Made by a program: the position numbers and the translations under genes. The notes beneath the pieces were generated by a model. That model worked only from the letters and a program-made list of their open reading frames with translations, was not told the DNA's origin and searched no databases. Positions 1 to 46,757 of a stretch of 46,757 nucleotides of DNA are shown here, piece by piece (within the stretch, counting starts at the first letter, position 1; each line of letters opens with the position of its first letter). Location of the stretch: NCBI GenBank assembly GCA_024224155.1, contig JAAENP010000011.1, positions 1-46,757 on the forward strand. The letters are read 5' to 3'. This DNA comes from a bacterium (GTDB taxonomy: Bacteria > Acidobacteriota > Thermoanaerobaculia > Multivoradales > JAHEKO01).

Positions 1-2
1 AC

Positions 3-1355
3 GTCGCGCTGAGTTGCGAGTTGACGCCGCCGCAGACGCTCAAAGAGGAGGCAGTCGTTCTCCTCGAGGACATCGAAGATGGCAACTGGCTGATTTGGTT
101 GGCGGTCAGAGATATCGAGAGGAGTCTGAGATCTCAGTATTGGGTCGACGACAGTCACCTTAATCCCAAAAAGGGTAGGCGGGTCTTCAACTTTGAGCGG
201 AGCGCTGCATGGAAGCTCAAATATCTCCTCCATGGTTCGAGCCTCTCGCCCGAAGATGCTGCAATCGTGTCCCGGGTGATCGACAAGCTGGTCCTGGCTG
301 ACGATCAGCTGGCGCAAATCGGCGTCGACGAGGCCACGGCCGCTGTCGACTCGGCCGGTTGTGAGTCGGACGACGCCTATGGCCACGGCGACTGCCGCTG
401 CGGGAAGGCTCAATGGGAGCTTGCCAAGGCGGAGTACTGGCTCGCAAGAGCTCGGGCCCATGCCGAGGCTGGAAACTACGTCTGGGCCATCAGTGAGTAC
501 AAGTGGGCTTGGCACCACGCCCAGAGGGCGATCGCCGCTTTATCGGCTAAGTGCCGCGGCAAGAAGAGAGGCCGTAGCGACGACATCGGCCCGGCGCCGG
601 CCCCGAGCCCGGTAACCACTCCGCCTCCGAATCCAGCGCCAGCACCGACGCCGGAACCGATCGCCGCGGTCGATCCGGCGCCCGCGGAAATCCCGCCGGC
701 GCCCGCTGAGGAGCCGGTGGTCGTCGAACCGGCGGTCGAGGAAGCTGCGTCACCACCGGCTACCGAGCCGATCGCGGCCGATGCGGGTTTCGAGGAGACC
801 GCATCCTTGCCGCCCGCTGAGCCGACTGAGGTCAAGCCGCCGATTGCTGAGGAGCCTGCTCCGGACCTGCGGGTCGAGGAGGTTGCCGAGACGGCGATTG
901 CCGAACTGGAGGCCCCGGCCGAGCTCGGTCCGCAGATGCTCGACAGCAGGCCTTCCTCGGTGCGCTCGGTCGGTGTCCCCTATGTGGGCTCCTCCAGCGA
1001 TCGCGAGAGCTCCGAGGATAGAGCCACGGCGCGAGTCCGCGGCCTGACTTTCCAGCTCACCGCCGACCGGTCGATTCTGGTGGGTGGCTTCTCGGTCGTT
1101 GGCGCGAATGTCACCGCCGGCGACATCGAGCTGTCGGTTTCGTACCGGCAGCGCGGTGAGCTGGAGTGGATGGCGGCCGGTGCCGCCTGCAGTGCCGAGG
1201 TCGAGACCCTCGATGACGGCAGCTCCGCGAGTGACGGGGTCGCTTTCACCTGCGAGCTTGCCGAGCAGGTGCCCGAAGAGTTCGAGGTCAAGGTCGAGCT
1301 CGGCCTGCCAAACGGCGATTTCGAAAGGACGGTCCACGCGGCTAGCGCCGGCTAG
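3..1355 (+). CDS. Pro/Ala/Glu-rich exported or surface protein, C-terminal part (5' partial)
   Basis: The frame is open to the left edge of the window, and the first residues already look like the inside of a helical domain, so this is probably the C-terminus of a longer protein. A TTG at 21 is the only in-window start near the edge and has no obvious ribosome site. Residues counted from that TTG: about 1-175 are alpha-helical, with a motif resembling DDSHLNP and later a Cys pair (CRCGK). Such helical tails occur in large secreted bacterial proteins (from memory). About 185-300 is a Pro-Ala-Glu linker with many PAPA/PAEE units. About 335-440 is a beta-rich domain with two Cys. A strong hairpin follows the stop. 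I do not recognise a function; a cell-surface or envelope protein is inferred from composition and from its exported neighbours. Confidence 0.6.
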   Translation, partial: VALSCELTPPQTLKEEAVVLLEDIEDGNWLIWLAVRDIERSLRSQYWVDDSHLNPKKGRRVFNFERSAAWKLKYLLHGSSLSPEDAAIVSRVIDKLVLADDQLAQIGVDEATAAVDSAGCESDDAYGHGDCRCGKAQWELAKAEYWLARARAHAEAGNYVWAISEYKWAWHHAQRAIAALSAKCRGKKRGRSDDIGPAPAPSPVTTPPPNPAPAPTPEPIAAVDPAPAEIPPAPAEEPVVVEPAVEEAASPPATEPIAADAGFEETASLPPAEPTEVKPPIAEEPAPDLRVEEVAETAIAELEAPAELGPQMLDSRPSSVRSVGVPYVGSSSDRESSEDRATARVRGLTFQLTADRSILVGGFSVVGANVTAGDIELSVSYRQRGELEWMAAGAACSAEVETLDDGSSASDGVAFTCELAEQVPEEFEVKVELGLPNGDFERTVHAASAG

Positions 1356-1376
1356 CTCGAGCACCAGTTTCGACGG

Positions 1377-1406
1377 CGCGATGGGTCCTGCCAGGGGCCC
1401 ATCGCG
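1377..1406 (+). terminator. Hairpin terminator after the first gene
   Basis: A perfect 9-bp stem (CGCGATGGG, 1377-1385, with CCCATCGCG, 1398-1406) closes a 12-nt loop 21 nt after the stop codon. It is followed by a modestly T-rich stretch (ttgcgtttgt). It separates the first gene from the protease gene. Confidence 0.5.
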
Positions 1407-1452
1407 TTGCGTTTGTCTCGGCCGCCGGTCAAGTGTCAGCAGGTTCTAGAGG

Positions 1453-1458
1453 TAGACT
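1453..1458 (+). promoter_or_regulatory. Candidate -10 box (TAGACT) of the protease gene
   Basis: TAGACT lies 10 nt before the ATG at 1469. No good -35 hexamer was found at 17 nt. The same TANNNT spacing recurs before other starts in the window. If real, transcription would begin only a few nt before the ATG, giving an almost leaderless mRNA. Confidence 0.35.
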
Positions 1459-1468
1459 CTCCAGTCCG

Positions 1469-3961
1469 ATGAAGAGCCTTCGGTCGGCCCTGTCGCACGG
1501 CGCCGGATTGGCGGCGGCCTTGGTCGCGTTGACGGTTTGTGCCGTGGATCCGGCGCGATCCCAGGTCGCCGCGACCCCGAAGAGCTCCTATTGGCAGGGC
1601 AATCCACATCTCGTCAAGATCTCGAGTCATCTGCTCCGAGCCCGCAGCCTGGCCCGACAGGGATGGTCCGTCGATCGAATCCGCGGGCGACTTCCGGTCC
1701 TGCGGTTCGAAGAGGAGCTGGCGCAGATCGAGATCCGCTTGAGCGAGCTGACTCCCGAGGTCATCGACCGGCTCGAGGCCAGTGGAGTGCGGGTGACGAA
1801 AGCCTACGAGAGTTGGGCGCGGGTGACGGGGCTTTGCGATCCGCAATGGCTCGACCGGGTCGCGACGCTGCCGGAGGTGCGGGCGGTGTATCCGCGGTTG
1901 GGCGCAATCACCCGCAGCGGCTCGGTAACCAGTCAGGGCGACGCTTCGGTCAACGTCGACGATGCGCGGGCCGCGTGGGGCCTGACCGGCAAGGGCGCCA
2001 GGGTCGGTATTCTCTCCGACAGCTTCGCCTTCACCTCGACCGTGCTTGACAACGGCACGGTCAGCGGCAGTGGCTGCGACGCCGTGCTCACCGGTTCCAA
2101 CCCGCAGGACACCGGCGACCTGCCGCTCCAGGTGCGGCTCCTGGACAACTGCGACTCGGGCCCCGGTTGCGCCGACGGGCAGACGGATGAGGGCGCGGCG
2201 TTGGCCGAGATCGTCCACGACCTTGCGCCCGGGGCCGAGATTCTGTTCCATACCGCGTTTCGCGATGAAGCGGACTTCGCCGACGGCATCACCGAGCTGG
2301 TCAACTGCGGCGCCGACGTGATCGTCGACGACGTGCTCTATTTCGCCGAGCCGATGTTTCAGGACGGCATTGTCGCGCAGTCGCTCCAGCAAGCCGTCGA
2401 TGGCGGGGTCGCCTATTTCTCCGCGGCCGGCAATGACGGCGCCTTCGGCGCCGACGAGACCTTTCTGGATGTAGCCGTCCCCGACGATGAGGACTTCCCG
2501 ATCAGCGGCGACGATCTCCACGACTTCGGCGGTGGCGATCGCTTCGGCGCGATCACCGTCCCCAACGGCTGCGGGATCGAACTCGTCCTGCAGTGGAACC
2601 AGCCGTTCGCGGGGATGCTGGGGTCGGGCTCGGCCAGCGATCTGGATCTCTACTTCTGCTCCTCGGCGACCCCGGGCGCGTGCGACGAGGACAGCGCTCT
2701 CGCCAGCGGCACCGACGGCCAGGGCTGCGACGCCCCCGGCGCCTTCGGGGATCCCTTCGAGTTCTTGGACTGGACCAACGACACCGGTTCGCCGGTCACT
2801 GGTTATGTAGCGGTCGACCACTACTGTGGCGACCAGAGCGACACCCGCTTCCGCATCGCCACCTTCGCCCTGGACTGCAGCGTGCAGAGCGGCTATACGT
2901 TCGAGTCCGGGATCTTCGACAAGGCCCAGATCTACGGCCATCCGGCGGCGGCGGCGGCCAATGCGGTCGCGGCGGCCTTCTACGGCGAGATCGACTCCGG
3001 CGGTGCAGTCGAGCCCCCGGGGGGCGGCCAGATCGACGTCACGCCCTCGGGCTCGCTAGGCGGTAATCTGCCGTTCTACTTCGACGGCAGCGGCGCGCCG
3101 CTGGCAGGCGCGCCGGTCGATCGCTTCAAGCCCGAGATGGCGGCTCCCGAGGGGGTCAACAACACCTTCTTCGGAGTCGATATCGGCTTTGACGCGGATG
3201 CCTTTCCCAACTTCGCGGGCACCTCGGCGGCGGCGGCGCACGGGGCGGCGGTGGCGGCCCTGCTCCTAGAGCTGAATCCGGTCCTGACGCCGCAGCAGAC
3301 GCGCGATGCGCTTACCACCAGCGCCGTCGACATCGAGAGTCCCGGCACGGATGCCCTGTCCGGGGCCGGTCTGATCGACGCCCAAGCCGCGGTTCTGGCC
3401 ATGCCGACGGTGCCGTTGCTCGAGGTCGGCCCGGCGGCTCTGGAGTTCAACACCCTGGTTGCCGGGACTACCTCGACTCCACAGGAGGTGACGCTCGACA
3501 ACGTCAATCTGGGGCTCAATCCGGCTTCCGAGCAGGTTCAGGTCTCGGCCATGACTCTGTCGGACAGCACGAATTTCGCGCTCGATGTCAGCAGCGGCAC
3601 CAGCCCGTGTGGCAGTTCGACTCCGATGATCGGATGGGGCAGCAGCTGTACGGTGTCGGTCCTGGCCCAACCGCAGGCCGTGGGCATTTTCAACGCCGAC
3701 CTGACCGTGACCTCGGATAGTGCGGTGGCACCGTCGCAGACCGTCGGGCTCTCGACCGCGGGCTGCAATCAGGCCGTCATCGACCTGACCGGAAGCCCCA
3801 TGGACAATCCGGAGGTCGTCGTGGCCTGTCTCGACATCACCGCCGGTCCGTACGCTATCGGCAGCGGGGACGACGTCACCTTCCGCGCCGGGCGGAAGAT
3901 CGTTTTCCGCGACGGCTTCAGCGTCGCCGCCGGCGGGGACTTCACCGCGATCATCGGCTGA
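1469..3961 (+). CDS. Secreted subtilase-fold serine protease (S8/S53-like) with choice-of-anchor and coathanger-type C-terminus
   Basis: An 830-aa exported peptidase. ATG 1469 is preferred over an in-frame GTG at 1433 because it directly precedes a signal peptide (MKSLRSAL..., then an Ala/Leu-rich core). The catalytic domain is about residues 150-620. The Asp motif is VGILSDSF (D184). DEGAALAEIVHD places Glu 241 where classical subtilisins have the HGT His. SAAGN gives the oxyanion Asn 322, and GTSAAAAHG gives nucleophile Ser 586. An Asp-Glu-Ser set is typical of S53-like members of this fold. Residues about 650-765 resemble a choice-of-anchor D Ig-like domain. The last 45 residues (DVTFRAGRKIVFRDGF) look like a 3-coathanger-stack module common on secreted bacterial proteases. 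The stop overlaps the next gene's ATG, so the TPR protein is probably translationally coupled. Likely extracellular or outer-surface. Confidence 0.88.
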   Translation: MKSLRSALSHGAGLAAALVALTVCAVDPARSQVAATPKSSYWQGNPHLVKISSHLLRARSLARQGWSVDRIRGRLPVLRFEEELAQIEIRLSELTPEVIDRLEASGVRVTKAYESWARVTGLCDPQWLDRVATLPEVRAVYPRLGAITRSGSVTSQGDASVNVDDARAAWGLTGKGARVGILSDSFAFTSTVLDNGTVSGSGCDAVLTGSNPQDTGDLPLQVRLLDNCDSGPGCADGQTDEGAALAEIVHDLAPGAEILFHTAFRDEADFADGITELVNCGADVIVDDVLYFAEPMFQDGIVAQSLQQAVDGGVAYFSAAGNDGAFGADETFLDVAVPDDEDFPISGDDLHDFGGGDRFGAITVPNGCGIELVLQWNQPFAGMLGSGSASDLDLYFCSSATPGACDEDSALASGTDGQGCDAPGAFGDPFEFLDWTNDTGSPVTGYVAVDHYCGDQSDTRFRIATFALDCSVQSGYTFESGIFDKAQIYGHPAAAAANAVAAAFYGEIDSGGAVEPPGGGQIDVTPSGSLGGNLPFYFDGSGAPLAGAPVDRFKPEMAAPEGVNNTFFGVDIGFDADAFPNFAGTSAAAAHGAAVAALLLELNPVLTPQQTRDALTTSAVDIESPGTDALSGAGLIDAQAAVLAMPTVPLLEVGPAALEFNTLVAGTTSTPQEVTLDNVNLGLNPASEQVQVSAMTLSDSTNFALDVSSGTSPCGSSTPMIGWGSSCTVSVLAQPQAVGIFNADLTVTSDSAVAPSQTVGLSTAGCNQAVIDLTGSPMDNPEVVVACLDITAGPYAIGSGDDVTFRAGRKIVFRDGFSVAAGGDFTAIIG

Positions 3962-6033
3962 TGTTCGATCTGGCCGGCGAATCTTCGATCCGGCGGGGGC
4001 TCTCGCTTCTCCCGGTCGCGGTGGCCTTGGTTTTGATCCTCGGCAGTTGCGCCGCGCCGCCGGAGCCAGCGGAGCCAGCGGAGCCAGGGAATCCGGACGC
4101 TCCTGCGCAGTCCGGAACCACGATCCCGCATCCGCCCCTGGGTGACATGGAGCCGGTCGTGGCCCGCACCCTGGAGGCGCAGCGTGCGGAGCTCGACGCT
4201 CTGCTGCTCCGAGGCGACGTGCTCGAGGCCGAGCGGGCGCAGGCGATCGGGCGCCTGGGCCAGCTCTACCAGGCGCACCGGTTGGTCGAAGCCGCGGAGG
4301 CCTGCTACCGGAAGGCCCATGCCCTCGCCCCCGAGCTCTTCGATTGGGCGTACTTCCTCGGCGTTCTGGCGGCCCGCCGTGGCAACCTCGAGGAGGCGGC
4401 CGCGGCTTTCGAAAAAGCCGTCGAGCTCCGGCCACGGGACCTGCCGGCCTTGATCCGGCTGGCCAACCTGGAGCTCGATCGCGGCAATATCGATCGCGCG
4501 CACGCGCTCTACGAGACCGCCCGGTCCCTGGATCCGTCGCTGGCCGCGGCCGAGTACGGGCTGGGCCGGGTCGCGGCCGAGCGCCGCAGCTACCAGGAGG
4601 CGATCGAGCACTTCGACAAGGCGCTGACCCTTCAGCCTCGCGCCTCGGTGATCCGTTATCACCTGGGCCAGGCCTACCGTCAGCTCGGCCAACTCGGGGA
4701 GGCTGAGAGTCATTTGTCGCAGAGCGGTCCGGTGAAGGTAGCGATCTCGGACCCCCTGATGGCTGAGGTGAACAGCCTCGCCACGGGCGCCGCGCCGTAC
4801 CTGATCCAGGGCAACACGGCGCTGCGCGACGGTCGGCTCACCGTCGCCGTGAACGCGTACCGCCTGGCCATCCAGGCCGATCCTGAAGATGCGATGGCCC
4901 GCCGGAGTCTGGCTACGGTCTTGACCCTGCTCCGGGATCTGGACGGCGCCGTGGAGCAGCTGGAGGCCGCGGCGCGCCTGGCGCCGAACAACGCCCAGGC
5001 CCATGCCGATCTGGGCGCCGCGCTCGCCGAGCAGGGCAGCAACGAGAGCGCCCTCCAGCATCTCCAGCTCGCGGTCGAGCTCGAGCCCGAGCTCCAGAAG
5101 GCCCGGTTCAACCTCGCCAGCTCCCTCGCCAGGCTAGGCCGGTTCGGCGAGGCCGAAGAACACTATCGGCGTTTTCTCGAGATCGACCCGGATGACCTCG
5201 AAACCCGCTCGCGTCTAGGGACCGTGCTGGCGCAGGCGGGGAAGGTGCCCCAGGCAATTCTGGAGCTGCGGGAGGTGGTGCGGCAGGATCCCGAAAACGC
5301 CCAGACACAGCTCAACCTGGGCATCGCACTGGCGCAGAGCGGCGATCTCCCTGGGGCCATCGCCCACCACCGGAAGGTGCTCGATCTGACGGCGGACGAC
5401 GCCACCCTGGGGCGGACCCACTTCAATCTGGCGACGTTCCACCTGCGCCAGGGCGACCGGGACCGAGCCTTGGAGCACTTCCGTCTCGCGCTCGACCACA
5501 ACGAGCGGCTCGCGCCGGCTCACTTCAACGTGGCGAACCTTCTGGCTGGAACCGGGAACCTGGAGGAGGCGCTCCCGCACTTCGCTCGATTCAGCGAGCT
5601 CAGGCCCGATGACGGGAGCGCCCGGCTCGGTGCAGCCACGGCCCTCATGCACCTGGGCCGCTTCGGTGAAGCTAAGACGGCGCTCGATGAAGCCGTCGAG
5701 CGGATTCCGGACGAGATTGTCGCGGTCCATGCGCTGGCGCGCTTGCTGGCCGCCGCGCCGGACTCGTCACTACGCGACGGGCAGCGATCGCTCGTTCTGA
5801 TCTCCCGGGCTCTGAATACCGCGACCGTGCCATCCTACGTGGAGACGCAAGCCATGGCCCTCGCCGAGGTGGGCCGCTTCGAAGACGCCGTGGACAAGCA
5901 GCGCGCGGTGCTTGCAGAGGCCAGAAAGCTGGGCCACGCCGCCGATGCGAAACGCTTGGAACGCAACCTGGCTCGCTACGAGAGCGGACAGAGCTGCTGC
6001 GCAGGTCCCAAAGACGTGTTTCCGGCGCGCTGA
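3961..6033 (+). CDS. Tetratricopeptide-repeat lipoprotein
   Basis: A 690-aa protein whose ATG overlaps the preceding TGA (TGATG), which implies coupled translation. An N-terminal hydrophobic segment ends in the lipobox LILGSC, followed by a Pro/Glu-rich spacer (PAEPAEPGNP). About sixteen TPR units fill residues 75-660, many with the classic pattern (for example FEKAVELRPRD and FRLALDHNERLAP). The C-terminal segment with ALARLLAAAPDSSLRDG is the form often seen in TPR proteins encoded next to FG-GAP/UnbV proteins, and exactly such a gene lies convergent here with a single nucleotide between the stop codons. Role: protein-protein scaffold on the periplasmic face; partner unknown. Confidence 0.85.
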   Translation: MFDLAGESSIRRGLSLLPVAVALVLILGSCAAPPEPAEPAEPGNPDAPAQSGTTIPHPPLGDMEPVVARTLEAQRAELDALLLRGDVLEAERAQAIGRLGQLYQAHRLVEAAEACYRKAHALAPELFDWAYFLGVLAARRGNLEEAAAAFEKAVELRPRDLPALIRLANLELDRGNIDRAHALYETARSLDPSLAAAEYGLGRVAAERRSYQEAIEHFDKALTLQPRASVIRYHLGQAYRQLGQLGEAESHLSQSGPVKVAISDPLMAEVNSLATGAAPYLIQGNTALRDGRLTVAVNAYRLAIQADPEDAMARRSLATVLTLLRDLDGAVEQLEAAARLAPNNAQAHADLGAALAEQGSNESALQHLQLAVELEPELQKARFNLASSLARLGRFGEAEEHYRRFLEIDPDDLETRSRLGTVLAQAGKVPQAILELREVVRQDPENAQTQLNLGIALAQSGDLPGAIAHHRKVLDLTADDATLGRTHFNLATFHLRQGDRDRALEHFRLALDHNERLAPAHFNVANLLAGTGNLEEALPHFARFSELRPDDGSARLGAATALMHLGRFGEAKTALDEAVERIPDEIVAVHALARLLAAAPDSSLRDGQRSLVLISRALNTATVPSYVETQAMALAEVGRFEDAVDKQRAVLAEARKLGHAADAKRLERNLARYESGQSCCAGPKDVFPAR

Positions 6034-6034
6034 C

Positions 6035-7840
6035 CTAGCCGGTGTCGAGGGGAGACCCTTCGCCTTGACGTAGGGTGGTGTAGCTCCCGGCCTCGATGTC
6101 GAGCCACTCTTCGGCCGCGCCGTCGGGCCATCGCGCTTCGATCCGGCCGACAGCGACGGCGTCGCCCAGGCCGACGAGGACGCGCGGATCGCTGGCCGAG
6201 GCATAGCTGCCGTCTGTGTGGACCCGCCGCCAGCTCGCCGGCCTCCCCTGGGGCGAGATCAGGACCTCGGCTCCGAGCATGTCACGACCTCGGCCTTCGA
6301 GTCTGAGCCCGACCCAGCTCCGGTCCTGTCCGATCTGATTCAGCAGCAGCCGCACCGGTCCGTTGTTGTTGACGACCACAACGTCCGTATCGCCGTCGTT
6401 GTCGACGTCACCGAACGCCGCGCCGCGGCTGACCTCCGACAGCTCGAGGACAATGCCGGCACGCGCTGTGACTTCCTCGAAGCGCCCGGCGCCCCGCTCA
6501 CCACCGAAGTTGCGGAAGAGCTGATTGGTCTGGTGGAGCGGGAAGGGATCGCCGGCTCGCATCAGAGCCTCCAGACCCACGACCGCACCGTTGACCGTCA
6601 GCACGTCAAGCCAGCCGTCGTTGTCGTAGTCGAACCAGCCGGCGCCGAAGGAAGTGTAGACGAGGCTCGGCAGGCCCAGCCCGGATGCGGTGGATAGGTC
6701 TTCGAACAGCCCGGTGCCGTCGTTGACGTAGACGGTATTGGTCTCCTGACTCAGGTGGGTCAGGATCAGGTCGGCGTCGCCATCGGCGTCGAAGTCGCCG
6801 GCGTCCACCCCCATGCTGGCTTCGGGCTGGCCCTTCTGGTTGACCGCTACTCCCGCGAGCAGAGCCTGGTTCTGGAAGCGACCGTCGCCCTGGTTGAGCC
6901 AAAGATAATTGGCCATGGAGTCGTTGGCCACGAAGAGGTCGATCCAGCCGTCGGCGTCGAAGTCGGTCGCCACCGCGCCCAGGGTCGCAGCGCCGTGCTC
7001 GGTGCGGATGCCCGCGCTGTTGGAGACGTTCTCGAAGGTTCCGTCTCCGCGATTCCGGAAGAGGCTGTCCCGCGCCGGCTGGTAGGCGCCGGGTCCGCAG
7101 TAGTTGGCGGCACCGCTCGGCGTGGGGCAGGGGGTATGAGCGGCGAGCGAGAACTGGACGTAGTTGCCGACAAAGAGGTCCAACCAGCCGTCGCGGTCGA
7201 AGTCCAGGAACGTCGCGGCGACCGACCAGCGCCGGTCATCGGCGCCGGCCGCTTCGGTGACGTCCTCGAAGGTGCCATCCCCCTGATTTCGGAGCAGCCG
7301 ATTAGAGCGGAAGTTGGTTACGTAAAGATCGATCCAGCCATCGTTGTCGAAGTCCGCGGCCGTAACTCCCATTCCATAGCCGTCCGAGAGCGTGCCGCTC
7401 GACTCGGTCACATCGGTGAAACGGAGCTCCGTGGAGCTGGCCCGAAGGTCGTTGCGGTAGAGCCGGTCGGTGAAGGGCTCCGGGTGCTGCGGCGGGAAGC
7501 TGGCGTCCGCCACCGTCTTGCCCTGTCCGAGCATGCGGCCCTGGGTGAGATAGAGGTCGAGGTCGCCGTCGTTGTCGTAGTCGAAGAGCGCCGCGCCGCC
7601 GCCCATCATCTCGCTGATGTAGTGCTCGCCGGACATGCCGTTGAAATGCACGAAGTCCAGACCGGCCTCGCGGGCGCCGTCCACAAAGATCGGCGTCGAC
7701 GTCGAGCCGGAAGCAGCGGAGGCCTGGGCCCTGTCCGCCGGGCGCCTTTCGACCTCCTGGGCGCAGCCAGCGAAGACCAGAAGAGCGATTGACGCTCCCT
7801 GGCAGATCCGGTGGAGAAGATGAGGGTTTCCGGTTCGCAC
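6035..7840 (-). CDS. FG-GAP/VCBS-repeat lipoprotein with C-terminal ASPIC/UnbV domain (CRTAC1-like)
   Basis: A 601-aa exported protein starting at GTG 7840. The signal segment ends in lipobox LVFAGC. Residues about 50-500 form repeated calcium-binding FG-GAP/VCBS blades, visible as DYDNDGDLDLYL, DFDNDGWIDLYV, DFDADGWIDLFV and DVDNDGDTDVVVV, consistent with a beta-propeller. Residues about 505-595 match the ASPIC/UnbV domain (GAEVLI, VHTDGSYASASDPRV, IEARWPDG). Members of this family are cell-surface or periplasmic and are often encoded beside TPR proteins; exact function is unknown. A possible -10 (TACAGT, minus strand, 7870-7875) lies about 30 nt upstream. Confidence 0.88.
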   Translation of the reverse strand: MRTGNPHLLHRICQGASIALLVFAGCAQEVERRPADRAQASAASGSTSTPIFVDGAREAGLDFVHFNGMSGEHYISEMMGGGAALFDYDNDGDLDLYLTQGRMLGQGKTVADASFPPQHPEPFTDRLYRNDLRASSTELRFTDVTESSGTLSDGYGMGVTAADFDNDGWIDLYVTNFRSNRLLRNQGDGTFEDVTEAAGADDRRWSVAATFLDFDRDGWLDLFVGNYVQFSLAAHTPCPTPSGAANYCGPGAYQPARDSLFRNRGDGTFENVSNSAGIRTEHGAATLGAVATDFDADGWIDLFVANDSMANYLWLNQGDGRFQNQALLAGVAVNQKGQPEASMGVDAGDFDADGDADLILTHLSQETNTVYVNDGTGLFEDLSTASGLGLPSLVYTSFGAGWFDYDNDGWLDVLTVNGAVVGLEALMRAGDPFPLHQTNQLFRNFGGERGAGRFEEVTARAGIVLELSEVSRGAAFGDVDNDGDTDVVVVNNNGPVRLLLNQIGQDRSWVGLRLEGRGRDMLGAEVLISPQGRPASWRRVHTDGSYASASDPRVLVGLGDAVAVGRIEARWPDGAAEEWLDIEAGSYTTLRQGEGSPLDTG

Positions 7841-7907
7841 CGAGATCTCGACTGCAAAATCAGCCGCTGACTGTAGCAGCAGTGACCGGGGCGAGCGAGG
7901 CAGGTGC

Positions 7908-7913
7908 TAACCT
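7908..7913 (+). promoter_or_regulatory. Weak candidate -10 box before the small lipoprotein gene
   Basis: TAACCT ends 9 nt before ATG 7923, and no Shine-Dalgarno sequence is visible in between. It fits the TANNNT pattern seen before other starts in this window, but is the weakest of the set; TAGAGT at 7913-7918 is an alternative. Confidence 0.2.
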
Positions 7914-7922
7914 AGAGTCCTG

Positions 7923-8375
7923 ATGGTGGTATCGAGCCTTGTTTTGGCCATGGTGATCGCGCTCGCCGCCGGCTGCGGCGGCGCGACGCCGGTGAGCCCT
8001 GAGCCCATCCCGGCCGCGGTCGAGCAGAGCTCGGACTCGCCGGGCGAGGGTACCGCAGCCGAGATTACGTTGCGATACGACGAGACCGTAGAGTTTCAGG
8101 AGCTCGAGCTACGCTGGCTCGAGCTCGAAGACTCGCGCTGCCCGATCGGCGTCAAGTGCATATGGGCTGGCCAGATGGTCGTGACGGTCGAGGCGGCGCG
8201 CGGCGACGATAAGCCGCTCGAGGTCGAGTTGCTGCGCCGGGTCGGGCGCGAGCCCGAGACCGCGGAGGCTCTCGGCTACGAGCTGCGCTTGCTGGAAGTC
8301 GATCCGCACCCCAAGGAGGGGGTCACCCCAGAGCGTGGTGACTACGTGGCGCGGATCGAGATCACTGGGCCGTAG
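7923..8375 (+). CDS. Small lipoprotein with DSRCPIGVKCIWAG motif
   Basis: A 150-aa protein. The short signal sequence ends in lipobox ALAAGC, followed by a Pro/Ser/Glu-rich linker. The folded part (about residues 45-150) is predicted beta-rich and carries the two-Cys motif DSRCPIGVKCIWAG, which I know only from small uncharacterised bacterial lipoproteins. The C-terminus (GDYVARIEI) suggests a final beta strand. It is divergent from the UnbV gene. Function unknown; probably membrane-anchored and facing the periplasm. Confidence 0.75.
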   Translation: MVVSSLVLAMVIALAAGCGGATPVSPEPIPAAVEQSSDSPGEGTAAEITLRYDETVEFQELELRWLELEDSRCPIGVKCIWAGQMVVTVEAARGDDKPLEVELLRRVGREPETAEALGYELRLLEVDPHPKEGVTPERGDYVARIEITGP

Positions 8376-8584
8376 CTCTCCGTCTGGTCGCGGATCGCTC
8401 ACCTGTTGCCGCCACGCCCCATTCGATCGGCGCTGCTGGATACCGTTTCGCGTGCGCGACAAGGCCAACGAGCAGAGCACCGACACACTTGGTGCGGTCG
8501 TTGGAGAGCGACCGAAGCGTGATTTGGGGGCGAGCGCTGGGCTTTGCCAGTGAACTTCTGGACGCTTTCCACGTAGGACAGACT

Positions 8585-9145
8585 ATGCCGATGACGCCAC
8601 GCTCCACCGCCACCTTCGCTGCCGCTCTCCTACTCATCACCCTCGGAGTGGCACCCACCGAGGCGCAGCGGAGGGGGGACTGCCGCGGTGCTGTAGCGGC
8701 AGGCTCTGACGGGCGCATGGCGCCAGACGGCGAGCCCGGTGACCCGATGAAGGTCACCGGGCGTGTTCTCGACTCGAGCGGCACGCCGCTGGCCGGGGTC
8801 AATATCCTCGCGTATCAGACCGACAAAGATGGCTACTACTCGCCTGGAGGCGAGAACGAAAGCGACGCTCGCCTGTGTGCGGTCGTCCACACCAACCAAG
8901 ACGGGGAGTATTCGCTCACTACGATTCGGCCCGGCTCCTACCCGACGGGCGGCGTCCCGGAGCACATCCATTTCGAGCTCTGGAGCGACGAGATCGCTCG
9001 CCAGCGCCGCGACCTCCAGTTTGCCGACGACGAGCTCGTGCCCGAGCGCCGCAAGCGCGATCTGACCCGGACCTCGACGGTTCGGCCGCTCGAGCGAGAC
9101 GCCGACGGCGTCTGGCACGTCGAGCGAGATTTTCTGCTTCGCTAG
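8585..9145 (+). CDS. Exported intradiol-dioxygenase-like protein
   Basis: A 186-aa protein. ATG 8585 is chosen over upstream in-frame codons because it begins a signal peptide (Ala/Leu core ending near TEAQR) and has AGGA about 8 nt upstream. The body resembles the catalytic beta-sandwich of protocatechuate or catechol intradiol dioxygenases: VLDSSGTPLAGVNILAYQTD, DGYYSPGG, TNQDGEYSLTTIRPGSYP and EHIHFELW. The expected Fe(III) ligands, two Tyr (GYYSP and GSYP) and two His (EHIHF), are all present. The protein is short and exported, unlike cytosolic ring-cleaving enzymes, so the substrate is uncertain. It resembles the secreted intradiol-like proteins of unknown role found in many soil bacteria. 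Confidence 0.75.
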   Translation: MPMTPRSTATFAAALLLITLGVAPTEAQRRGDCRGAVAAGSDGRMAPDGEPGDPMKVTGRVLDSSGTPLAGVNILAYQTDKDGYYSPGGENESDARLCAVVHTNQDGEYSLTTIRPGSYPTGGVPEHIHFELWSDEIARQRRDLQFADDELVPERRKRDLTRTSTVRPLERDADGVWHVERDFLLR

Positions 9146-9244
9146 GACTCGAGTCCAGTCGAGCAAAGCCAGTCGGAAGGAGACGCCGGGGAGGGTGTCC
9201 CCGATATAGGCTAGCGCTCCAAGCACTTACCGAAGGGAGCTGCT

Positions 9245-10408
9245 GTGACCGAGTACAAGAGACGCTTCAAGACGTTGGCGACCAACGTCGTTCACGCCGG
9301 CACGCCGAGCCCGAGAATCGGCGGCGCAGTGGTGTCGCCGGTCTTCCAGTCGGCCAACTATCTGATGGCGGACGAGGCCGCATATGACGAGGTGCGCTAT
9401 CTCCGGCTGTCCAACTCTCCCAGCCACCTGACGCTCCAGGCGCGCCTGGCGGTGATCGAGTCCGCCGAGCAGGCGCTGGTCACCGCCAGCGGCATGGCGG
9501 CGATTTCAAACGCTTTGCTGGCGTTCGTCGGCAGTGGCGAGCATGTTCTGACCCAGAGGACGCTCTACGGCGGCACCCAGAGCCTGCTGGACCACGACGC
9601 GCCCCGGCTGGGGATCTCACACAGCCCGATCGACTTGAGCGCGCCCGACACCTGGGGGGACGCGCTCCGTTCGGAGACCCGGATGGTCTACGTGGAGTCG
9701 ATCACCAACCCGCTGATGGAGGTCGGGGATCTCGCCGGGATCGCGGCGTTTGCCCGCGAGCACGGCCTAATCTCGGTGATCGACAACACTTTCGCGACGC
9801 CGGTTAATTTTCGTCCGCTGGAGGTCGGGTTCGATCTGGTCGTTCATAGCGCCACCAAATACCTGAACGGCCATAGCGACATCGTTGCGGGTGCGGTGAT
9901 CGGTTCGGCCGAGAAGGTCGAGAGGGTGCGTCAGCTCATGCTCCACACCGGGGGCTCGGCCGACCCGCACGCTTGCTTTTTATTCGAGCGGGGCCTGAAG
10001 ACGCTGGCGCTTCGCATGGAGCGCCACAACCGGAACGGCCTCGCGGTGGCCGAGTTTCTCTCCAACCACGGGGCGGTAGAGAACGTGAACTATCCCGGGT
10101 TGGAGAGCGATCCTGGGCATGTCTACGCTCGCGAGCTGTTTACCGGCACATCGGGAATGCTCTCGTTCTATCTGGGGTCGAGCGAGGCCGCCGAGCGATT
10201 CCTCGAGCGCGTGCGAATCCCGGTGCATGCGGCCAGTCTCGGAGGGCCCGAAACACTGGTCGTGCGCCCGGCTCGCAGCTCCCACCTGGGCCAAACGCCG
10301 GAGGAGAGGGAGCGGCTGAAGATCACCGAAGACCTGGTGCGGGTCTCGGTCGGGATAGAAGATCTCGACGAGCTGATAGAGGACTTCGATAATGCGCTGT
10401 CGGGCTAG
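9245..10408 (+). CDS. Cys/Met-metabolism PLP-dependent enzyme (trans-sulfuration family)
   Basis: A 387-aa PLP enzyme of the cystathionine gamma-synthase / methionine gamma-lyase / O-acyl-homoserine sulfhydrylase family, cytosolic. GTG start with AAGGGA about 7 nt upstream. Diagnostic segments are ATNVVHAG (N-terminus), LVTASGMAAISNALLAF (PLP phosphate loop), LMEVGDLAGIAAFAR, VIDNTFATPVNFRPLE, and HSATKYLNGHSDIVAGAV with Schiff-base Lys 205. The C-terminal part has SLGGPETLVVRPARSSH. The length is normal for the family. Sequence alone does not separate synthase, sulfhydrylase and lyase activity. The gene stands alone; neighbours give no pathway clue. Confidence 0.9.
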   Translation: MTEYKRRFKTLATNVVHAGTPSPRIGGAVVSPVFQSANYLMADEAAYDEVRYLRLSNSPSHLTLQARLAVIESAEQALVTASGMAAISNALLAFVGSGEHVLTQRTLYGGTQSLLDHDAPRLGISHSPIDLSAPDTWGDALRSETRMVYVESITNPLMEVGDLAGIAAFAREHGLISVIDNTFATPVNFRPLEVGFDLVVHSATKYLNGHSDIVAGAVIGSAEKVERVRQLMLHTGGSADPHACFLFERGLKTLALRMERHNRNGLAVAEFLSNHGAVENVNYPGLESDPGHVYARELFTGTSGMLSFYLGSSEAAERFLERVRIPVHAASLGGPETLVVRPARSSHLGQTPEERERLKITEDLVRVSVGIEDLDELIEDFDNALSG

Positions 10409-10465
10409 CGGCTCGATCCGCCCATCAGATCAGGTCGGCGCTTTCAACAATCCGCTCGAGCCGGT

Positions 10466-11290
10466 TCAGATTTCGTTGGAATCACCGGTTGAAGAGCCGG
10501 GCGTGGACACGGCTTGCTCGGCGGATGCCTGCGAGCTTGGAGAGACTCCGTTTCCCTGCACCTCGTGCGCGACCGAGCGGTCGATCCAGCGCTTCTGGAG
10601 CCAGCGCACCCCGAAGAGGTCCGCGATCCCGCGCCACAGCCGGTTGTGGACACCGTACTTGCTCGTGCCGAAGCGTCTCGGTCGGTGGTTGACCTCGATC
10701 TCGCGGATGCGGGCACCGTTGAGCCGTAGGAGCGTGGGCAGAAACCGGTGCATGCCGTCGAAGACCGGCAGCAGCCGCAGATACTCGGCTCGATAGGCTC
10801 TCAAGGAGCAGCCGACGTCGGTGATCGACTCGGCGGTCATCCAGTTGCGCGCACCGTTCGCGATTCGAGAGGAGACCCTGCGCAGCCAGCTGTCCTGGCG
10901 CCGGGCTCGGATACCGCAAACGACATCGCAGTCGTCGAGCTCCTCGAGCAGCCGAGGAATATCGGCCGGGTCGTTCTGGAGATCGGCGTCCAGGGTCACC
11001 ACGATGGCGCCGCGGGCGTGCTCGAAACCGGATATGAGAGCTGCGGACTGGCCCAGGTTGCGCTCGTGCCTGATCAAGCGCACGTGCTCATTGGCGGCAG
11101 CGAGCTGACGCATGACCCCGGCCGAGGCGTCGGTCGAGGCATCGTCGATCAGGAGTATCTCGTAGGTCGACTCGGCCCAGGACAGCGCCTTGCGGATCTC
11201 GGAGACCAGAATGGGCAGGTTTTCCGCCTCGTTGTAGGCGGGAACGATGATCGACAGCTCGGGCTCTTGTGGACGCGCGGATTCGCTCAT
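10466..11290 (-). CDS. Family 2 glycosyltransferase, dolichyl-phosphate-mannose-synthase-like
   Basis: A 274-aa GT-A enzyme predicted to move a sugar from a nucleotide donor to a polyprenyl phosphate at the inner membrane. Motifs: LSIIVPAYNEAENLP, LIDDASTDAS, RHERNLGQSAALISGF, the metal-binding TLDADLQNDP, and FLPTLLRLNGARIREIEVNH, typical of the DPM1 group. There is no C-terminal membrane pair, so it is the short soluble/peripheral form. The last about 30 residues are Ser/Gln/Ala-rich and probably disordered. A good promoter (TTGGGA-17-TACAAT) lies upstream. Convergent with the PLP enzyme. Confidence 0.87.
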   Translation of the reverse strand: MSESARPQEPELSIIVPAYNEAENLPILVSEIRKALSWAESTYEILLIDDASTDASAGVMRQLAAANEHVRLIRHERNLGQSAALISGFEHARGAIVVTLDADLQNDPADIPRLLEELDDCDVVCGIRARRQDSWLRRVSSRIANGARNWMTAESITDVGCSLRAYRAEYLRLLPVFDGMHRFLPTLLRLNGARIREIEVNHRPRRFGTSKYGVHNRLWRGIADLFGVRWLQKRWIDRSVAHEVQGNGVSPSSQASAEQAVSTPGSSTGDSNEI

Positions 11291-11321
11291 GGGGCGGCTC
11301 GAGATCGGCGAGGAAGCACGG

Positions 11322-11350
11322 ATTGTAACCCCTCACCGCCGGTTTCCCAA
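11322..11350 (-). promoter_or_regulatory. Promoter of the glycosyltransferase gene
   Basis: On the minus strand TTGGGA (11350-11345), a 17-bp spacer and TACAAT (11327-11322) give a good sigma-70-like promoter. The predicted start is about 25 nt upstream of ATG 11290. Confidence 0.5.
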
Positions 11351-11463
11351 TCGTTGCGGTCGCTTCCGCAGGCCGCCAGAGTCAACAGGATCATCGCATT
11401 TGAGGCCTTTCGGGCCCGATTCATGAGACCCATTGTGTCATCGCCGGTCGGGCTCCCTCCGCC

Positions 11464-11492
11464 TTGCTCCGGTCCAAGTGCTGTCATAGACT
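11464..11492 (+). promoter_or_regulatory. Candidate promoter of the cytochrome oxidase operon
   Basis: TTGCTC (11464-11469), 17 bp and TAGACT (11487-11492) would start transcription near 11499, about 70 nt before subunit I. The leader contains a short G/C hairpin (aggggccccgcccctt, about 11526-11541). The match is modest (3/6 and 4/6). Confidence 0.3.
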
Positions 11493-11567
11493 CCGCCGGA
11501 CTCTTGGACAGAGGGATCGTCTGTGAGGGGCCCCGCCCCTTGAGAAACAGCCAGTGAGGGTTTGCGG

Positions 11568-13343
11568 ATGAGTGTATTGGAGAAGCCGCCGCCGGAGGCG
11601 GAGGAGCACACCGGCCATCATCACCACGACCCGTTCTGGAGGAGGTACATCTTCTCCCAGGACCACAAGGTGATCGGGCTCCAGTATGCCTTGACCGCCA
11701 TGTTCTTCCTGCTTTTCGGCTTTTTTCTGATGATCCTGATGCGCTGGCAGTTGGCATGGCCCGGCCGGCCCATTCCGCTGATCGCGGGCCTGTTGGGCGA
11801 AGCGAATGCCCCGGGCGGGATCATGCTGCCCGAGTTCTATAACCAGCTCGGCGCGATGCACGGCACCATCATGGTGTTCCTAGGCGTCGTTCCGCTGCTG
11901 GTCGGCGCTTTCGGCAACTACGTGGTGCCACTCCAGATCGGCGCCCCCGACATGGCGTTTCCGAAGCTCAACATGGCGAGTTACTGGTGCTACCTGCCGG
12001 GCGGCCTGGTCATGTTCTCGAGTTTCTTCGTGCCCGGAGGGGCGGCGAACTCGGGCTGGACGTCGTATCCGCCGCTCTCGACCATCGCCACCCAGGGTCA
12101 GACCTGGTGGCTCATCGGAATGGTGCTGCTAATCACGTCTTCGCTCCTGGGCTCGGTCAACTTCATCGTGACCATTTTCCAGCTTCGGGCCAAGGGGCTG
12201 ACCTTCATGAAGCTGCCGTTCTTCGTTCATGCGCAGCTGGTGACCTCCTTCCTCTTGCTGCTGGCCTTTCCGCCGCTCGAGGCTGCCGGCATCTTCCAGC
12301 TCCTGGACCGGGTTCTCAATACCAGCTTCTTCTCGCCCAGCGGCCTGGTCGTCGCCGGCGAGGTGGTCGACAAGGTCGGTGGCGGCAGCCCGCTGCTCTG
12401 GCAGCACCTGTTCTGGTTTCTGGCGCACCCGGAGGTCTATGTCTTGATCCTGCCGGCCATGGGCATCGTGGCCGAGGTGATCGCCAACAACACCAGAAAG
12501 CCCCTGTGGGGCTACAAGTCGATGGTCTACGCCTCGATCTTCCTCGGTTTCATGTCGTTCATCGTTTGGGCCCATCACATGTTCCTGACTGGAATGGGCA
12601 CGACCATCAGCTCCTTCTTCCAGACCACGACGATGATCATCTCGGTGCCCTCGGTGGTGATTCTGAGCGCTCTGCTGATCTCGCTCTGGGGGGGCTCGAT
12701 CCGCTTCAACACCCCGATGCTGTTCGCGCTCGCGTTCCTGCCCATGTTCGGCATCGGCGGTTTGACCGGGCTGCCCCTGGGGCTCGCGCCGACCGATATC
12801 CACCTGCACGACACCTACTATGTGATCGGGCATTTCCACTACGTCGTGGCACCGGGGACGATCTTCGCGATCTTCGCCGGGATCTACTACTGGTTCCCGA
12901 AGATCACCGGCCGGAAGCTGAGCGAAGGTCTCGGCAAGCTTCATTTCTGGCCGTCGTTCATCTTCATCAACGGCATCTTCGGGCCGATGTTCATCCAGGG
13001 CCTGGCCGGCGTGTCGCGGCGGCTCTGGGACGGCGGTCAGCAGTACGCCCATGCCCAGCCGGTGCTCGAATGGAACGTCTTCATGTCAATGAGCGCGTTC
13101 GGCCTGCTGATCGCGCAGCTGCCCTTCATCGTCAATCTGTTCTGGTCGATCAGGAAGGGTCAGAAGGTCGACTCCAACCCCTGGCAGGCGACGACGCTCG
13201 AATGGGCGGCGGCGCCGTCGCCACCGATCGGGCACGGCAACTTCCATGAGGTGCCGGTGGTTCATCACGGACCCTATGAGTACAGCGCTCCGGGAGCTCC
13301 GAACGGCTATCTCCCGCAGACCGCCCCGGGGAAGGAGGGCTAG
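11568..13343 (+). CDS. ctaD: Heme-copper oxidase subunit I (cytochrome c oxidase, alternative A-type)
   Basis: A 591-aa polytopic inner-membrane catalytic subunit that reduces O2 at a heme-CuB centre. ATG 11568 has TGAGGG about 8 nt upstream. Binding residues seen: heme His in QLGAMHGTIM; HPEVY with CuB His 287, Glu 289 and cross-link Tyr 291; AHHMF with CuB His 336/337; and GHFHYVV for the heme a3/heme a His pair. D-channel residues are present (GAPDMAFPKLN, D128 and N135). The K-channel Lys is absent: SVPSVVILSALL has Ile 365 where canonical A1 enzymes have Lys of GIKVFSW. A His-rich N-terminus (HTGHHHHDP) precedes the first helix. The segment SLWGGSIRFNTPMLFALAF resembles alternative (coxN-like) oxidases, from memory. 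It begins a six-gene operon. Confidence 0.93.
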   Translation: MSVLEKPPPEAEEHTGHHHHDPFWRRYIFSQDHKVIGLQYALTAMFFLLFGFFLMILMRWQLAWPGRPIPLIAGLLGEANAPGGIMLPEFYNQLGAMHGTIMVFLGVVPLLVGAFGNYVVPLQIGAPDMAFPKLNMASYWCYLPGGLVMFSSFFVPGGAANSGWTSYPPLSTIATQGQTWWLIGMVLLITSSLLGSVNFIVTIFQLRAKGLTFMKLPFFVHAQLVTSFLLLLAFPPLEAAGIFQLLDRVLNTSFFSPSGLVVAGEVVDKVGGGSPLLWQHLFWFLAHPEVYVLILPAMGIVAEVIANNTRKPLWGYKSMVYASIFLGFMSFIVWAHHMFLTGMGTTISSFFQTTTMIISVPSVVILSALLISLWGGSIRFNTPMLFALAFLPMFGIGGLTGLPLGLAPTDIHLHDTYYVIGHFHYVVAPGTIFAIFAGIYYWFPKITGRKLSEGLGKLHFWPSFIFINGIFGPMFIQGLAGVSRRLWDGGQQYAHAQPVLEWNVFMSMSAFGLLIAQLPFIVNLFWSIRKGQKVDSNPWQATTLEWAAAPSPPIGHGNFHEVPVVHHGPYEYSAPGAPNGYLPQTAPGKEG

Positions 13344-13345
13344 AG

Positions 13346-13987
13346 GTGCAGATTCCCTACACCGTCGAAGAACGGCCGGATACCGGTCTGTACAATGCCA
13401 AGCTCGGAATCTGGCTGTTCCTGGCTTCCGAGGTGATGCTCTTCGGAGCGCTCTTCTCGTCGTACGTGCTGCTTCGAACCGGTGACCCGGGATTCATGAC
13501 GATTCCGCACGAGGTGGCCGAAGCGCTGGGCCTGCACGGCGAAGCGCATCGGTGGTCGGACGAATTGAGCGTTCCACTCGCCTTCGTCAACACGCTGGTC
13601 CTCATCTTCTCCAGTGTCACGATCGTCATGTCCTGGGCGTCTTTGCGTTTGAAGGAGTTCGCCAAGTTCCGGCTCTGGATGGGCCTGACGATCCTCTGCG
13701 CGTTCGGTTTCATGGGCATCAAGGCCGTCGAGTACTCGGCCAAGTTTTCACATCACCTGTATCCTGAGACCTCGAACTTCCTGGGCATCTACTTCACGCT
13801 CACCGGTTTGCACGGTCTTCACGTAGTCGGCGGTTTGATCGTTCTGGTCTACCTCTGGGGACCGGGCTCGAAGATGTGGAAGAGCCAGCCTCGGCGATTC
13901 GTGAACCGGGTCGAGACGGTGGGTCTCTACTGGCATTTTGTCGATCTGGTTTGGATCTTCCTGTTTCCCACGCTTTATCTTCTGTAA
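13346..13987 (+). CDS. ctaE: Cytochrome c oxidase subunit III
   Basis: A 213-aa membrane subunit starting at GTG 13346, two nt after the subunit I stop, with GGAGGGC overlapping the end of subunit I as ribosome site. About five transmembrane helices, the usual number for short bacterial subunit III. Family segments: GIWLFLASEVMLFGALFSSY near the N-terminus, ending FGALF with the conserved lipid-side Glu in ASEVM; FTLTGLHGLHVVGGLIVL; and the C-terminal YWHFVDLVWIFLFPTLYL. It stabilises subunit I turnover in the inner membrane. Confidence 0.92.
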   Translation: MQIPYTVEERPDTGLYNAKLGIWLFLASEVMLFGALFSSYVLLRTGDPGFMTIPHEVAEALGLHGEAHRWSDELSVPLAFVNTLVLIFSSVTIVMSWASLRLKEFAKFRLWMGLTILCAFGFMGIKAVEYSAKFSHHLYPETSNFLGIYFTLTGLHGLHVVGGLIVLVYLWGPGSKMWKSQPRRFVNRVETVGLYWHFVDLVWIFLFPTLYLL

Positions 13988-14001
13988 AGGGGCCGACAAC
14001 G

Positions 14002-14304
14002 ATGGGTGGTCATTCAGCGGAAGAGATTCGCAGCGAGATTCGGCGCTACTGGATTATCGGTCTGGCACTGTTTCTGCTGACGGTCATCACGGTCACGGTC
14101 AGCTATCTGGATGTCGCGCCGGCGACGGCGGTGTTCATAGCTCTGCTTATCGCGTGCATCAAGGCAGGGCTCGTTGCCGCGGTCTTCATGCACTTGATTT
14201 CCGAGAAACAGGCGATCTATGCGTTGTTGATCTTGACGGCGGTCTTCTTTGGCGCGCTGATGATTCTGCCCATCGGTACGCGTGCCAGCCAGATTCCACT
14301 GTAA
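14002..14304 (+). CDS. Cytochrome c oxidase subunit IV (prokaryotic type)
   Basis: A 100-aa membrane protein with three predicted helices. ATG 14002 is preceded by AAAGGGG about 10 nt upstream; a longer in-frame version from 13876 would overlap subunit III and is rejected. The segments SYLDVAPATAVFIALLIACIKAGLVAAVFMHL and LLILTAVFFGALMIL (read here in pieces) match small COX4_pro-type subunits, with the KAGLVAAVFMHL motif most telling. Third gene of the oxidase operon. Confidence 0.85.
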   Translation: MGGHSAEEIRSEIRRYWIIGLALFLLTVITVTVSYLDVAPATAVFIALLIACIKAGLVAAVFMHLISEKQAIYALLILTAVFFGALMILPIGTRASQIPL

Positions 14305-14314
14305 AGAGCCAGCC

Positions 14315-14521
14315 ATGTCACTCAAGGCCTTTCATATCTTCTTCGTTGCGGTCAGCGTGCTGATGTGTCTGGGCGTCGGCGCCTGGGGAACCGACCAGTA
14401 CCTGGAGCGTGGCAATGGCACCGGTCTCGGCCTGGCGGTCCTGTGCTTTGTGCTCGGGGCGGGTCTCATCGTCTACGGCTTCAAGGTCTACAAGAAGTTG
14501 TCGGAACTCGATGAGAAGTAG
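14315..14521 (+). CDS. Small two-helix membrane protein in the oxidase operon
   Basis: A 68-aa protein starting at ATG 14315, 10 nt after the subunit IV stop, with AAAGAG as a weak ribosome site. Two hydrophobic segments (FHIFFVAVSVLMCLGVGAW and AVLCFVLGAGLIVYGF) are joined by a short polar turn (GTDQYLERGNGTG), and the tail is charged (KVYKKLSELDEK). Probably an accessory or assembly subunit of the oxidase; I recognise no named family. Its stop overlaps the next start (ATGAGAAGTAG), indicating coupling. Confidence 0.75.
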   Translation: MSLKAFHIFFVAVSVLMCLGVGAWGTDQYLERGNGTGLGLAVLCFVLGAGLIVYGFKVYKKLSELDEK

Positions 14522-14783
14522 CCGGCGAGCCCTGGCGCTGGCGGCCGCGGCGGTTTTGACTCTGGCTTTCGGCCTGGCCGAGCCGGCCGGCGCGTGCGCG
14601 GTCTGCTACGGCGGGGAGGGCTCGGACATGACGGCCGGAATGAACAACGGCATCGTCACCCTTCTGGGAGTGGTCGCCGTTGTGCAAGTCGGCTTCGTGG
14701 GCTTGTTTGGATCGATTTGGTACCGCACCCGGAAGCTACGAAGGCTGAGGGAGCAGTTCCACCTGATCGAGGGAGAACGATAG
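14511..14783 (+). CDS. Small exported/membrane protein with CAVCYG motif, oxidase operon
   Basis: A 90-aa protein. ATG 14511 overlaps the end of the preceding gene; the longer upstream frame is out-of-frame read-through. An N-terminal signal peptide ends near GACAVC. The mature part begins with a CxxC motif (CAVCYGGEGSD), followed by one transmembrane helix (IVTLLGVVAVVQVGFVGLF) and a basic cytoplasmic tail (YRTRKLRRLREQF). The CxxC placed at the periplasmic edge suggests a redox or copper-handling role for CuA/CuB assembly; this is inference from position and motif only. Confidence 0.75.
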   Translation: MRSSRRALALAAAAVLTLAFGLAEPAGACAVCYGGEGSDMTAGMNNGIVTLLGVVAVVQVGFVGLFGSIWYRTRKLRRLREQFHLIEGER

Positions 14784-15629
14784 ATGAAGAATTTTCTCGC
14801 CCGCTGGATGCCCATCGACGCGTCGACGCACGGCGCCCAGCTCGACAACATGAACGCTCTGGTGCACTGGTTGATGGCTCTTCTGTTCGTCGGCTGGGCG
14901 ATCTACTTCCTCGTCGTGCTCTTTCGATTCCGAGCGGGCAAGAGCCCGCAGGCCAGCTATGAGGGCTCCAAGTCACATGTCTCGACCTGGCTCGAGGTCG
15001 GTGTGGTCGTGTTCGAAGCGATTATTCTGATTGGTTTTGCGATCCCGGCTTGGGCGCGCTGGGTGGCGCCGCATGCGGAGGATGCCAATCCGCTGGAGAT
15101 CCGAGTGGTCGGCGAGCAGTTTGCGTGGAATATCCACTATCCCGGAGAGGATGGCGTGTTCGGCCGTTCGGACCCGCACCTGATGGCCGGCGGCACCAAC
15201 CCGCTCGGCCTCGATCCCGAGGATCCCGCCAGCCACGATGATGTCGTTTCGGTCAACCAGCTTCACCTTCCGGTCGATCGGCCGATCACAGTGCTGTTGT
15301 CGACCAAGGACGTGATTCACAGCTTTTTCCTACCCGTGATGAGGGTCAAACAGGACGCGATTCCCGGGCAGGAGATCCCGGTTCGGTTCACGGCCAAGAT
15401 GACGACGCCCGAGGAATCGACGTTTCCCGGTTGTGCCGCCGAGAAGACCTGCTGGGAAATCGCCTGTGCGCAGCTCTGCGGCCTCGGTCACTACCGGATG
15501 AGGGGTTTCTACACGGTCCATGAAGAGAGTGGCTTCGAATCGTGGCTGGCGGCCCAAGATCCCTTCGTCGCGCCCGCGCCCGAGCCCGAACCCGAACCCA
15601 TGGCGGAAGCCGCCGAGCCGGCGGCCTAG
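14784..15629 (+). CDS. ctaC: Cytochrome c oxidase subunit II (CuA)
   Basis: A 281-aa subunit, ATG directly after the previous stop with GAGGGAG about 9 nt upstream. Two N-terminal helices (about residues 28-48 and 70-92) hold a periplasmic cupredoxin domain. The CuA site is complete: His in KDVIHSFFLP, then CAQLCGLGHYRM supplying two Cys, His and Met. An extra Cys pair (FPGCAAEKTCWEIA) precedes it. There is no fused cytochrome c domain, so it should accept electrons from a soluble or separate cytochrome c. The C-terminus is a Pro/Glu/Ala tail (PAPEPEPEPMAEAAEPAA). Unusually, subunit II is the last gene of the operon instead of the first. Confidence 0.93.
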   Translation: MKNFLARWMPIDASTHGAQLDNMNALVHWLMALLFVGWAIYFLVVLFRFRAGKSPQASYEGSKSHVSTWLEVGVVVFEAIILIGFAIPAWARWVAPHAEDANPLEIRVVGEQFAWNIHYPGEDGVFGRSDPHLMAGGTNPLGLDPEDPASHDDVVSVNQLHLPVDRPITVLLSTKDVIHSFFLPVMRVKQDAIPGQEIPVRFTAKMTTPEESTFPGCAAEKTCWEIACAQLCGLGHYRMRGFYTVHEESGFESWLAAQDPFVAPAPEPEPEPMAEAAEPAA

Positions 15630-15685
15630 CTCGCCACCGGGCTTGGATCGATCCGTTGGTCGAGAAGGGCTGACCGGGGCGCGTT

Positions 15686-16288
15686 TTGAAGCATATTGTC
15701 ACCGGTTCGGACGGCGTCGAGCGCTGCTGGTGGTGCGGCGCCGATCCCGAGTACGTCCGCTATCACGACACCGAGTGGGGCTTCCCGGTTTCGGACGACA
15801 TCCGCCTGTTCGAGAAAGTCTCGCTCGAGGGGTTTCAGGCGGGGCTGAGCTGGCTCACGATTCTGCGCAAGCGCGAGAATTTCCGGCGGGCGTTTCGAGG
15901 TTTCGATTTCGAGAAGGTAGCGCGGTTCAACCAGCGCAGCGTGGAACGTCTACTCCGCGATTCCGGCATCGTGCGGCACAGCGGCAAGATCGAGGCGGTC
16001 ATCGGCAACGCCCGCCGAGCCCGGGACTTGGTCGATGAGTTCGGTAGCCTGGCCGCTTTCTTCTGGCAGTTCGAGCCGAAGAAACCGCCCACCGGCCTTC
16101 CCGATAAGACCCCGGAGTCCGTCGCGTTGAGCCAGGACCTGAAGGCTCGAGGCTGGCGCTTCGTGGGGCCGACCACCATGTACGCGTTCATGCAAGCCAT
16201 GGGGCTGGTGAACGATCACCTGCCGGGCTGCGCCGTGCGGGCTCGGGTTGTGGCCGCCCGCAAAGCGTTCAAGGAGCCGGGCAAGTAG
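15686..16288 (+). CDS. tag: DNA-3-methyladenine glycosylase I
   Basis: A 200-aa cytosolic base-excision repair enzyme that removes 3-methyladenine. TTG is the only plausible start, as no ATG or GTG lies before the conserved N-terminus. Zinc-binding residues of the Tag family are present: RCWWCG, YHDTEWG, and NDHLPGC near the C-terminus. Other family blocks: LFEKVSLEGFQAGLSW, TILRKRENFRRAF, and FVGPTTMYAFMQAMGLVNDH. The length is normal. It lies downstream of the oxidase operon but 56 nt away, so it may be separately expressed. Confidence 0.92.
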   Translation: MKHIVTGSDGVERCWWCGADPEYVRYHDTEWGFPVSDDIRLFEKVSLEGFQAGLSWLTILRKRENFRRAFRGFDFEKVARFNQRSVERLLRDSGIVRHSGKIEAVIGNARRARDLVDEFGSLAAFFWQFEPKKPPTGLPDKTPESVALSQDLKARGWRFVGPTTMYAFMQAMGLVNDHLPGCAVRARVVAARKAFKEPGK

Positions 16289-16822
16289 CTGTTCGGAGTG
16301 TAGCGGTCGAACTCCGCTTGCCCTCGAGCGAAGCGAAGGGTGTCAACCGTCTTGGCTGAAGTAGAGCGAGCGGAAAGTAGGCCGCCGGTGCGCTCTTCTC
16401 GCTCGCCGATGGCTCGCTTGCAAGAGGCACGCGGCCGGCCTTTCAAGCGCAGGGGCTCTGACTGCGGGCATCCTTCCGAGAGACTCGGGACAGGAATCGC
16501 TGCTCCTCGCTTCCCCCTCCGCTCGCCACGCTGGCAAGGCCGAGAAAGGCTATTCGCATCGACGGTGGCTGGACATGCGCTGAGGCCGAGCCGATTCGGC
16601 GGGCAGCCGGCCAGGGGGCTCGCCGCAAGCGCTTGCGAGATCGAATCGGAGGCTTCAATAGGCTTGCGCGCAGCGGCGCGAAGGCGAAAGCCGACACTAC
16701 ACAGGCCTTCCAGCTCGAGCCGTCCCCTGGCCGGCTGCTCCGCCGATCGGCGCCGAAGCGCAGATTGGAGCGCTGCAGATCTTCCAAGCCCGAGCCCGTC
16801 TCGCCAACGCTACACTACGCCG
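16289..16822 (+). other. 534-bp gene-free, palindrome-rich block bounded by 9-bp inverted repeats
   Basis: No credible gene: the one long frame through it is Arg/Ser-rich read-through with no family resemblance. It holds a 6-bp hairpin CGGAGT/ACTCCG (16294-16316) just after tag, a 14-bp perfect palindrome CGCAAGCGCTTGCG (16624-16637), a 12-bp palindrome CGCCGATCGGCG (16741-16752) and several short gcgaag/cgagcg repeats. AGTGTAGCG (16297-16305) and its exact reverse complement CGCTACACT (16808-16816) bound the block, and the right copy contains the candidate -10 of the next gene. It could be a degenerate non-autonomous element or a structured regulatory region. Confidence 0.5.
16811..16816 (+). 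promoter_or_regulatory. Candidate -10 box (TACACT) giving a leaderless DUF420 mRNA
   Basis: TACACT ends 6 nt before ATG 16823, the spacing at which transcription would begin at the A of the start codon. No Shine-Dalgarno sequence is present. Confidence 0.4.
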
Positions 16823-17242
16823 ATGGACGTCAGCATGCTCCCGTCCGTCAACGCCGGCCTGAACGCCACCGCCGCGGTCTTCTTGATGGTCGGCTACGTT
16901 CTGGTCCGCCAGCGCAAGACCGAAGCCCACCGGGCCGCGATGCTGGCGGCATTGGCCTGTTCGGTTCTCTTTCTGGCTTCGTATCTCTACTACCATTCGC
17001 AGGCGGGGTCGACACGATTCCCCGGCACCAGCACAGCGCGAACGATCTACCTGACGATCCTCCTCACCCACACCGTGCTCGCCGCCACGGTGCCCTTCCT
17101 GGCCGGTATTACCGTCTATCGAGCCCTTCGCGGTCGCTTCGAGAAGCACCGCGCGATCGCGCGCTGGACGCTGCCCGTCTGGCTCTACGTTTCAGTGACC
17201 GGAGTCGTCATCTACTGGATGCTGTACCGGACGAGTTGGTAG
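16823..17242 (+). CDS. DUF420 membrane protein (CtaM/YozB-like)
   Basis: A 139-aa protein with four predicted helices. ATG 16823 is chosen because the upstream extension is low-quality Arg/Ser-rich sequence. Features of the family: an N-terminal VNAGLNATAAVFLMVGY, a cytoplasmic RQRKTEAHRAAM, the second helix running into YLYYHSQAG, TILLTHTVLAATVPF, and a C-terminal FEKHRAIARWTLPVWLYVSVTGVVIY split across helices. Conserved His residues (AHR, YYH, LTHT, KHR) could bind metal or heme. DUF420 proteins such as CtaM are needed for heme-copper oxidase maturation in Firmicutes, and the oxidase operon is about 1.2 kb upstream, which fits. Confidence 0.85.
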   Translation: MDVSMLPSVNAGLNATAAVFLMVGYVLVRQRKTEAHRAAMLAALACSVLFLASYLYYHSQAGSTRFPGTSTARTIYLTILLTHTVLAATVPFLAGITVYRALRGRFEKHRAIARWTLPVWLYVSVTGVVIYWMLYRTSW

Positions 17243-17303
17243 GCAGGAGGCCTCCGCCGAGGCTCGCCAGCCACAGCTCCCAGGGGGGAGAAACGGCTAC
17301 CTT

Positions 17304-17321
17304 CGCGGCGAGAGCGCCGCG
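17304..17321. terminator. GC hairpin between convergent genes
   Basis: CGCGGCG/CGCCGCG, a perfect 7-bp stem with loop AGAG, lies between the DUF420 gene and the convergent exported-protein gene. There is no T-tract, so it is only a candidate bidirectional terminator. Confidence 0.3.
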
Positions 17322-17363
17322 TCTAGAGGTTGCGATCGGCTTCCTTGGCTTCTGTCGGCCTGA

Positions 17364-17942
17364 CTAGCCGCAAGACACGCAGAAGTATGAGAGCTGCTCC
17401 CAGGGGCCTACGGTAATCGCGAGCTCGTGCAGTCCGGGACCGTCGACGGTCCTCTCGATAAAGCGCAGCTGGAGCCGGTTCTTCTTTATCGGGTACTTCT
17501 TCTTCTTGTTCTCGAATTCCTGTCCGGCGCCGCTGTTGACGGCTATCGAGGCGGGCAGCTTGATCTTCCTGCCGAAGTTGAACACGGTGAAGCCGAAATA
17601 GTAGGAAACACGGTCCGCGATCGGCAAGAGGTCGAAGCTGACGATGTCGAACTCCAGACTCGGCTCGAACAGCTCGACGACCGGTCCGCCGAGAAACACG
17701 TCGTCCTCGGTTCTCTGCCGAGCCAGCGTCCGGAGCTGGCGAGGCAGGTTCTTGAGCTTGATCGAAACATCGATGACGCCGTTGCTCCGGCGAACCTTGA
17801 CCCGGTCGTAGGGAACGGGACTCATCTTGCTCGCGACCAGGGCTTCGACGTCGGCCAAGTCTGCGGGCCAGCCGTTGTCGGCCGCCCAGGCTGCGGGTAC
17901 AAGGAAAACCAAGGCAAGCGTCCAAACCAAAGCTCTCTTCAT
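17364..17942 (-). CDS. Exported protein of unknown function
   Basis: A 192-aa protein with a clear Sec signal peptide (MKRALVWTLALVFLVPAAWA). ATG 17942 is supported by AAAGGGAGG about 9 nt upstream. The mature part looks beta-rich with alternating charge (VKVRRSNGVIDVSIKLKNL), and contains a Lys-rich stretch (ENKKKKYPIKKN). The C-terminus has a Cys pair (FCVSCG) near the last residue. No family is recognised. It may be the last gene of a minus-strand set after glgP and the CBS gene, though gaps of 72 and 111 nt leave room for separate promoters. Confidence 0.7.
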   Translation of the reverse strand: MKRALVWTLALVFLVPAAWAADNGWPADLADVEALVASKMSPVPYDRVKVRRSNGVIDVSIKLKNLPRQLRTLARQRTEDDVFLGGPVVELFEPSLEFDIVSFDLLPIADRVSYYFGFTVFNFGRKIKLPASIAVNSGAGQEFENKKKKYPIKKNRLQLRFIERTVDGPGLHELAITVGPWEQLSYFCVSCG

Positions 17943-18014
17943 CGCTCTATCCTCCCTTTGTGTGCAGTTCGTAAACGCCGCGAATCGTAGCAGGTAGGCG
18001 CGGCTCGCGCGCGC

Positions 18015-18473
18015 TCAGCCCTGATCGCGGTAGAGAATCGCGAGAATGTCGCTGCGCCGCACGACTCCCACCAGGACCCCGTCCGAGACCACCGGCACCA
18101 TGGACAGGTGCCGCTCACACATGAGCAGAGCGGTTTCTTCGAGTGTCGCGTCCTCCCGAACCGTGACCGCCCTTTGAGTCATCACCTGTCCGACCTTCAT
18201 CTCCCGAACCCTATTGACCTGATCGACCTGCTGCTTGTCGATCACCTGACCGAGCAATGAAGGTACCTTCTCGGTCGAGAAGGGTACGGGATGCTCCTTC
18301 AGAAAGAGATCTGTTTCGCTGACGACACCCACCAGCCGGTTGTCGTCATCGGTTACCGGTAGGCCGCGGCGGCCGCCCGCGCGCAGGATCGAGACCAGCT
18401 CGATAAGGGGCATGTCGGGTTTGGCCGTGACCGGGTCGCGTTGCATGAAATCACTGATCGGAATCTTGTTCAT
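18015..18473 (-). CDS. CBS-domain-pair protein
   Basis: A 152-aa cytosolic protein consisting of two CBS domains (about residues 8-62 and 95-150), the Bateman module that binds adenine nucleotides. Motifs: VSILRAGGRRGLPVTDDDNRL in the first, then VVSETDLFL, and in the second VMTQRAVTVREDATL and MVPVVSDGVLVGVVRRSDIL. A TGAGGG ribosome site precedes the ATG. There is no fused catalytic domain. It sits 111 nt downstream of glgP on the same strand, so an energy-sensing role connected to glycogen use is possible but unproven. Confidence 0.85.
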   Translation of the reverse strand: MNKIPISDFMQRDPVTAKPDMPLIELVSILRAGGRRGLPVTDDDNRLVGVVSETDLFLKEHPVPFSTEKVPSLLGQVIDKQQVDQVNRVREMKVGQVMTQRAVTVREDATLEETALLMCERHLSMVPVVSDGVLVGVVRRSDILAILYRDQG

Positions 18474-18509
18474 GACATTCCCTCAGGTGCGGAGTTCGGG
18501 CACCTGCTC

Positions 18510-18515
18510 ATTGTA
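18510..18515 (-). promoter_or_regulatory. Candidate -10 box of the CBS gene
   Basis: TACAAT on the minus strand lies 36 nt before ATG 18473, giving a leader of about 30 nt that includes the TGAGGG ribosome site. A matching -35 is not clear. Confidence 0.35.
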
Positions 18516-18584
18516 TCGCTCGGAGCGGTCGCCGGCGGCGCCGGTCTGGGCCGTTCGCTTCGAGCGCCCGTCGCGCGCGCCCTG

Positions 18585-20807
18585 CTAGCCCGAGGATCCG
18601 GTCGAGAACGGCAAGTACGCTCGCTCGACGTAGTCGCGTACCATGCGGTGGGAGGAGAACTGGTGGCCGACGGTGACGATCGAGCTCTTCATGCGGGCGA
18701 TCCATTCGATCGGCAGGCCGTCGTCGTTGCGCCGGTAGAACTCGGGAATGATCTCTTCCTCGAGCGTGCGATAGAGCGATTGGGCGTCGGCTTGGTCCTG
18801 CTGCCACTCCTCGGTGAGGGAGTGGACGGACTCTCCGCCCATGTCTCCGATAACCCAGCCGTTCGTGCCGTCGTAGCCCTCGGGCCACCAGCCATCCGAG
18901 ATGCTGAGGTTGAGGGTTCCGTTGATGGCGGCCTTCATGCCGCTGGTTCCACTGGCCTCGAGGGGGCGACGCGGTGTGTTGAGCCAGACGTCGCAGCCCT
19001 GGACCATCATGCGCGCGATCCGCATGTCGTAGTTCTCGAGAAAGACGACGCTGCCGCGGAGGTCGCCGGACTGGCTGAGCTGGAAGATGCTCTGGATGAG
19101 CTCCTGGCCGGGTCGGTCGGCGGGGTGGGCCTTGCCGGCCAGGATGATCTGGACCGGGTGGTCGGTGTGATGGACCAGGGTTCGGAGTCGGTGAAGGTCG
19201 CTGAAGAGCAGGCCGGCTCGCTTGTAGGTGGCGAAGCGCCGAGCGAAGCCGATCGTCAAGGCGTCGGGATCCAGGAACTTCGAGACCGCCCGAAGCGCGG
19301 TGGGCGACTGGCCGTTTCTGCCGTGCTGCTCGCGCAGACGCGATTTCGCAAATCGGCACAGACGCTCCTTCTGTGCACGGTGGGCGAGCCAGACTTCCCT
19401 GTCGGTCGCTTCGAGGAGAGCGGTCCAGCCGTCGGGCTCGAGCACCGCTTCGGGCCAATCCGCACCCAGTACGCGATCGAGGAGAACGCCCATATCGAGG
19501 CCCATCCAGGTCGGAACGTGGACTCCGTTGGTGATCGATTGGATCGCCGCTTGCCCTTCGGGCAGCTCGGGGAAGATGTGGCGCCACATGCGGTCGGCGA
19601 TCTCGCCGTTCAAGCGGCTGACGCCATTGGCCCAGGCGCTGGTGCGGAGTGCCACGGCGGTCAAGTTGAGAGGCTGGTTCGGCTCGCCATGATCGGCGGC
19701 TCCCAGGCCGATCACCGTCTCTGTGTCCACCCCCAGGTCTTGGGCCCAGGTGTCGAGGTACTTCCAGGCCAGGGAGCGGTCGAATTGCTCGTTGCCGGCC
19801 GGCACGGGGGTATGGGTGGTAAAGGTCGTGTTGCGTCTGACCGCGCCGAGGGCCTGGTCGAACGACGTTTTGTGCCTGGCGATGTGGCTGCGAGCTCGCT
19901 CGAGCTGCAACAGGGCGCTGTGGCCCTCGTTGATGTGCCACACGGCAGGTTCGAGGCCCAGCGCTTCGAGCGCGCGCACGCCGCCGATGCCCAGGACGGC
20001 CTCCTGGGCCAGGCGCATTTCGCGCCCACGAACGTAGAGCACGGTGGCGATCGGTCGGTCCGCGGGATCGTTCTGCGGCAGATCGGTATCGAGCAGCAGC
20101 AGCGGTACGCGCCCGACTTGGGCCAGCCATGCCTTGGCCCCGACCTCGCGGCCTGGAAAGGGCACCTTGACCGTCAGCTTGCGACCCTGGGGACCTAGCA
20201 CTCGCCGCAGGGGCAGGCGGTGGAAGTCGTATTCGGTATAGGAGTGGTTCTGGAAGCCGTCGGCGTCGATGGTCTGCTGAAAGTACCCGCGTTGGTAGAG
20301 AAGACCGACCGCCAGGAAGGGTAGGCCGAGGTCGCTGGCGCTCTTGCAGTGGTCGCCACTCAGGACGCCTAGCCCGCCCGAGTAAATCGCGAGGGACTGA
20401 TGGATGCCGTACTCGGTCGAGAAGTAGGCAATCGGGTGTGCCGAACTGGGGGCCGTGCTCGAGCTCTCGATCTGGGCGGCACGGCGGCTGAACCAGGTTT
20501 CGCGGTTGGGATCCATGTAGGCGTCGAAAGCCGCGATGACCTCGGTGTATCGGGCCATGAAGGCGTCGTCATTGAGCAGGGTTTCCCAACGCTCACTGTC
20601 GATGTTGAGAAGCAACTCCACGGGATTGCGGTAGCGGGCCCAGCTGGCGGTGTCCGCGGCCGCAAAGAGCTGGCGCGCCTCGGTGATCCAGGTCCACCAG
20701 AGGTTGAAGGCCAGGTCTCTGAGCCGAGCCACCTCGTCCGGCAGCCGGATCTCGGTGACCTGGAGGCCGGGCACACGAAGCAGTTCGCTGGCAATTGTCG
20801 TGGTCAT
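18585..20807 (-). CDS. glgP: Alpha-glucan (glycogen) phosphorylase
   Basis: A 740-aa cytosolic PLP enzyme that releases glucose-1-phosphate from glycogen. ATG 20807 begins MTTTIASELL; a much longer open frame extends upstream over malQ but has no homology and is rejected. The length and features fit the shorter bacterial type: the N-terminal DUF3417-like part (LAFNLWWTWITEARQLF), AYFSTEYGIHQSLAIYSGGL, LGVLSGDHCKSASDLGLP, FTTHTPVPAGNEQF, FARRFATYKRAGLLF, and the cofactor motif EASGTSGMKAAINGTLN with PLP Lys 625. Divergent from malQ-glgX, so both arms of glycogen breakdown can be controlled from the 126-bp gap. Confidence 0.93.
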   Translation of the reverse strand: MTTTIASELLRVPGLQVTEIRLPDEVARLRDLAFNLWWTWITEARQLFAAADTASWARYRNPVELLLNIDSERWETLLNDDAFMARYTEVIAAFDAYMDPNRETWFSRRAAQIESSSTAPSSAHPIAYFSTEYGIHQSLAIYSGGLGVLSGDHCKSASDLGLPFLAVGLLYQRGYFQQTIDADGFQNHSYTEYDFHRLPLRRVLGPQGRKLTVKVPFPGREVGAKAWLAQVGRVPLLLLDTDLPQNDPADRPIATVLYVRGREMRLAQEAVLGIGGVRALEALGLEPAVWHINEGHSALLQLERARSHIARHKTSFDQALGAVRRNTTFTTHTPVPAGNEQFDRSLAWKYLDTWAQDLGVDTETVIGLGAADHGEPNQPLNLTAVALRTSAWANGVSRLNGEIADRMWRHIFPELPEGQAAIQSITNGVHVPTWMGLDMGVLLDRVLGADWPEAVLEPDGWTALLEATDREVWLAHRAQKERLCRFAKSRLREQHGRNGQSPTALRAVSKFLDPDALTIGFARRFATYKRAGLLFSDLHRLRTLVHHTDHPVQIILAGKAHPADRPGQELIQSIFQLSQSGDLRGSVVFLENYDMRIARMMVQGCDVWLNTPRRPLEASGTSGMKAAINGTLNLSISDGWWPEGYDGTNGWVIGDMGGESVHSLTEEWQQDQADAQSLYRTLEEEIIPEFYRRNDDGLPIEWIARMKSSIVTVGHQFSSHRMVRDYVERAYLPFSTGSSG

Positions 20808-20842
20808 GCTGTAGGGAGGGCGCGATGCGCTGGAACGCGCGT

Positions 20843-20871
20843 TTTTTACCACATGCGGCGAGCAGCTCCAA
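20843..20871 (-). promoter_or_regulatory. Candidate glgP promoter
   Basis: Minus strand TTGGAG (20871-20866), 17 bp and TAAAAA (20848-20843) would start transcription about 30 nt before ATG 20807. The match is moderate. Confidence 0.3.
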
Positions 20872-20920
20872 GCCGGGGCATCCATCTGGGTGGCCTCTAC
20901 TTTCGAGAGCGCCGAGTCAT

Positions 20921-20926
20921 TAGAAT
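20921..20926 (+). promoter_or_regulatory. Candidate -10 box (TAGAAT) giving leaderless malQ mRNA
   Basis: TAGAAT ends 7 nt before ATG 20934, so transcription would begin at or next to that ATG. The in-frame ATG at 20925 lies inside this box and would then be untranscribed, which favours 20934 as start. Confidence 0.45.
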
Positions 20927-20933
20927 GCCGGCC

Positions 20934-22457
20934 ATGCAGGTGCGATCGGCCGGTGTGCTTCTCCATCCGACCGCTCTGCCCGGTGGCTACGGAATCGGCG
21001 ACCTGGGACCGACCGCGAGAGCCTTTCTCGGCTGGTTGGAGTCGGCCGGCCAGACGGTTTGGCAGATCCTGCCGCTCGGACCGCCGGGTCACGGGGACGC
21101 TCCCTACGGGGCGATGTCCGCCTTTGCCGGGAATCCACTGCTCATCTCTCCCGAAGACCTGGTTGCCGACGGATTGCTGCCGGCGGCGATGCTCGAGGAC
21201 CTGGCTGGAAGCGGTCCGGCGGACGACGTCGATTTCGGCGCGGTGCTGGATCAGAAGGAGTCGATGCTTCGTGAGTCCTGGCGTCACGTGCGCGAGAGCG
21301 GCGGCCATGCGCTGCTCGAGGAGCTCGCCGCATTTGCGGCGGACGAGAGCCGTCGGTTCTGGCTCGAGGACTGGATTCTGTACGCGGCACTCAAGACCCG
21401 CTTCGACCAGGTGAGCTGGATGGAATGGCCGACAGAGCTGAGGCTTCGCGAACCGGGGGCGCTCGAGGCGGTTCGCGAGGAGCTCGCCGCCGAGATCGAC
21501 TACCAGGCCTGGACTCAGTTCCTGTTTCATCGCCAGTGGCGCCGGCTGCGCGCCGCCGCTGCCGAGAAGAGGATCAAGATCTTCGGCGACGTTCCGATCT
21601 ACGTGATCGGTGACAGCGCCGATGTCTGGGCCCATCAGCAGCTGTTCACGCTCGACGAGCAGGGCCACCCGAGCGAGGTGTCGGGAGTGCCGCCGGACGC
21701 CTTTAGCGAAGATGGACAGCTTTGGGGACACCCGCTCTATCGATGGGAGCGAATGCGCGATGACGGCTTTGCCTGGTGGCTGGCTCGGATGCGAGCGGCT
21801 TTCGAGCAGGTCGATGTCGTGCGCCTCGACCACTTCCGCGGTTTCGCAGGCTACTGGAGCGTGCCCGCGTCGGCCGACACCGCCCGCGAGGGTGAGTGGC
21901 TGCCGGGGCCCGGCGCCGACCTGTTCGAGGCCTTTGCGGCGGGCTTGGGCGAGGTCGAGATCGTTGCCGAGGATCTGGGTGTCATCACGCCGGATGTGAT
22001 CGACTTGCTCCGGCGTTTCGATCTGCCGGGCATCAAGGTGCTCCAGTTCGGGTTCGGGGAGTTCGACAGTTCCCACCTGCCGCACCGTCACAATCGGCGC
22101 ACCGTGGCCTACACCGGCACGCACGACAATGACACCACGCGGGGCTGGTACGAAGGGCTCGATGCCGAGTCCAGGGAGCGGGTGCACGACTACTTGGGTA
22201 GCGACGGTTCGGACCCCGCCTGGGACTTGATTCGCGCGGCCCACGAGTCGGTGGCGGGAATGGCGATTGCACCGATCCAAGACGTGCTCGATCTCGGCAG
22301 CGAAGCTCGATTCAACACACCCGGTGTGGCCGAAGGCAACTGGGCCTGGAGACTTCGCGACCTGCCTGGAGAGGGGGAGGCGGCCCGGCTGCGGCGTCTG
22401 ACCGAGCTGTCGGGTCGGCTCGGAGCGGAATCCGCCGACGAAGAGTGTTGCCGGTGA
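20934..22457 (+). CDS. malQ: 4-alpha-glucanotransferase (amylomaltase, GH77)
   Basis: A 507-aa cytosolic disproportionating enzyme that transfers maltodextrin segments between glucans; short form of the family. The N-terminus RSAGVLLHPTALPGGYGIGD and LPLGPPGHGDAPY are diagnostic. Catalytic residues: nucleophile Asp 299 (VVRLDHFRGF), acid/base Glu 346 (IVAEDLGVITPDV) and Asp 398 (YTGTHDNDTT). The 250s-loop region VSGVPPDAFSEDGQLWGHP is intact. Its TGA overlaps the GTG of glgX (GTGA), so the two are coupled. Confidence 0.94.
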   Translation: MQVRSAGVLLHPTALPGGYGIGDLGPTARAFLGWLESAGQTVWQILPLGPPGHGDAPYGAMSAFAGNPLLISPEDLVADGLLPAAMLEDLAGSGPADDVDFGAVLDQKESMLRESWRHVRESGGHALLEELAAFAADESRRFWLEDWILYAALKTRFDQVSWMEWPTELRLREPGALEAVREELAAEIDYQAWTQFLFHRQWRRLRAAAAEKRIKIFGDVPIYVIGDSADVWAHQQLFTLDEQGHPSEVSGVPPDAFSEDGQLWGHPLYRWERMRDDGFAWWLARMRAAFEQVDVVRLDHFRGFAGYWSVPASADTAREGEWLPGPGADLFEAFAAGLGEVEIVAEDLGVITPDVIDLLRRFDLPGIKVLQFGFGEFDSSHLPHRHNRRTVAYTGTHDNDTTRGWYEGLDAESRERVHDYLGSDGSDPAWDLIRAAHESVAGMAIAPIQDVLDLGSEARFNTPGVAEGNWAWRLRDLPGEGEAARLRRLTELSGRLGAESADEECCR

Positions 22458-24511
22458 AGATCACCGAAGGCTCCGGGCAATCGGTGAAAAGCGCTCTCGG
22501 AGCCGTGCTCGGCCCGGACGGGGTAACCTTTCGGCTGCTGGCGCCGCACGCGACCGGGGTGGAGCTCTGTCTGTTCGACGAGCTCGCCGATGGTTCGGAA
22601 AGCGCTCGCATCGGCCTCGAGCGTGAGAGCGATGGTCGTTGGGCGACCCACGTCGCCGGCCTCGCCGCGGGTCAGTTCTACGGCTACCGAGTGGATGGAC
22701 CCTACCGACCGTCCGAGGGACATCGTTTCAATCCGGCGAAGTTGGTGATGGACCCTCGCGCGGGAGCTATCGCCGGCTCGGTGACCTGGAACGAGGCTCT
22801 CCGCGACGGAGCCATGCGAGGTGCGGGCCATCTTCGGGACGCTCGAGACAGCGCCCCCTTCCAGACCCGATCGGTGGTCGTCGACACCGCCTTTGATTGG
22901 CGCGACGACAGCCGCCCGAAGCGGCTCTGGAGCGAGACGGTGATCTATGAATGCCACGTGCGCGGGCTGACGCGGCTTCACCCGCAGGTTCCGGAGGAGC
23001 TTCGCGGTTCGTACCTGGGACTGGCTTCGCCGCCGGTCGTGGCGCATCTCGAGAGTCTCGGTGTCACGGCGGTCGAGCTCATGCCGGTTCAGCACTTCAC
23101 CAGCGAACGACACCTGATGGAGCGCCGCCTCGACAACTACTGGGGCTACAGCCCTCTGGCCTGGTTCGCCCCGCACGCCGGCTACGCCACCGCTGGCAGC
23201 AGCGCCAGGGGCCAGCAGGTGACCGAATTCCAGACCATGGTGCGGGAGCTCCATCGCGCGGGTCTCGAGGTCATTCTGGACATGGTTTTCAATCACACCG
23301 CCGAGGGGGACGAGACCGGGCCGACCCTGTCGTTGCGAGGTGTCGACAATGACCTCTACTATCTGCTGGACAGACCGGACCGGAGTCGCTACGTGGATTT
23401 CACCGGCTGCGGCAATACGGTTCATGCCGGCCATCCGGAAGTTGCGGCGCTAATACTGGATTGCCTGCGCTACTGGGTGGAGACGATGCACGTCGACGGC
23501 TTCCGTTTCGATCTGGCGACCACGCTGGGTCGGGAGAACGGTGTGTTCTCGACCCGCGCCTCGCTGCTCGAGGCCATCGGCTCCGATCCGGTGCTGTCTC
23601 GGGTCAAGCTGATCGCCGAGCCCTGGGATATCGGTCCGGGCGGCTATCGCCTGGGCTCGTTCCCTCCCGGCTGGGCCGGTTGGAACGATCAGTTTCGCGA
23701 CACGGTGCGCTCGTTCTGGCGTGGTGATCCGGGGCGGCGGGGCGATCTCGCGACACGGATTGCAGGCAGCGTCGATCTTCTGGCCGGGAAACGCCGCGGG
23801 CCTCTGGGTGGTATCAACTATGTTGCCTGCCACGATGGCTTCACGCTCGAGGATCTGGCCTCTTACGACCGGAAGCACAATTCGGCCAACCTCGAGGACA
23901 ACCGGGACGGTCGGGACCAGAACTTCAGTCGCAACTGGGGCGTCGAGGGTCCGACCGAGAGCGCCGAGGTCCTCGATCTGCGTGACCGCGCCAAGAGAAA
24001 CCTCGTGGCTACGCTGGCGCTGTCCCATGGAGTGCCGATGCTCGCGCATGGTGACGAGCTGGGCCGGACCCAGAGCGGCAACAACAATGCTTACTGTCAG
24101 GACGGCTCGCTCACCTGGGTGGATTGGGAGCCGGACCGGCGCGGCGCCGAGTTTCTGGAGTTCGTTCGGAGAGCTCTCACGCTCCGTCGTGAGATAAGTG
24201 TCTTCGGGAGCAAGCGCTTTCCGGGCCCCGATGACCTCGTCTGGCTCGGCAGCGACGGCCGCCCCCTCGGTGTGGAGGAGTGGACGGACGCGAACGACCG
24301 GGTGCTGGGTATGGGCTGGCGTCACTCCGCTGCCGGCCCCGTTCTCCTTTACATGAATGCAGGGGACGAGGCGCGGGAGGTTCGGCTACCGGTTGTGGAA
24401 TCAAATGGCGCTTGGCGTGAGGTTCTGAATACCGCGGCACCGGAGAGCTGCCGAGTGCTGGAAGGCCGCTTCGAGCTTCCGGCGCATGCGATGGTGATGG
24501 TGAAGGGGTAA
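22454..24511 (+). CDS. glgX: Glycogen debranching enzyme, isoamylase type (GH13/CBM48)
   Basis: A 685-aa cytosolic alpha-1,6-glucosidase acting on phosphorylase-limited branches. GTG 22454 overlaps the malQ stop and has GAAGAG 8 nt upstream; GTG 22445 is an alternative giving three more residues. Residues about 10-130 are a CBM48 domain (VTFRLLAPHATGVELCLFD, GYRVDGPY, GHRFNPAKLVMDP). The GH13 catalytic core has VILDMVFNHT, FRFDLATTLGRE with the Asp nucleophile, LIAEPWDIGPGGY with the Glu acid, and CHDGFTLEDL with the third acid. HGDEL and QSGNNNAYCQDG are typical of the GlgX/TreX group. Works with glgP and malQ. Confidence 0.94.
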   Translation: MKITEGSGQSVKSALGAVLGPDGVTFRLLAPHATGVELCLFDELADGSESARIGLERESDGRWATHVAGLAAGQFYGYRVDGPYRPSEGHRFNPAKLVMDPRAGAIAGSVTWNEALRDGAMRGAGHLRDARDSAPFQTRSVVVDTAFDWRDDSRPKRLWSETVIYECHVRGLTRLHPQVPEELRGSYLGLASPPVVAHLESLGVTAVELMPVQHFTSERHLMERRLDNYWGYSPLAWFAPHAGYATAGSSARGQQVTEFQTMVRELHRAGLEVILDMVFNHTAEGDETGPTLSLRGVDNDLYYLLDRPDRSRYVDFTGCGNTVHAGHPEVAALILDCLRYWVETMHVDGFRFDLATTLGRENGVFSTRASLLEAIGSDPVLSRVKLIAEPWDIGPGGYRLGSFPPGWAGWNDQFRDTVRSFWRGDPGRRGDLATRIAGSVDLLAGKRRGPLGGINYVACHDGFTLEDLASYDRKHNSANLEDNRDGRDQNFSRNWGVEGPTESAEVLDLRDRAKRNLVATLALSHGVPMLAHGDELGRTQSGNNNAYCQDGSLTWVDWEPDRRGAEFLEFVRRALTLRREISVFGSKRFPGPDDLVWLGSDGRPLGVEEWTDANDRVLGMGWRHSAAGPVLLYMNAGDEAREVRLPVVESNGAWREVLNTAAPESCRVLEGRFELPAHAMVMVKG

Positions 24512-24529
24512 CCGGGGACACGATTCCTT

Positions 24530-24560
24530 CGTGTCGACCGAGAATCGGATCGTCGACGCG
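24530..24560. terminator. Hairpin between convergent glgX and GH13 genes
   Basis: CGTGTCGAC (24530-24538) pairs with GTCGACGCG (24552-24560), nine pairs including one G-U, around a 13-nt loop. No T-tract. Just upstream is ggggacac (24514-24521), which matches the outer end of the large inverted repeat at 31356-31464. Confidence 0.35.
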
Positions 24561-24571
24561 AGAATCGACCG

Positions 24572-27500
24572 CTACATTTCCGGCTGGCTTCCGCCGCGCA
24601 GCCGCTCCAGCACCGGCTCGATTCGATGGCCGGTTTTCGCCACGGCGAGGCGCAGGCGGTCGAGGACATCACACCAGCCCACCACGGCTTCGGCGACTTG
24701 CCCCAGCGATGGCGTTGCCTCTCCCGAAGCCAGCCAGCTGAGCGCCGCCGCAGTAGCTCTCCAGGCCAAGAAACGGTCCAGTTGCTCGACGGCGGCGGTG
24801 TCCGTTTCCCGGTCGTAGCCGAGCAGATGCGCGACCGCGTCGCTCTCTCTCGCGCCGGCGAGAAGCCCGCATGCGGCCTCTCGTCCGGGCGGCGGAGCGG
24901 TCTCGAGCCAGTCCTCGACCGCCGCAACCTCGACCAGGGTGGTCAGCTCGCGCGCGCGCTCGTCCGAGATGTCGACCTTGTCGAGGGCCCGGCTCGCGGC
25001 GCGGACGGGATCGAGCGCAACGAGCGCCGACCTGCCCCATCGGTGGTGCAGATACCCGAGGAGGGCGAATGCGGAGAGCGCGAATCGGGCCTCGGCTTCC
25101 CATTCCACGCCGGTCAGGAGACGCTCGAGAGCACCTCGCATTCGCTCTGTACCGGGCCAATCGAGTTCCTCTTCGACGACAGCCAGGCGTGAGATTCCTT
25201 CGAGCCAGGCGTCGAGCCCGCCGCTGCCCTCCGGCCCCTCGGAGACTTCGGCTTCGGGCCTTGCCTCGAGCAGTCCTCCCAGCTGACGGTCGAGCTCCTC
25301 GAGCTGATTCTCGAGGGCGAGCAGGGCGGGACCCGACATGTCGCCCGCTACGCAGATGGTGGCCAGAACCTCGGCGAAAGCCGTCCGGGCGTCCTCGAGC
25401 TCGGTTTCCTGAACCGCCTGCTCGATACTCGGGATGCCTCTCAGCCCGACCCGCTCTTGCAGCCGGACGTAGACGTCGGCCCGGTCGTCGAGCTCACGAA
25501 AGTCGACAAGGACAGCGGACTCGTATCCGGCCAGCTCGAGCTCCAGACCGAGGTCATGGACCGCCGAAGCGGCGCGAAGAAAGTGGTGTCCGGATAGACG
25601 ATCGCGGAACCCGCAGATTCGGTGCGCGCTCCCCGAGATGCCGAGGTTCCGATCGAGCCGCAGAGCTCCCCGCACCGTTTCGTACTGGTTGTTGAAGACA
25701 ACGATCGAAGTGTCGCCGCCGACACCGTGGGAAAACGCCAGCACGTTCTCGTCGACCGCGCCGGCTTGCCCGACGAAGTCGTGCATTGCGAAGCTTTCGA
25801 CATCGGCGAAACGAGCGCGCTCACGGAGCAGCGGAAAGATCTCCCGCTCGTGCCGCTCGACCAGGCCTTGGTTGGGCGACTCGTCGACGTAGGCGCGCCG
25901 GTACTCCATGCCGTACCGCTCGGTGAGTCCCTCGATCTGGCCGTGCGCGAGCATCGGCAGCCCGGGCATCGTGGCGAGCATGACGCAGGCACCGAAGTAG
26001 CGATCGCCGTCGCCGAATTGCTCGATCGCGGTTTCCTCGTCGGGATTGCTCAAGAAGTTGACATAGCGCCGGAGGATCTCCGCGTCGAAGTCCAGTGACT
26101 CTCGGACGAGTCTGCGGTAACCGCGATTGTCCCCGTCGCGCAGCATATTCATGAAGGCGCTGTTATAGACGCGGTGAAGGCCGAGGTTGCGAACGAAATA
26201 GCCCTCCATCAGCCAGAATGCCTCCGCCAACAGCAGGGTATCGGGAGTCTCCTTCTCCGCGCGATCGACAACGTCGCGCCAGAACTCATGCGGCATGAGG
26301 GAGTTGAACTTGCTCGTGCTCATGGCGTGCTCGGCGCGCGAGGGAATGGCGCCCGCAGTGCCGGGCTCGGGGTACCAGAGGCGCTGAATATGGCGACGCG
26401 CCAGCGTCATGGCGGCATCGAAGCGGATGATCGGAAACCGTCGCGCTACGTCCAGAATCGTGTTGGCTACCGCCTCTCGAGTGTCGGGATTGAGATAGTC
26501 GAGCTGCGCGGTGTCGTTCCAGGGCGTACTCGTGCCGTCGTTGCCGTGGTAGATGAAGCGCACGACGCCGGTCTGGTTGTCGACGCGTTTGAAGACCACC
26601 GCGGCGTCGCTTCGGTCGTAGTAGTGATCTTCGAGAAAGATGCCCACCCGGTGGTCCCGCGATAGGTCTGGTCCGTCAAAGGAGTAGGCTGGGAAAGGGC
26701 AGTCCGGAACCGACAGGAAGTACTCTGGGTGCTCGATCATCCAGTCCGAGTCGATGCCGGTGTGATTGGGCACCATGTCGGCGGAGAGTCGGATACCGAA
26801 ACGGCCGGCTTGCTTCGCTAGACCTTCGAGGGCCGCGTCGCCGCCGAGATCGTCGGCAATGCGATATCCGATCAGCGAGTATGCGGAGCCGGCCGCCTCG
26901 GGATTGCCGCAAAGCTGCTTGATGCGCTGCGAGGCCCGACTGCGCTCCCAGAGGCCGATCAACCAGAGCCCGGTGACGCCGCGCTGGGCCAGAGTCTCGA
27001 GCTCGGCATCGGGAATCTGGTCGAGGCGGTCTATCTCGCATCCGTGGCGGCTCGAGAGCTGGTGCAGCCATACGTGGGCGTTCTTCGCGGCCAGGACCAG
27101 GTTCGACATCCAGCTGCGGTCGGAGCCGTAGCGGACATCGGCTGAGTCCAGGTGTGCGAGAAAGGGCGCCTCGATCGGCCCTGGCCCCGGTGGAAGCCGA
27201 GGCTTCTCTTCCTCGGCGATGAGATCGAGAGCGGCCAGGAGCTCCGGCTCGAGTTCGGGTGAGATGTCGTTCCAGTGCTTGGTGATCCAACGGAGCTGGT
27301 TGGCGAGCGAGTCCGGCTCGGAGTCGATCGGTCTGCGTAGACCCATGATCAGGCTCTGGTCATCTTCGTAGAGTCCCGGCGCCCGGGCCAGAACCTCCGT
27401 GAGAGCGTGGATGACCGAGTCGTAGGCGGCGTCGGCGACCAGGGCACCGAAGTGAAACAGATGGTTGAGCCTCGAATTGGCGGGGTTGGTGTGGGCGATC

Positions 27501-27952
27501 GAGAAAACCAGGAGCCCGGCGAGGAGCTCCTGACGCCGGTCCGAAGCGAGTCCGAGATCGCCGGCCGTGGACTCGAAGCGATCTAGCGCTATCGGGCCTG
27601 GGCGATCGGGGAGGTATTCGTCTTCGAACGAGCCCAGCAGGCGATTGATCGTCTCCATGCCGAAACGGCGGTCGAGATCGGCCAGGGCCGTGACAAAGAT
27701 CTCGGGATCGCGCTCCCTCAGAAACCGATCCAGATAGGCGTGGAGAGCCCGCTCGATCCGACCGAGGGCGTAGAGCTCGCCCGCGGAGAACCTGCGGGTG
27801 TCGGGCGGCAGCAGCGGAGTCAGCCGTTCGGCGAGGCCCCTCGCCTCCCGAAAGCTCGCAGAGAGGCTGCGCGATCCTCTCTCGGATGGCTCGGCCAATG
27901 GTGGGCCGAGCTGGAGGGCGCTGCGGGCGCCGCGGGAGAGAAGCAGCTGCAT
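24572..27952 (-). CDS. Giant GH13-family (alpha-amylase-fold) protein with long helical N- and C-terminal extensions
   Basis: A 1126-aa protein, about twice a normal GH13 enzyme. Residues about 1-260 are helical and unknown (GRIERALHAYLDRFL, LADLDRRFGMETINRLL). The (beta/alpha)8 core spans about 290-760: region I DMVPNHTGID, region II FDAAMTL (Asp nucleophile), region III LLLAEAFWLMEGYF (Glu acid) and a region IV-like NFLSNPDEETA. TMPGLPMLAHGQIEG is also amylase-like. A beta-rich C domain follows, then about 250 residues of helical sequence rich in Glu/Leu/Ala. Active-site residues look intact, so hydrolase or transferase action on glucans is likely. Product and substrate are not predictable. 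Same strand as, and 39 nt after, an ATP-grasp gene. Confidence 0.85.
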   Translation of the reverse strand: MQLLLSRGARSALQLGPPLAEPSERGSRSLSASFREARGLAERLTPLLPPDTRRFSAGELYALGRIERALHAYLDRFLRERDPEIFVTALADLDRRFGMETINRLLGSFEDEYLPDRPGPIALDRFESTAGDLGLASDRRQELLAGLLVFSIAHTNPANSRLNHLFHFGALVADAAYDSVIHALTEVLARAPGLYEDDQSLIMGLRRPIDSEPDSLANQLRWITKHWNDISPELEPELLAALDLIAEEEKPRLPPGPGPIEAPFLAHLDSADVRYGSDRSWMSNLVLAAKNAHVWLHQLSSRHGCEIDRLDQIPDAELETLAQRGVTGLWLIGLWERSRASQRIKQLCGNPEAAGSAYSLIGYRIADDLGGDAALEGLAKQAGRFGIRLSADMVPNHTGIDSDWMIEHPEYFLSVPDCPFPAYSFDGPDLSRDHRVGIFLEDHYYDRSDAAVVFKRVDNQTGVVRFIYHGNDGTSTPWNDTAQLDYLNPDTREAVANTILDVARRFPIIRFDAAMTLARRHIQRLWYPEPGTAGAIPSRAEHAMSTSKFNSLMPHEFWRDVVDRAEKETPDTLLLAEAFWLMEGYFVRNLGLHRVYNSAFMNMLRDGDNRGYRRLVRESLDFDAEILRRYVNFLSNPDEETAIEQFGDGDRYFGACVMLATMPGLPMLAHGQIEGLTERYGMEYRRAYVDESPNQGLVERHEREIFPLLRERARFADVESFAMHDFVGQAGAVDENVLAFSHGVGGDTSIVVFNNQYETVRGALRLDRNLGISGSAHRICGFRDRLSGHHFLRAASAVHDLGLELELAGYESAVLVDFRELDDRADVYVRLQERVGLRGIPSIEQAVQETELEDARTAFAEVLATICVAGDMSGPALLALENQLEELDRQLGGLLEARPEAEVSEGPEGSGGLDAWLEGISRLAVVEEELDWPGTERMRGALERLLTGVEWEAEARFALSAFALLGYLHHRWGRSALVALDPVRAASRALDKVDISDERARELTTLVEVAAVEDWLETAPPPGREAACGLLAGARESDAVAHLLGYDRETDTAAVEQLDRFLAWRATAAALSWLASGEATPSLGQVAEAVVGWCDVLDRLRLAVAKTGHRIEPVLERLRGGSQPEM

Positions 27953-27958
27953 GCTTGA

Positions 27959-27964
27959 AGACTA
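27959..27964 (-). promoter_or_regulatory. Candidate -10 box (TAGTCT) before the GH13 gene
   Basis: TAGTCT on the minus strand ends 6 nt before ATG 27952, in the 39-nt gap after the ATP-grasp gene. It could give a leaderless internal transcript in addition to read-through. Confidence 0.35.
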
Positions 27965-27991
27965 ACGCGGAATCCGGTCAGCGTGCCGCCC

Positions 27992-29212
27992 TCATCGTGC
28001 GAAGACCTTTACGGTTTGGCCCACGGTGTCGAGCATCCGGCGCAGCTCGTCATAGTCGGTGTGGCGCATCCGGATCCAGGCGTTGGCCATATAACCGGCT
28101 TCGACCGGCTGTGTGGCCGTGCCCGGCGGCGGCAGGTGGCTGTCCAGAACCGAAGAGGCGAAGCGGGCATGGATCTCGTCGAGACCGCCGTAGCCCGTGA
28201 TGTGGCCGTCGCGGTCGGGTCGTAAGTTGATGATCCCCGTCGAGTAGCGGCGCGACGGTTTGGCAGCGGTCCGGCCGTGGACGATCGCAGAGGCCCATTC
28301 CCTGTAGATGTCCATGTCGTTGGCCGCCGCGTAGAGATCCCAAGCGCCAACCCCCGGCGGGCGGCACCCGATCTCGGAGAATTTGAGGCCCTTGTGACCG
28401 AAGAACCATTCCATGTGGGTGGCCGAGGTCTCGATGCCCAGCACTTCGATCACCGCCCGACCCATCTCCCGCACCTCGTCGTACGACGAGGCTTCGATCC
28501 GGTTCGTGGTCACGAAGTAGGGCGAGATCCAGCGCGTGCGCATGGCCTCGAGCACTCCCGGATAGTAGTGCGAGATGAACTCGTGCGCGATCTGGCCGTT
28601 GATCGTGAGGGTGTCGTAGAAGCCTTCATGACCCTCGATGAACTCTTCGGCCGCGGTCGACTCCCCGCGGTCGATGCCACACGCGCGAATCGCAGCCTCG
28701 AGCTGGCTGTCGCCCTCTACCCGGTAGGTGCCGGCGGCGCCCGCAGAGCTGCGCGGCTTGAGAATGATCGGGTAGCCTACTCGTTCGGCGAAATCGCGCG
28801 CCTCTTCCGGAGTCGAGACACCCGTCGACCGGGCACAGGGCACTCCCGCTTGTCGCAGTGCCTCCTTCATCGCGGGCTTGTCCCGGCACAGGAATGCCGT
28901 GCGAACCGAGGTTCCCGGGATCGAACAGGCCTCGCGGACCTTCGCGGTCGGCAGGATGTGGGCTTCTACGGTGGCCTCGAGCCGATCGACCCACCGACGA
29001 TTCTGGATGCTTCGGACCGTGGCCAGCAGCTCTTCTTCGTGACAGACCGAGTCGACCCGCTCATAGCCATCCAGATAGCGCTTGACCGAATCGGAAAGGG
29101 CCTCAGCGGGCGTTTCCCCGATGCCGGTGACGGCTGCTCCGACTTCTGCCAGGCTGCGCACGAACTCCACCTGACTGTGAGGAAAGCTCGGCTCGACGAA
29201 GATGACGTGCAC
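27992..29212 (-). CDS. ATP-grasp carboxylate-amine ligase, copy A
   Basis: A 406-aa ATP-grasp protein. GTG 29212 is chosen because the sequence from there (VHVIFVEPSFPHSQVEFVR) aligns with the start of the paralogue at 36360-37577 (MNVLFFSPGFPAEMPQFVR), AAAGGCGG lies 5 nt upstream, and a TATAAT -10 sits 32-37 nt upstream. ATGs at 29245 and 29263 are alternatives, but the first overlaps the -10. Motifs: LCRDKPAMKEALRQAGVP, YPIILKPRSSAGAAGTY (ATP-binding Lys and glycine loop), EEFIEGHEGFYDT, and HMEWFF...FSEIGCRPPGV with the Mg-binding Glu. This is the CPSase/biotin-carboxylase-like subgroup that activates a carboxylate as acyl-phosphate and joins it to an amine or thiol. Substrates unknown. 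Probably co-transcribed with the GH13 gene. Confidence 0.85.
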   Translation of the reverse strand: MHVIFVEPSFPHSQVEFVRSLAEVGAAVTGIGETPAEALSDSVKRYLDGYERVDSVCHEEELLATVRSIQNRRWVDRLEATVEAHILPTAKVREACSIPGTSVRTAFLCRDKPAMKEALRQAGVPCARSTGVSTPEEARDFAERVGYPIILKPRSSAGAAGTYRVEGDSQLEAAIRACGIDRGESTAAEEFIEGHEGFYDTLTINGQIAHEFISHYYPGVLEAMRTRWISPYFVTTNRIEASSYDEVREMGRAVIEVLGIETSATHMEWFFGHKGLKFSEIGCRPPGVGAWDLYAAANDMDIYREWASAIVHGRTAAKPSRRYSTGIINLRPDRDGHITGYGGLDEIHARFASSVLDSHLPPPGTATQPVEAGYMANAWIRMRHTDYDELRRMLDTVGQTVKVFAR

Positions 29213-29243
29213 CTGACCGCCTTTCAATAATGGAACCGAATGC

Positions 29244-29251
29244 ATTATAAA
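29244..29251. promoter_or_regulatory. Overlapping divergent -10 elements (ATTATAAA)
   Basis: On the minus strand TATAAT (29249-29244) would start the ATP-grasp A mRNA near 29237, leaving room for its ribosome site. On the plus strand TATAAA (29246-29251) lies 10 nt before ATG 29262 of the S51-like gene. The two boxes share the palindrome TTATAA, so one symmetric element can serve both genes. Confidence 0.5.
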
Positions 29252-29261
29252 CGTCTGCACC

Positions 29262-30221
29262 ATGGGTGCGATTGTTCTACTCGGTCCGCAACGGCTGCGT
29301 CCGATACTCGATCGCGTCGTTGCCGACCTGGGAATCGACGGCCGCATCGCCGCGATCACGGCCGGATGGCAGGAGCGGGAGGCTGAAGACGACGACCTTG
29401 CCGAGCACTTGGGTAGCAGGACGGTCAACCTTCGGTTGTACGCCCGAGCCGAGCAGGTGTTCGAGTCGGACGCAGGATTGGCGGCGGCGTATCGCGAACG
29501 CCAGGGACTTTTGAGACGCGCCCAGGAGCTCTACCGGTTGCGGCTGGATCACGCCATGGCCGCGGTTCGCGAGCTGATGCGGCGACAGGGCGAGGCGGAG
29601 CTCCTCGAAGCGGAGCGCAAGGCGGCCTTCAAGGGGGTGCGGCGGCTGGACGATGAGCATCTCGAGCGGGTTCGGATGGTGCACGCCAGGTTCGATGAAG
29701 AGTGGTCGCCACTGAAGCGGCCGGCCGTGAACAAGCAGCGCGAGCAACTAGCCACAGCCCTCTCCGGTTGCGATGCCGTCGCGGTAGCCGGCGGACACGT
29801 GGCGGTGCTCCTCAATCGCCTCAGGCTCTTCGGGCTCGATCGCCTGATCGGTAACCTACCGGTTCTGGCCTGGTCGGCCGGTGCGATGGCTCTGGCGCGG
29901 AGGGTGGTCTTGTTTCACGACTCGCCTCCGCAGGGATTCGGCAATGCCGAGGTTCTGGAGTCGGGCCTCGGGCTTTACAGCGGCATCCTGCCGATGCCTC
30001 ATGCGCGCCGCCGTCTCAAGCTCGGAGACCCGGACCGAATCACCGAGCTCGCGCGTCGCTTTGCCCCGCGGTTTTGCGTACCCATGGACGACGGTGATTA
30101 CTTGAAGATCGAGGGCACGACAGTCTGGGCCGAGGCCCCGGTCCGCAGGCTGACCATCGAGGGTCACGTCGAGCGGCTCGAGGTCGAACGGAATGACGTC
30201 GGCCGGGTGAGGTCTTTATGA
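29262..30221 (+). CDS. S51-like serine peptidase / class I amidotransferase-fold hydrolase
   Basis: A 319-aa cytosolic protein. The N-terminal beta strand MGAIVLLGPQ and the later VAVAGGHVAVLLNRL followed by PVLAWSAGAMALARRVVL match the peptidase E/cyanophycinase fold. The nucleophile elbow is WSAGAM with Ser 205 where amidotransferases have Cys. A predicted long helical insertion (about residues 70-150, with LYRLRLDHAMAAVRELM and ERVRMVHARFDEEW) separates the first strand from the GGH loop, which is unusual for S51. The C-terminal FCVPMDDGDYLKIEG may hold remaining active-site parts. It is divergent from ATP-grasp A and overlaps the esterase gene by four bases (ATGA), so it belongs to this cluster. 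Inferred role: hydrolysis of an amide or isopeptide made by the neighbouring ligases. Confidence 0.75.
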   Translation: MGAIVLLGPQRLRPILDRVVADLGIDGRIAAITAGWQEREAEDDDLAEHLGSRTVNLRLYARAEQVFESDAGLAAAYRERQGLLRRAQELYRLRLDHAMAAVRELMRRQGEAELLEAERKAAFKGVRRLDDEHLERVRMVHARFDEEWSPLKRPAVNKQREQLATALSGCDAVAVAGGHVAVLLNRLRLFGLDRLIGNLPVLAWSAGAMALARRVVLFHDSPPQGFGNAEVLESGLGLYSGILPMPHARRRLKLGDPDRITELARRFAPRFCVPMDDGDYLKIEGTTVWAEAPVRRLTIEGHVERLEVERNDVGRVRSL

Positions 30222-31357
30222 GCTTGGCAGTTCGTGAGCTTGAGAAGGCCTATGCCAGCGCACCGGAAGCCATCGACCGGTTTCTCGCCGATCGGAGCTT
30301 TCCGCTGCAGGAGGGCACGACGACGACCTTCGTCTATCGCGGGCCGGCCGATGAAGTCCATTTGCGTCACTGGATCTTCGGGCTCGAGTCCTCGCTGGCA
30401 TTTACACGGCTGGGGGAGAGCGACCTCTGGTACTTGGTGCTCGAGCTGCCCGAGCTCTCTCGTGTCGAATACAAGCTCGACGTCGTTCGGGACGGCAAGG
30501 GCGAGTGGATCCAGGATCCACTCAACCCGCTCGTCGCCCACGATCCCTTTGGCGCCAATTCCGTCTACCAAGGGGTCGGCTATGAAACGCCCGAGTGGGC
30601 CACCCCTGACGAAGAGGCACGAGTTGGAGAGATGGAGGAGATCGCAGTTCGCAGCCAAGCCTTCAACGAAGACCGGCTTCTTAGGGTGTACGTGCCGGCC
30701 CGCTTTCGCAAGAACCGGCGCTATCCGGTGCTCCTTGTACACGACGGTGCCGACTATCTGCGCTACGCCGGCTTGCAGACCGTTCTCGACAACCTCATCT
30801 ACCGCCTCGAGATTCCCGAGCTCGTCGTGGCCATGACGGATTCGGGCGATCGGCTCGGTGAGTACACCTCGAACCCGGATCACGATCGCTTCATCGCCGA
30901 GGAGGTCCCCACCGCCTTGGAGAGGCGTTTTCCCGTTGACCCGGACCGGTCGGCTTGGGGTCTCATGGGCGCCAGCCTCGGCGCGGTGGCTACGCTTTCG
31001 GCTGCCTGGCGCAATCCCGGCCGCTTCGGGAAGCTCCTGCTGCAGTCGGGCTCGTTCGTTTTCACGGACATCGGTGACCACAACTGGCGCGGACCGCAGT
31101 GGGACCAGGTGGTGAGTTTCATGAACGCGTTTCGAGAAGCGCCGGGAAGCCCCGCCGAGAGCCTGTTCGTGAGCTGCGGTATCTACGAGTCGCTCATCTA
31201 TGAGAACCGATCTCTTTTGCCGATACTCCAGACGACCGGGATGGACGTGCGCTATGTCGAAGCCAGGGACGGTCACAACTGGGAGAACTGGCGTGACCGG
31301 CTGCGGGTGGGACTGTCGTGGTTGTTCCCCGGTCCCCTCTGGATGGTTTATGAGTGA
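30218..31357 (+). CDS. Enterochelin-esterase-like alpha/beta hydrolase with N-terminal beta-sandwich domain (esterase 1)
   Basis: A 379-aa protein whose ATG overlaps the preceding stop. Residues about 35-130 form an E-set/Fes-N or CBM48-like domain (VHLRHWIFGLESS, LPELSRVEYKLDVVRDG, IQDPLNPLVAHDPFGANS). Residues about 145-370 are a PF00756-type esterase: RVYVPARFRKNRRYPVLLVHDG, the nucleophile elbow MGASLGAVATL with Ser 253, and DGHNWENWRDRL with likely catalytic His 353. No signal peptide, so cytosolic. Fes-like esterases cleave acyl or siderophore esters; no siderophore genes are nearby, and the glycogen and ATP-grasp neighbours suggest another ester or acyl-glycan substrate. The stop codon lies in the left arm of a large inverted repeat. 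Confidence 0.85.
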   Translation: MSLAVRELEKAYASAPEAIDRFLADRSFPLQEGTTTTFVYRGPADEVHLRHWIFGLESSLAFTRLGESDLWYLVLELPELSRVEYKLDVVRDGKGEWIQDPLNPLVAHDPFGANSVYQGVGYETPEWATPDEEARVGEMEEIAVRSQAFNEDRLLRVYVPARFRKNRRYPVLLVHDGADYLRYAGLQTVLDNLIYRLEIPELVVAMTDSGDRLGEYTSNPDHDRFIAEEVPTALERRFPVDPDRSAWGLMGASLGAVATLSAAWRNPGRFGKLLLQSGSFVFTDIGDHNWRGPQWDQVVSFMNAFREAPGSPAESLFVSCGIYESLIYENRSLLPILQTTGMDVRYVEARDGHNWENWRDRLRVGLSWLFPGPLWMVYE

Positions 31358-31464
31358 GGGGGACACAATACGTAAGATGGCCGTAAGGACGACCGGTTGG
31401 CAGTGGCAAGACGGTCACCAAGAGAGGTCATCCTTACGGCCATCTTACGTATTGTGTCCCCCTC
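31356..31464. repeat. 109-bp inverted repeat with 34-bp perfect arms (REP/MITE-like)
   Basis: Left arm 31356-31389 and right arm 31431-31464 are perfect reverse complements over 34 bp. Four more pairs follow after one mismatch. The outer ends read gagggggacacaata, and the loop is about 33 nt. It begins inside the stop codon of esterase 1 and ends 30 bp before the next ATG. Ends of the ggggacac type are familiar from REP sequences mobilised by REP-associated tyrosine transposases (from memory); no transposase is in the window. As RNA it would form a very strong hairpin and may terminate or stabilise the upstream transcript. Confidence 0.85.
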
Positions 31465-31478
31465 CCGCTCCTCCCGCT

Positions 31479-31484
31479 TATACT
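31479..31484 (+). promoter_or_regulatory. Candidate -10 box (TATACT) of the ATP-grasp B gene
   Basis: TATACT ends 10 nt before ATG 31495, just after the inverted repeat. No Shine-Dalgarno sequence is visible. It would restart transcription after the hairpin. Confidence 0.4.
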
Positions 31485-31494
31485 CGCCAGCTCC

Positions 31495-32769
31495 ATGGCT
31501 GAGGTCACTCGCAGAATCGGGCTCTCTCTGGGGGCCGACGTCGACTGGCCGATCTCGTTCGAGCGGATCTTGGAGAAGCTCGACCTGAGAATTCCGGTCG
31601 ACGGCGACACCGTGCGCTTCGAAACCGAGAGGGTCACCATCGAGCCCTTCGATCTGCGGCAGCCCTGCCGTTACGACCTCGTGCTGGACCGGGTGACCCA
31701 CTGGTATCACTCGAGTCGGGAGTGGATAAAAAAGGCGATTCTTCTTGACGATCTCTACGTTCTCAATAATCCGTGGTCCATTCAGGCAATGGAAAAGCAC
31801 ACCAGCTACTGCGCCATGATGCGGCTCGGGCTGCCGGTTCCGGAAACCTGGATGATCCCGCCCAAGGAGTACGAGCCGAGCCCGGATTTGCAGACCACTC
31901 TGGAACGCTACGCCCGGCACTTTGATCTCGATGAGGTAGGCGAGCAGATCGGCTATCCCGTTTTCATCAAGCCCTATGACGGTGGCGGCTGGGTCGGCGT
32001 GAGCCGCGTCGACAATGGAGACGAGCTGCGAGTCGCCTACGAGATGAGCGGCAAGCGCTTGCTGCATCTGCAGAAGGCGATCGACCCCTACGATCTTTTC
32101 GTGCGTTGTATCGGGCTTGGCCCGCAGGTGCGCTGTGTACGCTACGACCCGGGGGCGGCGCTCCACGAGCGCTACCAGGTAGCGTTCGACTTCCTGACCG
32201 CAGACGAAGCCACGCTTCTCGGCGACATGACCCTGACCATCAACAGTTTCTTCGGCTGGGATTTCAACTCCTGCGAGGCGCTCCGGTCGGCGGACGGCAC
32301 CTTCCATCCCATCGACTTTGCCAACGCCTGCCCGGACTCGCAGGTCACGTCTCTGCACTATCACTTTCCCTGGCTGGTCAAGGCCGCCGTTCGCTGGGCG
32401 GTCTTTTGCGCCGCGACCCGGCGCAAGATGCGTAGGTCGGTCGATTGGGAGCCCTACTACGAGATCGCCGACAGCGATCGGTCGTACCGGGAGAAGCTGT
32501 CGTCATACGCGGCGATCGCACGCGGGCGGCTTGAAGCCAACCGATTCGAGGAGTTTTGCGAGGCTCATCTTGGACACCTCGATGAGGTCGCCTGGGAGTT
32601 CTTCGGCTCGGCGGAGGCCAAGGAGACGGTTCGGCTCAAGGTCGAGTCGCTCTTCCCTCGCCACGAGGTTGAGGAGTTCACCGAACACTTCTGGGGCCTG
32701 CTCCAGTTCTGGTGCAAGACCGAGGGCGAGCGGCTGGGAATCTCACCAACACCGGAAGCGGGTTCGTGA
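31495..32769 (+). CDS. RimK-like ATP-grasp ligase, copy B
   Basis: A 424-aa protein of a different ATP-grasp subtype from copies A and C. Residues about 50-100 form a lid/N-domain with RVTHWYHSSREWIKKA and LNNPWSIQAMEKHTSYCAM, followed by GLPVPETWMIPP. The ATP-grasp core has YPVFIKPYDGGGWVGVSRV (Lys and Gly-rich loop), LFVRCIGLGPQVRCVRY, and the metal-binding part SCEALRSADGTFHPIDFANA. An unusual helical C-terminal third (about 310-424, for example FEEFCEAHLGHLDEVAWEFF) follows. Predicted to form an amide bond using ATP; substrates unknown. The stop overlaps the next start by four bases (GTGA), so it is coupled to esterase 2. Confidence 0.85.
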   Translation: MAEVTRRIGLSLGADVDWPISFERILEKLDLRIPVDGDTVRFETERVTIEPFDLRQPCRYDLVLDRVTHWYHSSREWIKKAILLDDLYVLNNPWSIQAMEKHTSYCAMMRLGLPVPETWMIPPKEYEPSPDLQTTLERYARHFDLDEVGEQIGYPVFIKPYDGGGWVGVSRVDNGDELRVAYEMSGKRLLHLQKAIDPYDLFVRCIGLGPQVRCVRYDPGAALHERYQVAFDFLTADEATLLGDMTLTINSFFGWDFNSCEALRSADGTFHPIDFANACPDSQVTSLHYHFPWLVKAAVRWAVFCAATRRKMRRSVDWEPYYEIADSDRSYREKLSSYAAIARGRLEANRFEEFCEAHLGHLDEVAWEFFGSAEAKETVRLKVESLFPRHEVEEFTEHFWGLLQFWCKTEGERLGISPTPEAGS

Positions 32770-33494
32770 AAACGGTCTCGCGCTGGCACTCGCGGCGCGT
32801 TCAGCAGGACGTGACGGTCGCCCGCTGGGGTCACTACGGCGTGCCGGTGCTTTGGTTCGCCACCGCGGGAGGCGACGCCGAAGAGCCCGAGAGGTTTCTG
32901 CTGGTCAAGGTCCTGGAACCTTTGATCGAGGCCGGGCGCATCAAACTCTACTCCTGCGACAGCGTTGCCGGCCGCGCCTGGACCACTGGCGAGGGGTCAA
33001 CACGGCATCGTTCCTGGCTTCAGAACCAGTTCGACGGTTTCATCTACCACGAGATCGTGCCGGCGATCCGGCAGGACTGCGACGGCACCGTGCCCGAGAT
33101 CATCACTGCCGGAGCCTCGATAGGGGCGTTCAACGCGCTCGCGGCGGTGTGCCGGCATCCGGATGTTTTCAGCCGTGCGATCTCGATGAGCGGCACCTAC
33201 GATTTGAGCAGGTGGCTCGAGGGTGATTGGAACGACGACTTCTACTTCTCGTCACCGATTCACTTCTTGCCCGATCTGGAGGAAGGAGCGCATCTCGAGG
33301 CCTTGCGCCGCCGCTTTCTACTCATGCCCACCGGGGAAGGCCGGTGGGAGGATCCTGCGGAATCGTGGCGGATGGCCGAGGTCCTGGGTTCGAAGGGGAT
33401 TCCCAATCGGGTCGATCCCTGGGGCACCCAGTGGGACCATGATTGGCCCACGTGGCGGGAGATGCTCCCGAGGTACCTCGACGACTGGGTGTAG
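32766..33494 (+). CDS. Esterase of the Fes/PF00756 type (esterase 2)
   Basis: A 242-aa alpha/beta hydrolase. GTG 32766 overlaps the preceding TGA; a longer in-frame version lies inside the ATP-grasp gene and is rejected. Motifs: VLWFATAGGDAEEPERF, LYSCDSVAGRAWTTGEG, ITAGASIGAFNAL with nucleophile Ser 118, and ISMSGTYDLSRWL. Near the C-terminus DHDWPTWREMLPRYL carries a His-x-Trp-x2-Trp-Arg pattern that parallels esterase 1. No N-terminal accessory domain and no signal peptide. Coupled to ATP-grasp B, so ligase and esterase probably act on the same metabolite. Confidence 0.83.
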   Translation: MKTVSRWHSRRVQQDVTVARWGHYGVPVLWFATAGGDAEEPERFLLVKVLEPLIEAGRIKLYSCDSVAGRAWTTGEGSTRHRSWLQNQFDGFIYHEIVPAIRQDCDGTVPEIITAGASIGAFNALAAVCRHPDVFSRAISMSGTYDLSRWLEGDWNDDFYFSSPIHFLPDLEEGAHLEALRRRFLLMPTGEGRWEDPAESWRMAEVLGSKGIPNRVDPWGTQWDHDWPTWREMLPRYLDDWV

Positions 33495-33516
33495 CCTCTG
33501 TCGCCGTGATCGCCGT

Positions 33517-34974
33517 CTAGCGTCCGATGAGCTGCCTGTACAGCTCCAGGTAAACCGCACCCTGACGGTCCCAAGAGTAGTCCCGGGACATGCCGTTGTG
33601 CATCAGGCGTTCCCAGGCCTCGCGGTCGCGGTACGTCTCCAGCGCGAAGCCCAGGGCCCAGCGAAAGGCATCCGGGGTGAAGTGATCGAAGACGAAACCG
33701 GTCCCCCGGCCGGTCGCGGGTTCGTAGAGCTCTACGGCATCCGCCAGTCCCCCGGTCCGGCGCACGATCGGCACGGTGCCGTACTTGAGGCTGTACATCT
33801 GGTTCAATCCCGAGGGCTCGAACTTCGAAGGCATCAAGAAGACGTCTGCCGCTGCTTCGATCAGGTGCGCGAGCTCTTCGCTGTAGCCCCGGTGATAGAT
33901 CACCCGCCCGGGAAAGTCGTGCTGCAGATTCTGAAACGCGGTTTCGTACCGCGACTCGCCCGTGCCCAGCGCCAGGAGCTGTGCGTCGCCACCAGCCAGC
34001 ACGTCCCGTAGGGGTTCGATGACGATGTCGAAGCCCTTCTGAGCCGTGAGCCGTGACACGATTCCGAGAAGGGGCGTTCGTGGATCGGTTCCGAGACCCA
34101 ATCGCTCCGTCGTCGCTCGCTTCGTCGCTCGCTTTCCGCTCAGGTCCTCGGAGGAGTAGTGGTGCTCGAGGAAACGATCGGTGTGTGGATTCCACTCTTC
34201 GTAGTCGACTCCGTTGAGGATCCCGACCAGGCGATCGCTTCGCTCGCGCAGCAGGTCCTGCAGACCCATGCCATACGCGTCGGTCTGGATCTCGAGCGCG
34301 TGAGTGGGACTGACCGTGGTGAGAGCGTCGGCGTAGAGGATGCCGGTCGTGAGGAAGCTCATTGCCCCGCCGTCCAGATCCCCCTGGTGGAGAAGCTCCA
34401 GGTCGCCGCCGAGGTCGAGGTCGTCACACAGCTGCGCCGGGAAGACGCCCTGGTAGGCGATGTTGTGGATCGTGAGAACCGTCCGGCTGCCACGGAAGAG
34501 CTTGTCCCACTCGAAGGTTCGCTTGAGGTAGAGCGGCATCAGGGCCGTGTGCCAGTCGTTGCAATGGAAGATGTCGGGCGACCAGCCCATGTGTTGGCAG
34601 CAAGCGACCGTTGCAAGAGCCAGGAATGCGAAGCGCAGCGCCTCGTCGCCGCCGTCGGTATAGATGCCGGGCCGTTCGTAGAGCACCGGGCAGTGAATCA
34701 GATAGATCGGCGGTCCGCCGCCGGGAAGCGGTGTGGTGAAGACCGTGAAAGTCAGCCGGTGCGGTCCCATATCGAGCTGGATGTCGCGCAGAAAGTCGAC
34801 CGCTACGATGTCGTGCCCGCGAGTGTCGATGCTCGAGTAGAACGGCAGGAAAACCCGAACGTCATGGCCGCCACGGTGGAGGTAGCGTGGCAGCGCCGCG
34901 CTGACGTCGCCCAGGCCGCCGGTCTTGGCGAAAGGAACGACTTCGGACGAGGTCCAGCAGATCGCGAGCGACAT
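33517..34974 (-). CDS. glgA: Glycogen synthase (ADP-glucose, GT5)
   Basis: A 485-aa cytosolic enzyme that elongates alpha-1,4-glucan from ADP-glucose. N-terminal donor-binding motif FAKTGGLGDVSAALP, then HCNDWHTALMPLYLK, TIHNIAYQGVFPAQL, GILNGVDYEEWNP, GIVSRLTAQKGFDI, and the C-terminal FEPSGLNQMYSLKYGTVPIV and RRTGGLADAV all match bacterial GlgA. The length is normal. It follows glgC by 12 nt on the same strand, a compact glgC-glgA operon. Confidence 0.95.
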   Translation of the reverse strand: MSLAICWTSSEVVPFAKTGGLGDVSAALPRYLHRGGHDVRVFLPFYSSIDTRGHDIVAVDFLRDIQLDMGPHRLTFTVFTTPLPGGGPPIYLIHCPVLYERPGIYTDGGDEALRFAFLALATVACCQHMGWSPDIFHCNDWHTALMPLYLKRTFEWDKLFRGSRTVLTIHNIAYQGVFPAQLCDDLDLGGDLELLHQGDLDGGAMSFLTTGILYADALTTVSPTHALEIQTDAYGMGLQDLLRERSDRLVGILNGVDYEEWNPHTDRFLEHHYSSEDLSGKRATKRATTERLGLGTDPRTPLLGIVSRLTAQKGFDIVIEPLRDVLAGGDAQLLALGTGESRYETAFQNLQHDFPGRVIYHRGYSEELAHLIEAAADVFLMPSKFEPSGLNQMYSLKYGTVPIVRRTGGLADAVELYEPATGRGTGFVFDHFTPDAFRWALGFALETYRDREAWERLMHNGMSRDYSWDRQGAVYLELYRQLIGR

Positions 34975-34986
34975 TCGCGCGACCGT

Positions 34987-36255
34987 TCAGATCACGGTGC
35001 CTGGAGGAATTACGGCGCCGCGCGGCACCACTATGATGCCGCCCCGAATGCTGTAGTTCTCTTCGTCGGTCTCCTCGACCCCGCCCTCGTTCATCAACCT
35101 CGAGTCGTGCCCCACGCGGGCATCCAGGTCTATGATGGCCCGTCGAACTCGGCAGTTGGCGCCGATGCCCAGCGGAACCTCGGAAGACTCGTCGTTAGAG
35201 GGAGCGAAGTGAGTGGCGCCCATTACGACCGTTTGGTCGATGATCGAGCCGGAGCGTACCAGGCCACGGATTCCGACGATCGAGCTCGACAGCCGGCTGC
35301 CTGAGATGATCGAGCCGTCGGAGAGAATGGATTGCGTGATCTCACACCGATAGATCTTGCTGCCGGGAAGGAAGCGCGGGTGGGTGTAGATCGGGAAATC
35401 CGGGTTGTAGAGGTTGAGCTCGGGAACTGGCACGGTGAGCTCGAGATTGGCCTGATGAAAGGCCGGAATGGTACCGATGTCGCGCCAATAACCGGGTTCG
35501 ACGAAGCTGTACACCTTGTAGTCGTCGATTGCTCCCGGAATGATCTCCTTGCCGAAATCTCTGGCGGAGGTGCCTTCGAGAAGCTCCTGGAGAACACCGG
35601 CACGAAAGACGTAGATCCCCATGCTGGCCAGGAGCATTCCGGGCTCTGCCCGGATGCCCAGGTTCTCGATCGTCGCCTGGTCGAGCATCAGGCTCTTGAT
35701 GACTTCCGGATCCTTGGGCTTTTCGACGAAGCGGGTGATCCGGCCGTCGCGGTTTATGCGCATGATCCCGAGTCCGGGAGCCTCGTCAGGGGAGACGGGT
35801 TTGACCGCGATGGTGAGGTCGGCGCCCTTGGCGCGGTGCCGCTCTTCGATCATCTCCCGCAAGTCCATGAGGTAGAGCTGGTCGCCCGAGAGTATGAGAA
35901 TCTCAGAGGGCTTCAGGTGCTGAAGGCGAGGCAGGTTCTGGCGCACGGCGTCTGCGGTGCCCTGGTACCAGTCGCGATTGGCGATCGATTGCTCCGCCGC
36001 CAGGATGTTGACGAATCCGTCGCTGAATGAGTCGAAGCGATAGGTCACGGCGATGTGCCGGTGGAGGCTGGCGCTGTTGAATTGAGTGAGCACGTAGATG
36101 CGGTAGATCCCGGCCTTGAGGCTGTTCGAGATCGGAATGTCTATGAGACGGAACTTCCCCGCCACCGGAACGGCCGGCTTCGCCCGGTAGCGAGTCAGAG
36201 GCGCTAGGCGAGAGCCCTGTCCGCCACCCAGAATCGCTGTAACTACGTCTTTCAT
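34987..36255 (-). CDS. glgC: Glucose-1-phosphate adenylyltransferase
   Basis: A 422-aa enzyme forming ADP-glucose from ATP and glucose-1-phosphate, the committed step of glycogen synthesis. N-terminal LGGGQGSRLAPLTRYRAKP and FRLIDIPISNSLKAGI are the regulatory and catalytic loops. ILSGDQLYLMD, VEKPKDPEV, YWRDIGTIPAFHQANLEL, and a C-terminal left-handed beta-helix (SILSDGSIISGSRL, RAIIDLDARVGHDS) complete the family pattern. A -10-like TAGGAT ends 10 nt before the ATG. Lies downstream of ATP-grasp C (104-nt gap), upstream of glgA. Confidence 0.95.
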   Translation of the reverse strand: MKDVVTAILGGGQGSRLAPLTRYRAKPAVPVAGKFRLIDIPISNSLKAGIYRIYVLTQFNSASLHRHIAVTYRFDSFSDGFVNILAAEQSIANRDWYQGTADAVRQNLPRLQHLKPSEILILSGDQLYLMDLREMIEERHRAKGADLTIAVKPVSPDEAPGLGIMRINRDGRITRFVEKPKDPEVIKSLMLDQATIENLGIRAEPGMLLASMGIYVFRAGVLQELLEGTSARDFGKEIIPGAIDDYKVYSFVEPGYWRDIGTIPAFHQANLELTVPVPELNLYNPDFPIYTHPRFLPGSKIYRCEITQSILSDGSIISGSRLSSSIVGIRGLVRSGSIIDQTVVMGATHFAPSNDESSEVPLGIGANCRVRRAIIDLDARVGHDSRLMNEGGVEETDEENYSIRGGIIVVPRGAVIPPGTVI

Positions 36256-36265
36256 CGGAACAATG

Positions 36266-36271
36266 ATCCTA
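36266..36271 (-). promoter_or_regulatory. Candidate -10 box (TAGGAT) of glgC
   Basis: TAGGAT on the minus strand ends 10 nt before ATG 36255, in the 104-nt gap after ATP-grasp C. No -35 and no Shine-Dalgarno are clear. Confidence 0.3.
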
Positions 36272-36359
36272 GCAGGCCGATGAATGCCCCCGATGGGTTG
36301 AGCGAGGGCCCGCCGTTACAATTCGGCGAACGCGAGGCGTCGTCTTGGTGGCACGCGCG

Positions 36360-37577
36360 CTAGCCCGCGAAGATCTGGAGCTCGGTGCCGAAGTTGTCGG
36401 CGATCTCAAGTGTCGAAGCGAGGTCGGGGTGCCTCACGATGACGTTGCCGTCGGAACGCAGCGTTTGGCGCCAGTCCCGCCGGTAGGCCCCAATGGGCAG
36501 GAGGTCAAGGTCTACGACGTGTCGACCGTAGCGGCCGAGCAGTGAGTCCAGCCCTTCGATGCGCTGGATCCGACCCTGGCCCTGAGCGCGCTTGAACACG
36601 ACCGCGGCGTTGTAGCGCCGGTCGATCTCCTGCGAGAAGCGGCCGTGGCAGACGGCCTCGGCCCAGCCGAAGAAGACGTCTATATCGCTGGCGTAGTTCA
36701 TCAGGTCCACCGAGCGGGCGCCCGGAGGCCGGGCGCCGATCTCGCCGAAGACAACCTCGCCGTCGGTCTTGCGAAACCACTCCATGTGGGCGAACCCGGT
36801 CCTGAACCCGAGCGCGGCCAGGACCTCCGTTCCCATTCGGCGGCCGTCTTCGAGCTCGGGTACGTCGGGATCGCGGAGCGTCACCGTTTGCGGACTGATC
36901 CATTCGACCGACCGGCCGATGAGCGGCCGGGGCCGGTACCAGGCAATGTTGTAGTAGAGAATTTTTCCGCCGGCACTGATCGTGTCGAAAGTGTACTCGT
37001 CCCCGTCGATGAACTCCTCGACGCTGACTTCCGGTACATGGCGCAGGAGCGGTAGCACGGCCTCGAGTTGGCGCTCGCTGTCGACTCGGTGGGTGTCGGC
37101 GCTGCCGGCGCCGGCGATGGGTTTGAGAATCAAGGGGAACCCGATGTGTGCGGCCGCAGCTGCGCATTCCGCGGCGGTCGCGGCGCGGGCATGGCGGGGT
37201 GTGCGAATGCCGTGAGCATCCAGAACCCGCTTCATGTGCTCCTTGTCTCGGAACGGAACGGTCTGGGCCAGATTGAGCCCGGGTAGCCCGAGCTTTTCCC
37301 GGAGACCGGCGGCGAGGAGCATGCCTGGCTCCCAGAGACACTCGATTCGATCGAGGCCGCAACGGTCGGCGAGAGCGCGCACTCTCGCCAGCACCGCCGG
37401 CTCGTTCCACAGCGACTCGACACGCTCGTACTCGGCCAGGCTGGTACGGGCAGCCTCGGGCAGCGCCTCGACGGGCTGGTCGCCCAGGCCGAATACTCTC
37501 GCTCCGGCCTCGGCTAGGCCGCGCACGAACTGCGGCATCTCGGCTGGGAAGCCCGGGGAGAAGAAGAGGACGTTCAT
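36360..37577 (-). CDS. ATP-grasp carboxylate-amine ligase, copy C (paralogue of copy A)
   Basis: A 405-aa protein, collinear with copy A over its whole length. Shared blocks: SPGFPAEMPQFVRGLAEAGA at the N-terminus, LAEYERVESLWNE, PFRDKEHMKRVLDAHGI, FPLILKPIAGAGSADTHRV (ATP-binding Lys and loop), VSVEEFIDGDEYTFDTIS, HMEWF and FGEIGARPPGA (metal-binding Glu). The C-terminal quarter contains AAVVFKRAQGQGRIQRIEGL. It differs from copy A around the predicted substrate loop (YRPRPLIGRSVEWISPQTV here), suggesting distinct substrates. It starts 12 nt after the exoribonuclease stop and precedes glgC-glgA on the same strand. Confidence 0.86.
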   Translation of the reverse strand: MNVLFFSPGFPAEMPQFVRGLAEAGARVFGLGDQPVEALPEAARTSLAEYERVESLWNEPAVLARVRALADRCGLDRIECLWEPGMLLAAGLREKLGLPGLNLAQTVPFRDKEHMKRVLDAHGIRTPRHARAATAAECAAAAAHIGFPLILKPIAGAGSADTHRVDSERQLEAVLPLLRHVPEVSVEEFIDGDEYTFDTISAGGKILYYNIAWYRPRPLIGRSVEWISPQTVTLRDPDVPELEDGRRMGTEVLAALGFRTGFAHMEWFRKTDGEVVFGEIGARPPGARSVDLMNYASDIDVFFGWAEAVCHGRFSQEIDRRYNAAVVFKRAQGQGRIQRIEGLDSLLGRYGRHVVDLDLLPIGAYRRDWRQTLRSDGNVIVRHPDLASTLEIADNFGTELQIFAG

Positions 37578-37589
37578 CGGACCGGGGGG

Positions 37590-38621
37590 CTACGACTCGC
37601 TATCGGCGCCCAGCTCGAGCTGCTCGAGCTGGGCGTCGGCAGCGTTCGTCGAGGTGTCGTCCTCGGCACTCCGCTGCGGGCCGAGGTACATCCATCGGCC
37701 CAGACCGCGCAGGTACTGAAATCCGTCTTGGTGCCGAGCGGCTTGTCGAAGTTGAGCCAGTTTGGCGTCGAGATTGTCGATCATGTGAAGCGCGAGCGCC
37801 TCGGCCGTGCGCGGCTCGACCGGCGCTCCGTACTCCATCCGGCCCTGATGAGACAGCACCAAGTGTTCCAGGTGGACCGCGTCGTCGTTGGGGAACCCCG
37901 GAATCGCCGCGCAGCGTTCGCGCAGGAGATCGCGGCCGATGACCACATGTCCCACCAGTTGTCCTTCGGGGGTGTAGTCATTGGCGGGCATGGCGCCGAT
38001 TTCGAGGAGCTTGCCGAGATCGTGGAACAGGACTCCGACCAGAAGCAGATCGCGGTCGAGCTCGGGATAGTGACCGGCCACCATCGATGCGAGCTCAGCC
38101 ATCGACACGACATGCTCGAGGAGACCTCCGCGATAGGCGTGGTGTATGGTCTTCGCCGCCGGGTGTTCCTTGAGCGCTTTTCCGTGGATGGTCAGGGTCT
38201 CCTTGGTGAGCCGGTCCAGGTGGGGGCGCTCGATCGTTCGGAAGACAGCCTCCAGTCTGCGCCACAGATCTTCCGGATCCTCCGGAGTCGACGGGATCAA
38301 AAGTGCTTCGTCGAAACCGTGCTCGCGGTCATCGTCGGTTGCACGTCGGCACTGGTCGATGCTGAGCTGAATCTGTTCGCGAAAGCTCTTTACGATGCCA
38401 CGAAACGCCACGAAGTCGTGCGCTTCGAAATCGGCGTCGAGAGCGGCGCTGTCGGCCCAAATCTTCGCGAAGACGGTGCCCGTATTATCAGTGAGCTCGA
38501 GGTCGATGTAGTCTCGAGCATTCCGGTCCTGGCGGCGTTCTTTGCGCGTAACCAGGGCGAAACCGGCAACCGAATCGCCCGACTGCCAGTCGAAGATGGG
38601 AATGTTCTGACGAGTGGGCAT
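37590..38621 (-). CDS. OB-fold/HD-domain 3'-5' exoribonuclease (YhaM-like)
   Basis: A 343-aa cytosolic protein. ATG 38621 is chosen; a longer frame crosses the divergent gene's promoter region. Residues about 10-100 form an OB-fold nucleic-acid-binding domain (FALVTRKERRQDRNARDYI, LTDNTGTVFAKIW). Residues about 140-310 are an HD phosphohydrolase domain: HHAYRGGLLEHVVSM, LLLVGVLFHDLGKLLEI (HD pair), VHLEHLVLSHQGRMEYG and MIDNLDAKLAQL. This architecture is that of YhaM/CBF1-type exoribonucleases. Its C-terminus is extended by an acidic, Leu/Glu-rich tail. It heads a minus-strand run into ATP-grasp C, glgC and glgA. Confidence 0.85.
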   Translation of the reverse strand: MPTRQNIPIFDWQSGDSVAGFALVTRKERRQDRNARDYIDLELTDNTGTVFAKIWADSAALDADFEAHDFVAFRGIVKSFREQIQLSIDQCRRATDDDREHGFDEALLIPSTPEDPEDLWRRLEAVFRTIERPHLDRLTKETLTIHGKALKEHPAAKTIHHAYRGGLLEHVVSMAELASMVAGHYPELDRDLLLVGVLFHDLGKLLEIGAMPANDYTPEGQLVGHVVIGRDLLRERCAAIPGFPNDDAVHLEHLVLSHQGRMEYGAPVEPRTAEALALHMIDNLDAKLAQLRQAARHQDGFQYLRGLGRWMYLGPQRSAEDDTSTNAADAQLEQLELGADSES

Positions 38622-38672
38622 GGTTCGGGGGTTGGCTGGGGTGGGTCGGAGAAGGCGCGAGCCGGCAACGCA

Positions 38673-38680
38673 ACTATAGT
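38673..38680. promoter_or_regulatory. Palindromic -10 element ACTATAGT between divergent genes
   Basis: TATAGT occurs on both strands within this 8-bp palindrome. Predicted starts would give leaders of about 40 nt for the GWxTD/VWFA gene (plus, GAGGAG ribosome site) and about 45 nt for the exoribonuclease (minus). No clear -35 on either side. Confidence 0.4.
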
Positions 38681-38727
38681 GTTTCTGGCAGTGGGCTTGC
38701 ACTCCCTGCGGCGAATGAGGAGTCACG

Positions 38728-41286
38728 ATGAATCGAAGTAGGGTACGGACCATAGCGTTTACAGGCTTCGCCTGCCTAATGGCGCTGCCCTGGACATTGT
38801 CTGCGGCCGACGCGGAGGACAGCCCCGTCCTCTGGCCCGAGCGCGACCGGGAGTTTTTCTCCGACGGTCCTGGGCTGCTGCTCGGCAGAGGCCAGAGCGA
38901 GAAGCTCGTCGCCAGCGCGGAGGCGGAACGCACTCGATGGATCGATGACTTCTTAGCTAGCGATCCGATTCCGCAAACCCCGGAAAACGAGTTGATCGAA
39001 GCGATTGACAGACGGCGACGGCTCGTCTTCTCGGAGTTCAATTCGTTTCTGGATGACCGGGCGAGAACCCTGTTCCTGCATGGCTCTCCGTTGGAGCGTC
39101 GGCAGGTGGAGTGTGGCCAGACCTTCCAGCCGATCGAGGTCTGGACCTATGCGGAAACGGTGAGTCGGCACCAGCTCTTGTTCTATAGGCGCGGCACCGA
39201 GGGGCCCCATCGTCTCTGGATTCCGCTGGACTCCAAGCTGGCCCTCTACAACAAGGACATGGCCTACTGGCTGCAGCAGTACGAGGAGCTACGCGGCCGC
39301 ATTCGGGGCAAGCGGTTCGACATCAAAGCCTGCAAGGACGCTCTCTTCATCGACAAAGTCACCGGTGTCGACGGTCTCAGGGGCTACCGGAGCCCACGGC
39401 CGACGAACCAGGAGTTACTCGATGTTCTGAAAGCGCCCGCTGATCTGGCGCAGTGGGCCAACGAGGCAGCTCAAACCACGGTTCCCGAGAAGCCCGCCGA
39501 GCTCGAGATCACCGCCGGAGAGTTCCTCTTTCCGGAGCGTCGAGGGCAGCGGATCGTGGCCAGGCAGATCCTCACGGTGCCGCCGGATGCCGAGCTCGGG
39601 CTCTTCAAAGAGGAGGAGACCGAGACCCAAACCCACAAGCTGACCGTCGAAGGGACGGTCGAGCAAGACGGGACGGTGTTCGAGGAATTCCGGGTGCGCT
39701 TCCAGATTGCACCTCCCGAAGAGGATGTTCCCGCAGGACTGGCGATCGAAAGGGCGCTCAGGCCCGGACGGGTAGTGCTTCTGCGCCTCAAGGTCATCGA
39801 TGAGGTCTCGGGAGGGGTGGCACGTTTTGCCAGTGGAATGCGTGTTCCGAGTGAGCCGGAAGCGGTCGCGGAAATTGCAGTGCCGGATGCGGTCATCGTC
39901 GAGATGGAAGACGCCCTGGCTCTCGAGGCGATCGCCGGTGACGACAGCCTTCTGCTTGCTCCTCCCGATGGCCGTCTGGCTCTGGGCAACTGGCGCGCCG
40001 AGGTACTGGTCTCCGGCAAGCGCATTGTCGAGGTCGTCTTCTCCGTCGATGGTCGGCCGCAGCTGCGCCGCAAGCAGCCACCATTCGGTGCCGATGTGAG
40101 GCTTTCCGAGTTTCCAACGGAGCAGGTGGTCCGGGCCGAGGGGTTCGACGCCGACGGCGAGCTGGTGGCCTTCGACGAAGTGGTGTTGAATCAGCCTCGC
40201 GGAGTCTTCTCGGTGAGGATCCTGTCGCCCGGGGACAACGACAAGGTCTCCGGAAGGGTCCAGGCGCGCGCTGAGATCGCGGTTCCCGACGAGCGCCGGA
40301 TACAGAGAGTGGAGTTCCTGCTTAACGATGAGCTGGTGGCGACACTGGACGAAGATCCCTGGCGGACGATGATCGATGTGCCCGACAAGAGCGAGCAGGA
40401 GACCGCGTACCTGACGGTAGTCGCTACGCTCGACAACGGCGATCGGGCGGAGGCGGTACGATTCCTCAACTCGCCACAGTTCGCCGAGACCGTCGAGGTC
40501 AACCTGGTCGAGATGCTGGTAACTGTCCTGGACAAAAGCAACCGGCCGGTGCCCGATCTGCCCGAGGAGGAGTTCAAGGTCTTCGAAGATGGACGCCCGC
40601 AGGTGATCGATCGGTTCGAGTTGGTGAAGGACCTGCCGCTGTCGATCGGTATCGCAATAGACACGTCGGGCTCGATGGCTACCGCTCTTCCGGAGGCACA
40701 GAAAGCGGCCGTGGGTTTTCTGCGCGACGTCTTGACCCCCAGGGACAGGGCGTTTCTTTTGAGCTTTTCCAAAGATCCCGTACTCTTGGTGCCACCCACC
40801 GACGACCTCGGGGCCATCGAAGAGTCACTCGAGGACCTGCAATCACTGGGCTGGACCGCTCTTCACGATGCCATCGTTACCAGCCTCTATTACTTCAAGG
40901 GTTTTCGAGGGCAACGAGCCTTGATTCTGCTTTCCGACGGCGATGATTCGGCGAGTCGATATGCCTTCCGCGAAGCGCTGGAGTACGCGCGGCGCAGCGG
41001 CGTGGTTGTCTATGCCGTGGGGCTGGACGTGGGCAGCATGAAGACTGGCATCCAGAACAAGTTGAGCAAGCTGGCATCGGAGACCGGCGGTCGCCACTTC
41101 TTCATTCGCGAGGCAGCCCAGCTGGAGGGAGTGTACCGGGAGATCGAACAAGAGCTGCGCAGCCAATACCTGGTGGCCTACACCTCGGACAATCCCGCTT
41201 CCGATGAAGCCTTCCGCACGATCGAGCTCAAGGTGAGGGACGGGAAGTTGAGCGCCAGAACGCTTCGCGGGTACTATCCGAATTAG
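38728..41286 (+). CDS. Secreted GWxTD / VWFA-related acidobacterial protein
   Basis: An 852-aa exported protein with a signal peptide (about 1-27) and GAGGAG 6 nt before the ATG. Residues about 60-180 resemble the GWxTD domain (RTRWIDDFLASDP, RRRLVFSEFNSFLDD, FLHGSPLERRQVECGQTF, PIEVWTY). The middle (about 250-590) contains Ig-like beta segments (FSVRILSPGDNDKVSGRV, IQRVEFLLNDELVATLDED). From about 595 is the VWFA-related acidobacterial domain: NLVEMLVTVLDKSNRPVPDL, FKVFEDGRPQVIDRF, and the MIDAS motif DTSGS at 645-649 with LLSDGDDSAS downstream. Likely periplasmic or surface adhesin/scaffold. The next gene begins 2 nt after the stop. Confidence 0.88.
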   Translation: MNRSRVRTIAFTGFACLMALPWTLSAADAEDSPVLWPERDREFFSDGPGLLLGRGQSEKLVASAEAERTRWIDDFLASDPIPQTPENELIEAIDRRRRLVFSEFNSFLDDRARTLFLHGSPLERRQVECGQTFQPIEVWTYAETVSRHQLLFYRRGTEGPHRLWIPLDSKLALYNKDMAYWLQQYEELRGRIRGKRFDIKACKDALFIDKVTGVDGLRGYRSPRPTNQELLDVLKAPADLAQWANEAAQTTVPEKPAELEITAGEFLFPERRGQRIVARQILTVPPDAELGLFKEEETETQTHKLTVEGTVEQDGTVFEEFRVRFQIAPPEEDVPAGLAIERALRPGRVVLLRLKVIDEVSGGVARFASGMRVPSEPEAVAEIAVPDAVIVEMEDALALEAIAGDDSLLLAPPDGRLALGNWRAEVLVSGKRIVEVVFSVDGRPQLRRKQPPFGADVRLSEFPTEQVVRAEGFDADGELVAFDEVVLNQPRGVFSVRILSPGDNDKVSGRVQARAEIAVPDERRIQRVEFLLNDELVATLDEDPWRTMIDVPDKSEQETAYLTVVATLDNGDRAEAVRFLNSPQFAETVEVNLVEMLVTVLDKSNRPVPDLPEEEFKVFEDGRPQVIDRFELVKDLPLSIGIAIDTSGSMATALPEAQKAAVGFLRDVLTPRDRAFLLSFSKDPVLLVPPTDDLGAIEESLEDLQSLGWTALHDAIVTSLYYFKGFRGQRALILLSDGDDSASRYAFREALEYARRSGVVVYAVGLDVGSMKTGIQNKLSKLASETGGRHFFIREAAQLEGVYREIEQELRSQYLVAYTSDNPASDEAFRTIELKVRDGKLSARTLRGYYPN

Positions 41287-41288
41287 CG

Positions 41289-41963
41289 ATGTCGAGAGGG
41301 AGAGGCAGAACCCGGGTGACCCTGGCGGTTGCGATCGCGGTGTCCGCTGGCCGGCTTCTGGCTCTCGGGGCAGGAGCAGAGTTCCCGTTTGATAGGGCCC
41401 AGGGCACCTACGAGAACCTCGACATCGAGGCCCTGCCCATGCAGAGTGGGCCCCTCGATCTGCGGCTGTCGTCGCCCGAGAACACGGTGACGCTCGAGCA
41501 CGGCTCGCTGCGCCTCGAGCCGGCCGAAGACGGCCTGCACAAGGCGATGATCCAGGTAGTTTTCTCAGGGGAGGGTCGGCTGGTCACCGAGATCAAGCTC
41601 GGTACCATTCCATCGGGCTTCGAAGATCAGGTGCGCTTCCCCCGGCAAGAGCACCGGGTTACGGCGTGGGTGACGATCGCGGCCGAGGACGAGGGCTATC
41701 GAGTCGTCGCCGAAGAGCTTCCGGAGACCGTTCAAGTCGAGCTCGAGAGCGCGTTGGCGGCGGATCTGGTGGGCTTCTGCCGTCGCATGTCGCTTTTCTT
41801 TGCCGGAGACGCAGGCTGCGAGAATCTCGAGTCGATGTTGTCGAACCCGAAGATCCCGTTGCCCGAGCCGGGGTCGGATTTCCTCGTGCGCTACGCCGAT
41901 CTCACCGAAGCCGAGCGCGGGCGGCTAGATCTCTACCTCGCTGGTTCTAAGCTGGTTCCGTAG
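41289..41963 (+). CDS. Exported protein of unknown function, coupled to the VWFA gene
   Basis: A 224-aa protein starting 2 nt after the VWFA stop. The N-terminus is a basic signal peptide (MSRGRGRTRVTLAVAIAV...). The mature part is beta-rich in its first half (LDLRLSSPENTVTLEHGSL, MIQVVFSGEGRLVTEIKLG), then has two Cys (GFCRRMSLFF and GCENLES) that could form a disulfide, and an acidic C-terminal helix (LTEAERGRLDLYLAG). No family recognised. Operon position suggests it is a partner of the secreted VWFA protein. Followed at once by a strong hairpin. Confidence 0.75.
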   Translation: MSRGRGRTRVTLAVAIAVSAGRLLALGAGAEFPFDRAQGTYENLDIEALPMQSGPLDLRLSSPENTVTLEHGSLRLEPAEDGLHKAMIQVVFSGEGRLVTEIKLGTIPSGFEDQVRFPRQEHRVTAWVTIAAEDEGYRVVAEELPETVQVELESALAADLVGFCRRMSLFFAGDAGCENLESMLSNPKIPLPEPGSDFLVRYADLTEAERGRLDLYLAGSKLVP

Positions 41964-41993
41964 GACCTCGGCGCGGAGGCCGGCGCCGGGTCC
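41963..41993. terminator. Strong hairpin between convergent genes
   Basis: GGACC (41963-41967) and CGGCGC (41969-41974) pair with GCGCCG (41983-41988) and GGTCC (41989-41993): 11 base pairs with one bulged T and an 8-nt loop. It starts at the last base of the preceding stop codon. No T-tract; likely a bidirectional terminator for the two convergent operons. Confidence 0.55.
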
Positions 41994-42022
41994 AAGACCG
42001 GTTGTTGGCAGCCGGTGGCGAC

Positions 42023-45000
42023 TCAGTCGGTGGCCGTCAGGCCCCTGCGGGTTGCCGAATCCACGATTTCCTGATTCGCCGGGATCCGGAAGAGGTAGCG
42101 CTGCCGGAGCTCCTGGCTCAGGTTCTCGGCCTTCTTCATGACCGACTTGTAGGCGCGGGCAAGAAACGACGCAGGATTGCCGACCTTGAAGCCGTTGTTC
42201 GAGAGCCACTCCAGCCCGCGGTAGATGCGGAAGTCTAGAATCTCTCCTTGGTCCGGGGGCGGAAGCTCGTTCAGCTTGTTCTTCAACTCGGCGGTGAACG
42301 TTCGGATGGCCTCGGCGTCCTCTTGCATGACACTGACCTCGATCAGATAGGCGAGGACGAAGGACGTCTCGAGCCGCTTGTTCAGCTCGCGAAAGCGCCT
42401 GAGGGCTTCTTCGAAGCGACGCCGGGCGTCGGAGTCTCGTCCTTGTCTCAGGTGGATCACACCGAGCGTCAGCTCGGTGTCGGCGAGTTGCTCGTCGGCG
42501 GAGGACATGGTGAGCTGGAAATGGGCCTTACGCGCCTCTGTGAGAGCGGCGTCGGACTTGCCCAGATCGAGATAGTTCATGGCCACGGCGAGTCGAGCGA
42601 TCGCCTCCCCGGCGACGTCGTCCCGATCTGAGCGCAGCTCGAGCGCCCGACGTGCGGGCTTGGTGGCCGCGTGAAAATCGCCGATCCGACCGTAGGCTCG
42701 AGCCAGCCCCAAGAAAGCAAAGCTGTCGTCACCCTCCTTGCCGTGCCTTTCGAGCACGGTCAGGGATTGCCGGTAGTATTCCAGCGCCTGGGGGTAGTTT
42801 CCCTGGGCCGTGGCCACTGCGCCGAGCGCAGAGAGAGACGCGCCCGCGGCCCGGTTGAGCTTGTGCTGCTGGCGCTGCTCAAGAGCAGCGAGGTGAAAGG
42901 AGTGCGCGGCATCGAGGTCTCTCCGGTGGAGTGCGACGTTGCCCAGGTAGAAGCGGCAGCTGGCCGTGAGTGCCGCGGCTTCGGTCTCGTCGAGCGCCTT
43001 GAGAAGATTCGAAAAGAGCTGTTCGGCCTCGTCGAAGCGGCTCTGGCGCAAGAAAAGCCGGCCGAGCTGCATCAGGAGCAGAGCCTTGTGGCGAGCTTCC
43101 AGCCCGCCCGCGGCCTTGAGCGCAAACTGGATCGTGTTCTCCGCGTCCTGAAATCTCCCCGACTCCTGGTCCTGCTCGGCCTTGATGCTGGCCAGCCCCA
43201 ATAGCTTTCTGGGTTCATGGGCGCTGAGCTCGACTCCCCGGGCCAGGTCCGATTCGTACTTGTTCAAGCGGCCCATGCGTCGAGCCAGCGGAAGCATGCG
43301 CCAGAGAAGCTCGAGCTCGATATCGTCTCCTTCCTGCCTCGGAGCTTGCCGGACCTCACCGCGGTCGGCCTTGGCGCGGTCGCGCAAACCGCGCAGCTCC
43401 CGCTCCAGAGCTCCAAGCAGTTCATCTCGAGGAATCTCCTTGACGTGCCGGGTCTTGAAGAGCCTCATCAACGGCTCGATCGCCTCGGGCAGTCCCGAAA
43501 GCAACCGGTAAGAGAGCCAGTGGCTCTCGCCGTCCGAACCACCGAAGGACAGGAGCTCACCGAGGGCACGCCGGGCTTCCAGCGCACGCTCCTGGGGCAG
43601 GCTGTGAGAGAGAGCCCGCCGATTGACCGGCGAGACGATACGTACTCCGCGGCCCCATGCCGACTCGACATTGTCCAGGATTCGAGCCTCGATGAAGGGC
43701 TCCTCCCATCCCGGCTCGACCGACTTGCCGAGAATGGAGGCTGCCGAAGCCAACTCCGCCGCGGGCACCGGGTGCTCGGTGATCGACAGCAGCCGCAATG
43801 GAAGTGGCTCGCCCAGCCTCGATACTTCAGCCTCAACATGGCGCACGAGTCGCGATGAGGGCTGATACTCGAGATCGTCGTTGCCGCCGAAAAAGAAACT
43901 ACCGTAGATTCGCCGCAGGTACCTCTCGTGGACGAGCGCGAAGAGTCCCTCTTCGAAAGCGAACGGATATCCGCGAGTCGCATTCAGAAAGCGTTTCTCG
44001 ACAACCTCCGGTATCGACAACCCGGTGGTGACTTTCGCGGCCAGCTCTTCCATTTCGTGGTCTTCGAGCGGCGGAATCTCGAGAATGGGCAACGGCTCGA
44101 GAGAATCGGGCCAGGCACCACCGTTGCGACCGATCAAGACGAAACGAAAGACCGTGAGATCGACCGCCTCGAGCAGGTGCTTGAAAAAGGCGAAGTCCTG
44201 TGAGCTGATCTGATGAAAATCGTCGATCACGATCCAAACCTTGCGCTTGGCCCTCTGGGCCAGGTGGCTCAGAGCGACCGTTGCGCGTTCGCTCAGCAGA
44301 CGGATCTCCGCTTCCGAGCGCCGGCCGCCGCGTTTGGCGAGCGCCTCTCGGATCTGAGCGCTGTCGAGCTCCGTATCGAACCTGGGATGCAGCGGGTCGC
44401 GCAGCTGTTCCTCTGACGGAATCAGAAGCTGAGTGATCAGCTGTTCACTGACGATCGGAGCCTCGATGCGAGGGGGACGAGCCCGAATCCAGAGTCGCAT
44501 TCCGTTCTGGCGCATTACTTCTTGCCAGACCATGCGGGTCTTGCCGCAGCCGAGCGATCCGGTAACTCGAGTGACGGTCTCCCCAAGAAGCTGGAACAAA
44601 CGATCCGACAGCTGCTTTCGAATGACGTATTCGGTGCGGTGGCCCAGCACCTCGGGGTTGCGCCATGGCGGCTGATCGTATTGGGGTCCCTCGAACCGAA
44701 TGAGCGGGAGCGCCTTACCCGATTGTCCCTGATAGGACACTCCCTTTCCCAACGCGGGAATGTACTCGAGCATCTTGGCGGCGCGACCACTCAGATAGAC
44801 GCCGGCCGGGAGCTTCGGAGGCCGGTGGTCGAGATCGAAATCGAGGTCATCCGGTTCGAGCTGGGCTCGCTCGCTGCCGATACTGACGACGCCGGGGTAG
44901 ATCACGGCCAGAGGCGCAAGCCGACTCTCGCTGCTTTTCGAGGCGGATCCGCTCTCGAGCTCGAGCTGCCGCGCCCAGTCGGTGGCAGCGTCGAAGACCG

Positions 45001-45184
45001 CCGGATCTCCGGCCCAGGGCACCACCGCGTAGCACCCCTCTCCCACCTCGTGGACGCCCTCCGGCCTGGCGAGGATCCGGTCGGGGCGCGAATCGGGGAA
45101 CCTCGCCTCGCCGTGGCGATCAAGCCACCAAAGCCGCAGGACTGCACAGGGGAGCCGGGACTCGAGCTGCGCTGGTCGGTTCAT
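42023..45184 (-). CDS. Large P-loop ATPase with TPR array (STAND-like)
   Basis: A 1053-aa cytosolic protein. Residues about 1-165 form an alpha/beta domain (LAVIYPGVVSIGSER, LPAGVYLSGRAAKMLEYIP) that may be a degenerate nucleotide-cyclase-like or other sensor domain; this is uncertain. Residues about 180-480 are an AAA/STAND-type NTPase: Walker A GSLGCGKT (209-216) and Walker B KVWIVIDDFH (Asp 321/322). Residues about 620-970 carry TPR units (FDEAEQLFSNLLKAL, YPQALEYYRQSLTVLERHG, SDAALTEARKAH). STAND ATPases act as ligand-gated switches in regulation or defence; which applies here is unknown. Divergent from the acidic orphan gene at 45325. Confidence 0.8.
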   Translation of the reverse strand: MNRPAQLESRLPCAVLRLWWLDRHGEARFPDSRPDRILARPEGVHEVGEGCYAVVPWAGDPAVFDAATDWARQLELESGSASKSSESRLAPLAVIYPGVVSIGSERAQLEPDDLDFDLDHRPPKLPAGVYLSGRAAKMLEYIPALGKGVSYQGQSGKALPLIRFEGPQYDQPPWRNPEVLGHRTEYVIRKQLSDRLFQLLGETVTRVTGSLGCGKTRMVWQEVMRQNGMRLWIRARPPRIEAPIVSEQLITQLLIPSEEQLRDPLHPRFDTELDSAQIREALAKRGGRRSEAEIRLLSERATVALSHLAQRAKRKVWIVIDDFHQISSQDFAFFKHLLEAVDLTVFRFVLIGRNGGAWPDSLEPLPILEIPPLEDHEMEELAAKVTTGLSIPEVVEKRFLNATRGYPFAFEEGLFALVHERYLRRIYGSFFFGGNDDLEYQPSSRLVRHVEAEVSRLGEPLPLRLLSITEHPVPAAELASAASILGKSVEPGWEEPFIEARILDNVESAWGRGVRIVSPVNRRALSHSLPQERALEARRALGELLSFGGSDGESHWLSYRLLSGLPEAIEPLMRLFKTRHVKEIPRDELLGALERELRGLRDRAKADRGEVRQAPRQEGDDIELELLWRMLPLARRMGRLNKYESDLARGVELSAHEPRKLLGLASIKAEQDQESGRFQDAENTIQFALKAAGGLEARHKALLLMQLGRLFLRQSRFDEAEQLFSNLLKALDETEAAALTASCRFYLGNVALHRRDLDAAHSFHLAALEQRQQHKLNRAAGASLSALGAVATAQGNYPQALEYYRQSLTVLERHGKEGDDSFAFLGLARAYGRIGDFHAATKPARRALELRSDRDDVAGEAIARLAVAMNYLDLGKSDAALTEARKAHFQLTMSSADEQLADTELTLGVIHLRQGRDSDARRRFEEALRRFRELNKRLETSFVLAYLIEVSVMQEDAEAIRTFTAELKNKLNELPPPDQGEILDFRIYRGLEWLSNNGFKVGNPASFLARAYKSVMKKAENLSQELRQRYLFRIPANQEIVDSATRRGLTATD

Positions 45185-45239
45185 TTGAGAAGTAGCGGCA
45201 GAGAGCTAGGCTACCGATGGATTTTACGGGACTTCCGGT

Positions 45240-45245
45240 TAGAAT
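45240..45245 (+). promoter_or_regulatory. Candidate -10 box of the acidic orphan gene
   Basis: TAGAAT (5/6 to TATAAT) would start transcription near 45252, giving a leader of about 72 nt that ends in GGGAGAG, 7 nt before ATG 45325. No convincing -35. Confidence 0.35.
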
Positions 45246-45324
45246 GCAGGACGCGCCACCGTTCAGGTGACCGCAAAGCCGACCCAAATCCGAGCCCATC
45301 CAAGACCCCGGGGAGAGTTTTCTC

Positions 45325-45873
45325 ATGTCAAGACGCCGCCTCATGAATCAACTGACGTACTTCACGATCGAAGACGAGAGCATGCTCGCAGAGGCATTTG
45401 CTGAATTCGACGAAGACATTTTCGCGGTTACCTACAAGGTCGATGGTTCCGAGGACGTGTTCGTGACCACCGCGGAGACTCGAGAGGCCATGGACAGAAA
45501 CGACGTGCCGTACAACCTGCTGGCCGAGGAAGATTCCAACAAGATCGCCGTGTACCACACGCTTCTGTCGAAGGAAGAGCTGGGGGACTACGAGGATGCG
45601 ATCAAAGCGCTCGCACTGGCCTATCGGAGCGTGGCGATCGCCTGCATCGGTGTCAACGGCGAGACCGACCTCGGATTCGACTTGAGTGACGGCGCCGAAG
45701 GCTATACCTACTTCACGGCTCCCGCCGGGCACACCTTCATCTGGCGAGTGTTTCAGAACCGCGACGACGCCGTCGATTTTCTCAGCAAGCTGAGCCTGAA
45801 CGACAAGAACGTGGTCAGCTGGGCCAAGTCGATTCCGCTAGCATCGTCGGACGAGCTGACCAGCTATCACTAG
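45325..45873 (+). CDS. Acidic protein of unknown function
   Basis: A 182-aa, strongly acidic cytosolic protein with a good ribosome site (GGGAGAG, 45311-45317). Sequence has alternating helices and strands (LAEAFAEFDEDIFAVTYKV, YEDAIKALALAYRSVAIAC) and two repeated acidic turns (VDGSEDVF, VNGETDLGF). No signal peptide, no recognised family. It is directly followed, in the same reading frame after its TAG, by the xseA coding sequence, so the two are almost certainly co-transcribed. Confidence 0.72.
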   Translation: MSRRRLMNQLTYFTIEDESMLAEAFAEFDEDIFAVTYKVDGSEDVFVTTAETREAMDRNDVPYNLLAEEDSNKIAVYHTLLSKEELGDYEDAIKALALAYRSVAIACIGVNGETDLGFDLSDGAEGYTYFTAPAGHTFIWRVFQNRDDAVDFLSKLSLNDKNVVSWAKSIPLASSDELTSYH

Positions 45874-45915
45874 CCTGCAGGCCAAGACCTCGAGACCGAG
45901 TTCCAGGGAGCCGAG

Positions 45916-46757
45916 CTGACGCTGCCCTTCGAGGAGAAGACCTATCGCATTTCCGAGTTTGCCTCGGAAGTGCGCGCTGCCCTCCGCGCCAGGCTGCCCA
46001 CGGCTTGGTTGACCGGCGAGGTGCAGAGACTTCGCCGCAGCGGCCGCGGGCACCTGTATTTCGAGCTGGTCGAAAAGGGGCGGCGGGATGACGTGCTCGC
46101 TAAGCTCGAGGCCGTGATCTGGCGCAGCGATCTCGAGGCCATCGAACGAGATCTCGCCGAGAACAGCCAGTCGCTCGTGGACGGTGTTGAGATCCGTTGC
46201 CGCGCACAGGTCGATTTCTATCCGCCGTTCGGCCGCCTGCAAGTGGTCGTGAGACGTGTGGACCCGGAGTTCACCTTGGGGCTTCTCAGCAGGCGTCGAC
46301 GCGAGACCCTCCGAGCGCTTCAAGAGGCCGGCTTGTTGCAGGCCAACAAGGAGCTCGACCTGAGTGAGATTCCTCTCAGGGTAGGGTTGATCACCTCGTA
46401 CGACAGCGCCGCCTACCATGATTTCGTGAGCACCCTGGAGCAGAGTGGCTACGGATTCACGGTGGACTTTCTACATTCCGCGGTTCAGGGGCGAGAAGCC
46501 GAGAGCGAGCTGGCCTCGGCCCTGCGCCGAGCGCGCTCCTTGCCGATCGATTGCCTCGTGCTCATTCGCGGCGGCGGTTCGCGCACGGATCTGGCTGTCT
46601 TCGACAGCAGAAGAGTCGCGGAAGAGCTCGCCCGTGCCAGGGTCCCGGTGATTACGGGCCTCGGTCACGAAATCGACGAGGCCGTGGCCGACCTCGTGGC
46701 CCACACGAAGACCAAGACTCCGGCCCAGGCGGCGGAGTTCCTGGCCGCGCGAGTGCG
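45916..46757 (+). CDS. xseA: Exodeoxyribonuclease VII large subunit (3' partial at window edge)
   Basis: The first 280 residues of XseA, running off the right edge without a stop. N-terminal OB-fold: YRISEFASEVRAALRARLP, TAWLTGEVQRLRRSGRGHL, YFELVEKG. Catalytic domain: LRVGLITSYDSAAYHDFVST, LVLIRGGGSRTDLAVFD, VITGLGHEIDEAVADLVAH, and TKTPAQAAEFLAARV. XseA with XseB degrades single-stranded DNA to oligonucleotides. There is no ATG, GTG or TTG between the upstream TAG (45871) and the conserved N-terminus. CTG 45916, with AGGGAG 5 nt upstream, is the best start; GTG 45970 would remove conserved OB-fold sequence. Confidence 0.88.
   Translation, partial: MTLPFEEKTYRISEFASEVRAALRARLPTAWLTGEVQRLRRSGRGHLYFELVEKGRRDDVLAKLEAVIWRSDLEAIERDLAENSQSLVDGVEIRCRAQVDFYPPFGRLQVVVRRVDPEFTLGLLSRRRRETLRALQEAGLLQANKELDLSEIPLRVGLITSYDSAAYHDFVSTLEQSGYGFTVDFLHSAVQGREAESELASALRRARSLPIDCLVLIRGGGSRTDLAVFDSRRVAEELARARVPVITGLGHEIDEAVADLVAHTKTKTPAQAAEFLAARV

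Follow-up and report, generated by a model that had tools for sequence, protein, structure and literature searches.

The window, i.e. the whole stretch of 46,757 nucleotides analysed here, carries a module made up of a gene for a protein of the S51 peptidase fold and of neighbouring esterase and ATP-grasp genes. The following features were recognized:

29262..30221, forward strand: gene of an S51-fold protein of 319 amino acids with a helical insertion, identified from Pfam PF03575, an AlphaFold2 model and an alignment of 94 sequences.
29436..29705, forward strand: codons of the helical insertion (residues 59-148), delimited by the model helices, the alignment gaps and near-invariant residues.
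Residues of the same protein: the putative nucleophile S205, the GGH motif at 177-179, H247, D276/D277 and the near-invariant H219.
27992..29212, reverse strand: GraspA, an ATP-grasp ligase of the L-amino-acid-ligase type with a GTG start (Pfam ATP-grasp, 3e-10).
30218..31357, forward strand: EstA, an enterobactin-esterase (Fes)-like two-domain esterase (Pfam Esterase, 1.9e-23; structural match to Fes).
31495..32769, forward strand: GraspB, a divergent ATP-grasp protein forming a family of its own (Pfam Dala_Dala_lig_C, 2.8e-5, 24.1 bits against a cut-off of 24).
32766..33494, forward strand: EstB, a second, smaller esterase-like alpha/beta hydrolase (Pfam Esterase, 5e-9), with a four-base GTGA overlap with GraspB.
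36360..37577, reverse strand: GraspC, a paralogue of GraspA (35% identical; match to the GraspA profile at 1.4e-95).

The reading frame of the S51 protein was found where the initial annotation had placed it, and its 319-residue product contains both motifs described there, W204-S205-A206-G207-A208-M209 and G177-G178-H179. Homologues from 79 loci are 44-75% identical to the protein over the alignment and keep its full length except for a variable C-terminal tail, so that the reading frame is a real gene. A promoter scan of positions 27800-33700 gave two promoter-like sites compared with a mean of 0.6 in shuffled sequences, and one of the two, at 29202-29231 with 9 of 12 matches, lies upstream of the S51 gene. 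The neighbours had also been described correctly. GraspA is divergent, its start lying 49 bases upstream of the S51 gene on the opposite strand, and EstA overlaps the end of the S51 gene by four bases (ATGA, 30218-30221), so that the two genes are translationally coupled. Glycogen and alpha-glucan genes surround the module at 20400-24511 (forward strand), 24572-27952 (reverse) and 33517-36255 (reverse). They encode a 4-alpha-glucanotransferase (MalQ), a CBM48-GH13 protein, a 1126-residue GH13-like protein, GlgA and GlgC.

The assignment to the fold of peptidase E and cyanophycinase is borne out by several comparisons. The protein matches Pfam Peptidase_S51 (PF03575) at 3.2e-7, with 30.7 bits against a gathering cut-off of 23.9. 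An AlphaFold2 model, for which the window protein was aligned with 79 locus proteins, has a pLDDT of 92.4 and a pTM of 0.90. In a VIA structural comparison all of the top 11 matches of this model are S51 proteins, with Z-scores of 14.1-16.7 over 169-214 aligned residues, and the next match drops to a Z of 6.0. The best of them are pseudo-CphB (7uqv, 16.7), cyanophycinase (16.6 and 16.5, the latter for 3en0) and PepE (1fy2, 15.5). Foldseek gives an E-value of 2.6e-7, and by the two comparisons the closest folds are cyanophycinase, pseudo-CphB and PepE.

The relationship is more distant at the level of sequence. The single window protein has a weak match to 6iru (1.2e-4) in the PDB, and a profile of the family retrieves no S51 chain from the PDB at E <= 1, which counts against the reading preferred below. 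The profile search returned a PdxT amidotransferase (0.17, weak) and a receptor (0.8, a chance match), and both were rejected. No NCBIfam family is found above its cut-off, the PepE equivalog NF003642 giving 11.8 bits against a required 156. The window protein is an S51 protein by its fold, Pfam score, nucleophile and histidine, and it falls short of the PepE equivalog. As its nearest folds are cyanophycinase, pseudo-CphB and PepE, it might simply be a PepE-like dipeptidase or cyanophycinase of the usual kind, with an incidental insertion. This is unlikely in view of the equivalog score and of a compact S51 protein that the same genome already encodes (match at 9.8e-53). The tight co-occurrence with EstA and the ligases described below would also be unexpected for a housekeeping dipeptidase.

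The insertion is the most distinctive part of the protein. The initial annotation had proposed some 80 helical residues rich in Arg and Glu after the first β-strand. The helical character and the composition hold (16 Arg, 13 Glu, 15 Ala and 12 Leu among 90 residues), but the insertion is about 90 residues long and follows the third strand. In the model, the core strands include residues 4-7, 28-32, 54-56, 170-175 and 201-204, and the insertion consists of helices 59-69, 71-107 and 112-148. It is thus placed after the third strand (54-56) and before helix 154-168 and the GGH strand (170-175). This location rests on the model because hhalign, run over the full length against compact S51 proteins, did not align the N-terminal half correctly. 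As had been supposed, the insertion is unlike the compact S51 fold. The S51 structures compared are only 194-265 residues long and have no counterpart of it, so that at least 100 residues of the model stay unmatched.

The insertion is also conserved in homologues, most of which are encoded beside ATP-grasp genes, so that the lack of conservation that would have refuted the initial annotation did not arise. Among 94 distinct homologues the only gap within it is a single residue missing in three. Because the 94 were collected by their resemblance to the whole protein, members with the insertion are favoured; the paralogues found by profile searches carry one as well. In the alpha type, R62, D130 and H133 are each present in 93 of the 94 sequences, L95 in 92, Q88 in 90 and Y91 in 89. 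On average, the commonest residue at a position reaches a frequency of 0.56 in the insertion, compared with 0.63 and 0.61 in the flanking core. The arm as a whole is therefore slightly less conserved than its surroundings and yet has strongly fixed points. On the model, the arm appears to be an old, lineage-specific three-helix insertion beside the nucleophile domain, and this is how it enters the preferred reading. Neither the insertion nor an S51-EstA-ligase module was found described in the titles and abstract openings of the open-access papers listed in literature searches.

In a search of 59 genomes, its own and those of relatives, the S51 gene was detected in 37, and 240 further contig stretches encode a relative. 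Judged by record title, the best 80 of these 240 belong mainly to Acidobacteriota (including Thermoanaerobaculia), Myxococcota and Planctomycetota. The same 80 include four loci from Eisenbacteria (L071, L074, L089, L101), three gammaproteobacterial ones (L078, L079, L110), one labelled Gemmatimonadetes (L091) and one labelled Riflebacteria (L059). The closest named relatives among them are metagenome-assembled genomes of Acidobacteria and Thermoanaerobaculia, at 78% identity. The two large bacterial groups in which the co-occurrence described below was counted come mostly from soil and water.

A tree and residue conservation were derived from 94 of 110 S51 sequences, exact duplicates having been removed and near-duplicates remaining. 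G8, Q10, G35, W36, E40, L57, L183, G235, P246, R251 and R266 are found in all 94 sequences; S205, H179, H219, E38 and R186 in 92; and D220 in 89. In two members S205 is replaced, by Ala (L029) and by Cys (L056), and the latter residue could itself act as a nucleophile. In an hhalign alignment of the family with compact PepE proteins of related genomes, the NPH motif of the latter has its His opposite H247, and their REG motif has its Glu opposite D277.

Of the 94 sequences, 74 have H247 and 77 have an acidic residue at position 276 or 277 (D276 itself is Asp in 68). Both the His and the acid are found in 71 sequences, neither in 14, the acid only in six and the His only in three (Fisher 1.2e-9, without correction for relatedness). 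Thus, 85 of the 94 have either both or neither, as expected for catalytic partners. The Ser-His-Asp arrangement that the initial annotation called for is possible, judged by sequence, in the window protein (S205, H247 and D276 or D277). It does not extend to all homologues: 20 lack the His, and 14 of these lack the acid too. The family is therefore not defined by a classical triad, which such members cannot use. In the passages of the source drawn on here, the triads of PepE and MccG are given as Ser120-His157-Glu192 and Ser133-His168-Asp196 (PMC9239234), and that of a Streptomyces dipeptidase E is given as Ser134-His170-Asp198 in the corresponding part of PMC11078827.

The loss of H247 is most simply explained by seven changes on the tree, at least four of which are forced by well-supported branches. 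The 20 members concerned all keep Q10, W36, E38, E40, R62, Q88, R92, H133, H219, D220, R251 and R266; D130 and H179 are kept in 19 of them and Ser205 in 18. The retention of R62, Q88, D130 and H133 in 19 or 20 of the 20 makes the insertion look like a functional part of the protein. In the group of 14 that has neither the His nor the acid, position 247 is Glu in nine members and Gln in three, position 276 is Pro in 12 and position 278 is Arg in 12. EstA is retained in the locus of every one of the 20, so that the S51 genes there are not decaying.

It is possible, although with distinctly lower probability than the preferred reading, that the conserved job of the protein is the binding of a ligand or substrate, or an acyl transfer, by H179, H219, D220, R62, D130 and H133 in support of EstA or the ligases. 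The triad would then be a relic of the ancestor, discarded in some lineages. The repeated loss of H247 keeps such a binding or non-triad role under consideration, and so do the twelve residues that outlast this loss, the altered positions 247, 276 and 278 and the constant presence of EstA. The co-variation of the His and the acid, which occur together in 71 of the 94 sequences, and the persistence of Ser205 in 18 of the 20 His-less members nevertheless speak against it. Moreover, R62, H133, H179 and H219 vary outside the alpha type.

The last point comes from two related types of the protein. A diverged (delta) type, found by profile searches in Myxococcota, has the motif AGWRYDE and is encoded beside EstA in five loci (L142-L146); in locus L148 it adjoins EstA, GraspB and EstB. 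The pair of delta S51 and EstA genes adjoins ABC-2 type transporter genes in L145 (Pfam), with homologues in L142 and L146. A beta paralogue, also from Myxococcota (L131-L135), has a longer insertion. Its reading frames are 372-389 codons long in three of the five cases and longer in two, and no other module gene was detected in these five loci. In an alignment of 22 sequences (11 alpha, six delta and five beta), 17 positions are invariant, including W36, E40, Y91, D130, G177, G178, S205, P246, R251 and R266. After the third strand, all 22 proteins carry at least about 90 inserted residues, and they share W36, E40, Y91 and D130. R62 is found in 14 of the 22, Q88 in nine, H133 in 11 and H179 in 18, and H219 varies outside the alpha type. 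Position 247 is His in 20 rows and Glu in two alpha rows (L076, L097). As the His is thus shared by all three types, it is likely to be ancestral. Position 276 is Asn in five rows, which are the beta paralogues.

EstA is a near-constant neighbour of the S51 gene. In 76 of the best 80 of the 240 loci it is the next gene downstream, in the same orientation, and a tblastn search at 1e-8 gave no EstA match in the other four (L066, L083, L094, L104). Of the 76 junctions, 60 are overlaps, 54 of which measure exactly four bases, and 15 are gaps of 0-50 bases; in the remaining locus (L102) the two genes are fused and encode a protein of 742 amino acids. The EstA model has a pLDDT of 88.1. It can be superimposed on Fes (3mga) over 344 residues, nearly the full length, with a Z-score of 32.3, followed by CBM48-CE1 esterases with Z-scores of 25-27. 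Ser253 and His353 are invariant in 29 aligned sequences. Among the 18 proteins of the window, Pfam detects no siderophore or iron-transport family apart from a weak Enterochelin_N match of EstA itself (0.0037).

The surroundings of the module and the resemblance of EstA to CBM48-CE1 esterases raise the question of whether the module acts on an alpha-glucan. The N-terminal domain of EstA would then bind a glycogen-like polymer and the enzymes would add or remove aminoacyl groups. In the window the module sits between MalQ, GH13 proteins, GlgA and GlgC, and GlgA is found, in differing arrangements, in loci of Acidobacteriota, Planctomycetota and Myxococcota. Moreover, the EstA model has CBM48-CE1 esterases among its high-ranking matches, and sorted by Foldseek E-value such a chain (7b5v, 2.4e-22) comes first and Fes fourth. 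Fes is nevertheless the better fit (Z 32.3 vs 26.7; TM-scores of 0.64-0.71 vs 0.52-0.58). In the 32 loci for which 7.9 kb are available on both sides, EstA is nearby in 30, GraspB in 26, GraspA in 24 and EstB in 21, but GlgA in eight, the other 24 having no GlgA nearby. At 45% identity or more, GraspA is found in 23 of these loci and EstB in 19. Altogether, action on a glucan appears improbable.

The ATP-grasp proteins of the module point to the formation of amide bonds. The GraspA profile matches the L-amino acid ligase 4wd3 at 1.3e-23, and the best PDB profile matches of GraspB are D-Ala-D-Ala ligases (1.5e-4). GraspC possibly belongs to the same ligase set as GraspA. At a threshold of 1e-60, extra GraspA paralogues are found in 13 of the 14 S51-positive Acidobacteriota and in four of five other genomes tried; the fifth, a gammaproteobacterial genome that carries the S51 gene, yielded no GraspA match at this threshold. 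In EstB, S136 and H243 (numbered from the start of the reading frame at 32712) are invariant in 23 sequences.

Some other genes lie near members of these families. In G111, an arginine deiminase-family gene (L124:14306-15577; 8.2e-71) follows two tandem GraspA paralogues, which GlgA and GraspA adjoin on the other strand. Two families near the module resemble carboxylate-amine ligases of the GCS2 type, judging by their motifs. They occur in L060, L071, L075, L076, L080, L088, L090, L097, L099 and L102, and also in L037, L087, L093 and L100. A recurrent family of about 718 residues, which by a motif resembles a serine/threonine protein kinase, is found in L041, L045, L052, L056, L067, L069, L082, L088, L090, L092 and L094. 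The abundance of such kinases in these bacteria may be the sole reason for its grouping here. A PADLOC search with five module proteins gave no match at E <= 0.01, and a defence system was rejected on this ground. No plasmid-borne S51 copies were found by tblastn at E <= 0.01.

The genes keep together across whole genomes as well. Among 297 genomes of Acidobacteriota, S51, EstA and GraspB are each found in the same 14, and GraspA is confined to 13 of these. Among 141 genomes of the phylum to which the Nannocystis genome G341 belongs, S51 occurs in 45, EstA in the identical 45 and GraspB in 43 of them; GraspA occurs in 44 of the 45 and in one other genome (G454). In the combined set of 438 genomes, S51 and EstA are therefore present in the identical 59. 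GraspB accompanies them in 57 and is absent from all 379 negatives; GraspA also accompanies them in 57 and occurs in one of the 379. As the genomes are related, no p-value is claimed for these counts.

The counts depend on cut-offs placed at gaps in the score lists. For Acidobacteriota and the Nannocystis phylum, respectively, they were 1e-3 and 1e-50 for S51, 1e-170 and 1e-90 for EstA, 1e-200 and 1e-100 for GraspB, and 1e-190 and 1e-150 for GraspA. Below these values, S51-negative Acidobacteriota contain GraspB-like proteins in many genomes (best 1.3e-52), EstA-like proteins in nine (best 4.7e-58) and GraspA paralogues in three (G097, G317 and G269; best 1.2e-90). Two genomes of the Nannocystis phylum were not counted as S51-positive, G351 (1.9e-22), which has only a beta paralogue, and G427 (1.2e-4), with a weak partial match. 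GraspA lies on a different contig from S51 in eight of the 13 Acidobacteriota genomes and about 489 kb away on one contig in G111. Linkage alone can therefore not explain the co-occurrence, and the set stays together without it. The almost constant company of EstA and two peptide-bond-forming enzymes points to an undescribed pathway.

By combining these observations, it is possible to propose what the module does. The preferred reading, to which we give a probability of about 0.5, is that the window protein is a serine hydrolase of the S51 fold that together with EstA would form a unit cutting a compound with amide and ester bonds, built by the ligases. It draws on the predicted fold, the insertion and its conservation, the gene coupling, the one fusion and the co-occurrence; from these we infer hydrolysis, its specificity for an amide, the recognition of the substrate by the arm and all chemistry of the compound. 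The fold, the nucleophile and the co-variation of His and acid favour a serine hydrolase, the fixed polar residues favour a role of the arm in substrate binding, and the coupling or fusion with EstA and the co-occurrence with ligases favour a shared substrate. Against this reading stand the absence of H247 from 20 of the 94 homologues and of the Ser from two, the Asn of the beta paralogues at position 276, the four loci in which EstA was not found and the gammaproteobacterial genome without a GraspA match.

The process may be pictured as follows. GraspA and its paralogues, together with GraspB, all of the L-amino-acid-ligase type, would make a small compound containing amide and ester bonds. 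EstA would open the ester bond. The S51 protein would use Ser205, with His247 and Asp276 or Asp277 as its activators, to attack an amide bond, while the helical arm with its near-invariant R62, D130 and H133 would recognize the substrate.

A wider proposal is offered tentatively and with less confidence. The S51 gene might mark an undescribed metabolite pathway in which several amino-acid ligases, with neither ribosomes nor non-ribosomal peptide synthetases, assemble an amide/ester compound that the paired S51-Fes unit processes. One branch, mainly of Myxococcota, might have rebuilt its active site (His-Asp replaced by Glu or Gln, Pro and Arg) for a non-triad reaction carried out by residues of the arm. 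The gene set co-occurs in Acidobacteriota and Myxococcota, and clusters are also found in Planctomycetota and Eisenbacteria. The co-occurrence of S51, EstA and ligases across the two sampled phyla provides a testable route to the metabolite, including in cultured Nannocystis strains. A family that keeps the arm and has lost the triad in places is a natural experiment on the capabilities of the S51 fold.

The characterised S51 enzymes with which the window protein was compared, PepE, cyanophycinase and MccG, are compact and cut bonds that contain Asp. Cyanophycinase CphB (3en0, 7uqw) and pseudo-CphB (7uqv) share with it the core fold (Z 16.5-16.7 over 212-214 residues), the SAG nucleophile elbow and, as far as the sequences indicate, a His and an acid at corresponding places. 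The window protein differs from them in its helical insertion of about 90 residues. Its family has GGH where the compact relatives compared have GGN or GGD. In contrast to cyanophycinase, it is accompanied by ATP-grasps of the L-amino-acid-ligase type and by esterases, and its triad His is not universal. GraspA has only the ATP-grasp domain in common with cyanophycin synthetase CphA. Peptidase E and aspartyl dipeptidase (1fy2, 6a4r, 6iru) resemble the window protein in fold (Z 14.8-15.5) and, for 6iru, in the weak sequence match noted above. Their chains are compact (202-230 residues) and without a comparable insertion, and the window protein scores far below the NCBIfam cut-off for PepE. MccG, as described in the passages of PMC9239234 drawn on here, is an S51 peptidase that gives resistance to microcin C. 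It belongs to another cluster, and in this comparison by description those passages do not mention a helical arm or an EstA partner. It is similar to the window protein in having Ser-His-Asp instead of Ser-His-Glu and in being encoded in a dedicated gene cluster (PMC9239234). The other half of the proposed unit has its counterpart in Fes (3mga, 2b20). The two share only 19-21% identity, and the two-domain architecture of EstA can be aligned with that of Fes over nearly its full length.
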